Assembly: GCA_029785825.1 (NCBI GenBank)
Contig: JAFLYY010000001.1
Coordinates: 961,374-1,025,373 of the forward strand
Origin: Nitrososphaerota archaeon
Lineage (GTDB): Archaea; Thermoproteota; Nitrososphaeria; Nitrososphaerales; Gagatemarchaeaceae
Direction of reading: 5' to 3'
Length of the DNA stretch: 64,000 nt
Shown here: positions 1 to 64,000 of the stretch, in pieces
How the letters are laid out: every line of letters begins with the position of its first letter
How positions within the stretch are numbered: position 1 is the stretch's first letter
Made by a program: the position numbers and the translations under genes
Notes under the pieces: generated by a model
Seen by the model: the letters and a program-made list of their open reading frames with translations, nothing else
The model's database searches: none
Told to the model about the DNA's origin: nothing

Positions 1-1461
1 GTCCAAGTCAGCATCGTCAACCGCTCCCAAGATGGGCGCAACCGTGAGGTATATCCCGCCAAAGAGTACCATCTTCACTCCTAGCATTATGATTTTGTGA
101 CCAATGACCGGAAGGACTAGGCAAGCAAGGAGGGCCATCAACGAAGCGCTGAGCATGCCCAAGAGTGGACGCCAACTCACAGTCCCAAGCTTGTATCGAT
201 GCACTATGTACAACCCAACGCCTGCAATTGTGCAGTTCGAAGCAAATAAGGCGATGATAAGACCAACGACCCCAAGTCCATTTGAAACAGAGAGCAGCGG
301 TGCCATGACTAGCAAGACGACCGCTCCAGGCCCCGTCGCCAAGAAGGTCAGTCTTGGCCGCCCTACCCCCAAGAGGAAACTCGAGGATATCGCTTGGCCG
401 AAAGCCACCGGAGAATATGCAAGAGCCAACAAGAAGAGATAGTTAGATCCGGGAACGAAAGAGGGACCGTAGAAGGTGTAGAGGAGATCAGTTGAAGCAG
501 CCATGAGGAAGAAAATGACGGGCCCTACGAGGTAGGACACGTACTTAAGAGACATGGCGAATGCCTGCCCGGTATCGGCCTTTAGCCCGTGAAGGCTAGC
601 GAAGGCGGGATAGAGCGCCCCCGCAGTGGCGCTCGAAAGGAGCGAGAGTGGTACCGTGAGGTTGATTGCGACTGAGTAATATCCGACCAGCTCGTTGTGT
701 CCAACGGTTACCGCGGCTAGGAGGAGGGAGACGTAGAAGGTTGCTAACCCTGTAAGCAGGCCACCGATGAAAGGGGCGAACCCGAACGTTATCATTTCTT
801 TGGTGTCTTTAACGAGATATCCTAACCTCTCCCGAGCTACCTTGACCTTAGTAAAGAAGAGGAGGATTGCAGAGAAAGCCCCACCAAAGGCGAAAGAGAG
901 GGAGTGCCCCAGTACCGCTCCAGTTACGCCAAGTCCCAGCAATATCAGAGCTGGTGACAACAGAAGCTTTAGCACGGACTGCAGGATGTTGGCGAAGGAC
1001 GCCTGCCCCATGGCGTACCACCCAGTGGCTACCGCAATCACGTTTAGAATCACCGACTGACCCAATAGGTAGACCGACATGAGGGCAATGTAAGGGGCGA
1101 GTTCTGGCCTCTGGAAGAGGACAGTGGCAATCCAGTTAGATGCGAAGTAGTTGATTACGGCCAGAACGCTTCCCACCAGAAGAGAGAAGATCATCGCGCT
1201 CTGAGCGAACCGCCGAGCCATCTCCACCTCACCCAGTGCGAGGTGATGGGCGACATACCGAGTAACGGCTGTCCGAGTCCCGAAGTGGGTGAAAATCTGG
1301 AGGAGGGACGGCATAACGAGCGAGAGGCTGAACAATCCGAAGTCGCTCGGTCCGAGGAGCCTGGCGACGATGATGCTTGCTGCCGCAGCTATGACTGCAG
1401 CGAGGACGTTCCCAGAGAAGAGTACAACACTCCCGCGTGCTGATTGCTTGGCTATGTGCAC
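1..1461 (-). CDS. Polysaccharide/oligosaccharide flippase (MOP superfamily), 3' end off the window
   Basis: One frame stays open from a GTG at 1461 to the left edge (487 codons) and has no stop, so the gene is partial. Translation gives a very hydrophobic protein with a dozen or so membrane segments. Near the start it reads 'SARGSVVLFSGNVLAAVIAA', then 'ARLLGPSDFGLFSLSLVMPS', which is the classic opening of Wzx/RfbX-type polysaccharide biosynthesis proteins. These flip lipid-linked glycans across the membrane. An in-frame TAA lies about 40 bases upstream of the GTG, and a GAGGG sits 8-12 bases before it, supporting the start. No glycosyltransferase is intact beside it in this window; its partners would lie to the left. 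The family is clear but the substrate is unknown. Confidence 0.85.
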   Translation of the reverse strand, partial: MHIAKQSARGSVVLFSGNVLAAVIAAAASIIVARLLGPSDFGLFSLSLVMPSLLQIFTHFGTRTAVTRYVAHHLALGEVEMARRFAQSAMIFSLLVGSVLAVINYFASNWIATVLFQRPELAPYIALMSVYLLGQSVILNVIAVATGWYAMGQASFANILQSVLKLLLSPALILLGLGVTGAVLGHSLSFAFGGAFSAILLFFTKVKVARERLGYLVKDTKEMITFGFAPFIGGLLTGLATFYVSLLLAAVTVGHNELVGYYSVAINLTVPLSLLSSATAGALYPAFASLHGLKADTGQAFAMSLKYVSYLVGPVIFFLMAASTDLLYTFYGPSFVPGSNYLFLLALAYSPVAFGQAISSSFLLGVGRPRLTFLATGPGAVVLLVMAPLLSVSNGLGVVGLIIALFASNCTIAGVGLYIVHRYKLGTVSWRPLLGMLSASLMALLACLVLPVIGHKIIMLGVKMVLFGGIYLTVAPILGAVDDADLD

Positions 1462-2193
1462 TTGATGGCCCTCGGCTATACGAGCTCTTTGGGTGCCGTC
1501 TTAACGATTCTCGAGGACCTTGTGATGACCATTCAAATCAAGACTTCGGCTTCGGAGTTATTAGTTGGAGTCGCACTTTCGTCCTCGATGCCCAAATCCC
1601 TTGGGATGTCTCTGTGACGTTTGTTTCCGTCAACTGCATGATGGTCGCCACTTGTAGTCACCACAGGCAGGTCCGCAACACAGATGGGGTTGAGAACCTG
1701 ATTTACCCCCACATTCTCCCATGTACTTAGTTCCGGGAAGCTCGGCCCAGCGTGCAATATCACTTTCATGCCTCGCCCAGCCAGAAAAAGCGATGGCTAT
1801 GCGAAGATGACGCTCTGAAGCGCTATTCACGGTTCCAACGCCCAGGTCTACGGCGCCTGTTCTCGCAACTGCTTGGCGGAGACCACCCCGCTCGCTATCG
1901 GTGCCTGGTGTTACCTGATTACCGAGCCCGACTTCGGGGGAGAGCCCCACCTTCAGAGACGATGCCTTATTGGCTGCCCCGAGATAGCTGTTTCGACGAC
2001 ACATTTGTCGACGTGACCAGTGCCTTCCGCCTGGCCTGAGAAGGTCAAGGATATGGGGGGGTTCCCACAGTCGAGGTGGAGACACTGGCTGCTATGAAGG
2101 GGGTGGTGTCGCCCCCGGAGCCACTCAAGGAGTGGATACAGCTGGTCCGCAAGGCCCACCAACAGCTACATAGGAGAATCTGCTGGTGCAACG
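1462..2193. other. Stretch without an intact gene
   Basis: All six frames hold only short, overlapping open stretches with no family signature. A plus-strand frame near 2060-2160 reads 'GYGGVPTVEVETLAAMKGVV', faintly like the end of a glycosyltransferase. Given the flippase next door, this could be the worn remains of glycan genes, but frames shift repeatedly and I make no gene call. Confidence 0.5.
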
Positions 2194-2202
2194 CTTATAG
2201 AG
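2194..2202 (+). promoter_or_regulatory. TATA-like box for the small membrane protein
   Basis: CTTATAGAG is centred about 31 bases before the TTG at 2229. This is the spacing seen at many other genes here and fits a leaderless or very short-leader transcript. Confidence 0.5.
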
Positions 2203-2228
2203 CATGCGCGGAGAACCGAAACTGAGCT

Positions 2229-2582
2229 TTGGACCTCATCCAGATCGCGCTAGCTACGACGAACACGACCACCGGGCTGTCGGGGGTCCTGCCGTCGCAG
2301 CTCCTCCCATACGGCTCCATAATCGGGCTGGTGCTCCTGTTCATAGACGGCGTCCTGTTCGGGGTAGCGGTCAAGAAGGCCCTGGTCAGCGTGGTCCTAG
2401 TCGTCGTCGCTCTCATGCTGGCCGCCTTCGTCGGGGTGACCGTGCCCTTCGTGAGCTCGGGCACCATCTTCACCCACATCGTGAACATACTGACCTTCCA
2501 GGCGGCCCACATAGGGCCGGCCTTCTACGGGCTCCCGATCTTCTTCATCATCGGGTTCGCCATCGGCGTGTGGCGGGGCTAG
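2229..2582 (+). CDS. Small three-helix membrane protein
   Basis: This 117-residue protein starts at TTG and is almost entirely hydrophobic. Segments lie near residues 27-48, 53-74 and 93-115, with a short polar N-terminus rich in Thr. The tail 'FFIIGFAIGVWRG' resembles the tail 'TFLIGLAVGLLKG' of the small membrane protein at 49742. Both have a positively charged turn after the first helix ('VAVKKA' here, 'IIRNAIK' there), so they look like paralogues. The layout recalls FUN14-like proteins, but I do not assign that family. It stands alone with its own TATA-like box. Function unknown. Confidence 0.65.
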   Translation: MDLIQIALATTNTTTGLSGVLPSQLLPYGSIIGLVLLFIDGVLFGVAVKKALVSVVLVVVALMLAAFVGVTVPFVSSGTIFTHIVNILTFQAAHIGPAFYGLPIFFIIGFAIGVWRG

Positions 2583-2859
2583 GCTAGGCCAGGCCAGGGG
2601 CCCCTCGGCCCGCTCGCCGCCCTTTCATCGGCGCAACCGTCGTCCCCCTGCTGGCGCTCCATAAGAGAAAGCAGACCCTAAGGGGCTTCGAACTCGGCGA
2701 CCTTCGCGCCGACCGTCGGTGCGTCCATGACCCCGCAGGCGTGAGAGTTCCGCGTAGTATGCGGACCCGCCGAGGAGGCGCGCTACCTGGAGCTGGTCGA
2801 GCGGGAGCGGCCCAGGACGCTCCACCGAGGCGAGGGCGACCCGTCCCTGAGCGCCGCCT
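2583..2859. other. GC-rich spacer, no gene seen
   Basis: The spacer lies between the ends of the small membrane protein gene and the first giant gene, which converge. It holds a perfect short palindrome, AGGGGCCCCT at 2596-2605, without a T-run. A plus-strand frame near 2770-2870 ('AEEARYLELVERERPRTL') is protein-like but interrupted by stops, perhaps a decayed remnant. Confidence 0.4.
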
Positions 2860-5800
2860 TCACGAGGGCTTCCTCCTCCTCGCCAGGGCGAACAGCGCCG
2901 AAGCCACCGCCACCGCCGCCGCGAGCACCAGGACCCCGAGGGTGACGGCGGAAAGCCCCGGGGCGCTCCCCGAGCCGGAAGCGGAGGCCGTCGCAGACCC
3001 CGAGGTCGTGGACCGCGCGACGGTGGTGGACTGCTGCGAGGTCGAGCCCTGGGTGGTCGTGGTGGCGACCACGGTCAGCGGGGACCCGACGGCGAGGGGG
3101 GTCCCCGTGAGGGCAGAGACAGGGACCACGCCGCACAGACCGTCTGACGACGCGACCACGTCGGCTGCAGGCGACCAGGCGGAGCCTGTCCAGTACACCA
3201 TCAGGGCGCCGGCGGCGAGCCCGGCCGACGCGACGCAGACCTTGGCCGTCCCCGAGGAGACCCCGGTGACCTTCACGTCATAGTAGGCGGCACCTGTCAG
3301 GTCCGCCTGGGGGACCCCGGCAGGCGGCGCAGGGCCCGCTCCCCTGGTGGTGATGTTGACGAGGGTCCCGGCGGCCGCCGCCGAGCCCGTTATCTCCACG
3401 AAGACCCCGGTGGAGGTCTCGTTGACGGAGGCGCCCCCGGCGAACAGGGCGACCTGGCAGGCCTCCGCCGCCGCGGAGGTGCAGGCGGGCGCGGTCGAAG
3501 CGAACTCAGCCGTCAAAGTCCCATAGGTGGCGACGCTCACGGACGTGGAGGGAGCCCCCGGCACGGCCACGGACAGCCCGGGCGAAGCAGACCAGCCGAC
3601 GAAGCCGTACCCCGCGGACGGGGACGCGGAAAGCGCCAGGGACGAGTCCGCGTCGTACCAGCCGGAGCCTGCCGCGGGGGAAGCCGTCCCCGAGCCGGGC
3701 GGACTGACCGCGACCGTGACGAGGTACTGCGTCGCGAAGGTGACGGCGAGCCCGGTCTGGGTGGGGACGACGAGGCTCCCCGACGCCGCGGAAGGCTCGT
3801 ACCTCACCCCGGGGGCGCTCCCCTGGACGGCAGGGACGTTCCATGTCCGCGTCCCCGAGAGGACGCCCGGGAACGACATCGACGCCGACGCCGACGTGAG
3901 GGTGACGCCGTCGAAGGTGGCCTGCCATGTCGTGCCTGGCGGGAGGCCCGACTCGGTGACCGTGACGGAGTAGCTGGAGACGGGCGCCGATATCGGAGCG
4001 AACGCCGCGGTCTCGTTCACCGGGCCGCTCATGGTGACGGAGGCGGGGTTGGCGGAGCCGGTGTAGGACCCGGCGCCCGTGCCCGTCCAGGAGGAGAAGG
4101 CGTACCCGGGCGAGGGGGTGGCGGTCAGCGTCAGCAGTGCGCTCGCGTCGAACCAGCCGCTCGCGGGAGAGACGGCCCCCGGCCCTGTGGCCTGGACGGC
4201 GAGGTAGTACTGGGTGACGAACGCGCCTGACACAGTGCCCCCCGCCGAGGGGGCGGTCACGGTCCCCGACAGGGCGGTGGCCCCGGCCCCGGTAGACGAA
4301 ATCCAGGCGTACCGCTTTCCGGAGGCGGTGCTCGACACGGCGGCGCTCCAGGAGTAGGCGTGGACGGAGCCGGGGAGCCAGCTGAACGACAGCGGGAACT
4401 GCGAGGCGGAGTAGGCGACCCCGTCGACCGTGAGGGCCACCCCGGTCGAGTCGGGCGAGATCCCCGAGACGGCGAACCCTACCGTCACAGGCTGGGCCCC
4501 GATGAGGAGAGGGGTCCCGGTCAGGTCGGCCACCGGGACGGTGCCGCAGAGCGTGTCGGGGACCGTGAACGTGATGGGGGTCGCGTCGACCCAGGAGGAG
4601 GACCCGTTGCTGTAGTACTGCATGCCAGAGAACTGGGTGGCGGCCGGGTTATCGATGCAGATCTGGGCGGTCCCGTCGGTGATCCCTGTGACCTTGACGT
4701 CGTAGTACCCCACGGAGGTGAGGATCGAGCCCGACGTCCCCGCAGGCTGGGAGCCGAGGACCGTCGTGGTGATGTTGGCGCTCGTCCCGTCGGACGCGGT
4801 CGAGCCGGTGACGGTGACGTTGGTCCCGGTGGAGGCGGAGTCGTCGGCCGAGACGGACCCTCCGGACGTCTGGGCGACCGTGGAGACGGACGCGGTGACC
4901 ACGAAGGGGGACGACACCACGATGGACGGTGCCGCGGAGGTGGTCTCCAGGATGAAGTAGTAGGGCCCCGCCGGGGCGAGGGAGGCCGGGACCGTCACGG
5001 TCGCGGAGAGGGACCCTCCGGAGCCGGAAGAGACGCCTGTCACCGCAGTCCCCTGCTGGGCGCAGGTCTGGGCCAGCGTCAGGCTGAAGCAGTAGCCGTA
5101 CGCCGTGGAGGGGGAGAGGCCGGCGGCCGTCAGCGTGAAGGAGGTCCCGGCGTCCCCGGAGGAGACGTTCAAGGACATCGAGGGCCTCACGGTGTAGGGG
5201 ACCGAGGCGAGGAAGACGCGGACGACGGGGTAGCTCGGGGGCGGGTACACGGTCATCGAGACGGTCACGTAGTAGACACCTCCGGCGGCCGACGAGGGGA
5301 CGGTGAGCGTCGTGGAGGCGGGGATGTCCCCCGACGCGGTGGAGGAGAAGGCGGGGGACCCCGAGCAGGCCACCAGGTTGGAGCTGGAAAAGCAGTACTC
5401 GTAGGTCTGGCTGGGAGAGAAGCCGCTCCCCGTGAGGGTGACGGTCGAGCCGGGGGAGCCCTCGGAGGGGCCGATGGAGAGCGAGGGAGAGGTGACGGTG
5501 TAGCGGGCGTAGCCGACCAGCTGGGACCCGAGGCTCACCACGAGGTAGTAGGCGCCGGGGGCGTTGTCCGAGGGGACCGTGGCGCTCAGGCCGCCCGGGA
5601 GCTTGCCGTCGCTCGCCGTGACGTAGGAGTTGGAGAAGGCGGGGCCGTCCGGGTAGGAGTACAGCACCACCATGGCGAGGCCGGCCCTCTGGGTCGGGAG
5701 CGGGGCGACGACGGACCAGGCGTCCGTCAGGGGGTTGAAGCTCTCCACTGCGTCGGTGTACCCGCCCGCTGTCTTCCCCCCCGCGGCGTAGATCAGGCCG

Positions 5801-8800
5801 TCCGCCTCCGCCGAGGCCAGCCCCGCGGTGGCGGTCCCGATGGGGGGCGCGCTGGCCCACAGGTTGGTCGCGGGGTCGTAGACCTGCGTGGCCGAGGTGA
5901 GGGCGCCCCCTGGCAGGGCGCCGCCGAACGCGTACAGGAGCCCGCCGTCGGCCGAGGCCGCGAGCCAGGAGGGGTCGAGGGGGGGCTGCGAGATCGGGGG
6001 GCAGGTCGACTGGGTGCTCCAGCAGTTGGCGGCCGTGTTGTAGGCGTACGCCCCTCCCGGGCCCGTCCCGCCGACCGAGTAGACCTCCCCGTCCAGGTAG
6101 GCGGCCGAGGACGCGGAGGTGGCCACGGGGCGGACCGCCACGGAGGCGCTGCACGGCCCCACCGACGACCAGCAGTTCTGGTCAGGGTAGAAGACGTACT
6201 GCGCGGAGAGCGAGCCCGAGAGGCCCGTCCCCCCGAAGGCGAACCCCCTCGTGCCGTTGGAGGCGGACGCGAGCCCCGAGGCCAGGGTCGGGTAGGCCGG
6301 CCCGGAGGCCCACATGTTTGTGAGGGGGTCGTACACCTGGGTGAGGTCCACGAGGCCCCCTGTGGCGTTGGTCCCGCCGACCACGTAGATCAGCCCGCCG
6401 ATGCTGAAGGCCGTGGCGTTGGTGACCGCCACGGGGAGGGGCGGCGCCGCCATCCACGCGTTGGTGGCGGGGTCGTACGCTTCGACCGTGTTGAGCGCCG
6501 GCGACCCGGCGTTCTGGCCGCCGATGGCGTAGATCGTCGGCTGGCACCCCTGGGTCGGGGGCGCGGGGCCGTAGGCGAGGCAGGTGGCGTACTCCATCCC
6601 CGGGGCGAGCCCGCCGGCCCCGAACGAGAACCCGGTCCCCGCCGTCCCGGACGACGGGCTGACGGCGACCGTGGGGGTCGTGACCGTGAAGAGCGCAGAC
6701 GCCACTACGAGCCCCGAGGCGGCGGCGGTCACCGCGAAGAGCCCCGTGGACGACCCCGAGGGGACGGCGAAGGACGGGACGATGAACAGGCCGGGGTCGC
6801 TTCCGTACAGCTGGAAGGTGTGGGCGGAGGAGCAGGCGGCCGGGGACGAGGTCACCCCCGGCTCGAAGCAGTAGTAGTAGGTCGCCTCGGTGGTGTAGTT
6901 GGACCCCGAGAGCGCGACCGGGGTGCCGCCGGGGCCGAAGGCGGGTGAGAGGTCGAGCGTGGGGACGCCGAAGCTCGCCGTGACCGTCCCAGGGCCGTCC
7001 GGATAGACCCCGGTGGACGGGGCCCACTGGTCCTCGAAGGTCAGGGGGCCGCCGCTGGCGGACCACTGGAGGAAGTCCGCGGGGGCCGTCGGGGTGGCGG
7101 CCATGTCGATGAGGACGGTGGCGTTCTCCCACTGGTTCCCGTTGAGCGTGATCGTCCCGGCCCCGGATACGGCGAAGTCGACGAGGTACTGGTGATAGTA
7201 GACGATGTCGAGGGCGGCCGGCGCCGACACGGTCCCCGAGCCGACGAGCGCGTACCACCTGTCGGTGGAGTTGGACCCTGTGAGCGGGTCGGTCGCCGTG
7301 AAGCTCCCCCCCGCGTTGAACCAGAGCTGGACGGAGGAGGGGGACAGGGGGAGGGTCGCGGTCGACGTCCCGGTCAGGTTCCCCGCGGCGAAGGCGGGGG
7401 CCGAGGGGGACCCGCCGTCCGCGACGGTGTAGCTCAGGGTGAGCTGGAACTGCTCGTAGTAGTAGATCGGGCTGTCGACCGCGTTGGCGGCGTCTATCGT
7501 CCAGGTCAGGTCGCCGCCGGACACCGGCGCTGCCGAGGAGGCGAGCCACCTGGTCCCGGCCGGTCCCGAGACGAGGAGGGGGGAGGTCGCGACGGTCCCC
7601 CTGAGGGCCCAGACGGCCTGCGGGGATGTCGTGAGGTCGACGGCGGCCGCCGATGGGGCGCCGTTCACGCTCCCGCTGGCGGGGATGGTGAAGTACCCCA
7701 GGGGGATGGCGGAGACCGGGGCGCCGCCCACGGGGGAGTACTGGACCGTCTGGAGCAGGAGGTCGTAGTAGTACAGGGTCGGGGTGAGCTGGGACCCCTG
7801 GACCGTCAGCCCCACGGCCGCGCACGCCGGGTCGATGCACCACTTCTCTGACGAGGTCGACCCGCTGGAGGACCCGGAGACCGAGAGCCCGCCTGCGCCG
7901 CTCCCCTCGTCCATCCACTCGGCGAGGGACTGGGAGCACTGCTGCTGGGACTGTCCGGAGGAGCCGAGGTAGGTGTAGGAGATGTCGAAGCAGTTGGGGC
8001 TCGCTATCGGGGTGCTCGCCCCCGCGGGGAGGAGGTTCAGGGCGGTGTGCGCCTGCAGGTAGTAGGTGACCACGACGGACGCGGAGGAGGAGGCGGTCCC
8101 CGAGGGGGTCCCGGTGTAGAGCCTCTGCGCGCTCCCGGACCCGGCGAGGGGGTCGGTGACCGACCAGGTGGTCCCCGAGTCGACCCAGTAGGAGGCGGCG
8201 GTCGAGCCGAGGGCGGCCGTCTGGGGGGACCCGTCGGAGGTGTAGGACAGGGTGGGCGCGGAGTAGCCCGCGGGGAGGGCGGAGGCGGCGCCGTCGACGC
8301 TGACGGCGTACTTCATGGACAGGGAGTACTGCCTGGTGAAAGCTATGACGACGCTCGAGCCGGCCGGGACGGCGGTCGAGCCTGATGCGGGGGAGGGGGC
8401 GTACCGGCACCCGGTGCCGCAGGCCACGTCGGGGGCGCTCCAGGGGTACGTCCCCACGGAGAGGGCCCCGGTGGCGAGGGACGAGCCCGTAGAGGAGTAG
8501 AGCACGCCGTCGAAGGTGACGGTCCAGCTTGTCCCGGAGGGGAGGCCGCTCTCGTCGAAGGTGACCGCCCCGGAGGTGACGGTGAACTGCGCGAACGCGA
8601 CCAGGGGTCCCGACGTCGAAAGGACGACGACGAAGTAGGCGCCGGGGGCGGTCCCGGAGGGGACCGTGATGGAGCAGGGGGCCGCCGTGGTGCCGGGCGG
8701 GGATACGGTGCATGACGCCACCGCCCCTGAGGCGTTCGTGTCAAGCGTCCCCGACGGGAAGGGCCCGGCGCAGGCGCCGCTGGAGGTGCTGAGGCAGAGG

Positions 8801-11484
8801 TCGTACTGGGAGCTGGGGGCGAGGCCGGACGCGGTCACCGCCGTGGCGGTCCCGGCCGGTCCCGACGATGGGTTGAGCGTGACGGAGGGGACGCCGAAGC
8901 TGGCCGTGACGGTCCCCGTCCCTCCGATGACGGCCGTGGTGGAGGGGGAGCCGGCGGAGGCGAAGGTGATGGCCCCCGTGGACGAGCTCCACGCCGAGAA
9001 GACGTAGCCGGGGTTCGCGGCCGCGGATATCGCGACCGAGGTGGCGTTCTCCCAGACGGAGGAGCCGGACGGGGTCGTCGACCCCCCTGCGCCGGGGGCG
9101 GACGCGAAGGACACCTGGAACTGGTGACAGTAGTCGAGGGGGGGTTCGACGGGCGCGGGCCCTCCCGCGGTCCAGGAGGCGGTCCCGCCAGACACGGCCG
9201 CGGTGGAGGAGACCAGGACCCACCTCTCGCCCGTCCCGCCAGCCAGGACGTCGGGGGCGGTCAGAGGGGAGCCCTCCAGGGCGTAGACGAGGGGCGGGGC
9301 GCTCATGGGGTTGTAGAGGGCGAGCGTGACGGCCGTGGCCAGGGGGGAGTCAGACTGGGGCGGGGAGGCGCCGTAGGTGAAGACCGAGGGGGCGGTCACG
9401 AAGCTGATGGAGGGGGCCGACGGGGACCCCCCGTCGCTGACCTCGTATACGGCGGGGACCGCGACGAGCTCGTAGTAATAGTAGCTCGCGGAAGCAGGGG
9501 TCGGCCCCGCGGAGATCTTCGCGCCGTCCCCGCAGACGTTCCCGGGGGCGGCGGGGCCGGTGAGGCACCACATCTGGCCGAGCCAGGACTGCGAGGTGGC
9601 GGCGGAGACCGTGACGGTGGTGGACTGGTCGACGGTGAGGACGAGGGGGGACCCGACGTACTCGGCGGTGGTCGTGACGCCGCCCGAGGTGTAGGTGACC
9701 GTGAAGAAGTTCGTGGCGTTGAGGGCCGAGGTGCCGAGCGAGTCCGGGGTGAGGGTGATGGAGACCTGGGTCTGCGGCGGGGCGGACGACCCGAAGTCAG
9801 CTGTGATGGTCCCCGCGCCGTCTATCGTGGCGGTGGTTAAGGCGGAGGACGCGCTGGAGAACGTTATGGACCCGGTGGACGAGCTCCAGCCGGAGAAGGC
9901 GTAGCCGGAGTTCGCGGTGGCGGAGATGGGTATCCCGGGGCTCCCCGCGTCCTCCCAGACGGCCGTCCCCGAGGGGGCGGTCGAGCCGCCGGCGGACGGG
10001 CTCGAGGCGAAGGTGACCTGATACTGGTGCTGGTAGTCTATGGGGTTGCCGAGCTGGCTCGGCGCTGTGACCACCCACTCCGCCACGGGGATGGAGTTCA
10101 CCACCGCGAGGGTGGCGGTCGCGGACGACACGGTCCACTGCTCCCCTGTCCCCGCGCCGCTCAGGACCTGGGGCAGGTAGGCTGTCGTCCCCTTCAGCAC
10201 GAAGGCGTCGAAGGGCGGGGTGTTGGGGAGGGGCTGTCCTCCGATCCCGGGGGACCCGATGGTGACGGGAGAGTCAGAAGGACCGGCGGCGGCGGGGGCG
10301 GTGGTGTAGGCCAGTCCGGGGGGAGTGGGAGGCTGTCCCGGGACATAGGACCCGCCGCCGAGCAGCGCGTATGTGACAGGCTCCGAGAGGAGGCCGTAGT
10401 AGTAGTACGTCTCCGTGGCTCCGGACGCCCCTGTGCTGAAGGACGTCGCCTGGCAGGCGCTGGCGGAGTAGGACAGGCACCACGCCTCAGAAGAGGTGGA
10501 TAGGGAGGACTCGGCGGAGACCTGCACGTTCGTGCCGGCGTCGGCGCTGAAGGAGAGCGGGGCCCCGACGTAGTCGACCGTGGTGGGGGCCCCCGAGTAG
10601 GTGTAGGTGACCGTGAAGAAGTTGGTGGCGTTGAGGGCCGAGGTCATCGAGTCAGGGGAAAGGGTGAGCGACACCGGGACTTTGGTGGTGGTCATGGAGA
10701 AGGCAGCAGAGGCCGCGTCCCCCACGTCGTCGAAGGCGGTCACGACGGGGGCGGAGAGGGCGGAGCTCGGGACGGTGAACGAGCACCCGTTCGAGGCCGG
10801 GAGGACCCCGAGGCTCCCCGACGTGCTCTCGGTCGTGCAGGTGCCGCTCGTGGAGACGGAGCTGCCGGCGAAGTAGACGATGATCGGTGCGCCTGCGGCG
10901 TACCCCGAGCCGCTGACGGTCACGACCGTGCCGGCGAGCCCTGAGCCGGGAGAGAGGGTGAGGACCACCGTGCCGGTGACGGTCAGCGCGAAGGTCCCGG
11001 AGCTCGCGAGGTTGTTGCCGTCCCCGGCGTAGTTCGCGGTTATGGTCGGGGCGCCGGTCACGGAGTCGGAGTAGGAGACGAAGCAGGAGCCTGAGGAGAG
11101 GGTGCACGCGAGGGTGGACCCGAACGAGACCCCGAGGCCGAAGGTCCCGGTGGAGCTCGAGGAGGAGAAGGTCACGGTCCCAGTCGGCGAGCTCCCTGTG
11201 ACCGTGGCGGTGCAGGTGGTATCCGACCCGGTCGAGCCGGAGGGGGCGTGGGTCGGGTCAGGAGAGCAGGAGACGGACGTGCTCGACGAGGTGGGAAGGG
11301 TGCTGTCGGGGCGGACGGGCGCCGGGGCAGGGGTGGCTCCGACGGCCGGTAGCGCCTGCTGTGGGGTGGCCGCCGAGGAGCGCGGCGTCACGCTGACCGG
11401 AGAGCCCAGGGCGCTGACCACGAAAAGCGCGACGAAGAGGAACGCCTGCATCTTGGCAGGGCGCCGGAGCTTCACGTCCGTCAT
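2860..11484 (-). CDS. Giant cell-surface protein with Ig-like, ESGL, 'GWS' and Kelch modules
   Basis: The protein has 2874 residues. A secretion signal follows Met12 ('MQAFLFVALFVVSALGS'). The C-terminus is a single membrane helix followed by 'ARRRKPS', preceded by a Ser/Thr-rich stalk, so it is anchored with the bulk outside. Between these lie: Ig-like 'GPAGTxVTxSGxG' domains; repeated units with paired 'YYYY' and Trp-Cys motifs; 'YAFSGWSSSTGSITF' repeats of the kind found in bacterial adhesins; 'VTFDESGLPSGTSW' modules; a Kelch propeller (about 5655-6545) set inside an Ig-like domain; and two copies of a 'YYDVKVTG...C...W...CG.VPV.ALTGTPL' module near the end. Probably an adhesin or sheath protein; no catalytic motif was seen. 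It runs divergently from the regulator at 11633. Confidence 0.85.
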   Translation of the reverse strand: MTDVKLRRPAKMQAFLFVALFVVSALGSPVSVTPRSSAATPQQALPAVGATPAPAPVRPDSTLPTSSSTSVSCSPDPTHAPSGSTGSDTTCTATVTGSSPTGTVTFSSSSSTGTFGLGVSFGSTLACTLSSGSCFVSYSDSVTGAPTITANYAGDGNNLASSGTFALTVTGTVVLTLSPGSGLAGTVVTVSGSGYAAGAPIIVYFAGSSVSTSGTCTTESTSGSLGVLPASNGCSFTVPSSALSAPVVTAFDDVGDAASAAFSMTTTKVPVSLTLSPDSMTSALNATNFFTVTYTYSGAPTTVDYVGAPLSFSADAGTNVQVSAESSLSTSSEAWCLSYSASACQATSFSTGASGATETYYYYGLLSEPVTYALLGGGSYVPGQPPTPPGLAYTTAPAAAGPSDSPVTIGSPGIGGQPLPNTPPFDAFVLKGTTAYLPQVLSGAGTGEQWTVSSATATLAVVNSIPVAEWVVTAPSQLGNPIDYQHQYQVTFASSPSAGGSTAPSGTAVWEDAGSPGIPISATANSGYAFSGWSSSTGSITFSSASSALTTATIDGAGTITADFGSSAPPQTQVSITLTPDSLGTSALNATNFFTVTYTSGGVTTTAEYVGSPLVLTVDQSTTVTVSAATSQSWLGQMWCLTGPAAPGNVCGDGAKISAGPTPASASYYYYELVAVPAVYEVSDGGSPSAPSISFVTAPSVFTYGASPPQSDSPLATAVTLALYNPMSAPPLVYALEGSPLTAPDVLAGGTGERWVLVSSTAAVSGGTASWTAGGPAPVEPPLDYCHQFQVSFASAPGAGGSTTPSGSSVWENATSVAISAAANPGYVFSAWSSSTGAITFASAGSPSTTAVIGGTGTVTASFGVPSVTLNPSSGPAGTATAVTASGLAPSSQYDLCLSTSSGACAGPFPSGTLDTNASGAVASCTVSPPGTTAAPCSITVPSGTAPGAYFVVVLSTSGPLVAFAQFTVTSGAVTFDESGLPSGTSWTVTFDGVLYSSTGSSLATGALSVGTYPWSAPDVACGTGCRYAPSPASGSTAVPAGSSVVIAFTRQYSLSMKYAVSVDGAASALPAGYSAPTLSYTSDGSPQTAALGSTAASYWVDSGTTWSVTDPLAGSGSAQRLYTGTPSGTASSSASVVVTYYLQAHTALNLLPAGASTPIASPNCFDISYTYLGSSGQSQQQCSQSLAEWMDEGSGAGGLSVSGSSSGSTSSEKWCIDPACAAVGLTVQGSQLTPTLYYYDLLLQTVQYSPVGGAPVSAIPLGYFTIPASGSVNGAPSAAAVDLTTSPQAVWALRGTVATSPLLVSGPAGTRWLASSAAPVSGGDLTWTIDAANAVDSPIYYYEQFQLTLSYTVADGGSPSAPAFAAGNLTGTSTATLPLSPSSVQLWFNAGGSFTATDPLTGSNSTDRWYALVGSGTVSAPAALDIVYYHQYLVDFAVSGAGTITLNGNQWENATVLIDMAATPTAPADFLQWSASGGPLTFEDQWAPSTGVYPDGPGTVTASFGVPTLDLSPAFGPGGTPVALSGSNYTTEATYYYCFEPGVTSSPAACSSAHTFQLYGSDPGLFIVPSFAVPSGSSTGLFAVTAAASGLVVASALFTVTTPTVAVSPSSGTAGTGFSFGAGGLAPGMEYATCLAYGPAPPTQGCQPTIYAIGGQNAGSPALNTVEAYDPATNAWMAAPPLPVAVTNATAFSIGGLIYVVGGTNATGGLVDLTQVYDPLTNMWASGPAYPTLASGLASASNGTRGFAFGGTGLSGSLSAQYVFYPDQNCWSSVGPCSASVAVRPVATSASSAAYLDGEVYSVGGTGPGGAYAYNTAANCWSTQSTCPPISQPPLDPSWLAASADGGLLYAFGGALPGGALTSATQVYDPATNLWASAPPIGTATAGLASAEADGLIYAAGGKTAGGYTDAVESFNPLTDAWSVVAPLPTQRAGLAMVVLYSYPDGPAFSNSYVTASDGKLPGGLSATVPSDNAPGAYYLVVSLGSQLVGYARYTVTSPSLSIGPSEGSPGSTVTLTGSGFSPSQTYEYCFSSSNLVACSGSPAFSSTASGDIPASTTLTVPSSAAGGVYYVTVSMTVYPPPSYPVVRVFLASVPYTVRPSMSLNVSSGDAGTSFTLTAAGLSPSTAYGYCFSLTLAQTCAQQGTAVTGVSSGSGGSLSATVTVPASLAPAGPYYFILETTSAAPSIVVSSPFVVTASVSTVAQTSGGSVSADDSASTGTNVTVTGSTASDGTSANITTTVLGSQPAGTSGSILTSVGYYDVKVTGITDGTAQICIDNPAATQFSGMQYYSNGSSSWVDATPITFTVPDTLCGTVPVADLTGTPLLIGAQPVTVGFAVSGISPDSTGVALTVDGVAYSASQFPLSFSWLPGSVHAYSWSAAVSSTASGKRYAWISSTGAGATALSGTVTAPSAGGTVSGAFVTQYYLAVQATGPGAVSPASGWFDASALLTLTATPSPGYAFSSWTGTGAGSYTGSANPASVTMSGPVNETAAFAPISAPVSSYSVTVTESGLPPGTTWQATFDGVTLTSASASMSFPGVLSGTRTWNVPAVQGSAPGVRYEPSAASGSLVVPTQTGLAVTFATQYLVTVAVSPPGSGTASPAAGSGWYDADSSLALSASPSAGYGFVGWSASPGLSVAVPGAPSTSVSVATYGTLTAEFASTAPACTSAAAEACQVALFAGGASVNETSTGVFVEITGSAAAAGTLVNITTRGAGPAPPAGVPQADLTGAAYYDVKVTGVSSGTAKVCVASAGLAAGALMVYWTGSAWSPAADVVASSDGLCGVVPVSALTGTPLAVGSPLTVVATTTTQGSTSQQSTTVARSTTSGSATASASGSGSAPGLSAVTLGVLVLAAAVAVASALFALARRRKPS
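5655..6545 (-). repeat. Kelch repeats (about six blades) within the giant protein
   Basis: Successive units of about 48 residues contain 'YAIGG', 'YVVGG', 'FAFGG', 'YSVGG', 'YAFGG' and 'YAAGG'. Each is followed by a 'VYDPxTNxWxxxPP' strand, the Kelch signature. The sequence on both sides belongs to one Ig-like unit: 'SPSSGTAGTGFSFGAGGLAP' before, 'LSATVPSDNAPGAYYLVV' after. Confidence 0.85.
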
Positions 11485-11632
11485 CGGGGCGCACCAGCTG
11501 TTTCAGGCCGTCGGGAGGGTGCGGCGACCGTCGCCGGAGATGGGGGGGCGCAGACATCCCTTTCTCCCGATGGCAGGAGCAAACGACGGGGACGACGTCG
11601 CGGTGTCGGGATAAGCCCAGTCCAAACGCCGC

Positions 11633-12676
11633 TTGCGGAAAACGACAGACAAACCCTTAGATATGCAATTTAGGCGGACGGTTATACAAGAATTGGACAG
11701 GGTGGACGTTGCGATCCTCCGTTGGTTCCTGCAGGGACATCAGACGGCCCCCTTCCGGCCCGAGGTCCGCCCGAACATCAGCATCCTGTCGAAGAGGCTG
11801 GGGGTGTCAGCAGAGACGGTCAGGAACAGGATGCGCAGGTTGTTCGAGACAGGCGTCCTGAACGGGGTGGTGGGCCAGCCGAACCCGGAAGTCCTGGGGC
11901 TGCAGATAGCCGCCCTCGGGATCCAGGTCCCTCCGGAGACGTCGAGGCACAAGCTGGCGAGGAGCCTGGCGCTCGTGGAGGGGATGCAGATAGTCGCCAC
12001 CCACCTCGACGGGATGATAGGGCTGGTGTTCTTCCACGAGGGAGGGGCGTCTCTGGAGAGGAAGCTGAAGCTGGTGAAGACGATGTCGGGGGCGACGGAG
12101 GCGATGTTCACCGAGGTGGTCTTCCCCCCATGCGACCTTGAGCTGAAGAGGGCGGACTGGGAGATACTCGCGGCGCTGAGGCCGGACGCATCGCAGTCAT
12201 ATCACGAGCTGGCGAAGAAGACGAGGCTGTCGGCGAGGACGGTCAAGAGGCGGCTGGACAGGATGGTGTCAGGGATGGCGCTGTTCACCATGGCGCTCCA
12301 CGAGACGAGGGCCGTCAGCGGGAGCCTGGAGGCGAACGTCGTGGTGCAGTACGAGCCGGGGGCGGACCGCTCGGCCGCGGACGGGGCGATAATGAAGGTC
12401 CTGGAAGACAACCTGTTCTACGCCGGGGTGTGGGCCAGGTACAGCGTCTACGCCATCAGCATTCCCAACCTCGTCGCCGCGGAAGAGGCGGAGAGGAAGC
12501 TGATGCAGATACGCGGAGTGAAGGACGCGAAGGCGAGCATAATCGAAGAGAGGCTGGAGCTATACGACTCGCTGGACCAGGTGATCTCCTCGAAGCTCAG
12601 GGGCCCTGGGTCGGAGAGTCGGCCCCCGGCGCGCAGCGTCGCCGTGGTTCAGAGGGCGAGGAAGAGGCCGCGGTAG
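11633..12676 (+). CDS. Lrp/AsnC-like transcription regulator with two HTH domains
   Basis: This 347-residue protein is soluble. An HTH near residues 45-75 ('LSKRLGVSAETVRNRMRRLFETGVL') and a second near 190-215 ('LAKKTRLSARTVKRRLDRM') are each followed by a ligand/dimer-type region. This duplicated arrangement is known in archaeal Lrp-related regulators. The start is uncertain: TTG 11633, ATG 11663 and TTG 11693 are all in frame. A TATA-like TTAGATAT at about 11656-11664 would suit TTG 11693, which still keeps the first HTH. It sits between giant surface-protein genes, diverging from one and converging on the other, so it is a natural candidate to control them (inference). Confidence 0.8.
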   Translation: MRKTTDKPLDMQFRRTVIQELDRVDVAILRWFLQGHQTAPFRPEVRPNISILSKRLGVSAETVRNRMRRLFETGVLNGVVGQPNPEVLGLQIAALGIQVPPETSRHKLARSLALVEGMQIVATHLDGMIGLVFFHEGGASLERKLKLVKTMSGATEAMFTEVVFPPCDLELKRADWEILAALRPDASQSYHELAKKTRLSARTVKRRLDRMVSGMALFTMALHETRAVSGSLEANVVVQYEPGADRSAADGAIMKVLEDNLFYAGVWARYSVYAISIPNLVAAEEAERKLMQIRGVKDAKASIIEERLELYDSLDQVISSKLRGPGSESRPPARSVAVVQRARKRPR

Positions 12677-12703
12677 GGTCCCGCCCTGCGTACGGGGGCG
12701 CGT

Positions 12704-13879
12704 TCAGCTCCACCAGCGCCGTCTCCTTCTGATCGCGAAGACGGCGGCCAGAAGGACGGCCACCGCAACCGCGACGGCAGCCAGGACGTAGAAGCCGTAT
12801 CCTGTGAGGAGGGAGCCGAGGCCCGGCTGGGATGTCCCCCCGGCGGCGGACGACGGCTGGCCGGAATGGGAGCTAGTCGCGGTCCCGCTCGAAGCAGCCG
12901 CGGCCAGGGAGCCGATGGCCACCGGGGTCCCCCCGAGGGCCGACAGAGGTATCGTCCCGCAGACGGTGGTCCCGGACGCGGTGGTCCCGGACGCCTGGAC
13001 CCAGCCGGCTCCGTTCCAGTACAGTATCTCAGTCTGGGCGTCGACCCCGACGCTCGTGACGCAGAAGCGGAGCTCCCCGGCCGAACTGCTGTTGGAGCGG
13101 AGGTCGACCACGCCGACGAGGCTGGAGAAGGCGAGCGGGGAGGTCCCTGCGAGCGAGACCTGGGCAGGGGTGCCCGGAGACGGGGGCTGCAGGACGGCGA
13201 CAGTCAGGGTCAGCCCCTTCCCTTCGATGGAGGACGCGCCCGTCACTTCCAGGGCGATCCCGCCCACCGCGTCGTTGACGGTCACGTTGACGCTCCCGGA
13301 GCTGGAGACCACGGCGGTGACCGTGACGGGAGCAGAGGAAGTGGTGGACCCGGCGGACGAGGTGGTGGACGCGGCTGAGCCCGTAGGCGTGGTAGACGCG
13401 GCGGTGGCCGATATCGCAGGCGCCCCGGTGGAGGTGGTCGTAGTCGACGCGGTCGTCGTCGTCGTCTCGTTGACCGAGTAGCTGAAAGTCGTGGTCGCGT
13501 GGTAGGCCGGTCCGGAGGTGGAGGGCGCCCAGGTCGCGTCGACCGCGTACTGTCCGTCGGTCCAGCTCGCCCCGCCCGCGGCGAAGGAGACGGTGTAGTT
13601 TCCCGTCGTCCCGTCTACCTGGGCTTCGGCGGCCCGCGCGAGCTCACCCTGGGGGTTGTAGACCGAGATCGAGACGCTGGTCCCCGCCCCGGGCGCGGGC
13701 AAGACCGAGCCCACGACCACCACCTGCTGGGAGCCGTAGTAGCTCGGAGAGTTGGTCTGCACGGTGAGCCTGTACGTCTTGGCCCATGCGGGACCCGCCG
13801 CCACCAGCGCCCCGGACCCCATGAGCAGGAGAAGCAGGAGGGTGAGGGCCTCTGTCCTCGCCCTTCTTGCCTTGGCCAC
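12704..13879 (-). CDS. Anchored surface protein, short relative of the 2596-residue neighbour
   Basis: The 391-residue protein starts at GTG, only 8 bases after the stop of the larger upstream gene, so the two are probably co-transcribed. It has an N-terminal secretion signal ('LTLLLLLLMGSGALVAAGPAWA'). A beta-sandwich domain follows ('SVYNPQGELARAAEAQVDG...YTVSFAAGGASWTDGQYAV') and matches the first domain of the neighbour at 13888-21678. Next come a Thr/Ser stalk and the Cys-containing 'LRFC...ILYWNGAGW...VCGTIPLSALGGTPVAIGS' module shared with both larger proteins. A C-terminal helix ends in 'RRRRRWWS'. It looks like a minimal version of the giant proteins. Function unknown. Confidence 0.8.
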   Translation of the reverse strand: MAKARRARTEALTLLLLLLMGSGALVAAGPAWAKTYRLTVQTNSPSYYGSQQVVVVGSVLPAPGAGTSVSISVYNPQGELARAAEAQVDGTTGNYTVSFAAGGASWTDGQYAVDATWAPSTSGPAYHATTTFSYSVNETTTTTASTTTTSTGAPAISATAASTTPTGSAASTTSSAGSTTSSAPVTVTAVVSSSGSVNVTVNDAVGGIALEVTGASSIEGKGLTLTVAVLQPPSPGTPAQVSLAGTSPLAFSSLVGVVDLRSNSSSAGELRFCVTSVGVDAQTEILYWNGAGWVQASGTTASGTTVCGTIPLSALGGTPVAIGSLAAAASSGTATSSHSGQPSSAAGGTSQPGLGSLLTGYGFYVLAAVAVAVAVLLAAVFAIRRRRRWWS

Positions 13880-13887
13880 GTCGGGCC

Positions 13888-16800
13888 CTACTTTGCGCGC
13901 CTTCTAACTATGAGGGTCGCGATCGCTATCAGCACGAATGCGACCGCCACCCCTCCGATGATCAGCCAGTTGGTGGCAGGCGGAGGAGGAGACGCCGAGG
14001 AGCTGCTCGAAGAGGTCGGCGTGGTCGAGCGCTGCTGGGTGGCCGAGGTAGACGTCGTGGTCGTAGCGCTGGCGGTCTGGCTCGTCCTGGTCGTGATCGT
14101 GGTGGTAGTAGTGGTAGTCGTCGAGACCGCGTAGAAGCCCGCGGTGACCGTGCCGGGGCCGGCGACCGTCGCGGAGGTGGACGGGGAGCTCGGGGTGGCC
14201 ACCGTTATGTTGCTTGTCGCAGACCACTCGCTGAACCCGAACCCGGACGCGGGGGTCGCCTGTATGGAGATGGCGGAGCCGGCTGGAACCCAGACCGAGC
14301 CGGACGGGGCGGTCGAGCCGCTCCCGGCGGGGGTGACCGCCATGGTGACCAGGTACTGCTCCGAGAAGCTCACGGACACCGTGCCGATGCCAGTCACGTC
14401 CACCGTCCCCGAGGAGGAGGCGGGCGCGTACTGCGCCCCGGAGTAGACAGGGACGGCTGCCACCGTCCAGCTGGCTGTCCCCAGGGGGAGGTTGGAGAAG
14501 ACGATCTGTGAAGTGGTCGAGCTCTGAGTCGTACCGTTGAGCGTCGCGGACCACAGGGTGCCTGTCGGCAGGCCGGACTCTGCGAAGGTCACCTGGCCGG
14601 TCGCGGGGGAGGTGCCGCTCCCACCCGATGAAGCGGGTTGGGCGACGAGGATCTGGGTCCCTGTCAGGGCCGCGACCGGCACGTCCCCGCAGATGGTGTC
14701 GGTCGCGAGGGTGACCGTGACGTTCGCGGCCGCCGCCCAGGCGCCTGTGCTGGAGTCGTAGTAGTACATCTCTGAGGTCGACGAGAGGTGCCCAGCCAGG
14801 GCGGCGTCTGTATCGCAGATGGCCGCGGTCCCGGTGTTCACGTTGGAGATCTTGACGTCGAAGTAGAGCAGCGACGACCCTCCGTAGGGGACCGCTGGGA
14901 GCCCTGGCAGGTACAGCGACGAATAGAGGTAGCTGTCCACGGAGGCGGTCACCGACGGCGAGGTGCCCGTGACCGAGACGACTATGCCGTTGATGGCCGC
15001 CGAGTCGGCCACGAATGACCCGCCGCTCCCTGTCCCCTCGGAGAGGAGGGCCACTGTCGAGCCATCAGCCTGGGGGGCGCTCGCACCGGGCACCACCTGG
15101 AATGGGACGGAGACGGTCTTGAACGTCGAGGTGGAGGTCCCGAAGCCTATCTCCACCGACCAGGTCCCGTTGACGTCCGGCGTGAAGGCGGGCGAGGCCG
15201 CGAACCCCGCGGAGACGGCCGCCTGGGCGGTGGACACCGTCTCCCCCGCCGGATTGACCCAGCTGAAGGTGGCAACCGACGCGAGGGGGTCGGTGGTGGT
15301 GGCGTTGGCCGCCAGGGACTCTCCCAGGGTGATCGTACCGCCTGGGGCGCTGGTCTCGCCGGAGTACTGCAGGCTCCCGAGGACCTTCGCGGAGGTGGTG
15401 TATGTCGAGACCATGGTCACGTTGGCGTAGCTCTCCACCGTCTTCCCCACGAGCACCCCGTAGGTCTCTCCCGCCACCAGCGGGGAGCTGGGGACGAACC
15501 TGAACTCGGTGGCCAGGTGCTCCCCGGTCGGGGCGAGCTGGAGGTCCACAGGGACCACGGTGCCCGTGACGTTGGAGCCCCCGAGCTCCACGAAGATCGA
15601 GGCGGCGGAGCTGAACCTGACGTACCTGCTGAACTGCACCTGCACGTAAGACGACCCGTTGATGTTCACCGCCGAGACCCCGGTCACCGTCGGCGGGGCG
15701 AGGGAGACCATGCCTATGTTGAGCCCCGTGGCCGGCGGAGGCACGTCGAGTATCTCTGTCTGGGCGGTCACGTACCCTGGGAGGGTGAACACCACCTTCC
15801 AGTACCCCTCGGGGACGTACCAGCCGTACTGGCCGAGGGCGTTGGTCAGCTCGTTGTTCTGCTGCGCGTACGCCGCCGCGTCCCAGGGGACCCAGCTCCC
15901 CCCGACCAGCTGGTAGATGGTCGCGGTGACCCCCTCGAGCCTGTTGCTGGTGACGGCCTCGTAGACGTAGCCGCTCGGGTCGTAGACCCAGGTGGGGTTG
16001 GCCACCTCCGTGGTCTGGCCGTTGAAAGTGACGTAGATCGCTCCCAGCCCTCCGTAGCTGCAGTAGTCCAGGGTGGCGGTGTAGAGCCCGTCCGACCCCA
16101 GGGTCGCGATGGCCGATCCTGCCCCGGTTATGGTCACGTTCACGCCGAAGGCGTACGCCGGGTTGGTGATGTTCAGGGTCACGGTGATGGGCATGCAGGG
16201 GACGACGACGTAGGGGAACAGGACCACCCCCTGGCTGGCGTTGAACTCCACGAGCCTCCCGTCGGTCTGCTGCATCGACCAGCTGACCAGGGCTGGGATG
16301 TAGGTGTCGTAGAGGACCATGGCGTTGCCCGACCGCTCGGTGACCCCGGAGGCGAGCTTGGCCACGGCGTACAGGGTGTGGTTGCTGGGGTCGCCGCTCG
16401 CCACGAGGGTGACGGACGCGCTCCAGTAGCCGCCCTGCGGGACCGTGAGGGAGCCGACCGAGCTGTTGCCGTCGTAGATCTGCAGCGCGCTCCCCGGCGG
16501 ACCCTGCCCGGACACGGGGACGGTGGTCGTCTCGACCTGCGAGGGCGCCACTATGCTGATGTGGACCACGGTGACCGTGGTCGCGCCCACCAGCTCCTGG
16601 GTCGTGGCCCCCGACAGGGTGTAGTTGATGAACAGTATCGGCCGGAACGAGGTCCCGTTCCCGATGGCCGAGGTCACGGTGAGGGTGTACCTCAGGACCC
16701 CCGAGGCCCCTGGGGCGAGGCTCCCGAGCTGCACGGCGTAATCTCCCCCGGACAGCGTGCTGCTCGCCGACGCCCCGTTGAGCAGGATGCTGGCGGTGTC

Positions 16801-19800
16801 GAGGGAGGTCCCGCCTGGGACCTGGATGAGGAGCTCGGCGTTGGTGAGGGTCGAGGTCCCTGAGTACGCGTAGGACCCCCTCATCTGGACCTCGCTCCCC
16901 ACTGTCGTCACCGTCGGTGAGGCGACCAGGGAGTTGCCGGGCCGGTCGGTGAAGAGCCCTGCCGGGTAGACGGACATGTTCCCGACGCTGTCAAGCTCCC
17001 CTGACGCCACGGTGGTGGTCACGGTCCCGGTGAGCGTCCCGCTGGTGAGGTAGGCGAGGTACTCGCCGGGCTCGGGGACCGAGAAGTAGAAGGCGGAGGA
17101 CGAGTTGGATATCGAGCCGACGAATGTGCTCAAGCCGCTGGTCGAGTTGTAGAAGTACATCGCGGCGGTCCACCCGGAGGTCACGAGCGAGTCCGTGGCG
17201 ACGTCCACCACCGTCCCCGAGATCACCCCCGGCTGGATCAGCTTGAGGGTCACGGTGGCGCCCACGGTGCTGTTGGTCACCGTGCTGACGCACTCGTTCG
17301 GGAGGTTGGCCTCGGTCCCGGTGATGCAGACGGTGAACGCCTCCCCGGGCTCCGCGACCACCGGGAGGGAGTTGTTGACCCAGTTGGCGTACGGGCCGAA
17401 GATGGCGCCGGTCGAGGACTGGGCGTACAGGTCGAAGTGGACAGCCACCCGCCAGTCGATGGGGAGCGGGCCCTCGAGCTGGCCTCCCACGTACTGCGTG
17501 TAGAGGTTGACGTGGATGTAGCCGTTCAGAAGCGGGACCACGGCGAAGTTTTCGGTGAGGTTCTGCAGCGCCGACAGCGCGAAGTTCGCGCTCGCCTGGT
17601 TGAAGGTGTTGTCGGGGCTGCTGACGACGAGGGTGACGTTCCCGGCAGGGAGGGTGAGGGCGTAGTAGCCTGTCGAGTTGGTCTGGGTCTCGAAGGAGCC
17701 CAGGCTGTCCAGGGCGTTGGTCGAGCTCACGACGCCGGCGGCCACGATGGCCGAGCCCACCGCCGTCCCGTTGGTGTAGGTGACCCTGCCGCTGACGTAC
17801 CCGACCTGGAGTGTCTGCAAGGCGATCGTCTGGAAGTCGTTCCCGGCCGTGGTGGAGAAGTTGGCGGGCGCGAACGGCTGGTAGATCGTGCCCGAGGTCT
17901 GGACGTTGACCGTGACCGTCAGCCCCGTGGCCACGTCGAACGGCATGGTCCAGCCGGTGGAGTTGGTGAAGCTGCTGTCGAAGTACTCCCCGTTCACGGT
18001 GAAGGTCACGAGGAGGTCGGGGGCGGCCTTCCCGTTCTGGTCCTTCAGCTGGACCGCGAAGTAGCTGGTCGAGAAGGAGAGCGCCTGGCTGACGCCGGCG
18101 CTCGTGACCGTGATCGTCCCCGAGGCGGGGGTGACGGAGGAAGCGAGGGGTTCGCATGAGCCGGCGTAGAACGAGTACGTCCCTGTCGGGACGTAGAACT
18201 GCGAGGTGGTGGAGTAGCTGTACTGCGTGACGTTCGCCCCGCCCTCCGTGAGCGTGGACTCCCAGCAGGTGTACGGGGCGAGCCCGGTCTCAGAGAACGT
18301 GACCGCGTACTGCTGGATGAAGGCGATGCTGACAGGCGAGGGGTTGCTCCCGCTGACCGTCACCGACCCGGAGGCGGGCGAGGGGACGAAGCTCGAGTTG
18401 TCGGAGTAGACGTAGTAGGGGTAGGTGCCGCTGGGGACCCTGAACTCTATGGACCCCCCGACCGAGCTGTTGAACTGCCCGTTGAGGTAGACGTACCAGT
18501 ACTGGCCCGAGGGGAGGGTCGACTGGGTGAACAGGACGACGTAGGTCGGGGTGAAGGTTACGTTGACAGTCTGGGGCCCGTTGACGAAGACCGAGCCGCT
18601 GGCGGGGGAGGCGCTGTAGGTGGGGCCGACCTCGACCGAAAAGACGTCGTAGGCGCCGCTTGCCGCCGATATCACTATGGAGGTACCCGTGGTGGACTCG
18701 AAGCCGTAGGACGTCTGGACCCCCCAGGTCTGCCCCGAGGCCAGGCCCGTCTCGGTGAATGTGACCGGGTAGTACTTCACGAAGGCTACGGCCACGGTCG
18801 CGGCCCCGTTGTAGACGAACACGTACCCTGTCACCGGGCCGTACCCCGGAGAGGTCGCGTTGTAGAAGTACTCGCCGTTGGGCTCCCTGAAGGTGACCTT
18901 GGACGTGGTCGAGGCGTTGCTCCCCGTTCCCAGGGCCACCGTCCAGCTCGTCCCCGAGGGGAGGCCCGTTTCGTCGAAGACCACGGCGTAGACGCGTGTG
19001 AACGTCAGGGGGACCGTGGCGTTGGCGCCTGCGACCGTGACGGACCCGGAAGTCGGGGACACGACGTAGCCGCTGACGTGGGGGACGGTGAACTGGTAGG
19101 TGCCGTTGACCTCGTTGAAGGCGAGCGAAGCCGCGGTGGACGAGGCCGTCGTCCCGTTCAGGTCGACGCTCCAGAGGGTCCCCGACGCGAGCCCGGTCTC
19201 AGAGAACGTGACGAGGTACTTCAGCGGCGCGAAGGCCAGGGAGACCCCGGCCGGGGCCTCGTTCACCGTCACCGTCCCCGACGAGGGGGTGACGAAGTAC
19301 CCCTCGGCCGAGGCGGTGAAGGAATAGACCCCGTTGACCTCGAGGAAGGTGACGGCCGCGCCTGTGGACGAGTTGGTCACCCCGTTCAGCGTGACGCTCC
19401 ACGTGGCGCCCGTCTGCAGGCCGGACTCTGTGAACGTCACCAGGTACTTCGCGGCGATCACGGTCAGCCTCAGGGCGGTCGAGTTGGTCCCTCCGCCTCC
19501 GCTGGCGGCCACGGCGAACGAGTATGTCCCCGGGACGACCCCCTTCGATGCCGTGAGGGTGAGGACGGTGCTGCAGCTCGGGGTGCATGAGGCGGGGGAG
19601 AACGACGGGGTCACCCCGGTGGGGAGCCCGCTCGCAGCGAACGCGACCGCCACCGCCGTCCCCGAGATGAGGGTCAGGGTGATCTGCGTCGTGTTGGTGA
19701 ACCCCTGGACGACAGAGAGGGCCGGAGGCGCGGCGGAGATGTCGAACTTGAACGGGGTCACAGTCAGGGTGTACTTCGTGGAGTTGGAGAACCCCCCTCC

Positions 19801-21678
19801 GGCGGCGGTCACCGTCAGGGAGTAGACCCCGGGGGGCGTCGTCGTCGCGGTCGAGACGGTCAGCGTGGAAGAGCAGGACGGAGAGCAGGACGTCGGGGAG
19901 AAGGCGGCGGTAGCCCCCGAGGGGAGGCCTGACGCGGAGAACGTGACCGGGACCGCGGTCCCGGACTTCAGCACCAGGGCGACGGCGGTCGTGGCCGACT
20001 GGCCGGGCTTCACCGAGCCGGACGACGGGGTGGCCGAGACGTCGAACCTGTATGGGACGAGGGTGAGGGCGAACGTGGTCGAGTTCGACCCGGTCCCCCC
20101 GGCGGCCTTCACGGTCACCGTGAAAGTCCCAGTCGCGGCGGTAGTCGACGCGGTTATCGTCATGGTCGAGCTGCACGTGGGGGTGCAGGAGGCAGGCGAG
20201 AAGGAGGCGGTCGCCCCCGAGGGGAGCCCGGAGACCGAGAAGGTGGCCGCCACGGGGGTCCCGGAGGTGAGCGTGAGCGTGACGGTGGCCTTCAGCGACT
20301 GGCCCTGCGTCAGCGTCCCTGAAGGAGGGGCGACGGCGATGTCGAACCTGAAGGGTATCACTGTGAGGGTGTAGGTGGTCGAGTTCACCGCGCCCCCGCC
20401 TGAGGCCGTCACCGTGACCGTGTAGGTCCCCGGCGCGACAGAGGCGGAGAGGGCGATGGTGAGGGTGGAGGAGCAGGTCGGCGCGCAGGAGGTCGGGTTG
20501 AAGGCGGCCGTGGCGCCCGTCGGGAGCCCGGAAGCGGAGAACGTCAGGGTGGGCGGGGCCCCCGAGGTGAGGGTGAGCGTGACGGTCGAGGTTGTCGACT
20601 GGCCCGGCTTGACCGACCCCGAGGACGGAGACAGGGAGATGTCGAACTTGAACGCGGTCACCGACAGGTCGTAGGTGGAGGAGTTTGTGACGCCGTCCCC
20701 TGTCGCGGACACGGTCAACGTGTACGAGCCTGGGACGATGGCGGAAGTGGTGGTTATGGTGAGCGTGGAGGAGCATGTGATGGTGCAGGAGGAGGGGGAG
20801 AAGGACGCGCTTGCGCCGCTGGGGAGCGCAGAGACCGCGAAAGAGACGGAGGTCGGGTTCCCGGACGTCTGGGTCACGGTGACCCCCGTGCTCACCGACT
20901 TGCCGGGGATGACCGAGCCCGTCTTGGGGGTGAGGGAGACGTCGAACCTGACCGGGATCGTGGTCACGGTCAGAGCGTAGGTCACCTGCTCGGAGGCGGT
21001 GGAAGCGGTCCCTGAGACGGTCACCGAGTAGGTCCCTGCGGCCGTGGTCTGTGTCGTCGATATCGTCATCGTCGAGGTGCAGCTGGGGGAGCAGGAGGGG
21101 TTGGAGAAGGCGGCGGTCGCCCCCGAGGGGAGGCCTGACGCGGAGAACGTGACCGGCTCGGTGATGCCGGCGCTGAGCCCCAGCACCACGGTGCTATTGA
21201 CTGAGCTCCCCTGCTGGACGGACCCCGAGGAGGAGCTCAGCGACATCGTGAAGGAGAACGGGGGAGGGGCGGTGGCGCTGTAGTTGAAGAGGGCGCTGGC
21301 GTGATACACCGTCCCGGTGACGGACGGCGACCAGGTGGCGTTGACAGAGTAGAGCCCCGTGACCCAGTTGGTGCCTCCAGCGGAGAAGCTGTAGTTGTAG
21401 TCCCCGGCGGCGTCCAGGGGAGGGGCCGCCGTCCTGACCAGGGTCTTGGTCGGGTTGTAGACCGACAGGGTGACGCTGGTCCCTGACGCGGGGGCCGGGG
21501 TGACCGACCCGTTGAGGGACACGAGGTCGGAGCAACAGTAGAAGGTGGCGCCGGGGACGACGGTCAGCGCGTAGGTGGTGGCGGGGGTCGGCAGGTACAC
21601 CGCCGACGCGAAGCTCGAGGGGGCGAGGAGGATCAGCGCGAACAGCGCGAGCCATCGGTGGAAGGCAGGGGACCTCAA
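13888..21678 (-). CDS. Giant repetitive surface protein with Ig-like and ESGL tandem repeats
   Basis: The protein has 2596 residues, from TTG at 21678. Signal peptide, residues 7-26. Residues 34-138 form the beta-sandwich shared with the 391-residue neighbour. Then come six Ig-like repeats of about 98 residues with a conserved Cys pair ('SCxPxCSSTLTI') and six modules of about 75 residues beginning 'VTFTETGLxxGTxW', followed by carboxypeptidase-regulatory-like folds ('GYVSGRVTYTNGTAVGSAIV') and Big-type domains. Near the end are the 'FDVKISNVNTGTAAIC...ICGDVPVAALTGT' module, one more ESGL unit, a poly-Thr stalk and a C-terminal helix with 'RRRAK'. No TATA-like box is evident in the 130 bases upstream, so it is probably transcribed with the protease gene before it. 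Likely adhesive or structural. Confidence 0.85.
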   Translation of the reverse strand: MRSPAFHRWLALFALILLAPSSFASAVYLPTPATTYALTVVPGATFYCCSDLVSLNGSVTPAPASGTSVTLSVYNPTKTLVRTAAPPLDAAGDYNYSFSAGGTNWVTGLYSVNATWSPSVTGTVYHASALFNYSATAPPPFSFTMSLSSSSGSVQQGSSVNSTVVLGLSAGITEPVTFSASGLPSGATAAFSNPSCSPSCTSTMTISTTQTTAAGTYSVTVSGTASTASEQVTYALTVTTIPVRFDVSLTPKTGSVIPGKSVSTGVTVTQTSGNPTSVSFAVSALPSGASASFSPSSCTITCSSTLTITTTSAIVPGSYTLTVSATGDGVTNSSTYDLSVTAFKFDISLSPSSGSVKPGQSTTSTVTLTLTSGAPPTLTFSASGLPTGATAAFNPTSCAPTCSSTLTIALSASVAPGTYTVTVTASGGGAVNSTTYTLTVIPFRFDIAVAPPSGTLTQGQSLKATVTLTLTSGTPVAATFSVSGLPSGATASFSPASCTPTCSSTMTITASTTAATGTFTVTVKAAGGTGSNSTTFALTLVPYRFDVSATPSSGSVKPGQSATTAVALVLKSGTAVPVTFSASGLPSGATAAFSPTSCSPSCSSTLTVSTATTTPPGVYSLTVTAAGGGFSNSTKYTLTVTPFKFDISAAPPALSVVQGFTNTTQITLTLISGTAVAVAFAASGLPTGVTPSFSPASCTPSCSTVLTLTASKGVVPGTYSFAVAASGGGGTNSTALRLTVIAAKYLVTFTESGLQTGATWSVTLNGVTNSSTGAAVTFLEVNGVYSFTASAEGYFVTPSSGTVTVNEAPAGVSLAFAPLKYLVTFSETGLASGTLWSVDLNGTTASSTAASLAFNEVNGTYQFTVPHVSGYVVSPTSGSVTVAGANATVPLTFTRVYAVVFDETGLPSGTSWTVALGTGSNASTTSKVTFREPNGEYFYNATSPGYGPVTGYVFVYNGAATVAVAFVKYYPVTFTETGLASGQTWGVQTSYGFESTTGTSIVISAASGAYDVFSVEVGPTYSASPASGSVFVNGPQTVNVTFTPTYVVLFTQSTLPSGQYWYVYLNGQFNSSVGGSIEFRVPSGTYPYYVYSDNSSFVPSPASGSVTVSGSNPSPVSIAFIQQYAVTFSETGLAPYTCWESTLTEGGANVTQYSYSTTSQFYVPTGTYSFYAGSCEPLASSVTPASGTITVTSAGVSQALSFSTSYFAVQLKDQNGKAAPDLLVTFTVNGEYFDSSFTNSTGWTMPFDVATGLTVTVNVQTSGTIYQPFAPANFSTTAGNDFQTIALQTLQVGYVSGRVTYTNGTAVGSAIVAAGVVSSTNALDSLGSFETQTNSTGYYALTLPAGNVTLVVSSPDNTFNQASANFALSALQNLTENFAVVPLLNGYIHVNLYTQYVGGQLEGPLPIDWRVAVHFDLYAQSSTGAIFGPYANWVNNSLPVVAEPGEAFTVCITGTEANLPNECVSTVTNSTVGATVTLKLIQPGVISGTVVDVATDSLVTSGWTAAMYFYNSTSGLSTFVGSISNSSSAFYFSVPEPGEYLAYLTSGTLTGTVTTTVASGELDSVGNMSVYPAGLFTDRPGNSLVASPTVTTVGSEVQMRGSYAYSGTSTLTNAELLIQVPGGTSLDTASILLNGASASSTLSGGDYAVQLGSLAPGASGVLRYTLTVTSAIGNGTSFRPILFINYTLSGATTQELVGATTVTVVHISIVAPSQVETTTVPVSGQGPPGSALQIYDGNSSVGSLTVPQGGYWSASVTLVASGDPSNHTLYAVAKLASGVTERSGNAMVLYDTYIPALVSWSMQQTDGRLVEFNASQGVVLFPYVVVPCMPITVTLNITNPAYAFGVNVTITGAGSAIATLGSDGLYTATLDYCSYGGLGAIYVTFNGQTTEVANPTWVYDPSGYVYEAVTSNRLEGVTATIYQLVGGSWVPWDAAAYAQQNNELTNALGQYGWYVPEGYWKVVFTLPGYVTAQTEILDVPPPATGLNIGMVSLAPPTVTGVSAVNINGSSYVQVQFSRYVRFSSAASIFVELGGSNVTGTVVPVDLQLAPTGEHLATEFRFVPSSPLVAGETYGVLVGKTVESYANVTMVSTYTTSAKVLGSLQYSGETSAPGGTITLGESLAANATTTDPLASVATFSWVNPAGETVSTAQAAVSAGFAASPAFTPDVNGTWSVEIGFGTSTSTFKTVSVPFQVVPGASAPQADGSTVALLSEGTGSGGSFVADSAAINGIVVSVTGTSPSVTASVDSYLYSSLYLPGLPAVPYGGSSLLYFDVKISNVNTGTAAICDTDAALAGHLSSTSEMYYYDSSTGAWAAAANVTVTLATDTICGDVPVAALTGTQILVAQPASSGGSGTSPATGQVTFAESGLPTGTLWSATLNGTTQSSTTSQIVFSNLPLGTASWTVAAVPVYSGAQYAPASSSGTVDVTGIGTVSVSFSEQYLVTMAVTPAGSGSTAPSGSVWVPAGSAISIQATPASGFGFSEWSATSNITVATPSSPSTSATVAGPGTVTAGFYAVSTTTTTTTTITTRTSQTASATTTTSTSATQQRSTTPTSSSSSSASPPPPATNWLIIGGVAVAFVLIAIATLIVRRRAK
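18080..19453 (-). repeat. Six tandem ESGL-type modules
   Basis: Each unit of about 75 residues opens with a variant of 'YLVTFTESGLxxGTxWSVTLNG' and closes with 'P(S/T)SGSVTV...V.L.F'. The six openings include 'FTESGLQTGATW', 'FSETGLASGTLW', 'FDETGLPSGTSW', 'FTETGLASGQTW' and 'FSETGLAPYTCW'. These modules are widespread in secreted proteins of acidophilic and soil archaea. Confidence 0.8.
19453..21258 (-). repeat. Six tandem Ig-like repeats with a conserved Cys pair
   Basis: Units begin 'FDIS.SP.SGSVKPGQS' and continue 'VTFSASGLPSGATAAFSP.SC.P.CSSTLTI...GTYTVTVTASGG...NST.Y.LTV'. Six copies follow one another at about 98 residues. The Cys pair is kept in all, suggesting a disulfide-stabilised outside protein. 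Confidence 0.85.
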
Positions 21679-21808
21679 TCTGTCCGACGCCCTCCGTGGC
21701 CGTCGAAGGCGGGACTGCGGCGCACCGAGGCGCGGTCGCGAAGAAGGAGGACGGAGGACGCGGCGGCCCCTGGTGCGGGAGCTGGACGCGTTGGCTTCAA
21801 CTTGGCGG

Positions 21809-24800
21809 TCACCCTACGACGACCGTGACGGTGGTGGACAGGGAGACGGGGACGTCGCTGAGCGTGGTTACGAACGAGGTTATCGTATAGGTCCCGGGGG
21901 CAAGCGTCTGGACGCCGAGGTAGACGGAGCCGCTCCCGAAGGAGTTCAGGCTCAGGGAGACGGCGACGACCTGCACCTCCTGGCCGGTGGTGGCGTTGTC
22001 GACCTCGAAGAACACGATGGCGGGGAGATTGTAGAGGAGCTGGTTCGAGTACGTGACGTTCAGGTAGTTCGAGCCCGCGAGGACCGTCTCTGCGGGGGTC
22101 CCCAGCGTGACGAAGGACTGGTCGAGGGCGGGCGGAGAGTAGACGTTGACCTTGTCGTTGTTGCAGTTGTTGTTGGCGTAGTTGTTGTTAGCCCCGTTCT
22201 GCAGGTAGATGCAGATCTGGTTGTAGGCGATGTCGTTGTTCGTCGCCGTGTTGTTCGCAGTGTCGATGAACCCTATCCCGGCCTCGTCGTTCTGGATGTT
22301 CGAGCCGGATATCATGTTCCCGGCGGCCGAGGACCCGTTGATCGCGACCCCGAAGCCGACTGCTGGGGAGGCGACGCCGGTCCCTCCGATGCTCCCGCCC
22401 TGGACCGTGTTGTTGCTCGAGTCGGTGATGAACACCCCGGCCGCCTGCTCGCACCCCGCCGAGGGGTTGCACGCCCAGCCGTTGCCGTAGGCGCTGTAGT
22501 TGAAGACCTTGTCTCCCTGGGTCCCGCCTGCCAGCTCGATGCCGTTCATCCCGTTGTACGCAGACATCCCGGCGGTGATGGTGTCGTTGCCTCCGGGACC
22601 TGAGACCAGGATGCCGTCGTTTGAGTTCTTGAACGTCTGGGTGCCGGTGAAGACGTTGGTCCCCGTCGACCCCGTCACCTCTATCCCGTTGTTCCCGTTG
22701 CCGGCGGCCTGGTCTCCCGCGAACCCCACGTCGAAGCCGCTGAGGGCCCCCTGGAACTTCGACGCGTTGAGGAGGAACCCGTCGTTGCCGTTCCCGGGGA
22801 CCTGGAGGGAAGGACCCACGCAGACGTAGGGCCCGCAGAGCCCGAAAGACATGCCGCCTGCGTAGCTAATGGCCACCTTGCCGCCCTGGGCGCCGTTTAA
22901 CGCGACGCCGTTGCCCAGGTTGGCCCCTGAGGTGTCGAAGGCCGATATGGAGTAGTTCACGTTGTTGTACTGGAATCCGTCAGAGCCCCCGAAGACAGCG
23001 AGGTTGCCGAAGCTCAGCACCCCCTGCTCGTCGGTGAAGCCGATCCCCGGCCCGGTCCCCGAGGTGGCGTTCCCGTTGAAGTATGCGGAAGAGCCAGCGA
23101 CCACAGACGTGAAGTTGCAGTTGCACCCCGTCTTGTCGTAGAAGGGCGGGAAGTTCACCAGGGTGTTCCCTGGGGCCTGCTGGTTCAGCAGTATCCCGCC
23201 GTCCGGGTTCCCGAAGGCGACCGCGCCTGTGACGCTGACCACCGACGAGTCCGCCTGGAACCCGACTCCGTTCCCCAGTGCGAAGTCCCCTTGGGAGAGC
23301 ACCACGGAGTTGTTGGTCGCGAGGACCCCCACCCCGTCGGAGTACACCATGTTGCTGCCGAGGAAGACGCCGGAGCAGCTGGCGACCGGGCACGGGAACG
23401 GCCCGTTCAGGTTCTGGCCCTGGCCGTCGACCGCTATCCCTGCCCCGTCGTAGGAGGCGGTGTTGGAGAACACGTAGACCGGGCCGCCTGTGTCTGCCCC
23501 TGTCACGTTGACCCCGGCCAGGCGGTTCCCGACGGCGATGTCGCCGGCGACGAAGGCCCCGACAGCCTGCGGGTCCTGGACGAATATCCCGTTGGCCCCG
23601 TTCCCGTAGGACTGGTCGTTGACCACGGCGACGCCCGTGCCGTCGTTCCCGAGGATGCCGAAGCCGTCCTTGCCGTTGAGCAGCGCGACGTCGTTCGCCA
23701 GCGCCGAGGAGCCTCCCGTGGGCGGGAAGTTGAGGAGGGCGAAGCCGTCCTTGCCGTTGCCTACGCTCAGGATAGACCCCACCGTGGCGCTGCTGTTCTG
23801 GAAGACTCCGTCCCCGGCGTTCGACAGCGCGTAGTCGACGACTACCATCGGAGAGGTCGCGTAGGGGGTGTTCAGGGTGATGCCGTTTCCGCTGCTCCCC
23901 TGCACCCAGTTGTCGACGATGACGTACGAGGAGCTGTAGTTCCCGGAGAGGGAGATCGACGTGGTGTTGAGCCCGGCGATGACATAGGGGTTGGATGCCG
24001 AGCCGTTGCCTCCGACCACGCCGTTGGCGCTCGTGAACCCTGAGGAGTTCGTTATGCTGACTGGCGCGTGCGTCGGCAGCGTCACGAAGAACGAGGTCGC
24101 CCCGCTCCCCGCGTCCCCTGCTCCGTCATACCCCCCTATGCTGACCGAGTAGTTCCCCGCGACAGCGTACGGCTGCGAGAGCACAGGCGCCTCGGAGGGG
24201 TTGACCCAGGTCCCCGTGGCGGAGTCGTAGGTGAGCTGGAGGTAGTAGCCGCCGAAGCTCGCCCCGTCGGCTCCTATCGAGACTTCGGCCGCGACGCTCC
24301 CCGTGGTCACGGGCGCGCCGTTCGGATATGACAGCCTTGCTGAGATCAGCTCGCCGTTGCCCACGTTCGCGCTGGCGGAGACCCTGGCGCTGCTCGTCGA
24401 GCCGGTGACGGTCAGGGAGCTGGGCGCGACCCTTACGACCGTCGAGAATTCACCGGAGTATCCGTTGACGGTGTCCCCCTGCACCGTGACGGTGTAGAAT
24501 CCCGACGGCATGCCGGCGACCGTCTGGAAGGTCCCGGACCAGAGCCCGGTGAGGAAGTCGAACGTCAGAGGCACCGTGCCGAGGACATTCCCGCCCCCTG
24601 AGACGACGGCGCTGAAGTTCCCGCTCATGGCCCCCGTGGACGCGTAGATGCTGATGGGGTCCCCTACGACGTAGGAGGGGCTGTCCGTGAACGGGAAGAC
24701 GTCGAGGCCCACGTTGAGCCAGAAGTAGGCGCTCCCCTGGTTGCCGGAGGAGTCGGTCCCGCCCACCGTCATCACCCAGGGCCCCTGGCCGGGGTTCGAC

Positions 24801-27800
24801 GGGATGTTGAAGGTCCCGACCCACATGCACCCGGGGGCGCCGGAGAAGTTCAGCCCGCACTGGTAGGAGAGGGGGACGCTCCCTTCGGAGGGGCCCGAGG
24901 GGGTACCGAGGTTGAAGGTGGCGGTGAAGGTGCCGCTGGTCACCTCGGTTCCGTCGGGCGCTGTGACTACGGCGGCGACCGGGACAGACTGGCCTGGGAG
25001 CCAGTAGGGGTAGAGGGGTGAGAAGACCGTGACCCCGTCCCCGACCGAGGCGGTGGCGTACCCCGCGCCGGACTGGGTGCCGTTGACCGCGTCCACCGTC
25101 ACGGACCATTCGCCTGGAGCGGCGGTGCTGTTCACCGGGAAGCGGCCCGACCACTGGCCTGTCGTGGAGTTGAACGAAAGAGGGAGGCCGGTGACGTACG
25201 GCTTACCGTTGGGAAGGGTGACGGTCGCGGTGACTGTCCCCGTACCCACTGTGACGGAGCCTGAGAGGCCCTTGGCCGTGACGCTGGCCGTGACCTCGAC
25301 GGTCGAGCCGTAGGGGACCGACTGCGCGGGGTTCTGGATGAGGCTCGACGACTGCAGCGCGACAGGGGAGTAGTACATCGTGTTGTACCAGTCTCCCACC
25401 CACTGGTTGTTGAAGAGGCCCTTGACGTAGGGCTGGGCGAAGATGTAGGTCCCGTTAGGGATGGGGGTCCAGACGAAGATCTGGTTCTGAGCCGCCATGC
25501 TGTAGAGGGTGGAGTCGCAGGTGGAGGCCGCCGTCGGGGTGGGCGGGAAGATGCAGGCGTTGACCTCGGCCTGGACCGTGGAGTTGTCGAAGTATCCGTT
25601 GTACGGCGACGGGGACATCAGCGGGTTGAAGACGCTCTCGCCGAAGGGATACTGGAAGTCGGCTCCCCAGCCAAAGCCCATGAAGTTAGGGAAGGTCGAG
25701 GGGGACGACATGAGCTGGCCGTAGTAGGAGGAGTTCACCCCCACCGCCGTGACGTTGATCCCGAACACCCCGAGGCTGCTCTGCAGCGTGGAGTAGGTGT
25801 TCCCCTGCAGCGGAGGGACGTAGTAGTAGGGGATGCTGGCGAGCAGGGTGCCGCTCGAGTCCCCGATCGACGACCCTGCGAGGACAGAAGTGCCGTTCGA
25901 AAGCGTGAAGGTGGTGGGGACTTCGATGTAGAAGTTCCCCTGGTAGCCGGCGGCCTCGAAGTAATCGTATGCCGCCGTCGTGTTCTGCGCGGGGATGGGG
26001 AGCCCTCCGGGGTTGTAGGAGGAGCCGTCTCCGGGGACCAGCGGCCCCAGGAACTCGCTCCCGTATGGAGTGCCCTGGAAGTAGTTGGGGGCGTTGAGCG
26101 CCGTGTAGTTCAGGGCGTCGGCGACCCCCTTCCGGAAGTCGGCGATGTTCAGGGGGAGGGCGTGAGAGTTCATCGCGAGGAAGAGCGCGAAGTCAAAGGG
26201 GCCCAGGTTCCGCAGTATCTGGTCGAACGAGAAGTAATCTTTCAAGTAGCCGTTGTACATGTTACCCCAGTTGCTAATCGGCGCCGCAGACAGCTGCGCC
26301 TGGTTGGTCCCGAAGTCGTTGAACGCCTGCGACAAGTTGCTCCACGGGCTGATGACGACCTCCGGAATCATGGCCTGGCCGAGGACAGTTCCCTTCAGGC
26401 TCGGGTCGCCGCTCCCCCAGTAGTTGGGGTTGGCGACCAGGACGATGGGAGTGAGCCCGGGCCCCACCGACTGTACCATGTAGGGCCCTGTTCCGGGGCC
26501 TCCGTTGCTGTTGAACCAGCCGTTCTCGGTGTTGTTCTGCACCCCTCCGTGGGCGTCGACGTAGGCAGGGTCGACGATCTGGGCCCCGGTGAACCCGCTC
26601 CAGAACTGGGGGGCGAAGGTCCCCAGGGCGCCGAGGTACTTGGCCTCGAAGGTGCTGGAGTTGTAAGCGACCAGGGCCTGGCTGGGGTAGCTCATTATGG
26701 AGTCATAGGTGGCGTTGGTCGGGTCGAAGTTGGAGAGCATGTTGTCGAAGAACTTCACGGCGATGTTGCAGCTGGCCTGCGTGTCGAGGTTCGCCGGCTC
26801 TCCGGTCACCGCGGCGATGGCGTTCCTCGCTCCCCAGGGGAAGGCGGCGCCGCAGCTGCTGAAGGAGTAGGAGCCCGAGCCCAGCGGTGCGCCGGCGGTC
26901 AGGTTGTAGAGGACCTGGTTCCAGTTGAACGGCGCGATGCCCGACGGCGCGTTCTCGTAGAGTAGCCGCGCGATGGAGAACCATGCGTCGTAGGCCGACA
27001 GCTTGCTCCCGTCGGAGAAGGTGACGTTGCTCCTGATCTGGAAGACGGTGTAGTTGGACCCCGTGGTGTAGCTGCTCGCCAGGGCGGGGACGAACTGGGT
27101 CCCCGAGGTACCGTTCATCTCGACGAGGTCCTGGAAGACGGCGTTGAGATAACTAACATCCTGGCCGTAGAAGGCGGTGGCAGGGTCGAGGGAGTCAGGG
27201 GCGGAACCCGTCGACTCGTCTACGAGGACATTGGGGTTGGACGGGCCGTAGCTCCCGCCGACCAGGTCCAGCCCGGCCTGGACGGAGAGCTGCGAGGAAC
27301 CTGACTTCGACAGGATCTGGGACAGCTCGCCCACGTTGGGGGATCCGATCCCTGTCAGGGGGTCCCAGCCGGTCCCGGCCTGGTAGGGGTTGTTGTTCCC
27401 GACGGTGACGTCGTGGAACGCCTTCGCGTACTCTGCCGGATTGTTCAGGATGGAATACAGCGTCGGGTTGATGTAGCCCAGGGGGTGGGCTGCAGCCTGG
27501 TCGATGAGCGCCATGGAAGCTGCCCACGACGGGGAGCCGACGCTCGTCCCGCCGACGATGTAGCCGCACATGCCCTTACCGCAGGAAACGTCCACCGCGA
27601 CCCCCGTCTGGACGTCAGCATCCCAGGCGACGTCGGGCGCGCCCCTGGCGCCGTTGGCTGTGACCCCGGGCCCGCTCTGCCATGCGGGCTGGCTGAACAG
27701 GGTGCTGTAGCCGCCGCCCGTCCCCCAGCCGTAGAGGTTGTTCCAGCTCCAGGCCGTCTCGGTCCCATAGCCGCCGGTCGCGTTCATGAACGGCGGGCTG

Positions 27801-29176
27801 AGGTATCCAGAGGTGGTGTTCATGTAAAGGGTCGTCCCCCCGACCCCGGTCACGTACGGGTCGGTCGAGGGATAGATCGCTCCTCCGTACGGGGAGGTCT
27901 GCCCGAAGGCCTGGTCGTAGGCTCCCCAGTCCCCGCTGGCGGCAAAGACGGTGATCCCCTGGGCGGCCGCCTGCTGCATCACCTGGTCGAGCCACGGGTA
28001 GTTCTCCCCGAAGACCGGGGCCACTGCGGCGGAGGAAGCGATGTCGTTCTCGGGGATCCCCCAGCTGTTGGAGATGATGTTGTTGGAGGTGGGGCTTCCG
28101 TAGGAGTTGACCGCGGCCTCCTCGGCGTCATAGAGCGCCTGCGCGTTGTTCGAGCCGATGTACAGGTTGATCTTGGCTCCGGGGGCGAGGGCGTGCGCCC
28201 ACTCCACGTCGAGCGCGATCTCGACGTTCCAGCCAGTCACTATGCCCATTGTCATGTTGCACGGGCCGTCGATGCATATCGTGTTCACAGACGTGGTAGG
28301 GATGCCGAACTGCTGGCTGAAGTTGTTGAGCTCGTCCTGGATGTACGGGTCGCCGTAGGCGTCCACGATGGCGATAGTCACCCCGGTCCCGTTGATGTTG
28401 CGGTTGTACAGCGAGGTGAGGTTGTAGCTCTGGGCGATCTCCGAAGGAGAATAGGCGAAGAAGTTCCCGGGGGTCTGGCCGGGGTTCTCGTAGCTCTGAT
28501 AGAGGGTCCTGTAGAGCGGGACAGCCCCGTGCGCCTGACCGGACGACTGCCAGTTGTCCATGCCGTAGATCATCAGGAGGTTTCCGAACTGGTCGGGGAG
28601 CTTCGCCTGCGAAGACGCAGAGTAGAAGCTAGCCCCTTTGTACTGGTAGTCCTGTATCTGGGTCTTGAGCGCCTGGTCGAACTCGCTCACCGAGCCGTGG
28701 GCCTGCAGGACGAACTGGTCCGGGTTGAGGCTGACGCTGCCAGGGGAGACCTGCCCGCCCGTCGTCACGGTGATGCCGTACTGCGCCAGATACGACTGGA
28801 GCTGTGCGAGCTCGCCGGCGTCCGGACCGAAGAGCGTGTCGTACTGCTGCGCGGTGAGGTACTTGTGGTAGTAAGGAGAACCTGGGTCGTTCATCTGCGC
28901 CAGGAACTCGTCGAGCTGCTTGACGTTCGTCGCAGGGAGGACGAAGCTCACGCTCATGTTCGCTGTCGGGGCGGTCAGCCCGACCTCCTTGGCGTAGCTC
29001 AGGACGGACGGGAGCTGCGTGGTGATCGTCGCGTAGGAGTTGGACCCTCCGCCAGACGCGAAGCTGACGAGGACCAAGGCGTTCGAAAAACCGGTCACTG
29101 ACAGCAGGACGAGCGCGAGCAGAGCGGCCAGCTTCCTGCTAGAGCCACGCGAGCGATGACGTGGGCGGTGACTCAT
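21809..29176 (-). CDS. Secreted sedolisin (S53) protease fused to a peptide-binding domain and a beta-helix
   Basis: The protein has 2455 residues. Signal region 14-40. Residues about 70-215 are a pro-kumamolisin activation domain ('FVLPATNVKQLDEFLAQMND', 'SPYYHKYLT'). The S53 catalytic domain spans about 235-620, with all expected residues: E319 and D323 in 'WNVEIALDVEW', oxyanion D416 in 'ASGDWG', Ser545 in 'GGTSVGSPSW', and the C-terminal Ca site 'FHDVTVG...GWDPLTGIGSP'. From about 640 to 1240 follows an oligopeptide-binding (SBP_bac_5) domain with 'SLDPATAFYG' and 'VTFSDGSKLSAYDA'. Then come Ig-like domains and a long right-handed beta-helix with many 'GNGxDGFxLL' turns. There is no C-terminal helix, so it is probably released or held non-covalently. 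ATG start; a perfect palindrome lies just upstream. It leads the minus-strand run of three surface genes. Confidence 0.9.
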   Translation of the reverse strand: MSHRPRHRSRGSSRKLAALLALVLLSVTGFSNALVLVSFASGGGSNSYATITTQLPSVLSYAKEVGLTAPTANMSVSFVLPATNVKQLDEFLAQMNDPGSPYYHKYLTAQQYDTLFGPDAGELAQLQSYLAQYGITVTTGGQVSPGSVSLNPDQFVLQAHGSVSEFDQALKTQIQDYQYKGASFYSASSQAKLPDQFGNLLMIYGMDNWQSSGQAHGAVPLYRTLYQSYENPGQTPGNFFAYSPSEIAQSYNLTSLYNRNINGTGVTIAIVDAYGDPYIQDELNNFSQQFGIPTTSVNTICIDGPCNMTMGIVTGWNVEIALDVEWAHALAPGAKINLYIGSNNAQALYDAEEAAVNSYGSPTSNNIISNSWGIPENDIASSAAVAPVFGENYPWLDQVMQQAAAQGITVFAASGDWGAYDQAFGQTSPYGGAIYPSTDPYVTGVGGTTLYMNTTSGYLSPPFMNATGGYGTETAWSWNNLYGWGTGGGYSTLFSQPAWQSGPGVTANGARGAPDVAWDADVQTGVAVDVSCGKGMCGYIVGGTSVGSPSWAASMALIDQAAAHPLGYINPTLYSILNNPAEYAKAFHDVTVGNNNPYQAGTGWDPLTGIGSPNVGELSQILSKSGSSQLSVQAGLDLVGGSYGPSNPNVLVDESTGSAPDSLDPATAFYGQDVSYLNAVFQDLVEMNGTSGTQFVPALASSYTTGSNYTVFQIRSNVTFSDGSKLSAYDAWFSIARLLYENAPSGIAPFNWNQVLYNLTAGAPLGSGSYSFSSCGAAFPWGARNAIAAVTGEPANLDTQASCNIAVKFFDNMLSNFDPTNATYDSIMSYPSQALVAYNSSTFEAKYLGALGTFAPQFWSGFTGAQIVDPAYVDAHGGVQNNTENGWFNSNGGPGTGPYMVQSVGPGLTPIVLVANPNYWGSGDPSLKGTVLGQAMIPEVVISPWSNLSQAFNDFGTNQAQLSAAPISNWGNMYNGYLKDYFSFDQILRNLGPFDFALFLAMNSHALPLNIADFRKGVADALNYTALNAPNYFQGTPYGSEFLGPLVPGDGSSYNPGGLPIPAQNTTAAYDYFEAAGYQGNFYIEVPTTFTLSNGTSVLAGSSIGDSSGTLLASIPYYYVPPLQGNTYSTLQSSLGVFGINVTAVGVNSSYYGQLMSSPSTFPNFMGFGWGADFQYPFGESVFNPLMSPSPYNGYFDNSTVQAEVNACIFPPTPTAASTCDSTLYSMAAQNQIFVWTPIPNGTYIFAQPYVKGLFNNQWVGDWYNTMYYSPVALQSSSLIQNPAQSVPYGSTVEVTASVTAKGLSGSVTVGTGTVTATVTLPNGKPYVTGLPLSFNSTTGQWSGRFPVNSTAAPGEWSVTVDAVNGTQSGAGYATASVGDGVTVFSPLYPYWLPGQSVPVAAVVTAPDGTEVTSGTFTATFNLGTPSGPSEGSVPLSYQCGLNFSGAPGCMWVGTFNIPSNPGQGPWVMTVGGTDSSGNQGSAYFWLNVGLDVFPFTDSPSYVVGDPISIYASTGAMSGNFSAVVSGGGNVLGTVPLTFDFLTGLWSGTFQTVAGMPSGFYTVTVQGDTVNGYSGEFSTVVRVAPSSLTVTGSTSSARVSASANVGNGELISARLSYPNGAPVTTGSVAAEVSIGADGASFGGYYLQLTYDSATGTWVNPSEAPVLSQPYAVAGNYSVSIGGYDGAGDAGSGATSFFVTLPTHAPVSITNSSGFTSANGVVGGNGSASNPYVIAGLNTTSISLSGNYSSSYVIVDNWVQGSSGNGITLNTPYATSPMVVVDYALSNAGDGVFQNSSATVGSILSVGNGKDGFALLNFPPTGGSSALANDVALLNGKDGFGILGNDGTGVAVVNDQSYGNGANGIFVQDPQAVGAFVAGDIAVGNRLAGVNVTGADTGGPVYVFSNTASYDGAGIAVDGQGQNLNGPFPCPVASCSGVFLGSNMVYSDGVGVLATNNSVVLSQGDFALGNGVGFQADSSVVSVTGAVAFGNPDGGILLNQQAPGNTLVNFPPFYDKTGCNCNFTSVVAGSSAYFNGNATSGTGPGIGFTDEQGVLSFGNLAVFGGSDGFQYNNVNYSISAFDTSGANLGNGVALNGAQGGKVAISYAGGMSFGLCGPYVCVGPSLQVPGNGNDGFLLNASKFQGALSGFDVGFAGDQAAGNGNNGIEVTGSTGTNVFTGTQTFKNSNDGILVSGPGGNDTITAGMSAYNGMNGIELAGGTQGDKVFNYSAYGNGWACNPSAGCEQAAGVFITDSSNNTVQGGSIGGTGVASPAVGFGVAINGSSAAGNMISGSNIQNDEAGIGFIDTANNTATNNDIAYNQICIYLQNGANNNYANNNCNNDKVNVYSPPALDQSFVTLGTPAETVLAGSNYLNVTYSNQLLYNLPAIVFFEVDNATTGQEVQVVAVSLSLNSFGSGSVYLGVQTLAPGTYTITSFVTTLSDVPVSLSTTVTVVVG

Positions 29177-29211
29177 CAGTTAGGGGACCTCACTGATGTA
29201 TCGCCCGTGTA

Positions 29212-29232
29212 TCAAATATGACACATATTTGA
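29212..29232. promoter_or_regulatory. Perfect 21-base palindrome before the sedolisin gene
   Basis: TCAAATATG-ACA-CATATTTGA has fully complementary 9-base arms around a 3-base centre. It is 36-56 bases upstream of the ATG at 29176 and supplies the most TATA-like sequence there. It therefore looks like an operator overlapping the promoter. Confidence 0.6.
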
Positions 29233-29344
29233 GCATTAGGTGCCTCGGCGAACTGCGCGATTAGGATAGAGAATCACATGTTTTCCTGAGGCCGAGACTG
29301 CATGTTTTCTAAGAAACCGAGCGCTGTCGTCGTCCGGCAGACCA

Positions 29345-30253
29345 TCAGAGGTAGACTGCTGCCGCTATGGCGAGCAGAGAGAAGACCAAAGGCAGCGGGA
29401 GCGCGGGGAGGGCCTCGTGACTCCCCGAGTGGAGGAGGGCGAGGGTCAGGGAGAACCCCGCTACGACTGCGACGGAGGCCATCAGGCCGGCGGCAGGGCT
29501 GAACAGGAAGCCCATCGAAGCCATCAGGGAGTAGAAGAACAGGTCGCCGAACCCTATCCCGGTCCCGCCCACGCTGACCAAGAACATCCGCTCCAGCCTG
29601 TCGGGCATAGCCGAGACAGCTTTGGCGAGCGGGCCCCTCAGTACCGCGAATGCGTCCCAGGCTGCGTAGGCGATGGGGAGGAGGATGAGCGTAGTCAGAG
29701 GGAGGTAGATCGCGCAGGCGACCGCAAGGCCTGCGGTCAGGTACGAGCCGAAGAGGAAGGAGAGCGCAGGAGGGGCCTTCCCGGCGGCGGAGAGGACGTA
29801 GACGGCCCAGAGCACGCAGGGGACGAGCGCCGCCAGAAAAGGTCCGAGGGGTCCCAGCGACAGGAGCCCCACCGCCACCCCTCCGTAGCCGAGGCCCGCT
29901 GATATGGGCAACCAGAGCCTCCCTCTGTGCCCCCTCAGCAGCAGATAGGCCAGCAGGAACGTGGCGACGGCCGTCAGAGCTACGAAGGCGAGGCCGGAGG
30001 CGGCCAGGCCGCCGGGCGAGGGACCCAGCGGCTTGACCTGGTAGGGAGTGGAGGCGCCGCCGAGCACCACGTGGGTGATGTTGGAAGCGGTCCCCAGGCC
30101 CTGGACCTGGACGACGGCTGCGAGCGGACGGTTGATGTAGAAGAGGAAGAAGGCGAAGAGAAGCTGGGCCGCGACGTAGGCTGTGGGGAACAGCAAGCCT
30201 CCCCGGGCCTCCGGCGGGTCTGAGGTGGCGCGACCGGCGGGGGAAGAGGTCAT
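29345..30253 (-). CDS. Presenilin-like aspartyl intramembrane protease (A22 family)
   Basis: The 302-residue protein has about nine membrane helices. The three family signatures occur in order. 'AAWDAF' carries Asp200, in place of the usual YD. 'GIGFGDLFFYSLM' carries the GxGD motif with Asp237. The PALP motif is at 283-286 ('HEALPALPLPL'). The family cleaves membrane-spanning helices and includes archaeal presenilin homologues. I chose ATG 30253. The frame is open further upstream to 30547, but that part is Arg/Ser-rich and crosses the divergent RHH gene's promoter. A plausible role is clearing signal-peptide remnants or membrane stubs left by the many secreted proteins nearby (inference). 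Confidence 0.85.
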   Translation of the reverse strand: MTSSPAGRATSDPPEARGGLLFPTAYVAAQLLFAFFLFYINRPLAAVVQVQGLGTASNITHVVLGGASTPYQVKPLGPSPGGLAASGLAFVALTAVATFLLAYLLLRGHRGRLWLPISAGLGYGGVAVGLLSLGPLGPFLAALVPCVLWAVYVLSAAGKAPPALSFLFGSYLTAGLAVACAIYLPLTTLILLPIAYAAWDAFAVLRGPLAKAVSAMPDRLERMFLVSVGGTGIGFGDLFFYSLMASMGFLFSPAAGLMASVAVVAGFSLTLALLHSGSHEALPALPLPLVFSLLAIAAAVYL

Positions 30254-30376
30254 GTGCGAGAGCGGGCCCGAGGGCCTGTCTGCGGCGGGGGCGGTCGGCG
30301 CTTTCAGCCTGATGTGCAAGGCGATGCACACCAATGTGACATGTTTTCTATGTTTTCGGAATCTGGGGTTCATCCT

Positions 30377-30386
30377 GCTTATAATC
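30377..30386 (+). promoter_or_regulatory. TATA-like box for the small RHH gene
   Basis: GCTTATAATC lies about 37 bases before TTG 30418. A purine-rich GAGGAGGAA follows between box and start, so this gene seems to combine a promoter close by with a real ribosome-binding site. Confidence 0.5.
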
Positions 30387-30417
30387 GGCCCGCGTAGAGG
30401 ACGAGGAGGAACGAGAT

Positions 30418-30594
30418 TTGAGCAACAAGAAGACGGACGGATACAGGACGATACGCATCCAGGATGCGATCTATGCCGAGATCGAAAAGATGACGAAGGA
30501 AGAGGACTCGTTCTACAGGAGCGTCTCCGAGTTCGTGCACGAATCACTCCGGATCAGGCTGCAGGAGATCCGGCAGGGTAGAAAGAAGAGCTAG
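30418..30594 (+). CDS. Small ribbon-helix-helix (CopG/MetJ-like) protein
   Basis: The 58-residue product begins at TTG behind a strong GGAGG motif. 'YRTIRIQDAIYAEIEKM' is the beta-strand plus first helix and 'FYRSVSEFVHESLRIRLQEI' the second helix of an RHH DNA-binding fold; the tail is basic ('RQGRKKS'). RHH proteins act as dimers, often as autorepressors or antitoxins. No toxin partner is recognisable: the next gene ends tail to tail with this one and also carries an RHH-like segment. Target unknown. Confidence 0.75.
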   Translation: MSNKKTDGYRTIRIQDAIYAEIEKMTKEEDSFYRSVSEFVHESLRIRLQEIRQGRKKS

Positions 30595-30959
30595 GCGCAG
30601 CCGTCGGCGTCGGCCGTGGCCTGGATTCCCTGTGCGACGATTATGCTGATGAAGGAGTCCAGCGAAATGTCCTTCTGGCTAGCATAGCTCTTGCAGAACT
30701 TCATCAGCTCCGCCGGCAGATGGACCACGAGGTCCCCCCCAACGCCCTTGTTGCGAGCTTGGTCTGGAGTCTCCTTCCGGCGGGGCGCTCTGGCTGCGGC
30801 GAAGGCGCTTGACGGCGCGAAGTATGGGAGATGGTCGTAGGGCCTCCTGTGGACCAGAAGCTGCGAAGTGCCCAGGCTGAAGGATAGTACCAGCATAAGC
30901 GCTAGCGAGACAGCCTTGGTTGAGCGTTTGGGTCCGCCCGCGGTCTCCTGCGCATGCAA
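30591..30959 (-). CDS. Small protein with a hydrophobic N-terminal segment and an RHH-like C-terminus
   Basis: Start chosen at TTG 30959, about 34 bases after a clear TATATA box; the frame is open further upstream but lies before the promoter. The 122 residues hold a hydrophobic stretch near 15-35 ('AVSLALMLVLSFSLGTSQLL'), a basic linker, then 'GDLVVHLPAELMKFCKSYAS' and 'ISLDSFISIIVAQGI', which fit a CopG-like strand-helix-helix. If both parts are real, this is a membrane-tethered DNA-binding protein, which would be unusual. Its stop overlaps the convergent RHH gene by 4 bases. Confidence 0.5.
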   Translation of the reverse strand: MHAQETAGGPKRSTKAVSLALMLVLSFSLGTSQLLVHRRPYDHLPYFAPSSAFAAARAPRRKETPDQARNKGVGGDLVVHLPAELMKFCKSYASQKDISLDSFISIIVAQGIQATADADGCA

Positions 30960-30988
30960 CTGCGCGTCGGCTCGCGTCCGAAGGCTGA

Positions 30989-30998
30989 CTATATAACG
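30989..30998 (-). promoter_or_regulatory. TATA box for the membrane/RHH protein
   Basis: On the minus strand the sequence reads GTTATATAG, centred about 34 bases before TTG 30959. Confidence 0.5.
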
Positions 30999-30999
30999 C

Positions 31000-31277
31000 T
31001 GCTTTGCCGGAAGGGCACGGCGTGACGCGACGCCTCGACTGACGCCGGCATCGGCGTTCGTCACCTAGCGCTGGGCGGCGCGCTCAGGTCCATACGACAG
31101 GGACAGGAAGGCCGAGCTTGCGGCGACGCGGCCGAGGCGATCGGCCCGACGGACACAAGGGAGGAGCTCGCCAGGGCTCCTGCCGAGTAGGACACTTTCC
31201 GCCTCGCCAAGGTCATCGTCGAAACGCGCCCTGGCCCGTTTCTGCGTGCCGCCATGATGCCATAGAGCTGGAGCCTT
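31000..31277. other. Spacer with no supported gene
   Basis: The stretch lies between a minus-strand promoter and the end of the ATPase gene. Only short open frames without family features occur on either strand. Confidence 0.4.
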
Positions 31278-32531
31278 TCAGAGGAGCGCGAACTCCCAGG
31301 CGGGAATCGCTTCCGCTCCTTCGACCGCTCCGCGCTCCATCGTGACGAGCAGCTTCCGCTTGACCCTCCCGTCGAACTTCCTGTCGAAGAGCCTGAGCTG
31401 CCTGGCGTCGGTCCCTCTTTCCTTCACCTCGACGGCCGTAAGTCCCTCCCCTTCTGGGAGGACGAAGTCCACTTCAAAGCCGTCTCTGTAGAAGAACCTC
31501 GCGTCGGTCTTGACGAGCACGAAGTTCTCGAGGAGCTTCGCAGGGTTCTCCTGACCGGAGGCCAGAGCCAGGTCCGGGGTCCCGAGATAGACCTTCTTCG
31601 CCTTTCGGGCGCTGGCCACGGGGCTCCCTCTATAGTTGTAGACCGATCTCGTGAGAAGGCCGTATTCTAGGTATCCGAAGTAGTCGGAGACGACCCGCTG
31701 ATCCCTTCCGAGGTTCTTCGAGACCTCTCTGTAGTTCGTTATCGCCCCCGGGTTCGCAGCCACGATATAGAAGAGCGCCCTCAGAAGTTCGACGTCCCGG
31801 AGCCCGAACTCAGACGGCAGGTCCCGGTAGATCACCCTCTCGACTATGCCTTCCCTGATGTAGTTCCTGGCGCGCTCTTCGTCCTCCTCACCGACCAGCT
31901 CAGGGAATGAGCCATATCTGAGGTACCTATGGAAGAGCGGGGCCAGATCCCTGTCCCAGAGCCTGGGGTTCATCTTGATGTCTCTCACCGCCTTCCCCGA
32001 AAGCTCAAGGAACTCCTCGAATGAGAGCGGTCCGACCAGAAGAGAGAGCATCCTCCCAGCCATGCTCTCCCTCGACCTCCTGCGGAGGGGGACCGACGCG
32101 GACCCGGTCAGGACGAACTTCAAGTTGGGGTATAGGTCGTAGTGCAACTTGACTTTGTCCTCCCAGTCCTCTGCCTTCTGGATCTCGTCGAAGAAAATGT
32201 AGATGCGGCCGGCCGAGGACTCGAAGGCCCTGTTCAACACCACCCTCTGGTAGGCGTCAAGCACCGCGTCGATGCTCGACGGGGCTTCGTCGAACGAGAA
32301 GTAGAGGATGCTCTTAGGGCTCGTCCCGCTCCTGAGGAGCTTGTCGATCAGCTGGTAGATCAGGACCGTCTTGCCCATCCTTCTCATCCCCCAGATGAGG
32401 GTCGCCTGCCGCCTTTCGAGCTCCTTCTCCGCAGCGTAGTACGCCTTCCTTCTGAACCGCTCGAGAAGCGCTTCCCTCACTTTCCCTGTGGTCCACCAGG
32501 GGTTGAACCGGGCGAGTTCCGAGGACTCCAT
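31278..32531 (-). CDS. AAA-family ATPase with DUF4143-type C-terminal domain
   Basis: The 417-residue protein has Walker A 'WGMRRMGKT' near residue 50, Walker B 'IYIFFDEIQKAEDWE' near 115, and sensor 'FVLTGSASVPL' near 140. A winged-helix-like region follows. The C-terminal 'DGFEVDFVL...LTAVEVKE' has the D...E-x-K spacing of a restriction-endonuclease-like fold, typical of DUF4143 proteins. These are abundant in archaea and bacteria, often mobile and of uncertain function; links to toxin-antitoxin or defence have been proposed. It is a single gene with its own AT-rich palindromic promoter, which contrasts with the GC-rich surroundings and suggests self-regulation. Confidence 0.85.
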   Translation of the reverse strand: MESSELARFNPWWTTGKVREALLERFRRKAYYAAEKELERRQATLIWGMRRMGKTVLIYQLIDKLLRSGTSPKSILYFSFDEAPSSIDAVLDAYQRVVLNRAFESSAGRIYIFFDEIQKAEDWEDKVKLHYDLYPNLKFVLTGSASVPLRRRSRESMAGRMLSLLVGPLSFEEFLELSGKAVRDIKMNPRLWDRDLAPLFHRYLRYGSFPELVGEEDEERARNYIREGIVERVIYRDLPSEFGLRDVELLRALFYIVAANPGAITNYREVSKNLGRDQRVVSDYFGYLEYGLLTRSVYNYRGSPVASARKAKKVYLGTPDLALASGQENPAKLLENFVLVKTDARFFYRDGFEVDFVLPEGEGLTAVEVKERGTDARQLRLFDRKFDGRVKRKLLVTMERGAVEGAEAIPAWEFALL

Positions 32532-32550
32532 TCCGTAGCAGTTTGATGCT

Positions 32551-32590
32551 ATAACTACTTAAAAGTTATGATGGTATGATGTCATAACTT
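32551..32590. promoter_or_regulatory. Nested inverted repeats in the ATPase promoter
   Basis: AAGTTATGA (32563-32571) and TCATAACTT (32582-32590) are perfect complements around a 10-base spacer. A further ATAACT at 32551-32556 pairs with AGTTAT at 32564-32569. Between them lies TTTTAAG, a TATA-like element on the minus strand about 30 bases from the ATG at 32531. The three half-sites look like operator copies. Confidence 0.55.
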
Positions 32591-32814
32591 CGGACATTTC
32601 CGTCTGTCCGTTCCGGCCCCCCATCGCCATGTAGTGACTTGTCACCCCCGCATGGCTTGCCCCTGAGAGTCGTTCTCGATCTGCCGGCAAACCAACGCTC
32701 AACCCCGGCCCGGGGCACCTTACGCTAGGACTCGATCCGCTTCGAGCCACAGAGCGGAGAGTAGCGCGCCCGTGTATCGGGTCCACCACACCTCAGCCGG
32801 GAGCGTCCGGCCCC

Positions 32815-33420
32815 TTGGCTCGCATTGAGAACTCGAGGATTTGTGTGACCGGAGGTCGGCGGGGGCTAGCCGCGGCCAAAGGGCTCTTCCCACAGGCGCA
32901 GATGCTCCGCGCGGGAGCGGAGGAGCACGACAAGCTCATGGCGTACGCGCTTTCACTCACCCACCTGGTGAACGCTGCCTTCGTCTCGACCCTGGCCGAG
33001 GGGATTGGGGTCGAGCGGTTCGAGGGGGTTGCGCCCCCGCTGGGGGCGACTCGGTTGGATCTGGGCAAGGCCGTACTTTCGCAAGATCCGTCGCTACTTT
33101 CCCAGACACAGACCGACGACCCCCTCGTGTCTGGAGTTCTGTCCCCGGTCATCGCCGAGCTCCAGAGGTTGGCGAGGGCGGTGACGAAGGAGGATGTGGC
33201 CGGCCTTGAAGAGAAGTCCGCTTCGCTCGCGGGGGAGTTTCCTAGAGGCGAACTCGAAAGGGCCCTTCGTGGCGTGTACCCGGTTGCTGATGTGGCGCCA
33301 GTCAGCAGGGGCGGCTTTCGCCTTGGTAAGAAGGACCTCAAGCGCCTCGAGAACGCGGGACCTCGGCCAGTCCCGACGCCGCACGGCGGCCACGACGGCG
33401 GTTACGGCAATCGCGGGTAG
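32815..33420 (+). pseudogene. Truncated prephenate dehydrogenase (C-terminal dimerisation domain only)
   Basis: The 201-codon frame reads 'EEHDKLMAYALSLTHLVNAAF' followed by helices with 'SQTQTDDPLVSGVL'. This is the all-helical second domain of TyrA-type dehydrogenases, including the His-Asp pair before 'LMAY'. The NAD-binding Rossmann half and its GxGxxG motif are absent: upstream bases in all frames give no match. No promoter or good start is visible; the first possible start (TTG 32815) falls inside the domain boundary. I therefore call it a remnant, though a free-standing domain cannot be excluded. Confidence 0.65.
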
Positions 33421-33659
33421 CCTTGAGGCGACAAAGACCACCCGGCTCCACACAAGAGGAAGCCGTGGAAACGACGCGGGAAACGGTGAGAGTGACCTTT
33501 CGTCCACGGCGACTTGACGCTGTCGAACCCCAGAACCAGCGACGCTGACATCCGGTTCTCACAAAGGTCTGCCGTGGGCGGGACGCGGACCTGCATCTGT
33601 GGGTTCAGATTCATTCAGGGAAGGCGCTGGCCGGGCGGCCGGGGCCGGAAGACACGCCC

Positions 33660-35012
33660 CTAGATCAGCCGGTCCGGGCTCATTGTCCCCTTGGGGTCTA
33701 TCGCTTCTTTGATGCTCCTCAGGAGGCTCACCGGCATCTCGTCCTTCGCGTAGATCTTCTTCAGGATGCCCACCCCGTGATGGTGCGATATCGTGGCGTC
33801 GTGAGCCCTGGCGACCTTCGCCATCTTTTCCCAGGCGGCCCAATACGTCTCCTTTCTCGGCTCGAGAAGCAGCGTGAAGTAGACGCAGGCGCCCTGGTCG
33901 TACAGGTGAGAGACGTGAGCCCCGACCCCCGCCACGCCCTTGACTTCGCTGAGGGTCCCGGCCGCGTCCGAGTACGTCTCGAAGACCCTGCTCCACATGC
34001 AAGCCACCTCGATCGTCTCCAGGGTGTACCCCATCTTACGCACCGAGTCGATCTGCTCCTTGAAATTGAACCTCTTCTCGAGCCACCTGTCGACCATGGA
34101 AGGGTCGAGGGCGGTGCCGTCCTGCCCGAGGAGGGCAGAGACCTCCGCTCTGACAGCTTCGAGGACCGGCTTCGACCTGAAGTGGTACACCAGGAGCAGG
34201 GTGCAGGCCCGCTCTTCGAACTGGAAGAGCGACTCGACCTCGTTGTAGGCCCTGCAGACTGCGGGCCTGACGTCCAGCTCCAGCAGCGACTTCGAGGCGT
34301 TGATGGCTGACTCGAACGATCCGAACCGGTAGGCGGCCTTCCAGACGTGGGTGGGCTGCTTGCGTATCTTCAGCTCCGCGGCTTCTACTATGCCAAAGGC
34401 CCCCTCGGCGCCGAGGAATAGCCCGGCCAGGTCAGGGCCTGCAGAGGACCTTGGCGCCTCGCGCTTGCGGGTCCAGACGGCCTCCCCCGAGGGCAGGACG
34501 ACTTCGAGCCTGAGCACCGCATCCTCGATCCCGCCGTAGAGGGTGCTGTACTGTCCGGTGCCGAGGGTCGAGACGAAGCCGCCTATCGTGGCCAGCTCGA
34601 AGGACTGCGGGAACTGCGAGAGGGTGAAGCCCTTCGCGTTCAGCTTACGTTCGAGCGCGCTCAGCCTCACCCCCGCCTGGACGGTGACGGTCCTGTTCGC
34701 CTCGTCCAAGTCCAGGATCTGGTCCAACCCGCTCATGTCGACCACCACTCCGCCCGAAGGAATGGAAGCGCCTGTCACCGAGCTCCCTCCTGCGTGGACG
34801 AAGAGAGAGACCCCTTCTGCGTCAGCGAACCTCACCAGCGCAGCCAGCTCGTCCGAGTTCGCCGGTCTGACGGCTGCGGCTGCCGTTCCGCCTGCGCCTT
34901 CGTCGATCCAGAGCAGCGGCCACCAGTCGCTCAGGTACTTCTTGACGTCTCTGGTCACTCGGCCAGGAAGGAGTCCCTCGAGCTCCTGAACGACCCTATC
35001 AGCCGCTTCCAC
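33660..35012 (-). CDS. FAD-linked oxidase/synthase of the AGPS-GlcD type
   Basis: 450 residues. The N-terminal PCMH-type FAD domain shows 'VHAGGSSVTGASIPSGGVVVD' and 'IGGFVSTLGTGQYSTLYG', which bind FAD pyrophosphate. The C-terminal part contains 'ATISHHHGVGILKK', the His-rich motif typical of alkyldihydroxyacetone-phosphate synthase relatives; simple glycolate/lactate oxidases usually lack it. It overlaps the kinase gene upstream by 58 bases, so the two are tightly coupled. Ether-lipid synthesis of the eukaryotic kind is not expected in an archaeon. Oxidation of a phosphorylated or free hydroxyacid or polyol is more likely. Confidence 0.75.
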   Translation of the reverse strand: MEAADRVVQELEGLLPGRVTRDVKKYLSDWWPLLWIDEGAGGTAAAAVRPANSDELAALVRFADAEGVSLFVHAGGSSVTGASIPSGGVVVDMSGLDQILDLDEANRTVTVQAGVRLSALERKLNAKGFTLSQFPQSFELATIGGFVSTLGTGQYSTLYGGIEDAVLRLEVVLPSGEAVWTRKREAPRSSAGPDLAGLFLGAEGAFGIVEAAELKIRKQPTHVWKAAYRFGSFESAINASKSLLELDVRPAVCRAYNEVESLFQFEERACTLLLVYHFRSKPVLEAVRAEVSALLGQDGTALDPSMVDRWLEKRFNFKEQIDSVRKMGYTLETIEVACMWSRVFETYSDAAGTLSEVKGVAGVGAHVSHLYDQGACVYFTLLLEPRKETYWAAWEKMAKVARAHDATISHHHGVGILKKIYAKDEMPVSLLRSIKEAIDPKGTMSPDRLI

Positions 35013-36346
35013 TTTTCGTAGTCATCCTCCTGTTTCGTGCCGCCACTGCCGCTAAAAACCTCTGTCTTGTCCCTGACTTTGACGAGCTCGTCCAGGGTGC
35101 CTCTGCCGAGCGTGACCATCTGAAGGATGGCGACCCCCCTGGAAGTGGCCTCCGTGTCGGCCTGCCTCTCCACCGGGACCCCCGCGGCCCCCGAGGTCCT
35201 TCGCATCAGCTGGTCCGACTTCGACAGGCCGCCGTCAGCCCTCAGCAGCCTGACCCTTTCCTGCGACTGCTCCAGCACCAGCCTGACGTGGAAGGCGATG
35301 GATTTCAGCAGGCCTGAAGCGATCGCCTTGCGGTCTGACCCGAGCTCGAGACCCGCGATCACCCCCTTCGCGTAAGGGATGCGCGGCACCTGCAGCCCCG
35401 AGAGGGCGGGGACGAAGATGACGCCGCCGTCGTCTTCGACCTCGAGGTCGGCGTAGTCCCTGATGAGCCCGGCCGTGAGCATCATGTCGACCGCCCTGCC
35501 TGTGGTCGGAAGGTACCCCTCGACCCCGAACCAGACCTTCCCCCGGTGCTTGAGGAGGACCACGGGTATGAGATCGCCTCTCCTCCTGAACCCGTCCGTG
35601 GGCACGTCGACGAAGGTCCCCGTCCCGTTGGTCACCTTGGCCACCCCCTGGACGGTCGCCCCCTCGGCCACGCTGGCGGCTTGCTGGTCGGCGACAAGCG
35701 CGTTCAGCTCCAGTCCCCCGCAGGAGCCGATGCGCTCCGTGTTCTCGACCAGCTCGGGGACGGTCATCTTCAGCCTGAAGAGGCTCTTCACGGCCCCTAT
35801 CTCCTGCATCTTCCTGGGGTCGACGACGCCCGTGAGGCAGGCGTTGGTGGCGTCGGAGACGAACCTTCCGGTGAGCCTGTAAGCGAGGTAGGCGTCGATC
35901 GTCCACTGCATGGCTCCCTCCGGGAGAGAAGGATTCAGCTCCCGAAGCCTCAGAAACTTCATCACGGGCGAGTAGGGGGATATGATGAGGTCGAAGGGGG
36001 GCACCCTCCCCGCGAGCCTGACAGCCAGCGGCAGCCTCCTGTAGGTCGAGACGACGCTCCTGTCGGTCCATGTCACGATTGGCGTGAGCGGAGTCCCCTC
36101 CCGATCCCACGCGACGGTGGAGGCCCTGTATGTCGCCAGACCCGCCGACCTGGCGCCCAGCTCCCTCCCCCTCTCGATGAGGTGCTTCACGGCGCGGTAG
36201 AGCTCGTCGGCGTCCTGTAGGCCCTCGGCGCTCACGGGGACGGTCGCGCCCTCGGAGTGCCTCAGGTGCAGCTCGGAGTCGTAGACGTTCAGTTTGATTT
36301 TGGTCGTGCCGACGTCGACGCAAGCGTACAGCTCATCCCCGTTCAT
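34955..36346 (-). CDS. FGGY-family carbohydrate (glycerol-like) kinase
   Basis: 463 residues. Phosphate-binding 'VDVGTTKIK' is near residue 11. The catalytic-base segment 'ALVADQQAASVAEG' (Asp in DQQAA) is near 220, 'TNGTGTFVDV' near 240, and 'RADGGLSKSDQLMR' near 375. These are the FGGY landmarks, and DQQAA is as in glycerol kinase. The start ATG overlaps the previous gene's stop as ATGA. Between an FAD dehydrogenase and an AGPS-like oxidase, it probably phosphorylates a short polyol that its neighbours oxidise. The substrate is not certain. Confidence 0.85.
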   Translation of the reverse strand: MNGDELYACVDVGTTKIKLNVYDSELHLRHSEGATVPVSAEGLQDADELYRAVKHLIERGRELGARSAGLATYRASTVAWDREGTPLTPIVTWTDRSVVSTYRRLPLAVRLAGRVPPFDLIISPYSPVMKFLRLRELNPSLPEGAMQWTIDAYLAYRLTGRFVSDATNACLTGVVDPRKMQEIGAVKSLFRLKMTVPELVENTERIGSCGGLELNALVADQQAASVAEGATVQGVAKVTNGTGTFVDVPTDGFRRRGDLIPVVLLKHRGKVWFGVEGYLPTTGRAVDMMLTAGLIRDYADLEVEDDGGVIFVPALSGLQVPRIPYAKGVIAGLELGSDRKAIASGLLKSIAFHVRLVLEQSQERVRLLRADGGLSKSDQLMRRTSGAAGVPVERQADTEATSRGVAILQMVTLGRGTLDELVKVRDKTEVFSGSGGTKQEDDYEKWKRLIGSFRSSRDSFLAE

Positions 36347-37401
36347 GGCTGGGCCTCCGGGAGCATCTGCTCGACGAGCTCGGCTATGGCGGGGGCGGCG
36401 GTGAGGCCGGGCGATTCGATGCCGACCAGGTTGACCGTCCTCTTCGGTCCGTCGAGGTCGATGACGAAGTCTCTTGTGGGGGAGAGGGGCCTGACTCCTG
36501 CGTAGGCCCTGACGAACGCCCCTTCCCTCTTCAGGAGGGGGCTGAACTTCGTGCGGAGCGCCTCCAAGTCCTCCTCGGTGTAGGCTCTTTCCGCCTCGGA
36601 CCCCGCTATCCTGAGAGTGGGGCCGACTATCGTGGTGCCGTCTGTGGCCGGGATGATGGCGCCGCCTTTGGTCCTCGTGCCCAGGGCCACGGGGAGCGGC
36701 GCGACTATGCTGTGCAGCTGCAACCCCGAATAGACCGCCATCACGCCGAGACCGGGCAGGTGCCGCCCCAGGGGGGACCCGAGCATCTCCGCCACCTCGT
36801 CGGAGCGAAGACCCGCGGCGTTCACCACGAACGCTGCCGCGATCTCGCCTCCGGTCGTCTTGAGCAGGACCTCTCCTTCCCCTCGTTCGACGGCCACCAG
36901 TTCGGAGCCGAACTTGAACACGGCGCCAAGCCCCTCCGCCGCCTGCTTCAGGCGGGAGACGAGGGAAGTGACGTCGACAGTTCCGTAGCCGTGCACCACT
37001 ATCCCCGCCGTCACGCTGTCCGAGAGCTCATCCTCGACCTTCCTCAGGCTGCCTCCACGCATGAGCTGCGTCCTGAACTCCCCCTTGAGGCTCAGCTTGA
37101 GGTAGAGGTACGCTGCGAAGAGGACGGGGAGCCTCGACCACCCCGTGACCACGAGGACGGCGGGCATCCGGTCCAGCCTTACCCCCAGCTCGGCGCAGAG
37201 CGCGTCGTACATCTTGTTCCCCTTCCGCGCGAGCTTGCTTTTTGTGGAGCTGAACGGGAGCTGGACCACATGGATGACGTTCGCCTGGCCGGCTGTGACG
37301 CCCGCGCCAGGACCCGCCTCCTTCTCTATGACGACCACCCGCCTGCCTGCCTTCGAGAGCCTGTGCGCTATGGTGAGCCCCACTACCCCTGCCCCGATCA
37401 C
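36343..37401 (-). CDS. FAD-dependent oxidoreductase of the DAO/GlpA family
   Basis: 352 residues from GTG 37401, beginning directly at the dinucleotide-binding loop 'IGAGVVGLTIAHRL'. 'VVVIEKE' ends the second strand, and a C-terminal 'VNLVGIESPGLTAAPAIAE' closes the FAD site. The family covers glycerol-3-phosphate dehydrogenase and L-2-hydroxyglutarate oxidase. The first beta-strand should precede the glycine loop, and the same frame does encode 'RQTADVAV' just upstream, but no ATG/GTG/TTG is available there. Instead an ATG overlapping the previous stop (TGATG at 37439-37443) lies in another frame. Either a frame error or an unusual start is likely. Operon partner of the FGGY kinase. Confidence 0.8.
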   Translation of the reverse strand: MIGAGVVGLTIAHRLSKAGRRVVVIEKEAGPGAGVTAGQANVIHVVQLPFSSTKSKLARKGNKMYDALCAELGVRLDRMPAVLVVTGWSRLPVLFAAYLYLKLSLKGEFRTQLMRGGSLRKVEDELSDSVTAGIVVHGYGTVDVTSLVSRLKQAAEGLGAVFKFGSELVAVERGEGEVLLKTTGGEIAAAFVVNAAGLRSDEVAEMLGSPLGRHLPGLGVMAVYSGLQLHSIVAPLPVALGTRTKGGAIIPATDGTTIVGPTLRIAGSEAERAYTEEDLEALRTKFSPLLKREGAFVRAYAGVRPLSPTRDFVIDLDGPKRTVNLVGIESPGLTAAPAIAELVEQMLPEAQP

Positions 37402-37440
37402 AGCGACGTCAGCTGTTTGCCGGCTGACAGCCGTGCGCCA

Positions 37441-38574
37441 TCACCCTGCCGTCGTGGTCACGATCGACCAGACAGGATGGACTTCGGTGCCGTAGCCGTG
37501 GTCTGTGTCCAGGACGAGCGCGCCTGTTATCGTGATCCTGTCTCCCGGCTTGATCGAGGCGAGGACGCCAGCCAGCGACTGCTGCTGCGACGGCACCACT
37601 TCGACGTGGAGGAGGCCGCCTTCAAGGACGACGTTGCCGAGGGAGAGAAGATAGGAGTACTGGGGGTCGACCTTTATGTCGATGCCGAAGTCGTTGTCGT
37701 TCGCCGGCCCCGATGTCGGTGAAAGCCCTTCGACCACCCCGCTGACTGTGATGCACGTGCTCAGGACCCTCAACCTCTGGGGCCCCCAGACACCGTCCTG
37801 GACGGTGCCTCCTCCGGCGACGTTTCCCTGCATGCAGGAGGCCGAAGAGTTGGACTGTATCCATTGGGATGACGAAAGCGAGTCCGGGTAGAGCGGATAG
37901 AAGTCGTTGCGCGCGTTGTATGACGAGGCCCCCGCCCCGCTCGCGAGAGCCAGCGGCGTCCCCAGGAGCGCGAAGGCTATCAGGAGGGCAGGGAGCTTCC
38001 CATGCACGCTCTTCCTGAGGGCCAGGTAGGCCGCCCCGGCGAGGGCGACCGCGCCCACCAGGGTTGCCTGCGGTATCCAGAACGGGCTGGCGGAAAGGAA
38101 GATGCAGAAGGTCGCGACCATGGTGGCGCCCCCTACCAGGAGCGAGCCACGCCGACCATCCCTCACGGAGCTGGCGAGGATGTAAGCCGGGAGGATGAAG
38201 ACGGCGTCGAAGAAGGTCAACGCGGTGCTTGATGCGTCGCCACCGTAGAAGGCGAACCCCAGAATCGTCGCGAGGACGGTTCCAAGCAGGACCGAGCTCA
38301 CGGAAGCGCCGAAGGCGCCCATGCGCCGCCGCAGTTTCGAAAGGGCGTAGACCTGCACGGTCCTGACCACGACAGCTCCGACTATGACCAGCGTGAACGC
38401 AGAGTGGGTCAGTCCCGTCAGGGACATCGCGGCGGCGCTGCCGATGAGGAAGACCGCGGTGGCAGGGACCGGGTCCAGCAGGAGGCCGGCAGTGAGCATG
38501 CCGAAGGCGCTGATCCCGTACCCGAAGAAGAGGAGAGGGGCGTTCCCTATGGTTATGGAGGTGACGAACACCAA
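37441..38574 (-). CDS. Polytopic membrane protein with an outside beta-barrel-like C-terminal domain
   Basis: 377 residues from GTG 38574. About seven membrane helices fill the first 215 residues. The rest is polar: 'TCITVSGVVEGL', 'FGIDIKVDPQYSYLL', 'GDRITITGALVLD' and 'EVHPVWSI', an OB-like pattern. No family name is offered. A TATA-like GGTTATATG (near 38670) and a TTG at 38653 open a different frame ('AKGPENGAVTPDEPEKQRR') that runs into this gene's first helix. The true N-terminus may be joined by a frame shift near 38595. It is the first gene of the run that continues into the FAD/kinase genes. Confidence 0.65.
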   Translation of the reverse strand: MVFVTSITIGNAPLLFFGYGISAFGMLTAGLLLDPVPATAVFLIGSAAAMSLTGLTHSAFTLVIVGAVVVRTVQVYALSKLRRRMGAFGASVSSVLLGTVLATILGFAFYGGDASSTALTFFDAVFILPAYILASSVRDGRRGSLLVGGATMVATFCIFLSASPFWIPQATLVGAVALAGAAYLALRKSVHGKLPALLIAFALLGTPLALASGAGASSYNARNDFYPLYPDSLSSSQWIQSNSSASCMQGNVAGGGTVQDGVWGPQRLRVLSTCITVSGVVEGLSPTSGPANDNDFGIDIKVDPQYSYLLSLGNVVLEGGLLHVEVVPSQQQSLAGVLASIKPGDRITITGALVLDTDHGYGTEVHPVWSIVTTTAG

Positions 38575-38716
38575 CGCGCTGACGAAGAGGTACTCGACGC
38601 TGCTTCTCCGGTTCGTCCGGTGTCACCGCTCCATTTTCTGGGCCCTTGGCCAACTCCGCCCTTCCGCGTCATATAACCTCCTCGCCGGCCGTGCGCCTGG
38701 CTCGGGCTGCCTGCGG

Positions 38717-39226
38717 TCACTCCTTGAACTTCGGAGCCAACGGCGTGGCCCTGACCAGCCGCTTGACGTCCTCGCCCGCGCGACCGTCGAAGACGATCCT
38801 CTGGCTGCGCCAGAAGCCAGCCCCCAGGTCGAGCAGGAGGTCGCTGGACATCATCACCTTCTTCACCTTGACTTCCTTGACCTCGTCGTAGGGGAGCTTC
38901 GACTTCGCCGCGCTCAGGAGGCCAGGAGGCAACGCGCCCCCCTTGATCTGGACCACCGGCTTGTCGGCGACCCGCTTCTTCAGGTTCCCCCACATCCTCA
39001 TCCCGACCAGCCCGCCCAGCCCGGAGAAGGTCGCAGGGTTGGCCGCTTCGAAGAGCCAGGCTATGGTGGTCGGCAGCATGCTCACGCTGGTAGCGAGCTC
39101 GCTCATCTTGGATATCGGGACCTGCAGCACCTGCCGGTCAGTGAAGACGACGGAGCGGACGGTGTAGTCGGGAGACTCGGCAGCGTAGTGGATCGCCCCG
39201 ATGATCGTTTCATCTCCCCCGCTCAA
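38717..39226 (-). CDS. Conserved-looking protein of unknown function, PH-like features
   Basis: 169 residues from TTG 39226, which lies 27 bases after a TTAAATA box, so the start is well supported. The protein alternates short strands and helices: 'YTVRSVVFTDRQVLQVPISK', then a weakly hydrophobic middle, then 'YDEVKEVKVKKVMMSSDLLLDL' and 'WRSQRIVFDGRAGEDVKRLV'. The last part resembles bacterial PH-like domains (strand-rich, ending in a helix), but I do not recognise a named family. It is transcribed divergently from the secreted coiled-coil protein gene. Confidence 0.6.
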   Translation of the reverse strand: MSGGDETIIGAIHYAAESPDYTVRSVVFTDRQVLQVPISKMSELATSVSMLPTTIAWLFEAANPATFSGLGGLVGMRMWGNLKKRVADKPVVQIKGGALPPGLLSAAKSKLPYDEVKEVKVKKVMMSSDLLLDLGAGFWRSQRIVFDGRAGEDVKRLVRATPLAPKFKE

Positions 39227-39249
39227 TGCTACGTTCTGAATATGTTTGA

Positions 39250-39257
39250 TATTTAAG
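39250..39257 (-). promoter_or_regulatory. TATA-like box for the 38717-39226 gene
   Basis: TATTTAAG on the plus strand (CTTAAATA on the minus) is centred 27 bases before TTG 39226. Confidence 0.55.
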
Positions 39258-39315
39258 AAATCTAAGAGAACTTCTGCAAGTGACTTTGCAAGGTCGGCTT
39301 CTTTGGAAAGGATAT

Positions 39316-39337
39316 AATCCCTAACAGGTTAGGGATT
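39316..39337. promoter_or_regulatory. Perfect 22-base palindrome at the promoter of the secreted coiled-coil gene
   Basis: AATCCCTAAC-AG-GTTAGGGATT has 10-base arms without mismatch. It overlaps the end of a TATA-like GATATAAT (39311-39318) and ends 7 bases before the TTG at 39345. It therefore covers the expected transcription start. A protein bound here would block transcription; alternatively the RNA could form a hairpin at the start codon. Confidence 0.65.
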
Positions 39338-39344
39338 TGGGGCA

Positions 39345-41021
39345 TTGAGGAAGTTCCGGGACTCGAAGAGGTCTGCATTCCTGGTCGCTTCTCTGCTCGT
39401 CGCATCAGCCTTCGGCACGGTCGCGCTCGCCGGGTCGACCAACGCGACGGCCCTCAGCACGCAAACGGTTGCGCTCATGACGACTGACGGGTCGTCGGCG
39501 TGCCCGCTCCTGTCGCCTTACGCGACCTGGACCCCGGCCACCGACACCTGCCTCGTCGCGGCACCTTTAGACGTGTTAGCTGGCGAGACGCTTGACGTAG
39601 GGACAGGGGTGACCTTGACCTTGCAAGCGGGAAGCACCGGCTTGAGCAACCTTGGTACCGTCAACAATGAAGGGTACATCAACGGGGACGGAAACCCCGG
39701 CATAAAGAATAACGGGACCATCAACAACGCAGGGATAATCAACGTGACGTCCGGCGCCTCTGAAGGCGTCGCCAACGGAGGGACCATCGACAACGCAGGG
39801 ACGCTCATCGGCATTTCCGGCGTCGGCAACGCCGGCGTTGGTCAGGTCGAAGTCGTCGCATTAGCCGGCATCTCAAACTTCGGGACCATCAACAACGCAG
39901 GGACGCTGAACGGGACCGCCATCCATGGTACCACAGGCATCTACAACGCTCCCAGCGTGTCATTCTACATAAACAACGATCTTTTCCACACGGCTCCGGG
40001 CGTGATCTTCGACTACTGCGGGGTCGCCCCCACATCCATCCCACCCTTGACTGGCGTCGAGCCGACCGGCGTGTCGTGCTACGTCGTGACGTTCGACCAG
40101 AGCGGCATCCCGGCCGGTGTAGCCTGGGGGCTCTCGGCATCATGGGGGCCCTTCGTCATCCCTCTGAACAGCACCACGGACGGCGGGAGCGTCGTCTTCG
40201 GCGTGAACACGACCCTGGGGTCCCTCGTCTACTCCTACAAAGCGCCGTCTGCCACCCCCGGAACGCAGTATGACTGCGTCTCTGGGTGCAGAGGGACAGA
40301 CAATGTAGGGGCGGCAACGGCCTTCAGGGCGACGTTCGCGTCGGCCCTCCCGGAGACCTTTTTGGTGCTCCAGTCGGACTTCTCGACCCTCCAGTCGGAC
40401 CTGATGTCGAACTTCACCAGCATATCGGGCGGCATCAGCGGCATCCAGTCAGGGCTCTCAGGCGTCTCAACTGCACTCTCGGGGATCTCGACGGGTCTGG
40501 CGTCGGGATTCTCCACCGTAGAGGCCGGCATCTCCACTGTAGAGTCTAGCATAACTGCTCTGGAGTCGAGCGTCTCGTCACTCTCGACATCGGTCGCCAG
40601 CGGCTTCTCCACGGTGGACGCCGACCTCGCAGGCATCTCGTCGCAGGTCAGCGCGCTCCAGGCCAGCATCGCGAAGCTGGCCCAGACCCCCCAGATGACC
40701 GTGGGGAGCGGCGCCAGCGTCCTCACCCCGTCCTCCCCCGCCGCGACGATCTACGCGAGCCCGTCTGGGAGCCTGGGGACGGTCACGCTCACCATGAACA
40801 CCACCGGCGTCGGGACCAAGGACGTTGTGACGGTCATGGTCTTCACGGACCCGAGCAACCCGACGGTCTACCTCCTGCAGACCGTGGCGTCCAAGGGAGA
40901 CAACCCCCTGTTCACCACGACGGTCGCAGCTTGGAAGGTGGAGGTGGTGTCGTCCTTCGGGGACAAAACGACGGCCATCACGGTCAACTGGGCATACACG
41001 GCCAGCGCTCCGCCGTCATAG
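39345..41021 (+). CDS. Secreted protein with hemagglutinin-like repeats, an ESGL module and a coiled coil
   Basis: 558 residues from TTG. Signal peptide near 8-30. Residues about 85-190 repeat 'GTINNAGTL.G' units, like the beta-helical shafts of filamentous adhesins. An ESGL-type module ('VVTFDQSGIPAGVAW') lies near 245. A heptad-rich region about 330-450 ('FSTLQSDL', 'GISTVESSITALESSVSSL') is a likely long coiled coil. The end is a beta domain ('TVTLTMNTTGVG'). No membrane anchor is visible. The plan (shaft, head, coiled coil) suits a surface-layer or fibre protein that assembles by coiled-coil pairing. Confidence 0.75.
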   Translation: MRKFRDSKRSAFLVASLLVASAFGTVALAGSTNATALSTQTVALMTTDGSSACPLLSPYATWTPATDTCLVAAPLDVLAGETLDVGTGVTLTLQAGSTGLSNLGTVNNEGYINGDGNPGIKNNGTINNAGIINVTSGASEGVANGGTIDNAGTLIGISGVGNAGVGQVEVVALAGISNFGTINNAGTLNGTAIHGTTGIYNAPSVSFYINNDLFHTAPGVIFDYCGVAPTSIPPLTGVEPTGVSCYVVTFDQSGIPAGVAWGLSASWGPFVIPLNSTTDGGSVVFGVNTTLGSLVYSYKAPSATPGTQYDCVSGCRGTDNVGAATAFRATFASALPETFLVLQSDFSTLQSDLMSNFTSISGGISGIQSGLSGVSTALSGISTGLASGFSTVEAGISTVESSITALESSVSSLSTSVASGFSTVDADLAGISSQVSALQASIAKLAQTPQMTVGSGASVLTPSSPAATIYASPSGSLGTVTLTMNTTGVGTKDVVTVMVFTDPSNPTVYLLQTVASKGDNPLFTTTVAAWKVEVVSSFGDKTTAITVNWAYTASAPPS

Positions 41022-41278
41022 AACGAGAGCGGACAGGCTTAGGGGGACCTGCGAGTCCTCCGCGGCACCTGCAACCGGAGCAGGCGCCCGCGCCGAACGA
41101 GAAGCGCCCGGTCCCTGCCGAGCCCTACGTCGCTTCCGATGCGAGCTTGATGTAAGACTCATTCCTCACGGCAGCCACCAGGGCCAGCCCCGCGCCGCAG
41201 TCGGGGATTAGACCCTTGTTGCGGAGCGCAGGCGGCGGAGAGCGCATTTAAGCCCCCCCGGCAGGCATCGGTCCTGGG
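41022..41278. other. Spacer with TATA-like box for the VWA gene
   Basis: CATTTAAGC at 41245-41253 is centred 30 bases before TTG 41279. On the minus strand a 40-codon frame from ATG 41247 ('RNKGLIPDCGAGLALVAAV') is protein-like but unsupported by any family or promoter. Confidence 0.45.
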
Positions 41279-42223
41279 TTGTGGGACATCCTCTACGCCA
41301 TCGACGCCTCCTCCAGCATGGCCGACGTCCACAGGTCCCCCAGGGGGACCAGCTTCGTCAAGATGGACCTGGTGAGGGAGACCATAGCGGGGCTGCTCGG
41401 GAGCGGCCAGCTCCCCTTCGGCAGCAGGCTCGGGGTGATGACGTTCCAGGCGCCCACCCGGCTCGGAGGGATGTTCCTGAAGGGAGGGCAGGACATGACG
41501 AGGGAGGTGATACCCGTCACCCGGGCCGACGCCCTGACGAAGGAGGGGATGCAGTCCAAGATGAACGCCATCGAGACCAGCGGGGCCACCCCGTCAGGGA
41601 TAGCCATCGAGGACGGGCTGAAGCTCCTCTACGCGGCCGAGGACGGGCCCCTGAGGAGGATAAAGAAGCTCGTGATGATAACGGACGAGAAGTCCAACGT
41701 GGGGCCGAAGCCGGACAGGGTGGTGAGCGACAAGGTGGCCATGAAGGCGATCATCGACATAATAGCCATAGGAGCGAAGATCAACCTGGAGACCCTGCAG
41801 AAAGTCGCGGCCCGGACCGGGGGGAAGCTCATGGTCGTGGAGAGCGCCGAGGAGCTCCTGGCCGCGATGAAGCCGAGGATCGACGTGAGGGGCCTCGGCG
41901 TGGACGCGGGGCTCCTCGAGGACGTGACGAAGGCGGAGCACGCGCTCTCCGCCGCGAAGCCCCTGGGAGCCTCGTCCATGGAGTACAGGCAGGCGCTCGA
42001 GCGTGCGCGCGAGGTGAGGGCCAGGGCGAACAAGAGGCTGATGGAGGTCCTGATGAACAAGGCCCAGGCCGACTCAGACGTGAAGGTGATAGTGTCCCAG
42101 CTGAGCAAGGGGATGTCTATGGCCGACTACGCGAGAAGGATCTGGCCGCGCGCGTCCGAGCTGGACCAGGTCGAGAAGGTGGAGAAGGAGCTCCGGGGCG
42201 CCACGGATAGACTGGCCGCCTAG
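41279..42223 (+). CDS. Cytoplasmic von Willebrand factor A (VWA) domain protein
   Basis: 314 residues from TTG 41279, with almost no leader. The MIDAS metal site is intact: 'DASSSM' near residue 9, a Thr in 'SGATPSG' near 105, and 'MITDEKS' near 136. After the domain (about 1-205), a helical, highly charged tail continues to the end. No signal peptide or membrane segment. VWA proteins of this type work as scaffolds in protein complexes, sometimes with MoxR ATPases, but no MoxR gene is present here. Partner unknown. Confidence 0.8.
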   Translation: MWDILYAIDASSSMADVHRSPRGTSFVKMDLVRETIAGLLGSGQLPFGSRLGVMTFQAPTRLGGMFLKGGQDMTREVIPVTRADALTKEGMQSKMNAIETSGATPSGIAIEDGLKLLYAAEDGPLRRIKKLVMITDEKSNVGPKPDRVVSDKVAMKAIIDIIAIGAKINLETLQKVAARTGGKLMVVESAEELLAAMKPRIDVRGLGVDAGLLEDVTKAEHALSAAKPLGASSMEYRQALERAREVRARANKRLMEVLMNKAQADSDVKVIVSQLSKGMSMADYARRIWPRASELDQVEKVEKELRGATDRLAA

Positions 42224-42236
42224 GTCTGGGACGGGG

Positions 42237-43697
42237 TCAGCGCGGAGTCGGCGCCGGTCCGGCCCTGGAGGTCAGCGACCTCCTCGTCAGCAGGTAGGCC
42301 GCCAACACGCCTGCTATGAGGACGAACACCGCAGCGGACTGGAACGGGAACTCTGGGATGGAGCTGCCGGTCGTGGTGTTCGCGGTGGCGCTCTGAGTGG
42401 TGGAGACCGTCCCCACGCTGAAGCTCATGGGCGCCAGGGCCGACCCGTTCACGTTTATCCAGGTGGCAGACGTGGAAGTCTGCGAAGAGGGAGCCGGCAC
42501 CCCCGAGGGGATGGTCAGCTTGCCGCCCCCGGTCGTCTGAATCGTCATGTTGACCTGGGTGGTCCCGATGGCGTCGAAGAACCCGGACTCGTCGAACTGT
42601 CCGCTGGAGACGGGCACGGTCGGGTTGAGGACGAGCCCGCCGAGCTTGAACTCGGTCTTCACCAGTCCGCTCGAAGACTGGTTCGTCTGCGCGTTGAAGG
42701 TGAGTCCGCTGATGTCGGAGGTGGTCGAATTGAAGAAGGCCCTCTGCGCCGAAGTGAAGTTCCCGGACGACGCGGACGACTGCGACTCCGCCTGTATGAT
42801 CGAGTTCATGTTGAAGTTCGTGGGCCCGGTCACCGTCGCGTCGAATGTGATGGTCCCGGAGGAGTAGCCGAAGGAGTATTGGTATTCTGTCACGGCGTTG
42901 TCGACAGCGTTGAGGAGGTTCGCCTCGGCCGCGCACCGGCTGAGGGAAGAGGTCGCACAGATGGACGCGACCTCCGCGCCTGGGAGAGCAGTGAAGTTCC
43001 CTGTGAGGTCGAGGGTTATGGTGATGGTCGCAGAAGAAGCCCCGGGGCTGTCGGTTATCGTGAAGGCGGTCGCCGTGACGTTCGCCGCGGCGTAGACCGG
43101 GCTCTGGGCCAGCAGGGTGTTGATCTCGGTCGTGTTGAAGTGGCTCTGGTAAACGGAGATGTACTGGGGCAAGCTTGTCTCGTTTATGTCGACTGTCTGC
43201 CCGCTGATGGTGTACGTACCGTAGGTGACCTTGACGCTCCCTTGGGCCGTAAGGGCGGACGCAGTTCCGCTGTAAGTCAGGTCGAGGGTGGAGGTCGGGT
43301 TGCTTATCCCCGGCGAGCCGCTGATCGTGATCGTTCCGGACGACTGCTTGTTGGCGTAGCTCCCCTGCCCTGAGATCGACCCCGTGATGTTCGCCACATC
43401 CGCCGCAGGCAGCGTCGCTGTGGCGTGGATGGTCGCCACCGACTGGCCGCCAGAGCTCGACACGCTTGCGCTCGCCGTCACGTTAGGGACGGTCCCAGGG
43501 GTCGAGTAGCTTTCGTCCACAGACTGTTCAGCCAGCGTAAGCGACCCGGTGGGCCCCACGGTCACCGTGACCGATGAGTTCGAGCTTGATGAGGACGAGG
43601 TGGTGGAGGTCGTCGCCCCGGCCGACATCGGAAGGAAGGAGAGGGCGAGCAACGCCGCACCGATGAGAGCGAGCGCCGTCCTGTGATTCAACCGCAC
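42237..43697 (-). CDS. Surface protein with a PEF-CTERM-like sorting tail
   Basis: About 486 residues. I chose GTG 43697 (TTG 43691 is equally possible) because a TATATA box lies 20-26 bases upstream; the frame continues further upstream without support. A signal peptide ('ALALIGAALLALSFLPMSAGA') is followed by a Ser/Thr-rich beta-strand protein with many Asn-x-Ser/Thr glycosylation sites. The C-terminus reads 'SSIPEFPFQSAAVFVLIAG...RR': a PEF motif, a helix and an Arg pair, the three-part signal recognised by archaeosortase-type enzymes. No archaeosortase gene is in the window. Divergent from the ABC permease operon. Role unknown, probably structural. Confidence 0.7.
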   Translation of the reverse strand: MRLNHRTALALIGAALLALSFLPMSAGATTSTTSSSSSSNSSVTVTVGPTGSLTLAEQSVDESYSTPGTVPNVTASASVSSSGGQSVATIHATATLPAADVANITGSISGQGSYANKQSSGTITISGSPGISNPTSTLDLTYSGTASALTAQGSVKVTYGTYTISGQTVDINETSLPQYISVYQSHFNTTEINTLLAQSPVYAAANVTATAFTITDSPGASSATITITLDLTGNFTALPGAEVASICATSSLSRCAAEANLLNAVDNAVTEYQYSFGYSSGTITFDATVTGPTNFNMNSIIQAESQSSASSGNFTSAQRAFFNSTTSDISGLTFNAQTNQSSSGLVKTEFKLGGLVLNPTVPVSSGQFDESGFFDAIGTTQVNMTIQTTGGGKLTIPSGVPAPSSQTSTSATWINVNGSALAPMSFSVGTVSTTQSATANTTTGSSIPEFPFQSAAVFVLIAGVLAAYLLTRRSLTSRAGPAPTPR

Positions 43698-43713
43698 GCT
43701 TTTGTGAGCGACG

Positions 43714-43720
43714 ATATATA
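43714..43720 (-). promoter_or_regulatory. TATA box for the PEF-CTERM-like protein gene
   Basis: TATATA (43715-43720) reads the same on both strands and lies 20-26 bases before the GTG and TTG starts at 43697 and 43691. Confidence 0.5.
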
Positions 43721-43770
43721 GGCCTTGGCTATCGGACTCGAGGCGACCGGTCGGCCCAGGGCGAATCACC

Positions 43771-43779
43771 CTAAATAGA
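43771..43779 (+). promoter_or_regulatory. TATA-like box for the ABC operon
   Basis: CTAAATAGA is centred 26 bases before GTG 43801, consistent with a leaderless first gene. Confidence 0.5.
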
Positions 43780-43800
43780 GACGGGGCCGCCGAAGGCCGC

Positions 43801-44922
43801 GTGTCTCTGGCGTCCCTGGGGCTCCGCAACTCGTTCAGGAAGCCCCTGAGGACCTCCCTTTCCGTGGCCGGGATCGCGCTCTGCATCGTGCTCGTGCTGA
43901 CTGTCACCGCGGTGTCGGCCAGGTACACCACCGTCGTCGACCAGAGCTACACCATCTACCACGCCGACCTGCTTGTAGTGTCGAAGGGGGCGCTCCTTCT
44001 TGGGGGCCTCCCCCTGGGGGCTGTCATCTCCCAGGGAGCGGTGTCGGAGGTGGCGAGCGTGAAGGGGGTGACGTCCGCGACCCCCATCCTGATAGTGGTC
44101 GACGTGAACGGGCTGGTCCCGTCCAACATCACCATCGGGATACCCATCCAGAACTTCTCCATGTTCGCCTCCGCCACCCCCCTGACGCTCAAGGGGAGCT
44201 ACCCCGCGTCACCCGACCAGGTGGTCGTGGGGAACTACCTCGCGTCGACCGGAGGGCTGGGGGTCGGCTCCACCATCCACGAAGCAGGCAACGTGCTGAC
44301 CGTGAGCGGGGTGGCGTACACCTCCAACATAGTCCTCGGCAATGCGGTGATCATGCCGCTTCAGACAGCGCAGGAGTCCCTCGGGTACTCGGACCTGGTT
44401 TCCGCCGTCCTGGTGAACACCGACAACGCCACCGCGGGGGTCTCCGCGGGCATAGAGTCGTCGGTCCCCGGGGTGGGGGTCCTCTCCTACGGGGCGAGCC
44501 AGGAGATCACGGCCCCGCTCCTGTCTTCGGTGGGGACCTTCGACCTCGCCATGGCGGCGGTGGCGTCCGTCCTGGCCGGCCTCTTCGTCACGGTGATAGT
44601 CATGGTGAACATACTGGAAGAGAGGGAGGAGCTCGCTACGATGGTGGCCATGGGGGCCTCTGGAGGGTCGGTGCTGAGGGTGACCCTCGCCGAGACCGCG
44701 CTGGTGGCCCTGGCTGGGGCGGGGGCAGGGGCCGTCCTTTCGGGGGCGGCCACGGCCTTCGTGTTCGAGAGGTACGCCGGGCTGTCCCTCTCCGTCTCCC
44801 TGGGGACCCTTGGGACCATACTCCCTCCGGCGGACACCGTCCTCGCAGTGCTGGGGGTGCTCGCCATAGGGGTGGCGGTCGCGGTGGGGACCACCGTCGG
44901 GGTGGTCAGGAGGCTGGGATGA
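43801..44922 (+). CDS. FtsX/MacB-type ABC transporter permease
   Basis: 373 residues. The first helix is near 20-42 ('SLSVAGIALCIVLVLTVTAV'), a large outside domain about 43-235, then three helices near 245-270, 300-325 and 345-370. 'ILEEREELATMVAMGASGGSVLRVTLAE' is the conserved cytoplasmic coupling region of FtsX-like permeases. The gene overlaps the ATPase gene by 4 bases. Such pairs export lipids, peptides or toxins, or drive outside enzymes mechanically; the cargo here is unknown. Confidence 0.85.
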   Translation: MSLASLGLRNSFRKPLRTSLSVAGIALCIVLVLTVTAVSARYTTVVDQSYTIYHADLLVVSKGALLLGGLPLGAVISQGAVSEVASVKGVTSATPILIVVDVNGLVPSNITIGIPIQNFSMFASATPLTLKGSYPASPDQVVVGNYLASTGGLGVGSTIHEAGNVLTVSGVAYTSNIVLGNAVIMPLQTAQESLGYSDLVSAVLVNTDNATAGVSAGIESSVPGVGVLSYGASQEITAPLLSSVGTFDLAMAAVASVLAGLFVTVIVMVNILEEREELATMVAMGASGGSVLRVTLAETALVALAGAGAGAVLSGAATAFVFERYAGLSLSVSLGTLGTILPPADTVLAVLGVLAIGVAVAVGTTVGVVRRLG

Positions 44923-45587
44923 GCCCGCCGGTGGCGGCTCTGGAAGGGGCGACCAAGGCATACGGGGACGTGAAGGCAGTGGAAGGGGCCACCATAAGCG
45001 TCGAAGGGGGGAAGGTGGTGGGGGTAGTCGGTCCCTCCGGGTCTGGAAAGACCACCCTGATGGGGATGCTCGGGACCCTCCTGACCCCGACTTCGGGAAA
45101 GGCCTGCTTCGACGGGAAGGACGTCGCGGAGATGCCAGTCCCCCGGAGGAGGGAGATCAGGCTCCGCAGGATGGGGTTCGTCTTCCAGCAGCTCAGGCTG
45201 ATGCAGAAGCTTTCGGTGATAGAGAACGTGAGGCTCCCCCTGGCCCTCGCCGGGAGTCCCACAGACGCCCAGCTCCGGAGGGCGTCGGACCTCGTCGGCG
45301 CGGTCGGGCTCGGGGGGAAGGAGAGGCGCAAGCCCCGGGAGCTGAGCGTGGGGGAGCAGCAGAGGGTCGCCGTGGCGAGGGCCCTGGTGAACAGCCCGGC
45401 CCTCGTCCTCGCCGACGAGCCAACGAGCCAGCTCGACTCGGCGACCGGGGGGAAGGTCCTGGAGCTCCTCGAGGGGCTCTGCCGGGAGATAGGGGCCGCC
45501 GTGGTGATATCGACCCACGACCAGAGGATGAGGGACCGCCTGGGAGAGGTGTACGAGATGCGCGACGGGGTCATCGGGCCGGGATGA
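44919..45587 (+). CDS. ABC transporter ATPase (LolD/MacB type)
   Basis: 222 residues. Walker A 'GPSGSGKTT' near residue 40, Q-loop 'FVFQQLRLM' near 90, signature 'LSVGEQQRVAVARAL' near 140, Walker B 'ALVLADEPTSQLDS' near 160, and switch His in 'STHDQ'. All catalytic elements are present. It overlaps the permease at its start and the accessory membrane protein at its end, so the three form one operon and presumably one complex. Confidence 0.9.
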   Translation: MSPPVAALEGATKAYGDVKAVEGATISVEGGKVVGVVGPSGSGKTTLMGMLGTLLTPTSGKACFDGKDVAEMPVPRRREIRLRRMGFVFQQLRLMQKLSVIENVRLPLALAGSPTDAQLRRASDLVGAVGLGGKERRKPRELSVGEQQRVAVARALVNSPALVLADEPTSQLDSATGGKVLELLEGLCREIGAAVVISTHDQRMRDRLGEVYEMRDGVIGPG

Positions 45588-46636
45588 GCCCGGCGAAGTG
45601 GCTCGGGGTCGCGTTCGTGCTTTTCCTGGCGTCCGGGGTGGCCCTGATAGTCGTCCCTGCCGCGTCTGTATCCGGGCTGAGGCTGACCACCGGCGCGCCC
45701 GTCAAGGTCGCCGGGTCCTTGGTGACTGTCCCCGTGCAGATATCGAACCAGGGGTTCCTGGGGATCGCGGTCTCGGGGCTGCAGGTGAAGGTCGTCGACG
45801 GCGGTGTGGTCCTCCTCTCCCACGGGATAGGGTCGGTAGACATCCCGCCCGGGGGGAAGGTCGCCTTCCAGGTCCCCTTCCTCAACGTGACGTCCCCGGC
45901 GACCGTCATCGGGAACCTCAGCGGTGAGGTGACGGGAGAGGCCGAGGTCGGCGGAATCGTGCCGGTGGGCCTCACCGTCGCCGCGAGCGTGGTTACGGCG
46001 GCCGCGTCCCCCGCAGCCGGAGGAGCGCTGGCGGCCTCCTTGCCGGCGGCCCTGATCGCCGCGGGCGCGGTCGAAAGGAAGGGAGGGGACGGGAGCGGGG
46101 AGGACGCGCATCGAGGGAGGACCCTCAGGTGGTGCGGCGGGGTCGGGCTGGCGGCGACCTACGTTGTCGTGCTCGTGGTCGCCCCGAGGCTCGCGGAAGG
46201 AGCGGTCAGCGGAGTGGTCTCCCGCGCGGCCGGGGCGGGCGCCGGGCTCGTCATGACTTCGGGGTTCGCCGGCTTCGTCATGGGAGCGCCCTATGCCGTG
46301 CTCTTGGTCGCAGTCGCGGCTGTCGAGGCTCTGCTCAAAGGGTCGGAGCTGGGCGTCTCCTGGAAGGGGAGGCTCAAAGTCGCGGAGGGAGCGCTCCTGG
46401 GCTTGACGTTCTACCTCCTACTCGGGGGCGGGACCACGCCGGTGGACCTGTACTTCAGGACTGTCGCCGCGGACTTCTCCGTGGGGGTGCTCCTGCCACT
46501 GGCCCTGCTGGAGATCGCCGCAGGGTCGAGGGTGGTCGAGGGGGTGGTCGAGGCCGGCTTCTCCGGCCCCGGGCGCAAGGGGGAAGATGGGGCTCGACAA
46601 AAACAAGTGGACGCCGCGGTCCGGCATCCACGATAG
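45584..46636 (+). CDS. Membrane accessory protein of the ABC operon (beta domain fused to a four-helix domain)
   Basis: 350 residues. One N-terminal helix (about 5-25) is followed by an outside beta-sandwich (about 28-135: 'TVPVQISNQGFLGIAVSGLQ', 'IPPGGKVAFQVPF'). A short cytoplasmic basic loop and then a set of helices (about 180-330) follow, with 'SWKGRLKVAEGALLGLTFYLLL' and 'LEIAAGSRVVEGVVE'. Both halves match, in the same order, the two adjacent genes at 58654-59226 and 59242-59859, so this is a fused version of that pair. Not a named family known to me. Start overlaps the ATPase stop (ATGA). Confidence 0.7.
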   Translation: MSPAKWLGVAFVLFLASGVALIVVPAASVSGLRLTTGAPVKVAGSLVTVPVQISNQGFLGIAVSGLQVKVVDGGVVLLSHGIGSVDIPPGGKVAFQVPFLNVTSPATVIGNLSGEVTGEAEVGGIVPVGLTVAASVVTAAASPAAGGALAASLPAALIAAGAVERKGGDGSGEDAHRGRTLRWCGGVGLAATYVVVLVVAPRLAEGAVSGVVSRAAGAGAGLVMTSGFAGFVMGAPYAVLLVAVAAVEALLKGSELGVSWKGRLKVAEGALLGLTFYLLLGGGTTPVDLYFRTVAADFSVGVLLPLALLEIAAGSRVVEGVVEAGFSGPGRKGEDGARQKQVDAAVRHPR

Positions 46637-46668
46637 GCGTGTTCCCCAGTTCCGAAGGAGAGAAGGCG

Positions 46669-46854
46669 CTACTTCCCTGTTATCCTGAACAGGGTCGTCC
46701 CGCACGAAGCGCACTTGCCCTTCAGGGCATGGCGCCCGTTCTTGAAGGTCACCGTCTTGGGTGCGACGATGTCCCTCGATTTCTTCTCCTTCACGCAGAA
46801 GGCGCGAGTCATGAGCGGACAGGCGCCCCTGCGCGATATCAGCGGGCAGGTCAT
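46669..46854 (-). CDS. DUF5679-type small zinc-ribbon protein
   Basis: 61 residues. 'PKTVTFKNGRHALKGKCASCGTTLFRI' matches the core of this archaeal family: 'NGR.ALKG.C..CGT..FRI'. The usual first knuckle CxxC is altered here: 'AFCVKEKK' keeps one Cys and has Glu where the second is expected. Two extra Cys occur earlier, near residues 3 and 12. Zinc binding may therefore be changed. Function of the family is unknown. It is convergent with the ABC operon. Confidence 0.75.
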   Translation of the reverse strand: MTCPLISRRGACPLMTRAFCVKEKKSRDIVAPKTVTFKNGRHALKGKCASCGTTLFRITGK

Positions 46855-47045
46855 CCTTGTTGCGCCATCGTGACAGCGAGATTTGACAAAAAGTTCACCC
46901 CCGGGGTCACCGCCCGCATGCTGGGGGCCGCAGGTGGCGACGGACGCAGACGGCCAGGCGGGAGCTCGAGGGCCCCCGAGGAGGGGCGGCAGGCGGACAT
47001 CCCTTCAGAATCGGAACGAGAGCTCGAATCCTTAAAGTAGCAACC

Positions 47046-48347
47046 ATGAGACGGGAGAGAGGGTTGTCGCGCTCTAAGGAGTTCTCTGTCTTCGGCGAGG
47101 ACTACGGCACCTCGGAGCTGAAGTTCGGCCCGGCCACCCTCGGCAACATCCCCGACGCGATAGAGAACAGAGGCTACTTCCCGGACACCCGCTCTTCCAT
47201 GGTGAGGATGACCGGCGGGGCGGACAAGAAGCTCCTGGTGGTGGGGCCGGACGTCTCGAACTTCGTGGAGGCCAAGCGGGACATAGCCGAGAGGATGGTC
47301 TACCCGATGCGGAGCGGGGTCATCGACAGGGACGACGACAGGTCGTGGTCGGTGGTCAAGGAGCTGACCAGGTACGCGCTGCTCAGGCACGTCCCCGAGA
47401 CCCCCGGGTTCGAGGGGGTGAAGGTGGTCGCGGCGCTGTCGGCGGCGGCGCCGAGGTACATGTACGACAGGCTCTTCGAGATACACAGAGAGATCAACCA
47501 GGAGGAGGGGAGGAACGTCGTGAAGGCCATCTCCATCATCCCCCAGCCCTTCGCCGTCGCGATATCGCAGAAGGTCCTCGCGTGCACCGTCCTCGAAGCG
47601 GGTGCCGGAAATTGTCAAGTGGCGCCCGTCAGCAGCGGGATGATCTTCAACGCGCTGATCACCATGAACCGCGGGGGCGGGGACTGCGACCTGGTCGCAG
47701 CCGAGATACTGAGGGACGCGGGGTACGGTGACCTGGCCAGGGAGCCGAAGCTGGTCAAGCTGTTCAAGGAGGCGGTGGGGCTCGTCCCGAAGAGCCTGAA
47801 GGAGGTGATGGCGGACAAGAGCAACCCCAAGCACGGGTTCGTCTTCAGGATCCCGAACACCAGGATATCCATCGACCTCGACAAGAACAGCTGGCAGAGG
47901 TACCTCATCGGCGAGTACTTCTTCGACCCGTCCAACGAGTACTACGCTTCATACTACAGGCGCGGGTTCCCGAAGCCGGCCGACTCGTACGCCGAAGGGA
48001 AGGCCATCTCCGGCACCACCGACCTCGCCGAGGTCATAATCCAGTCCGTCCAGAAGTGCAGCTTCGAGATCCAGCCGGCGCTCTACAGGTCCATCTTCCT
48101 CTCCGGGGGAGGGTTCTCCTGGCAGGTCCCCCAGGGGACGGAGCCGTTCGCTGTCGACTCCTCCACCAAGCTCAGGCTGATGCTCGAGGAGAAAGGGATC
48201 CAGGGGGTCGACGTCAAGCTCACTAGCCACCCCGTCTACAACGTCTGGCAGGGGTGCGTCGCCTACGGGATGTACATCCCGGACGACTTCACCTGGGACT
48301 GGGACGAGCGCGAGGGGTGGCAGTACCTGGACGGGAAGCAGAGCTAG
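47046..48347 (+). CDS. Crenactin-like actin homologue
   Basis: 433 residues from ATG 47046, near the length of known crenactins. TTG 47064 is an alternative that sits 30 bases after a CCTTAAAG box. Actin landmarks appear in order: phosphate-1 'EDYGTSELKFG' (residues 18-28), 'PMRSGVIDRDDDRSW' near 88, phosphate-2 'LEAGAGNCQVAPV' near 183, and adenosine-side 'FLSGGGFSW' near 350. The phosphate-2 loop has E-A-G-A-G-N rather than actin's D-S-G-D-G; as I recall, crenactin has a similar variant. Crenactins form filaments linked to rod shape in Thermoproteales, where arcadin genes accompany them. None are seen here. Confidence 0.8.
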   Translation: MRRERGLSRSKEFSVFGEDYGTSELKFGPATLGNIPDAIENRGYFPDTRSSMVRMTGGADKKLLVVGPDVSNFVEAKRDIAERMVYPMRSGVIDRDDDRSWSVVKELTRYALLRHVPETPGFEGVKVVAALSAAAPRYMYDRLFEIHREINQEEGRNVVKAISIIPQPFAVAISQKVLACTVLEAGAGNCQVAPVSSGMIFNALITMNRGGGDCDLVAAEILRDAGYGDLAREPKLVKLFKEAVGLVPKSLKEVMADKSNPKHGFVFRIPNTRISIDLDKNSWQRYLIGEYFFDPSNEYYASYYRRGFPKPADSYAEGKAISGTTDLAEVIIQSVQKCSFEIQPALYRSIFLSGGGFSWQVPQGTEPFAVDSSTKLRLMLEEKGIQGVDVKLTSHPVYNVWQGCVAYGMYIPDDFTWDWDEREGWQYLDGKQS

Positions 48348-48390
48348 CGGACTTCGGTTGGCGAGCCGCAAGATGACGGGGACTCGTCGG

Positions 48391-49602
48391 CTACAGCTTC
48401 GTCTGGACCGACGTCTCGCCGCCGAATAGCCCCCTGGTCTTCAGCCACCCCACGAGCGAGTGCCCTGACGTAGACGCGACGGAGAGCCCGACGAGCGCGA
48501 GGGACGCGGACCGGAGGAGAGCCATCAGCTGCGGCCAGGTCCAGGCCCAGGTGGGGCACCAGGTCGGGTCGTTCCCCGACGCCGGCGGGCACGAGCTTCC
48601 CCCGATCACGCTCGGCTGGACGAACCAGGTCAGTATGATGAGGGCGTTGAAGGCGTCGAAGAGATAGAGGGCGGGGGTGGCGACCCCCAGGACGGCGATC
48701 ACGGGGACCAGGGTGACGTTGAACTGCGGGGCGTAGATGTAGGTCCCGAGGAGGTAGGCGGTGAGCGCGAGGAAGCTCCGGGGGACCAGAGGCATCTTCA
48801 GGGTGTAGACCCTGACCAGGAGGAGCGCCACGACCGCGTACCCGAAGTCCTTGGCCAGGTGGGAGAACGGGTTCGAGAACCACGGGATCCAGATGTACCA
48901 GGCGTCCTCCAGCCCCCACCCTGAGAAGAAGCTGAGGAACTGCTGGAACCACCCGAAGTTGAACAGCGCTATGGGGACGAACGAGACCCCGGCCGCTGCC
49001 AGCGAGACGGCGAGATATCTCAGCCGGGGGCTCCTCCCGGACAGCTCGAGGAGGAAGACGGGGAGGAGGACGATGGCTATCCCCTTGGTGGCGACGGCCG
49101 CGCCCAGGAAGACCGCCGACCACCCTGGCCTCTTCTCGACGAAGAACTGGAGGGCGAGGACCACGAAGAGCGCGTCGAAGAGGTCGAAGTTGTACACGCT
49201 GTAGATCAGCATGCTCGGCAGGAAGAAGTAGACAGGGTTCAGCTCGGTCCCGAGGGCCCTGGCGAGGCGCCATGTAGACCACCCCATGACGGCCCCCGCC
49301 GCGAGGCTGAGCGCGCTGAACGAGTCGTAATAACCAGCGTATAGACCTCCGACAGCACCCGAGAGGTACCCTCCGACGACCCTCGCCGCGTAGAGGAAGA
49401 CCCCGGCCAGCGGAGGGTACTCGAGGAAGGAGCCCGGGGAAGAGTCGGGGACCTGCCCGGCGGCCACCCAGCTCCTCCCCCAGAAGGAGCCGATGTCGCT
49501 GTAGATGCTGGGGACGCTCAGGCTGGAGTGCACGAACGCGCTGAACAGGACCGCCGCCACCGCGGAGGTCACCGCTGCCCACATCAGGCGCCGGTCGGCC
49601 AT
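48391..49602 (-). CDS. GT87-type polyprenyl-phosphate-mannose dependent mannosyltransferase-like protein
   Basis: About 403 residues from ATG 49602; ATG 49626 is also in frame. A CTTAAC TATA-like box at about 49634 favours the later one. There are ten or so membrane helices. 'SIYSDIGSFWGR' in the first outside loop carries the acidic residue expected of GT-C enzymes, and 'FLEYPPLAGVFLYAAR' is the hallmark 'EYPP' of GT87/DUF2029. Such enzymes attach mannose or similar sugars to lipids or proteins outside the membrane, fitting the many glycosylation-prone surface proteins in the window. Confidence 0.8.
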   Translation of the reverse strand: MADRRLMWAAVTSAVAAVLFSAFVHSSLSVPSIYSDIGSFWGRSWVAAGQVPDSSPGSFLEYPPLAGVFLYAARVVGGYLSGAVGGLYAGYYDSFSALSLAAGAVMGWSTWRLARALGTELNPVYFFLPSMLIYSVYNFDLFDALFVVLALQFFVEKRPGWSAVFLGAAVATKGIAIVLLPVFLLELSGRSPRLRYLAVSLAAAGVSFVPIALFNFGWFQQFLSFFSGWGLEDAWYIWIPWFSNPFSHLAKDFGYAVVALLLVRVYTLKMPLVPRSFLALTAYLLGTYIYAPQFNVTLVPVIAVLGVATPALYLFDAFNALIILTWFVQPSVIGGSSCPPASGNDPTWCPTWAWTWPQLMALLRSASLALVGLSVASTSGHSLVGWLKTRGLFGGETSVQTKL

Positions 49603-49708
49603 AGGTCGGCGGTCGGCCGTCGGCATAATATGGTTAAGCCTCGGGGGCCAGCACCCCTCTTCAGGACCGGCCTGCGCCTCCGGGGGTCGGCGCCGCAAAA
49701 ACAGCATA

Positions 49709-49720
49709 GATTATAATACG
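49709..49720 (+). promoter_or_regulatory. TATA box for the second small membrane protein
   Basis: GATTATAATACG is centred 28 bases before TTG 49742. Confidence 0.55.
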
Positions 49721-49741
49721 GGAGAGGGATTCGCATCTCTG

Positions 49742-50059
49742 TTGGTCACGATCGCGCTGCCTGACCTGTCGACGACATTCCTCATCGCGGCCATCGTCCC
49801 CATCATCATTGGGTTCATAGTCGGAGTGATAATCAGGAACGCCATCAAGATCGGGATAGCCATCGCCGTACTGGTCGTCCTCCTGATCGCCCTGGGGATC
49901 CTCACCCCCTCCCAGGTGCTGACGCCGCTCGCCGGCCTGGTGAAGCCAGGGTCGACGCAGGCCACAATCACCGCCTACGCCAACAGGGTGGCCGGATACC
50001 TCCCCTACTCGTCCATCACCTTCCTGATAGGGTTGGCAGTGGGGCTCCTGAAGGGCTGA
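49742..50059 (+). CDS. Small three-helix membrane protein, paralogue of the one at 2229
   Basis: 105 residues from TTG 49742, chosen because a strong TATA box lies 28 bases upstream; the longer open frame begins inside the divergent gene. Helices lie near 11-29, 34-52 and 86-103. 'IIIGFIVGVIIRNAIK' at the first helix end and the closing 'TFLIGLAVGLLKG' have small-residue GxxxG patterns, suited to helix packing or pore formation. Function unknown. Confidence 0.65.
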   Translation: MVTIALPDLSTTFLIAAIVPIIIGFIVGVIIRNAIKIGIAIAVLVVLLIALGILTPSQVLTPLAGLVKPGSTQATITAYANRVAGYLPYSSITFLIGLAVGLLKG

Positions 50060-50139
50060 GCCGGTCGGCACATCCCCTGTCTCCGGCACGATTTCCCGTT
50101 TAGACGGTCCCTGCCGACGCCAGAAAGCTCAGGCGAGGG

Positions 50140-50406
50140 TCAGCCGATGACCCACTCTTGCGGCGGGCCCCGGACGCCGGCGCAGTCTACCACTCCCTCG
50201 ACCCTCCGCAGGAACGACGGGCAGGCGAAACAGACGAGGAAGGCGACCTCCTTCTTCAACACCGGGCAGTCGACGCTCTCCTTCTTCATCCTCGATATCG
50301 CCTTCGCGCTCGCCGCGCCCTTCAGCTCCGCGGAAACGACCTTGGGGACCTTCTTGGGCTTGGCCGAAGGGTAGATCTTCACTTTGAACTTCGTCTCTTG
50401 AGACAC
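50140..50406 (-). CDS. Small Cys-containing protein of unknown function
   Basis: 88 residues from GTG 50406, 28 bases after a TTTTAT box (50428-50439). The N-terminal half is Lys-rich ('KFKVKIYPSAKPKKVPKVV'). The C-terminal half has four Cys: 'VDCPVLKKEVAFLVCFACPS' and 'VEGVVDCAG'. That spacing could hold a metal ion or iron-sulfur cluster. I do not recognise the family. Promoter position and codon choice support a real gene. Confidence 0.6.
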   Translation of the reverse strand: MSQETKFKVKIYPSAKPKKVPKVVSAELKGAASAKAISRMKKESVDCPVLKKEVAFLVCFACPSFLRRVEGVVDCAGVRGPPQEWVIG

Positions 50407-50492
50407 GAGGTTCCCTCCCGCGGCGACGGGATAAAAGCCTGAGGGTCGTCGTAACCGGTCCTGGCGTCCCGTCTCCGGGGCGCGGGCCCTGG

Positions 50493-51659
50493 TCAGACCC
50501 TGAGGGAGCGGACGTCGGAGAACAGGAGCAGGCCGAAGGAGAAGGCCGCCGTCCCCAGGGCGGCCAGCATGAAATCGAAGCCGACCCCATAGGCGGCGAT
50601 GATCACCCCTCCCGCCACCTGCCCCGCTGGGCTCGCCGCCAGGCTCCCGACCTCGTCGATGCTCAGGTACCTGCCGAGCACTTCGTGGGGGACGAACTTC
50701 TGGACCCCTGTGAAGAAGGTGGTGTTGCCGAACCCGCCGAAGGCGGTGCCCGCGAAGATGAAAGCGGCCGCGGTCGCCGGCGCGGGAAATATCACCGGCC
50801 CGAGGATGCACAGGCCGGCGATCCCCCAGGGGAGCGCGAACCAGACGCCGAAGCGCCGCTCCGGGTGGAGCCTCCCCACCAGGAGCGAGCCGACGGCGAA
50901 GCCGAGCCCTCCTGCCGCGCCGAGAAGACCGAAGACGAAGGCGGGCTGGTGGAGGACGGCGCTCACGTACACCACTATGAACGTGAAGAAGAGGCTGAGG
51001 AAGAAGTTGGCCCCGAACGACGCGAGGGTCAGCTTCAGGAGCCCTCTCTCCCCGCTGATGTACGAGAACCCGCCCCTGAGCTGCTGCATGAACGGAGGGT
51101 GCTCCTTCGTGTCAGCCCCGGCCGGCGCCCTGGACGAAAGGGAGAGCGAGACGAAGACTATCAGGAGGGCCGAGACGACGTAGCTCGCGCCGTTGAAGGC
51201 CAGCGTCGCCGCCACCCCCACCGTGGCTATCATGATCCCTCCGAGCGGGCTCCCTACGATGGACGCCACTTCCTGCGCCGCGGTGAAGAGCCCGTTAGCA
51301 GAGCCCAGCTGTTCCTTGTCGACCGCCCGGGGGAGGAACGAGTTGATGGCGGGACGGAACAGAGACTGCCCCATCCCCAAGACGAACACCGCGCCGAGGA
51401 CGACGTAGAGCTGGAACCCGAAGAGGACCAGGGACGCGGCGAACGCGACCATGGTCGCCGCGCGGAACGCGTCGGCCACCACCATCAGCCTCAGCTTGTC
51501 GTAGCGGTCTGCGAGGGTACCGCTGAAGACCCCGAAGAACACCCTGGGGACCACCCCCGCCACGCCGATCAGGGCGACGTCGAGGGGAGAGCCTGTGATG
51601 GTGTAGACGAGCCAGTTTATGGTGAGGAGCCCGGCCGAAGACCCGATAGAGGATGCCAC
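50493..51659 (-). CDS. MFS transporter (MFS_3/EntS-like exporter)
   Basis: 388 residues from GTG 51659. About eleven helices; 'SGTLADRYDKLRLMVVAD' is the MFS loop-2 motif and 'FRPAINSFLPRAVDKEQLGSANGL' the central motif of the MFS_3 group, which exports drugs or siderophores. The same frame continues upstream as 'SLFHQRVFAGLWTGS', the expected start of helix 1, but has no ATG/GTG/TTG. An ATG at 51772 in another frame ('MHTGELGRP', stopping at 51743) may be the real start if one base is missing or extra. Substrate unknown. Confidence 0.8.
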   Translation of the reverse strand: MASSIGSSAGLLTINWLVYTITGSPLDVALIGVAGVVPRVFFGVFSGTLADRYDKLRLMVVADAFRAATMVAFAASLVLFGFQLYVVLGAVFVLGMGQSLFRPAINSFLPRAVDKEQLGSANGLFTAAQEVASIVGSPLGGIMIATVGVAATLAFNGASYVVSALLIVFVSLSLSSRAPAGADTKEHPPFMQQLRGGFSYISGERGLLKLTLASFGANFFLSLFFTFIVVYVSAVLHQPAFVFGLLGAAGGLGFAVGSLLVGRLHPERRFGVWFALPWGIAGLCILGPVIFPAPATAAAFIFAGTAFGGFGNTTFFTGVQKFVPHEVLGRYLSIDEVGSLAASPAGQVAGGVIIAAYGVGFDFMLAALGTAAFSFGLLLFSDVRSLRV

Positions 51660-51867
51660 CGAGCCGGTCCAGAGCCCTGCGAATACCCTCTGGTGGAAAA
51701 GAGAGCGAGGCTTCCCTCCGCTCCCTGAGTCGGGGGGTCCTGCTATGGTCTCCCCAGCTCGCCTGTATGCATCGGGACGCCTCCTGGTCTGAAGGAGTTG
51801 ATGAGTCTTCTGCGCCTGTAAAGGGCCGAAGGGACTCGCGTTCGTCTGGCCGGGACGGGGCGTCCGG

Positions 51868-53208
51868 CTAGCCGGAAGAGCGCGCCTTCCCGCTCCTCAG
51901 GACGAACGTCAGCGCGCAGGCGACCCCGAAGGAGACGAAGTAGGAGTAGTCGGCGCCTCCGAAGAGGTAGGCCAGGGCGCCGAAGGGGTAGCCGAGGTTG
52001 AGCGCAGGGACCATGAACGGGACGGATATCACGACTGCCGCGAGATACGCCGCGAGGGCCCGCCAGTCCCACATGCGCGGGTCGGCCGCGGTCGCCACAG
52101 TCGTCCTCCCGAGGACGAAGTAGTCCACCAGGACCACCCCCAGCCACGGCGTGATCCAGTAGTCCAGGACGAGCAGGAACGACTCGAAGTTAGCGGCGAA
52201 GTTCGCCTGGCCGTAGAAGGTCAGCGCGAGCCCCACCGCCCCGCCGGCTATCACGGCTATCCAGCGCTTCGTCCTTACGTCGAGGACGAGGGCGGACAGG
52301 GAGTTCGTGTACAGGTTGAGCGAGTTGGCGGCTACAGCCCCGAGGAGGATGGCGAGGATCGCGTAGGGGCCGAAGGAGCCCGTGAGCTGATAGAGCCCCT
52401 GGAAGAGCCCCAGGTTCGGGGTCAGGGTCCCGACGACCGCCCCGATGACCTCGACGGCGAAAGACGCGACCGCGCCTCCGGCCAGGGCGAACAGGGCGAC
52501 CCTCTTCCCCGAGACCCCCGACGGGAGGTACCTGCTGTAGTCCGACGCGTAGGGGGACCAGCTCATAAGATAGGAGAAGGAGACCGCCAGGACCACCCCA
52601 ACCGAGCCGAGGGTGATGTCAGGGTAGGCAGGGGCGAGGAGGACCAGCTGCCCTCTGTCGGCCCCGAGGGCGGAGGCCAAGACCCCGAGGAAGAGGAGCC
52701 CCAGGACCACGGCCATCACCTTCTCGTAGAGGTGGATGAAGTCGTGGCCGAAGACGACTATCAGGACCTGGGCGGCGACGAGCAGGGCGGCGGCAGCGTA
52801 GTAGTTCAGCGAGGGCCAGACCACCTGGAGGGCCGTGACCCCGAGGATCGTGTTGACCACGAACCAGCCGACGGTGCTGAGCCAGTTGAGCCCGCCGAAG
52901 ACGTAGTTCCCCCGCCGGCCGAAGGTCGCCCGCGAGGAGAGCATCTGGGGGAATCCGAGCCTCGGCCCCATGGCCGCCGAGAGGCCGAGCATCGCCCCTC
53001 CCAGGAGGTTCCCTGCCAGGAGGACCGGGACGGACTGGGAGAAGGTGAGCCCGAAGGAGCTCACGGCGAGGACCCCTATGACGTAGTCGGCCACCGTCAG
53101 GTTCGCGGCGAACCAGAGGGTGAAGGTCCTTCCGGGGGAGCCGTGGCGCTCCTCCTCCGGGACGTGCTCGATCCCGGTCCTTTCGACCTCCGCCGGCCTG
53201 TCAGCCAA
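51868..53208 (-). CDS. NCS1 family nucleobase/allantoin-type permease
   Basis: 446 residues, twelve helices. Start TTG 53208 sits 28 bases after a GTTAGAAA box. The N-terminus 'GIEHVPEEERHGSPGRTFTLWFAANLTVADYVIGVLA' is diagnostic of NCS1 transporters, and 'YASDYSRYLP' in the middle is the conserved loop. They import cytosine, purines, uracil, hydantoin, allantoin or thiamine with a cation. The neighbouring PadR regulator may control it. Specificity cannot be read. Confidence 0.85.
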   Translation of the reverse strand: MADRPAEVERTGIEHVPEEERHGSPGRTFTLWFAANLTVADYVIGVLAVSSFGLTFSQSVPVLLAGNLLGGAMLGLSAAMGPRLGFPQMLSSRATFGRRGNYVFGGLNWLSTVGWFVVNTILGVTALQVVWPSLNYYAAAALLVAAQVLIVVFGHDFIHLYEKVMAVVLGLLFLGVLASALGADRGQLVLLAPAYPDITLGSVGVVLAVSFSYLMSWSPYASDYSRYLPSGVSGKRVALFALAGGAVASFAVEVIGAVVGTLTPNLGLFQGLYQLTGSFGPYAILAILLGAVAANSLNLYTNSLSALVLDVRTKRWIAVIAGGAVGLALTFYGQANFAANFESFLLVLDYWITPWLGVVLVDYFVLGRTTVATAADPRMWDWRALAAYLAAVVISVPFMVPALNLGYPFGALAYLFGGADYSYFVSFGVACALTFVLRSGKARSSG

Positions 53209-53230
53209 TGGACGCGTTACCTACGGCGAG

Positions 53231-53240
53231 CATTTCTAAC
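53231..53240 (-). promoter_or_regulatory. TATA-like box for the NCS1 permease
   Basis: GTTAGAAATG on the minus strand, centred about 28 bases before TTG 53208; it overlaps the last codons of the PadR gene. Confidence 0.45.
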
Positions 53241-53634
53241 CCTTTCCGGGCTCGGGGCCGCCCTCCAGGGTGCCCGCCATCGCCATGACCTTTTCCTTCA
53301 GCTCCTTCCTCCCTGCCAGGGCTGAATACACCGCCAGGAGCCGCAGCTGCCGGGCCACGTCCGCCTCGGTCTCCTTCGTCAGCCTCGCCAGCTCCTCCTT
53401 CCCCTTCCCGGATATGATGTACCTCCGGACGTTCCCTTCGCGCTTAGGCAGCTCTGTGATCAGCCCCTTCCTGAGCAGCTCCCCGAGCATCAGGTAGATG
53501 GACCCGGGGCCCGGGCTCCACTCGCCCGCGGTAGCGCGCCTTATCTGGCTGGCAAGGTCCGTCCCCGAGAGGGACGACTCGGACAGCATCTTCAGGGCGG
53601 CCAGGCGCAGCACCCCTTTGGGGACGCTAATCAT
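53236..53634 (-). CDS. PadR-family transcription regulator
   Basis: 132 residues, ATG start with GGGGAGAAG just before it. 'LRLAALKMLSESSLSGTDLASQI' and 'SPGPGSIYLMLGELLRKGLI' form the PadR winged helix with its characteristic 'P.SIY..L..L...G.I'. The C-terminal part is a helical dimerisation region. It lies 27 bases before the NCS1 permease gene on the same strand; its target may be that gene or the divergent asparaginase. Confidence 0.85.
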   Translation of the reverse strand: MISVPKGVLRLAALKMLSESSLSGTDLASQIRRATAGEWSPGPGSIYLMLGELLRKGLITELPKREGNVRRYIISGKGKEELARLTKETEADVARQLRLLAVYSALAGRKELKEKVMAMAGTLEGGPEPGKG

Positions 53635-53723
53635 CTTCTCCCCGGACCAAGCAAACGTGACTCAAGCGCGCCCAACCTGTACGGCCAACAGTCCTTCGAC
53701 GAAGGGGCACGACCCTCTCTGTC

Positions 53724-54668
53724 ATGTTAAGCTTTTCATACGTTCGGACGGGCCCGAGGCTCGAGAGCCATCTGAAACCATCCATCATAGTCCATGGCGG
53801 GGCCGGGAGCGGGAGGTACGCGAAGAACGACAGACGGTACGGCGGGCTGGAGGGCGCGGTGGAGGCGGGCCTGTCGGCCATGAAGAAGGGGTCAGGGATC
53901 GACGAGGTCGTCGCCGCGGTGAGGAGCATGGAGGACTCGGGGCTGTTCAACTGCGGGAGGGGGGCGTGCCTCACGGCCGAGGGGAAGGCCGAGCTGGACG
54001 CCGCCGTGATGAGCGCCGAGCGTCTGGCCGGGGCCGGGGTCGGCAACGTCACCTGCACCCACAACCCCGTCGCGCTGGCGAGGTGGGTGATGGAGAACAC
54101 CGAGCATGTCCTTATCGTAGGGGAGAGGTGCAGGGACTACGCGAAGCTCGCTGGTATCAGGGTGGAGGAGCTGACGCCGTCGGCGCAGGCGCTCGAAAGG
54201 TTCCGGGCGTTAAGAGGGAAGGCTCCCTACAGGAGCAACCTCCGCCTCGTCAGGCGGTTCAGGACAGGGGACACAGTAGGGGCGGCGGCCGTCGGGGCTG
54301 ACGGTGTCCCGGCCGCGGCCGTGAGCACGGGGGGGAGGTGGATGAAGCTCCCGGGGCGGGTGGGGGACTCCGCCATACTGGGGGCGGGGGTGTTCGCAGG
54401 GACGGGTGGAGCTGCGAGCGCGACCGGGTCAGGGGAGGACATCATCAGGGTCTCGCTGTCGATGAAGGCGGTCGAGTTGGTCTCGCGGGCCGGCGCGGCA
54501 GGAGGGGCGACGAAGGCGATCCAGATGGTCACGAAGGCGAGGGGGGAAGGGACGGCAGGGATAGTCACCGTGGACTCGAAGGGGAGGGTGGGGGCGGCCT
54601 ACAACACCGAGTCGATGGGGAGGGCCTGGTGGGACAGGGAGAAGGGGCGGACGGTGGCCACGTTCTGA
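53724..54668 (+). CDS. Type 2 (Ntn-hydrolase) L-asparaginase / isoaspartyl peptidase
   Basis: 314 residues. 'IIVHGGAGSGRY' opens the family fold, 'FNCGRGACLT' is the conserved loop, and 'RTGDTVGAAAV' carries the Thr that becomes the new N-terminus after self-cleavage. 'WMKLPGRVGDSAILGAG' and 'SATGSGEDIIR' complete the active site. All key residues are present. These enzymes hydrolyse asparagine or remove isoaspartyl residues from damaged proteins and peptides. The start is ATG 53724, although AT-rich sequence there may be promoter and the true start slightly downstream. Confidence 0.9.
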   Translation: MLSFSYVRTGPRLESHLKPSIIVHGGAGSGRYAKNDRRYGGLEGAVEAGLSAMKKGSGIDEVVAAVRSMEDSGLFNCGRGACLTAEGKAELDAAVMSAERLAGAGVGNVTCTHNPVALARWVMENTEHVLIVGERCRDYAKLAGIRVEELTPSAQALERFRALRGKAPYRSNLRLVRRFRTGDTVGAAAVGADGVPAAAVSTGGRWMKLPGRVGDSAILGAGVFAGTGGAASATGSGEDIIRVSLSMKAVELVSRAGAAGGATKAIQMVTKARGEGTAGIVTVDSKGRVGAAYNTESMGRAWWDREKGRTVATF

Positions 54669-54772
54669 CGGGCCGTCCTGATGCGTACGAGGCAGGGTGA
54701 CACCAGGGCCCGTCTGGCCGCGGCACGGCGCTCCCCGCTAGGAGAGGCCGAGGAGGTGGCGCCCTCCTTAGG

Positions 54773-56689
54773 CTAGACCGGGATACCTACCTTGATGCAG
54801 AACTTCGCGAAGCGGGGGTCCTTGCGGAGCTCGCCGAGGAACGGGTCCGTCTTGATCAGGAACCCCCACGCGTGGGCGTCGGCGAGCTGGTCGAGGAAGG
54901 CGAAAGCCCTGTCGTAGTCCTTCAGCAAGGCGCTGACCACGAACGACGTCTGCAGGACGAGGGTGGAGCTGGCGTCGCCGCCCCCGATGTCCCTGATGGC
55001 CTCGTCTGCGTCGTCTCTCTTCCCCTGGAGGGCGAAATAGACCGCCTTCTCCGCCTGCAGCATCGTGTTCCCGCGGCCGTCCCTGAGCCCCGACTCGATG
55101 GCGTCCCAGGCGGCTCCGTAGTCCCCGGTTATGAGATAAGAGGCGGTGACCGCATCCTGGAGGTGGTAGTTGTGCGGGTAGAGCTCGCGCATGTGGCCGA
55201 GTATCTTGGACGACTCGTCCTTCTTCCCCTCTATGAGGAGCACCTGCGAGAGCAGGATCCCGTCGATCGATGAGAGCGGGTCGAGGGCGTATGCCCGCCG
55301 GAAGTTCGCCTCACTGGCTTGGAGGCGCCCGAAGGCGCCTTCGACCTCGCCCAGGAGCCTGTAGGCGTCGGAGAGGTTTGGATTGAGCCTCACAGCCTCC
55401 TCGAGCTCCCTGCGCGCCTCCTGGAACCTGTCGAGCCCCATGTCTACGCTCGCCATGGCGGAGTGGGTCTCAGCTATCTCCGGGCCGACCTCGAGCGCCT
55501 TCCGGGCGGCCCGTTCTGCCTTCGCCAGGCTTCCCGCATAGTCGCCGAAGTAGCCCAGGTGCCTGTAGGTTTCGGCGAGGAGGGCGTAGGCCTTCGCGAA
55601 GGAAGGGTCCCTGTCCACGGCCGACTCCAGCAGGGCGATGGCCTCCTCCTGGCTCGACTCGGCCCCCTCGTGGCAGAGGCTCATGGCGCGCAGGTAGACC
55701 GTGTACGCGTCTGGGTTGCCGGTGGACCCGGCCGCGGCCGGGGAGGAGTCAGACATGCGCGCCCTCAGGGCGTCGGCCACCCTCGCCGCGATGTCCGTCT
55801 GGATGGCGAAGACATCGTTCATGTCTCTGTCGTAGCTTTCCGCCCAGACGTGCCTGTCCTTGACCGCGTCTATCATCTGCACGGTGACCCTGAGTTTGTT
55901 GCCTGCCTTCCGGACGCTCCCCTCCAGGACGGTCCCCGCGTCCAGCTCCCTCGAGATCTCCCTGATCGGTTTGACGGCCTTCTTGTACTGCATCACTGAG
56001 GTCCGGGAGATGACCTCCGCGCCTTCGATTCGGGACACGGTGGAGATCAGCTCCTCCGTCATGCCGTCGGCGAAGTACTCGTCGCCGGGTTCCGGGCTCA
56101 TGTTTGAGAACGGCAGGACCGCCACCCTCCTCCCCTCGGGCCGCCGTTCCTGCGGCGGCTTCGACTCCCAGGGCATCTTGACCCTGAACACCTCGACGGG
56201 GGAGCTGACGTTCTTCAGCTCTTTCTCCCCCAGGGAGACGAACGGTAGGTTGAACTTGTTCCTGACCTGGTCGTACACCTGCCTGGAGACGCACACCCCT
56301 CCCGGCTCGGCCAGCGGCTCGATGCGCGACGATATGTTGACGGCGTCCCCGAAGACGTCGCCGTCCCGGTGGATCACGTCCCCCAGGTGCACTCCGACCC
56401 TGATGACGACCCTCCAGCCGTCCCCGGCGGTCTCGTTGTAGTCGTGCAGGATGGCCTGGACCTCGGCCGCGCACCGGAGGGCGTCCAGGGCGCTTTCGAA
56501 CTCTACCAGGAACGAGTCCCCGATGGACTTCACCTCCCTTCCGTTGAACTTCGGGAAGCACGGTCTCAGCAGGGCGTCCTGCTTGCGGAGCAGGTCCATG
56601 GTCTTGGACTCGTCGGACTGGGTGAGGGCGGTGTATCCGACCATGTCCGTGAACATGATCGCGGCGAGCCTCCTCTGGTCCTGCGACAA
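54773..56689 (-). CDS. Class III adenylate/guanylate cyclase with TolB-like and TPR domains
   Basis: 638 residues from TTG 56689, preferred because AGATAAACG 34 bases upstream is TATA-like; the frame is open to ATG 56830 across the divergent gene's promoter. Residues about 5-170 are the cyclase: metal Asp15 in 'FTDMVG', Lys54 and Asp58 in 'EVKSIGDSFL', and the later 'FGDAVNISSRIEP' with the transition-state Asn and Arg. Lys54 argues for ATP as substrate. Residues about 190-340 are a TolB-like domain ('VAVLPFSNMSPEPGDEYFADGMTEEL'), followed by TPR repeats. No membrane helix. This layout is common in bacteria and rare in archaea. Confidence 0.85.
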   Translation of the reverse strand: MSQDQRRLAAIMFTDMVGYTALTQSDESKTMDLLRKQDALLRPCFPKFNGREVKSIGDSFLVEFESALDALRCAAEVQAILHDYNETAGDGWRVVIRVGVHLGDVIHRDGDVFGDAVNISSRIEPLAEPGGVCVSRQVYDQVRNKFNLPFVSLGEKELKNVSSPVEVFRVKMPWESKPPQERRPEGRRVAVLPFSNMSPEPGDEYFADGMTEELISTVSRIEGAEVISRTSVMQYKKAVKPIREISRELDAGTVLEGSVRKAGNKLRVTVQMIDAVKDRHVWAESYDRDMNDVFAIQTDIAARVADALRARMSDSSPAAAGSTGNPDAYTVYLRAMSLCHEGAESSQEEAIALLESAVDRDPSFAKAYALLAETYRHLGYFGDYAGSLAKAERAARKALEVGPEIAETHSAMASVDMGLDRFQEARRELEEAVRLNPNLSDAYRLLGEVEGAFGRLQASEANFRRAYALDPLSSIDGILLSQVLLIEGKKDESSKILGHMRELYPHNYHLQDAVTASYLITGDYGAAWDAIESGLRDGRGNTMLQAEKAVYFALQGKRDDADEAIRDIGGGDASSTLVLQTSFVVSALLKDYDRAFAFLDQLADAHAWGFLIKTDPFLGELRKDPRFAKFCIKVGIPV

Positions 56690-56783
56690 CTGTAGGAAGA
56701 GCGCTGCTGAGCACTTGGAGATAAACGCGTTGCGTGGCGCCAGCTTCGCCACGAGGGGCCCGGCTGCGCCCTTCTGCGGACCC

Positions 56784-56790
56784 GTTATAT
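56784..56790 (+). promoter_or_regulatory. TATA box for the DHH gene
   Basis: GTTATAT is centred 27 bases before TTG 56814. Confidence 0.5.
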
Positions 56791-56813
56791 CCGGGCCGCG
56801 GCAGCGGCCGGCG

Positions 56814-57770
56814 TTGAAAGCGTACTGCATTTCTCATGTCAAGGACGTCGACGGGCTCGGCGCCGGGTCGCTTGCTGCGGCGGCGACCGGGGGGACGGTG
56901 CTCCTCACTGACTACGACGACGTGGTAGCGAACCTCAGAAAGGTCCCCGGCGACGCCGACCGGGTGGTGGTAAGCGACCTCGGGGCGGACACGGCCGACT
57001 TTCCGGACTTCCTCGCCGAGATGAAGCGGCTGGCCGGCCACGCCAGGGTGACGTACATCGACCACCACTACATGACCGACGCCGCGAAGAGGAAGCTGAA
57101 GAGTGCGGGGGTCCAGGTGGTGCACGACGTGCGTGAGTGCGCGAGCATGCTGACCTACAGGACGTTCAGGGACTCCCTCCCGGAGGGGGCGAGGCTGATC
57201 GCCCTGTACGGGGCGGTGACCGACTACATGGACGACTCCCCCATGGGGAAGAAGCTGATGGAGAAGACAGACAGGCACCTCGTCCTGGCCGAGTCGACGA
57301 TCCTGGCCCTCGCTCTTGCGAACAGGGCCGAGGAGGCGGGGTTCCCCGAGCGCGTGGTGGGGGAGCTGGCCGCCATGAAGTACCCCCACGAGATGGCAGG
57401 CGTCGCCGAGGCGGCCGTCCGCCAGCTCGTGCTGGAAGCCGGGCTTGTGAAGGAGGTGGAGAAGTCAGGGACGAAGGCGGGGAGGCTCGCATACATGGTC
57501 ACGGCCCAGTACTCGACCGGAAACATCGCGAAGCTGCTCATAGGGGCATTCGACGTCCCTGTCGGGGTGGCCATGAAGGAGAAGAACGCCGGGTGGTACG
57601 AGGTGAGCCTCAGGGGGACGAGCGAGTGCAGGGTCCACCTGGGGAGGACGATCACAAGGGTGGCTTCGAGGCTCGGAGGGAGCGGCGGAGGGCACAGGAA
57701 GGCGGCCGGGTGCAGAGTCCCCTCGTCGAAGTCGGACGAGATGATCAGGGCGCTCGCGAGGGTCGTCTAG
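56814..57770 (+). CDS. DHH/DHHA1 phosphoesterase
   Basis: 318 residues from TTG 56814, supported by the TATA box 27 bases upstream; the longer open frame lies antisense to the cyclase. 'SHVKDVDGLGAG' (Asp11, Asp13), 'VVSDLGAD', 'YIDHHYMTD' and 'YGAVTDYMDD' are the four metal-binding motifs. 'GGSGGGHRKAAGCRV' is the DHHA1 substrate motif. Relatives degrade short RNAs or cyclic dinucleotides. It stands head to head with a cyclase gene, an attractive but unproven pairing of a nucleotide-signal maker with a phosphodiesterase. Confidence 0.85.
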   Translation: MKAYCISHVKDVDGLGAGSLAAAATGGTVLLTDYDDVVANLRKVPGDADRVVVSDLGADTADFPDFLAEMKRLAGHARVTYIDHHYMTDAAKRKLKSAGVQVVHDVRECASMLTYRTFRDSLPEGARLIALYGAVTDYMDDSPMGKKLMEKTDRHLVLAESTILALALANRAEEAGFPERVVGELAAMKYPHEMAGVAEAAVRQLVLEAGLVKEVEKSGTKAGRLAYMVTAQYSTGNIAKLLIGAFDVPVGVAMKEKNAGWYEVSLRGTSECRVHLGRTITRVASRLGGSGGGHRKAAGCRVPSSKSDEMIRALARVV

Positions 57771-57799
57771 CCCCGCGGACGACGGAGACGCGGGCGGGC

Positions 57800-58540
57800 C
57801 TATGCCGGGACCGAAGACGGATGGGCTCCCCCCTTCTGGCACTTCGCCACGATCGCGCCCCCGAGGCTCATGCTGTGGATCGACGTCTCCCCCAGGTAGC
57901 GGGTCAGGAACTTCGCCAGGTCCGAGTTGTGGAGCACCAGGTTGTAGGTGTCGAAGAGAGACCCGTAGCGGAGCCCCGCCCTGCCGGCGGAGGCCAGCCC
58001 TATCAAGGGCGGGACCATCCTGAGGTACATCCCCAGGGCGACGGAGTTCAGGGGGTTGTCCGGTTTCCCCAGGTCGCAGAGCGCGAAGCGGCCGCCGGGC
58101 TTCAGGACCCTCCCCAGCTCCGCAAGGGCCACCGGCAGGTCGTGGGCGTCGCGGACCGCGAACCCCGAGACCCCCGAGTCGAAGGTCCTGTCGCGGAACG
58201 GAAGATACTCGAACGTCCCCTGGACGGCGTCCTGCGACCCCGACGCCTTCAGCATTACGCGAGACGCGTCGAGGAGGACGGGCGTCCCCTCCCTCCTCGC
58301 CACCACCTTCGACATGGTCCCCGGTCCCGAGCCTAGGTCCAGGACCAGGTCCCCCTCTCTGACCGCGAAGGAGACCGCCTCCTCGCGCATCTTCTTGTCG
58401 GCGAAGAGCGAGATCCTGCTCGACGCCAGCTCGTACGATGGGACGATCTCCTGCAGCGAGTTGACGACGTAGGCCCACTTGCCCTGGAGCCCGGGGCGGC
58501 GGTGCTTCACTCCCGGCAAACGCGTGGAAGACCTCTTCAA
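57800..58540 (-). CDS. UbiE/MenG-type SAM-dependent methyltransferase
   Basis: 246 residues from TTG 58540, about 20 bases after a TTATAAC box. 'LVLDLGSGPGTMSKVV' is the SAM-binding loop, 'GTFEYLPFRDRTFDSGVSGFAVRD' is the UbiE-like second motif, and 'ELGRVLKPGGRFALCDLG' the third. The spacing matches quinone methyltransferases, so a role in menaquinone synthesis is plausible, but no other quinone gene is in the window and other small substrates are possible. Confidence 0.75.
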   Translation of the reverse strand: MKRSSTRLPGVKHRRPGLQGKWAYVVNSLQEIVPSYELASSRISLFADKKMREEAVSFAVREGDLVLDLGSGPGTMSKVVARREGTPVLLDASRVMLKASGSQDAVQGTFEYLPFRDRTFDSGVSGFAVRDAHDLPVALAELGRVLKPGGRFALCDLGKPDNPLNSVALGMYLRMVPPLIGLASAGRAGLRYGSLFDTYNLVLHNSDLAKFLTRYLGETSIHSMSLGGAIVAKCQKGGAHPSSVPA

Positions 58541-58653
58541 GCTTTACTGTCATGGTTATAACGTTCTTTTGGTATAGCGATGGTGCTGAGCACCCAAGAA
58601 GGGCGTGTGAAGGCAGCCGCGGCGCTACCTCCCGGAGGAGCAGGTCGCCTGGT

Positions 58654-59226
58654 TTGAAGCTGTCTAGGGGCCTCGGGATGCTCGCTTTCCTGATGGTGGT
58701 CCTGGCGATTTTCAGCATAGCGCTCCCGGTCTACTCTACCCTGCGGATCGGGGTAGTGGGGAAGCCTACATCCGCCCCCGACCCCGCCGACCCCTGCCTC
58801 GCCATCTACACCGTCGAAGTTCACAACGGAGGCATCCTCCCCCTTGACGGCGTCCGCGCCGACCTGAACTTCTCGGTCGGGGGCACGACGTTCCTCACCG
58901 CGGGGGTCCCGGTGGCCAACGTCCCCCCCGGCCAGACCGTCACCATGCACGTGACGTTCCCCGACATCAAAGTCAACGCGTCTTCGCCGTCGTCTGTGTC
59001 GTCCCTCGCCGGCTGTGCGCTGCCGGACCTGCAGAGCCTCTCGACCGCGACCAGCGCCAACCTGACCGGCACGTTCACGGCGGACCTGGGAGGGCTCATC
59101 CCGATCTCGGCCCGCTTCTCCACGGACGTCCCGATCAACGGCTCCGCCAGCCTTCCGATCATCGGGGGGCTAGGCGGGACCTCAAGCGGCACAGGAGGGC
59201 TCCCCGGGTTGCCGGGGTTCCCATAG
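58654..59226 (+). CDS. Membrane-anchored beta-sandwich protein, first half of a split pair
   Basis: 190 residues from TTG 58654, with GGAGGAG 14-20 bases upstream. One N-terminal helix (about 9-27), then an outside domain: 'IYTVEVHNGGILPLDGVRADL', 'NVPPGQTVTMHVTF', 'LTGTFTADLGGLIPISARFS'. It ends in a Gly/Pro-rich tail. The domain matches the N-terminal half of the ABC accessory protein at 45584. The next gene, 15 bases on, matches its second half. Confidence 0.7.
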   Translation: MKLSRGLGMLAFLMVVLAIFSIALPVYSTLRIGVVGKPTSAPDPADPCLAIYTVEVHNGGILPLDGVRADLNFSVGGTTFLTAGVPVANVPPGQTVTMHVTFPDIKVNASSPSSVSSLAGCALPDLQSLSTATSANLTGTFTADLGGLIPISARFSTDVPINGSASLPIIGGLGGTSSGTGGLPGLPGFP

Positions 59227-59241
59227 GAGGGCGATGGCGCG

Positions 59242-59859
59242 TTGAGCAAGCGGCCAGGGACGTTCGGGTGGTCCGTCAGAGGAGACGCCTGGAGCGTCAG
59301 CGCGTGGCGTCTGGCCCTGGGAATAATCGGAGGGGCGATCACCTTCGGGCTGGCAGACGGGGTGAGATACGGGGTCAACGACGCCAGCGGGCTGGTCTCC
59401 GGTTCTTCGGCGGGGATCACCTTCTATTCAGACGTGATAGCTTTCATCCAGAGCCCTGAGTACTTCTACCTGGTCGGCGCGCTCATCGTGGTCCAGGTCG
59501 TCCACAACACGATCCGGAAGCCGTTCACGGTGAGGGGTCCGATCAAGATGGTCTACGGCGCCCTGATCGGGGCGATGTGGTTCTTCCTCCTCGCGGGAGG
59601 GATGGTCGACTTCAAGGTCGGGGTGCAGAACCCTGTGACGCTCAGCCTGTTCGTGAGCATCTCCCTGCTGATCACCCTCGGGCTCCTCGAGGCCTCGGCC
59701 GGGTTACGCGTCCTGCAGGGGCTGGTCGAGTTCTTCGAAGGGATGAGCGAAGCCGAGGCCAGCCTGAACGCTACGTTCGGAGACGGGAAGGGAACCCCGG
59801 CCAGTGGAGCGCCTTCAGCCGTCCCGGCCGGGTCTACGCAGACGCCTGCGGCCACCTGA
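59242..59859 (+). CDS. Multi-helix membrane protein, second half of the split pair
   Basis: 205 residues from TTG. Four or five helices; 'FTVRGPIKMVYGALIGAMWFFLLAGGMVDF' and 'GLLEASAGLRVLQGLVEFFEG' align with the C-terminal half of the protein at 45584. The polar tail (about 175-205) ends at TGA 59857-59859. The same frame then continues for 34 codons that encode a zinc ribbon, listed separately. No ABC genes are adjacent, unlike the fused homologue. Confidence 0.7.
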   Translation: MSKRPGTFGWSVRGDAWSVSAWRLALGIIGGAITFGLADGVRYGVNDASGLVSGSSAGITFYSDVIAFIQSPEYFYLVGALIVVQVVHNTIRKPFTVRGPIKMVYGALIGAMWFFLLAGGMVDFKVGVQNPVTLSLFVSISLLITLGLLEASAGLRVLQGLVEFFEGMSEAEASLNATFGDGKGTPASGAPSAVPAGSTQTPAAT

Positions 59860-59964
59860 GGCTCCCAGGGCGGGACCGCGTTCTGCAAGCCATGCGGGGA
59901 GCGGCTCGCTTCGGACGAGGCGGTCTGCTCCTCGTGCAGGACCCCCAGGGCCCCGCCTGCCTAG
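59860..59964 (+). other. In-frame zinc-ribbon coding stretch directly after the TGA
   Basis: Following TGA 59857-59859, without frame change, 34 codons read 'GGTAFCKPCGERLASDEAV' then 'CSSCRTPRAPPA' and stop at TAG 59962-59964. The C-x2-C-G...C-x2-C pattern is a textbook short zinc ribbon of the type often attached to the ends of archaeal membrane proteins. No start codon lies between. Either the stop is recent (or a base error), it is read through, or the domain is dead. Confidence 0.6.
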
Positions 59965-60596
59965 AACCCGAGGCTCTCGTTCACCAGAATGACGTGCACC
60001 TTGGGGCGGGTCTGCCTTTCGATTATCAGTGTCTTCGAAAGCACCGTCCCCGGAGCGCCCACCCCTTTCATCCTCCTGTCCTCCATCGGAGTGGAGTGCT
60101 CTCTGAGCCTCCTGAGCCCTTCCTCCAGGTTTCTGGCGACCTTCTGGGTCCCCACCACCAGGATCACGTTCTCGGCCCCGTAGGCGTAGGCGGCCAGCTG
60201 GCTGCCTGTCGCGCTCCCCGTGATCAGCTCCCCTTCTTCGGTGACCGCCTGGACGCTCCCCACGAAGTACTGCGCGTAGATCGCCGCATGCCTCAGCTCC
60301 ACCTGCCTGTCCCTGTCTTTTTCGGCGAGTATCTCCCCCTTCAGGTTCACCCAGGGGCTCCCCTCTGACTTCAGGATGTCCATGAGCCCGATCTGTTCCT
60401 GGGTCGTCCCGCTGGTCATGACGCGCGCGCCGGCCGGGATGATCTTCTTTACCGCCTCGAGCGCCGACCCGCCGTCCCTGACGACCTCCGCCTCGAACCC
60501 CCTCGACTTCAGCGCAGCGACGGTCCTGTCCACCGCGGCCTGGTCGGCCAGCTCGTCCCACCTTTTTCCCGTCCCCTGTATCGCTTCTATGGTCAT
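59961..60596 (-). CDS. LUD-domain (LutC/YkgG-like) protein
   Basis: 211 residues; ATG 60596 lies 26 bases after a TTTAAAAT box. 'ARVMTSGTTQEQIGLMDIL', 'VGSVQAVTEEGELITGSATGSQLAAYAYGAENVILVVGTQKV' and 'SKTLIIERQTRPKVHVILVNESLGF' are the core of the LUD family. LutC-type members take part in lactate oxidation with LutA and LutB, which are absent here. Stand-alone LUD proteins of this kind are widespread and of unknown role. Confidence 0.85.
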   Translation of the reverse strand: MTIEAIQGTGKRWDELADQAAVDRTVAALKSRGFEAEVVRDGGSALEAVKKIIPAGARVMTSGTTQEQIGLMDILKSEGSPWVNLKGEILAEKDRDRQVELRHAAIYAQYFVGSVQAVTEEGELITGSATGSQLAAYAYGAENVILVVGTQKVARNLEEGLRRLREHSTPMEDRRMKGVGAPGTVLSKTLIIERQTRPKVHVILVNESLGF

Positions 60597-60616
60597 GGAG
60601 GCCCACCGATGGTCTG

Positions 60617-60626
60617 GATTTTAAAC
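60617..60626 (-). promoter_or_regulatory. TATA-like box for the LUD gene
   Basis: GTTTAAAATC on the minus strand, centred about 26 bases before ATG 60596; it touches the last codon of the basic protein gene. Confidence 0.5.
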
Positions 60627-60889
60627 TAGTCGTAAGTCCTGACTAACTTGGCAGCCCCTACCTTCCTTCGGGCCGCTGTCGCGGGCGCTGGTTCTGCCTG
60701 CGCTGGGGGGATTGCCAGCGCCGGTGCTGGAGCAGGGGCAGGCCTGGCGACCCTGGCCGTTCTTCTCACGACCTTCCGCTTCGGGGCCCTTCTGGCCGCC
60801 TTCCGCGATGGCTGCTTGGCCCCGGCCCTTCTGGTGGCGACCCTCTTTCTGGCCTTCCCAGCGGGCCGGCGGGCTCTCTCCTCGGGCAT
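60626..60889 (-). CDS. Small Lys/Arg-rich basic protein
   Basis: 87 residues from ATG. 'RRPAGKARKRVATRRAGAKQ' and 'KAARRAPKRKVVRRTARVAR' give a strongly positive first half, followed by a Pro/Ala hinge and 'AARRKVGAAKLVRTYD'. The composition resembles histone H1-like or ribosome-associated tails, so it may bind nucleic acid without a fixed fold. Low-complexity basic frames can arise by chance in GC-rich DNA, and no promoter is obvious, so confidence is moderate. Confidence 0.45.
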   Translation of the reverse strand: MPEERARRPAGKARKRVATRRAGAKQPSRKAARRAPKRKVVRRTARVARPAPAPAPALAIPPAQAEPAPATAARRKVGAAKLVRTYD

Positions 60890-61270
60890 AGGCCATCCAC
60901 CCCGAAATGGCTCCGTTTGTCATTCGAGCTTCTCCCCGGATCTGCGTGTCTCGGGTCAGACCGAAGGGACGAGGAAGGAAGAGTCGTCCAGGCGGCGCGC
61001 GACTTCGCGCTCTGAGCTGAAAGAGCGGTGCACACCTTCTGCGGGCCTCGCGAACGGACCCGGCAGGTTCGATTACCGCCGTGTTTGCGAAGACGTAGCT
61101 AGTCCGCGCCCTCTCTGCTGCTTCGCCTCGTCCCTGCAACAGCAGCATCTGCGGGTCAGTCCGTTCAGCGGGGCCGACGAAGGAGGGGGACGCGGCGTGG
61201 TCCGTGTCCCCTGTAGCCGATCGGGTCTCCGAAGCCTGGGCGCTCGTCCGCACGGACGCCGGGAGGCAGT
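60890..61270. other. Spacer of about 380 bases, no gene seen
   Basis: Open frames exist on both strands but none has a start context or a recognisable protein. No RNA structure stood out. Confidence 0.4.
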
Positions 61271-61657
61271 TCAGCCCACTATCTGCGTGATTTCGTTCGC
61301 CAGTCCCTTCTCCACGTGCTCGGTCCAGAGCATCTCGGGGATGTCCACGGCCAGGAACAGCTCCGAGAGGAGCAGCGCTTCGGCGGCCATCACGCCAAGG
61401 TTCTGGAAGAACTTGCCCACCCCTATGTGGACGGAGAAGTCGTTGGGCTGGCCGGTGACCATTATGGTGAAGGCCCTCTCGGCCGCGACCAGGTCCCTCA
61501 TTATCCCGCCCTTCTGCGCCTGAATGACGGTCCCGAGGGGCGCCGTCGCCATGTTGGTCTTGTACCCCTCCGACTGGAGCTGTTGGACTATCTGCTGGCT
61601 CAGCGAAGCAGGGTCCTTGTTCTTGTTCTGGAAACGGAGAATCTTTTCTGACACCAA
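61271..61657 (-). CDS. Conserved-looking hypothetical protein
   Basis: 129 residues from TTG 61657 (GTG 61654 also possible), 34 bases after a GCTTATAC box. Sequence: a helical start ('LSQQIVQQLQSEGYKTNM'), a strand pair with 'GTVIQAQKGGIMRDLVAAERAFTIMV', then 'FSVHIGVGKFFQNLGVMAAE' and amphipathic helices. The 'QAQKGG..RD..AA.RAFTI' stretch looks like a family signature I have seen in archaeal hypotheticals, but I cannot name a function. No membrane segment is certain. Confidence 0.6.
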   Translation of the reverse strand: MVSEKILRFQNKNKDPASLSQQIVQQLQSEGYKTNMATAPLGTVIQAQKGGIMRDLVAAERAFTIMVTGQPNDFSVHIGVGKFFQNLGVMAAEALLLSELFLAVDIPEMLWTEHVEKGLANEITQIVG

Positions 61658-61807
61658 ATCAGTTCGGCCTTTCAGGCGGCGGCCGCCGTATAAGCATGTC
61701 GTCAACTAAGCTGTTGTTTGGTCGGGCGCGACGACGAAGGTGTCCGGAGCGGGCGCTCGGCCAGGGCAGACCAAGGCGTAGAGACCGAGGCTGGCCACCG
61801 GCCGCCG

Positions 61808-62284
61808 TCATCCTGACTTGCTTGGTTCCCCTTCCGTCACTTCGAACTTGCAGCTGGGGGACAGGGTCCCGCAGCACTCTGTCTCCTCAACCCAATGCTT
61901 GCTCTTCAGGACGTCATCGAACACGGCCTCGAGGAACCCTTCCTTGAATGGGCACACCGCGACTCCGACCCCGGTCATCCACCCCAGGCAGTCGTGACAC
62001 CTCTCGATGCCTATGGTCAGAGGCTCTTCGTCGACGACTTTCATCTCCCCTATGCCGTTGTCTTTCCAGAATGAAGAGAGGCCCGCTACCAGCAGTCTTG
62101 ACTTGTGATTGCCGACCGCCGGACTCTGGGCGGAGCTCCTCGCAATCATCCATTTGGCAAACTCAGAGCCCATGACCTTGCCGACCCCCCTTATCGCAGC
62201 CCTGTTCTTGGATGGGTCCAGCCCCCCGTACTGTTTCAGCGCCCGCATGGCGACCTTAAGCTCGGCGGCCATCTCAGAGCTCAA
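61808..62284 (-). CDS. V4R-domain (4-vinyl reductase-like) protein
   Basis: 158 residues from TTG 62284, with GGAAAGAGAGGA directly before it. The C-terminal part has 'RCHDCLGWMTGVGVAVCPF', 'GFLEAVFDDVL', 'WVEETECCGTLSPSCKFEV', the Cys and Gly pattern of V4R small-molecule-binding domains. The N-terminal helices ('AELKVAMRALKQYG') may mediate dimerisation. V4R proteins sense hydrocarbons, lipids or tetrapyrrole precursors and are often regulatory. A perfect inverted repeat at 62324 touches the promoter. Confidence 0.75.
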   Translation of the reverse strand: MSSEMAAELKVAMRALKQYGGLDPSKNRAAIRGVGKVMGSEFAKWMIARSSAQSPAVGNHKSRLLVAGLSSFWKDNGIGEMKVVDEEPLTIGIERCHDCLGWMTGVGVAVCPFKEGFLEAVFDDVLKSKHWVEETECCGTLSPSCKFEVTEGEPSKSG

Positions 62285-62323
62285 TCCTCTCTTTCCAAGC
62301 TGTGATTGCCCCGCTCCGTCAAT

Positions 62324-62351
62324 AACCTGTCTACCCAAATGCCGACAGGTT
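62324..62351. promoter_or_regulatory. Inverted repeat before the V4R gene (site A)
   Basis: AACCTGTC (62324-62331) and GACAGGTT (62344-62351) are perfect complements separated by 12 bases. It overlaps the upstream edge of a TATA-like GGTTATTGA, and its sequence resembles the repeat at 63041 near the next genes. Confidence 0.6.
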
Positions 62352-62382
62352 TGCGTAACTGTACACAGGGCTGCTGCCGGGG

Positions 62383-62991
62383 CTAGGGTGAAATCGCCCG
62401 GGTCCTCTGGCTCTGCCACGCGCCGCGGCGGAAAGCGGTGAGTCTTATGATTCCGAGGCTCATCTCCTGCTTCATCACGCTGTACTGATACCCGTCCAAG
62501 ACTCCTCTGATGAATTCAGCCATGCAGGCAGTGGCCTCCACTATCCTGCCTGCTCCGACCACCAGTACCTCGATGCTCTCGTCTGGCTTCTCCACAAGGC
62601 TGAACTCCTTTACAGGCAAGATTGTGGCGAATTGCTTGGCTACGTCTGATAGGTCGTTCAGGTCTTCGGCCATGGTCTTGAGGAGCGGGACGATTCTGTT
62701 GCCGAGATTCCTAAAGGCGTTCAGCAAGTAATCCTTGTCGTACTCCCAGATCTTGGAGACCAGACCGTCTACGAAGTCCCCTGGAAGGGTGATGACGTCC
62801 ATCTCCTTCAAGATAGACGTTATCCTCCAGGTCGACTTCAGCTTGTCTGGAGTTGCTCCCTCAGCACTCGTCTGAGAGATCAGGGACAGGGCCTCGTTGG
62901 CAAAGGAGAACAGGGTCTTGTTCTGCTTCGATGCTTGAAGCGCGAACTCTTCGTAGACAGCGTGGTCGATTGAAATGCTCTTTCTGCCCAT
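62383..62991 (-). CDS. Regulator-like protein with an RHH-type N-terminus
   Basis: 202 residues from ATG 62991, chosen because TTTTTATATC is centred 28 bases upstream; the frame is open beyond but crosses the divergent promoter. Residues 3-40 ('KSISIDHAVYEEFALQASKQ', 'LFSFANEALSLI') fit a ribbon-helix-helix. The rest is a mixed helix/strand domain ('STWRITSILKEMDVITLPGDF', 'SIEVLVVGAGRIVEATACM'), reminiscent of ligand-binding halves. It probably binds the palindromes at 62324 and 63041 (inference). Confidence 0.6.
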   Translation of the reverse strand: MGRKSISIDHAVYEEFALQASKQNKTLFSFANEALSLISQTSAEGATPDKLKSTWRITSILKEMDVITLPGDFVDGLVSKIWEYDKDYLLNAFRNLGNRIVPLLKTMAEDLNDLSDVAKQFATILPVKEFSLVEKPDESIEVLVVGAGRIVEATACMAEFIRGVLDGYQYSVMKQEMSLGIIRLTAFRRGAWQSQRTRAISP

Positions 62992-63014
62992 TCGGGTTAG
63001 ATTCAGGCCCTTCC

Positions 63015-63024
63015 GATATAAAAA
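63015..63024 (-). promoter_or_regulatory. TATA box for the RHH-type regulator
   Basis: TTTTTATATC on the minus strand, centred 28 bases before ATG 62991. Confidence 0.55.
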
Positions 63025-63040
63025 CGTGCAAGTGCCCAGA

Positions 63041-63069
63041 ACTGTCCAAACCTGCCGACAGTACGGCAG
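63041..63069. promoter_or_regulatory. Overlapping inverted repeats between divergent genes (site B)
   Basis: ACTGTC (63041-63046) pairs with GACAGT (63057-63062), and CTGCCG (63052-63057) pairs with CGGCAG (63064-63069). The stretch 'CTGTC..AAA..TGCCGACAG' is shared with site A. Confidence 0.55.
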
Positions 63070-63106
63070 ACGGGCTTTTCTCCAAAGCCCGCACAAGTCC
63101 TGGGTC

Positions 63107-63988
63107 ATGGGACTATCGAAAATGAAACTTGCGACAGCAACCCTAGCATCTATCGCAGTCCTTGCCGTATCGAGCATCCCGCCGACCTATGCGCTCTCAA
63201 CCACTGACATAGTCAGCGCCGGCTCCATCTGGCTCGAATCGACCATAGCCGTTGCCCTCGTCTTCGTCACGGCCATGGCGTTCTCCCTCCAGATTGCCAG
63301 AGGCTACTTTCTGAGGATACTGGACAAGTTCACCCTCAGACTGGGCGCGGACATCTGGTGGCTCTCGTATGTGCTGATCAGGGACGGGCTCATGTTCACA
63401 GCATTCATCATGAGCCTGATGGTCTTCTTCCCCGGTACCTTCCTCGACTATCCTCTGGCTGTGCCATTCTTTCCCCTCACCTCCGTTCTTTTCGCAACGG
63501 CCCTGGTGACCAAGCTCTACTTCGACGCTGACGACAACAGGAACGCCTTCCGCTTCGTCACAGTCGTGGTCTTCGCTGGAACGATATCCTGGATCTTCGG
63601 CACGGTCTTCATCACAGAGACACCCCTCACCCTGAGCACACTTCCCGCCGGCGTCAGCGCCACGAGTGGGTTCTGGGCCAGCGTGTACAACAGCTTCAGT
63701 TCCACCCAGAACCTGGGCTTGGCGATGGTGTCGTTCTACAGCTGCTTCGCTGCTCTGGGCTTGATCGCTGCAGTCGGTTTCGCCCACCCGCTCCTTCACT
63801 CGAGGATTCGTGCCAAGAAGTCCTTGGGCGCTCCTTCTCCATCCTCTTCGCCCGCGGTATCGGTGCCCGTGTCTTCGGGCAGGGTCTACTCCGACACAGA
63901 GCGTAGCAACAATCCCCAGCCAGTGCAAGGGACGAAGGCGCAAGTTCCCGCGCTCCTGCCAAGGGAGCGCGTAGACTACATAGCATAG
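63107..63988 (+). CDS. Polytopic membrane protein of unknown function
   Basis: 293 residues from ATG 63107. An N-terminal signal-like helix ('LATATLASIAVLAVSSIPPTYA') is followed by about five helices up to residue 225, then a polar Ser/Pro-rich cytoplasmic-type tail of about 65 residues. Charged residues between helices ('IARGYFLRILDKFTLRLGADIWW') and 'FDADDNRNAFRF' mark loops. No named family. It diverges from the RHH-type regulator with site B between them, so joint control is likely. The gene ends 12 bases before the window edge. Confidence 0.65.
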   Translation: MGLSKMKLATATLASIAVLAVSSIPPTYALSTTDIVSAGSIWLESTIAVALVFVTAMAFSLQIARGYFLRILDKFTLRLGADIWWLSYVLIRDGLMFTAFIMSLMVFFPGTFLDYPLAVPFFPLTSVLFATALVTKLYFDADDNRNAFRFVTVVVFAGTISWIFGTVFITETPLTLSTLPAGVSATSGFWASVYNSFSSTQNLGLAMVSFYSCFAALGLIAAVGFAHPLLHSRIRAKKSLGAPSPSSSPAVSVPVSSGRVYSDTERSNNPQPVQGTKAQVPALLPRERVDYIA

Positions 63989-64000
63989 GGGGCGAGAACA

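Follow-up and report, generated by a model that had tools for sequence, protein, structure and literature searches.

Insertion of a complete solute-binding domain between the protease and Ig-like parts of a secreted archaeal S53 protein

The window analysed here (the whole stretch of 64,000 nucleotides of DNA from a Nitrososphaerota archaeon, with positions counted from its first letter) contains at 21809-29176 (-) a single uninterrupted frame for a protein of 2455 amino acids, and the different parts which can be recognised in this protein are listed in Table 1. The Pfam cut-offs with which the scores in this table should be compared are 23.5 bits for Pro-kuma_activ, 32.4 bits for SBP_bac_5, 32.8 bits for MG2 and 23.6 bits for NosD. 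The MG2 score was obtained at about residues 1292-1364 upon scanning of this region alone, and the NosD match, which covers residues 2161-2360, scores 26.3 bits, or 32.1 bits if the region is scanned alone. Of the beta-helix, the C-terminal part alone is over the cut-off of the NosD family; the score for the Beta_helix family (19.4 bits) is under its cut-off, and no sequence match to the beta-helix region was found among solved structures. A preliminary description of this DNA had read in one open frame an S53 protease (sedolisin) followed by an oligopeptide-binding domain, and the continuous frame as well as the Pfam and PDB matches bear this out. The Ig-like domains and the beta-helix that were listed next are also found, but the pro-domain was omitted from the list and the beta-helix exceeds the cut-off in its C-terminal part only.

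Table 1. Parts of the 2455-aa protein and their positions in the window
Feature	Position in window	Strand	Evidence
Signal peptide, sole hydrophobic segment (residues 1-40)	29057..29176	(-)	Hydropathy peak at residues 16-40; sequence
Pro-kumamolisin activation domain (residues 61-207)	28556..28996	(-)	Pfam PF09286, 88.9 bits
S53 (sedolisin/kumamolisin) catalytic domain (residues 241-627)	27296..28456	(-)	PDB phmmer, kumamolisin 1t1e, E 5.9e-50
Inserted SBP_bac_5 domain (residues 640-1275)	25352..27259	(-)	Pfam, 99 bits; borders against free SBPs and S53-Ig orthologs; model
Ig/MG2-like stalk (about residues 1280-1700)	24077..25339	(-)	MG2, 33.9 bits; BLASTP 31-40%
Right-handed parallel beta-helix region (about residues 1760-2360)	22097..23899	(-)	NosD, 32.1 bits
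C-terminal domain of about 100 aa	21812..22132	(-)	30-41% matches at ends of 970- and 1065-aa frames

Beyond the signal peptide, no hydrophobic segment was detected in the 2455-aa chain with a hydropathy window, and due to this the protein is expected to be exported but not anchored in the membrane by itself. The Ig/MG2-like stalk is shared (BLASTP identity 31-40%) with three proteins from the same genus (loci L052, L053 and L054) and with a protein from a different family of the phylum (L191), which are described below. The C-terminal domain is also found as the last part of further secreted proteins from this family (L193 and L194), and its role is possibly in surface attachment or sorting.

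The proteases of the S53 family act at acid pH and cut off their own pro-domain. In searches with phmmer against the PDB, kumamolisin structures match the catalytic domain with E values from 1e-43 to 6e-50, and in the alignment E319, D323, D416 and S545 occupy the positions of the catalytic Glu, the Asp, the oxyanion Asp and the Ser (in a GTS context) of kumamolisin. A calcium site near the C-terminus of this domain is formed by D589, V590, G601, G603 and D605, which are likewise aligned with kumamolisin; the assignment of the catalytic residues and of the calcium site in the preliminary description was thus correct. Our protein shares with kumamolisin and other S53 sedolisins (e.g. PDB 1t1e) the N-terminal pro-domain characteristic of Peptidase S53 and the catalytic domain with its Glu-Asp-Asp-Ser residues and calcium site. 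However, whereas kumamolisin stops after the catalytic domain, the 2455-aa protein continues with a solute-binding protein (SBP) domain, Ig-like domains, a beta-helix and the C-terminal domain.

The SBP_bac_5 match, located at residues 695-1190, covers positions 2-364 of the 368 positions in the PF00496 profile. Residues 640-1276 were modelled with AlphaFold2 from an alignment of 58 sequences, which are translations of homologous loci, and the resulting model has a mean pLDDT of 90.9 and a pTM of 0.89, with no residue below 50; a model based on 14 close homologues gave, in contrast, a pLDDT of 37. The model has the two-lobed fold of a cluster-C SBP, and upon its comparison with solved structures by Foldseek the top matches were OppA (1ola, E 4.2e-27), MppA and the Bacillus OppA, while DppE was also matched. 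These proteins and DppA, all of them cluster-C (SBP_bac_5) members, resemble the fused domain over the entire fold (TM-score by target 0.68-0.83) and have the same ligand aspartate. However, OppA, MppA, DppA and DppE are separate anchored proteins, whereas the fused SBP is an internal domain of a protease that has neither an anchor nor a permease of its own. The domain had earlier been described as a full oligopeptide-binding domain, and in terms of its completeness and fold this description holds.

Cluster-C proteins bind not only peptides but also nickel chelates, heme, sugars and opines. In accordance with this, the 118 PDB sequences which match the SBP profile include dipeptide-, oligopeptide-, heme- and nickel-binding proteins, and therefore for the modelled domain the fold class is sure, but the ligand is not. 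In Salmonella OppA, the amino group of the peptide is held by Asp419 (PMC5736914). The equivalent residue in the alignment is D1173 (in the motif GWGADF), which is invariant in the close SBP group; its presence is necessary but not sufficient for a peptide-specific SBP of the OppA/DppA type. Further, twelve close free SBPs have 180 invariant columns in common, of which 155 (86%) are kept and 25 are changed in the fused copy, at an overall identity to these proteins of 47-52%, and the most divergent free SBPs of the set keep 91% of the same columns. The retention of 86% of the invariant positions at about 50% identity fits continued constraint on the fused SBP. A loss of the peptide pocket, which would have spoken against the earlier description, is not seen, as the model is confident and both D1173 and the 155 invariant positions are kept. 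That the fused SBP binds peptides is likely but, in view of the other ligands of cluster-C proteins, not certain, and because the domain lies on a long branch (0.59, with a placement support of 87/84) its specificity may have changed.

Orthologs of the protein and relatives of its SBP were sought with residues 1-1279 in all 46 genomes of the family. In three genomes of the same genus (L052, L053 and L054), the S53 domain is 62-68% identical to that of the 2455-aa protein, but it is joined directly to the same Ig domains and no SBP is present; the protein from L052 also ends without a beta-helix. If the insert is left out of the alignment, the S53 domain, a short linker and the first Ig domain are contiguous between the 2455-aa protein and these orthologs. 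The relatives of the SBP (44-53% identical), on the other hand, are encoded on their own, in frames of about 720-810 aa, in which a hydrophobic transmembrane helix and a Ser/Thr-rich linker precede a conserved YGPxN start, and which end with YYSPV or YYQPV. The limits of the fused SBP are the conserved YGPxN at its start and the YYSPV of the free proteins at its end, and the membrane anchor of its free relatives is absent; neither a lipid nor a transmembrane anchor of its own was found. Since the free SBPs share both of these end points and the orthologs run from S53 directly into Ig, the insert corresponds to the body of an SBP without its anchor, placed in the S53-Ig linker. By parsimony on these sequences the SBP is a lineage-specific gain, and the one-frame architecture together with its origin by insertion is well supported, to the point that we have little doubt about it. 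The three orthologs have kept their catalytic residues and show no recognisable pro-kumamolisin domain, which is found in the window protein and in the related protein from the genome G668; the pro-domain has apparently been lost in these three proteins.

In most of the named loci from close relatives, the free SBP adjoins a divergent DppBCDF operon, and in the genome studied here the same DppBCDF operon (locus L059) has its own anchored SBP. In a phylogenetic tree the fused SBP is placed beside the operon-linked clade but outside of it, and the branch of the genome's operon SBP is 0.29. We therefore reject the possibility that the insert was copied recently from the Dpp SBP of this genome: the two are 48-49% identical and the fused SBP branches outside that clade on a long branch, whereas the genome's own Dpp SBP is 63-66% identical to other Dpp-linked SBPs of its clade. 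In the origin that we propose, the recipient would have been a secreted acid-type S53 protease, which in one lineage acquired a complete cluster-C (OppA/DppA-like) domain within the flexible segment that joins the catalytic part to the Ig domains. An SBP related to the anchored one beside the conserved DppBCDF peptide permease would have been the donor, its body being taken over without the N-terminal anchor and Ser/Thr linker. The named SBP relatives are from Nitrososphaerota/Thaumarchaeota MAGs, and the isolate names of several of these suggest samples from acid mines or acid springs, which fits with proteolysis at acid pH.

In order to place the fusion among other archaea, genomes of the family (46), the order (201), the class (400 and 350) and the phylum (398) were surveyed. 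Among the matches listed, from about 740 distinct genomes, no second S53-SBP frame was found, and apart from the window's own frame those containing an SBP were of at most 961 aa; as few candidates were scored per genome, rare cases may be missed by these surveys. Additionally, in a scan for S53 domains no S53 was within reach of the free SBPs in the best 32 of the 78 named SBP loci, and the plasmid records gave at best matches to S53, none of them covering 80% of the S53-SBP query. No S53-SBP fusion and no study of the 2455-aa protein was found in the literature searched, whose scope leaves out most subscription journals. The preliminary description had inferred a fixed unit for protein digestion and product capture; however, with three close orthologs lacking the SBP and no second case among the matches listed from about 740 genomes, a fixed combination is not supported.

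A different module is present at the same joint in a 2624-aa S53 protein from G668, which belongs to another family of the phylum (L191:3-7874 (-)). This protein has the same pro-domain and S53 domain (48% identity over 51-634), an insert at the same joint and the same Ig domains (31%), but the approximately 360 aa inserted in it show no relationship to the SBP and no Pfam match. By eye this insert looked propeller-like; however, in view of the lack of a Pfam match, or of a match to the rest of the G668 protein, its identification as a propeller was not retained. After the Ig domains the G668 protein has further repeats of the TFTEQGLPSGTTWSVTVNG type, which are also seen in the window at 13888-21678. 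In different archaea the S53-Ig joint is thus empty or occupied by either the SBP or another module, and from these sequences it seems to accept other modules too. By the features tested, both domains are ordinary members of their families, except that the SBP lacks the features of a transport component. The protein is a new domain architecture made of known families.

As a rule, solute-binding proteins occur either as separate components of importers or as sensor domains. For the fused SBP, the explanation that we favour, with a probability of about 0.5, is that the gained domain is an accessory module which holds peptides or unfolded or extended chains near the protease. According to this explanation, the protein would be exported and its pro-domain then removed at low pH, giving an active protease, and the beta-helix and C-terminal part would attach it to the cell coat or matrix. 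Close to the active site, the SBP would bind peptides or extended chains, so that the substrate is held or the products are retained locally, similar to the role of the binding module in a polysaccharide-degrading enzyme. Capture of the products of the protease by the fused SBP is possible, and it is unlikely that the latter serves a permease as its dedicated receptor. Because the fusion is known from a single genome, selection for the fusion itself cannot be demonstrated. On a broader and clearly more tentative reading, the S53-Ig linker of archaeal sedolisins may be a site for the exchange of accessory modules, and in the present case an ABC-type receptor may have been captured as the substrate- or product-binding module of the protease ("cut and hold"), a role undescribed for this family in the literature searched.

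Among the other explanations, the one which survives best, although it is unlikely, is that the protein is a self-processing polyprotein, in which S53 would cut the linkers after export and free the protease, the SBP and the stalk. S53 enzymes do remove their own pro-domain, and short polar linkers without conservation are located around residues 633-640 and 1275-1290; however, an SBP freed in this manner would still be without an anchor.

A second explanation, also improbable, is that peptides released by the protease are carried by the fused SBP, which docks on the DppBCDF permease in place of the free SBP. The insert does come from an SBP family linked with the conserved DppBCDF operon, and this operon is present in the genome. 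However, the operon has its own anchored SBP, the fused domain has no anchor and is embedded between two other domains, and its branch is about twice that of the operon SBP (0.59 versus 0.29). The preliminary description had envisaged delivery to a permease lacking its own binding protein, but no such orphan permease was found: three DppBC-type permease loci were found in the genome (the L059 operon, contig C5 and C1:400-407 kb) and each of these has its own SBP. Domain scans around the fused gene, within the window, also revealed no permease or ABC ATPase beside it. Since the fused SBP has no anchor and no linked permease, and the matching permease has its own receptor, the transfer of peptides to a permease is less probable than was assumed earlier.

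A third explanation, for which the chances are likewise slim, is that the protease is regulated, with the SBP closing on a peptide and switching S53 on or off, by analogy with MltF, whose regulatory domain is SBP-like. The hinge-bending fold is intact in the SBP model. In MltF the binding of a muropeptide to the regulatory N-terminal domain activates the lytic transglycosylase domain (PMC10746161), and this provides a precedent in which an enzyme is likewise fused with a ligand-binding regulatory domain. However, MltF is a different enzyme with an SBP of a different family, and for the S53-SBP protein activation triggered by a ligand is only proposed. Further, the orthologs work without an SBP, as assumed from their intact catalytic residues, and the SBP is tied into the protein via flexible linkers.

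That the insertion is neutral or decaying and has no role is quite improbable. Its occurrence in a single genome, its long branch and the changes at 25 group-invariant positions would agree with this; however, 642 codons have stayed open, the fold is predicted to be intact, 86% of the invariant positions and the ligand aspartate are kept and the codon composition is that of its neighbours. An error of assembly or frame is very improbable and finds no support: although only one genome has the fusion, it lies on a 1.7-Mb contig, both junctions are in frame and in inter-domain linkers at the domain limits, third-position GC is alike (0.90-0.92) in the S53, SBP, Ig and helix parts, and, as the insert and the other copy in the genome share only 48% identity, there is no repeat to cause a misjoin.

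The presence within a protease of a complete SBP from which the anchor has been removed illustrates how binding modules are acquired by the enzymes with which acidophilic archaea degrade proteins outside the cell. The orthologs without the insert are natural controls at hand for a two-domain protein consisting of a protease and a peptide receptor. For genome annotation, this case is also a warning that a match to SBP_bac_5 need not indicate a component of a transporter.

Some observations were also made on other SBPs and on the genes surrounding the fusion. A second SBP_bac_5 protein of the same genome (L061:9426-11927 (+); G000:C1, about 405.4-407.9 kb) has 834 aa and a C-terminal transmembrane anchor, and its residues 53-373 correspond to the C-terminal half of the profile (198-492), while residues 416-644 correspond to the N-terminal half (12-212). 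Based on this order the protein appears to be circularly permuted. In three SBPs of about 828 aa from the same order (L195, L196 and L197), the C-terminal half is also first and the second half matches weakly. The SBP match on contig C5 (20.8 kb) of the genome G000 has a bit score of 168.4 and a frame of 631 aa, both of which are as in G029:C112, which may mean that it was transferred recently or that contig C5 does not belong in the bin.

Directly upstream of the gene for the 2455-aa protein, at 29345-30547 (-), is a gene for a presenilin-like GxGD intramembrane protease. Genes of this kind adjoin S53 genes at four loci, viz. the window, L056:7452-8333, L058:12826-13830 and L065:11635-12540, and in three of these (the window, L056 and L065) they lie directly upstream and are read from the same strand. 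The giant exported proteins that are clustered with the 2455-aa protein include a secreted Kelch/InlB-repeat protein of 2874 aa (window 2860-11484 (-)), and a further neighbouring giant secreted protein is a repeat protein of 2596 aa with a C-terminal transmembrane helix. An actin-family protein is encoded in the window at 47046-48347 (+) (PF00022, 41.9 bits; cut-off 27).
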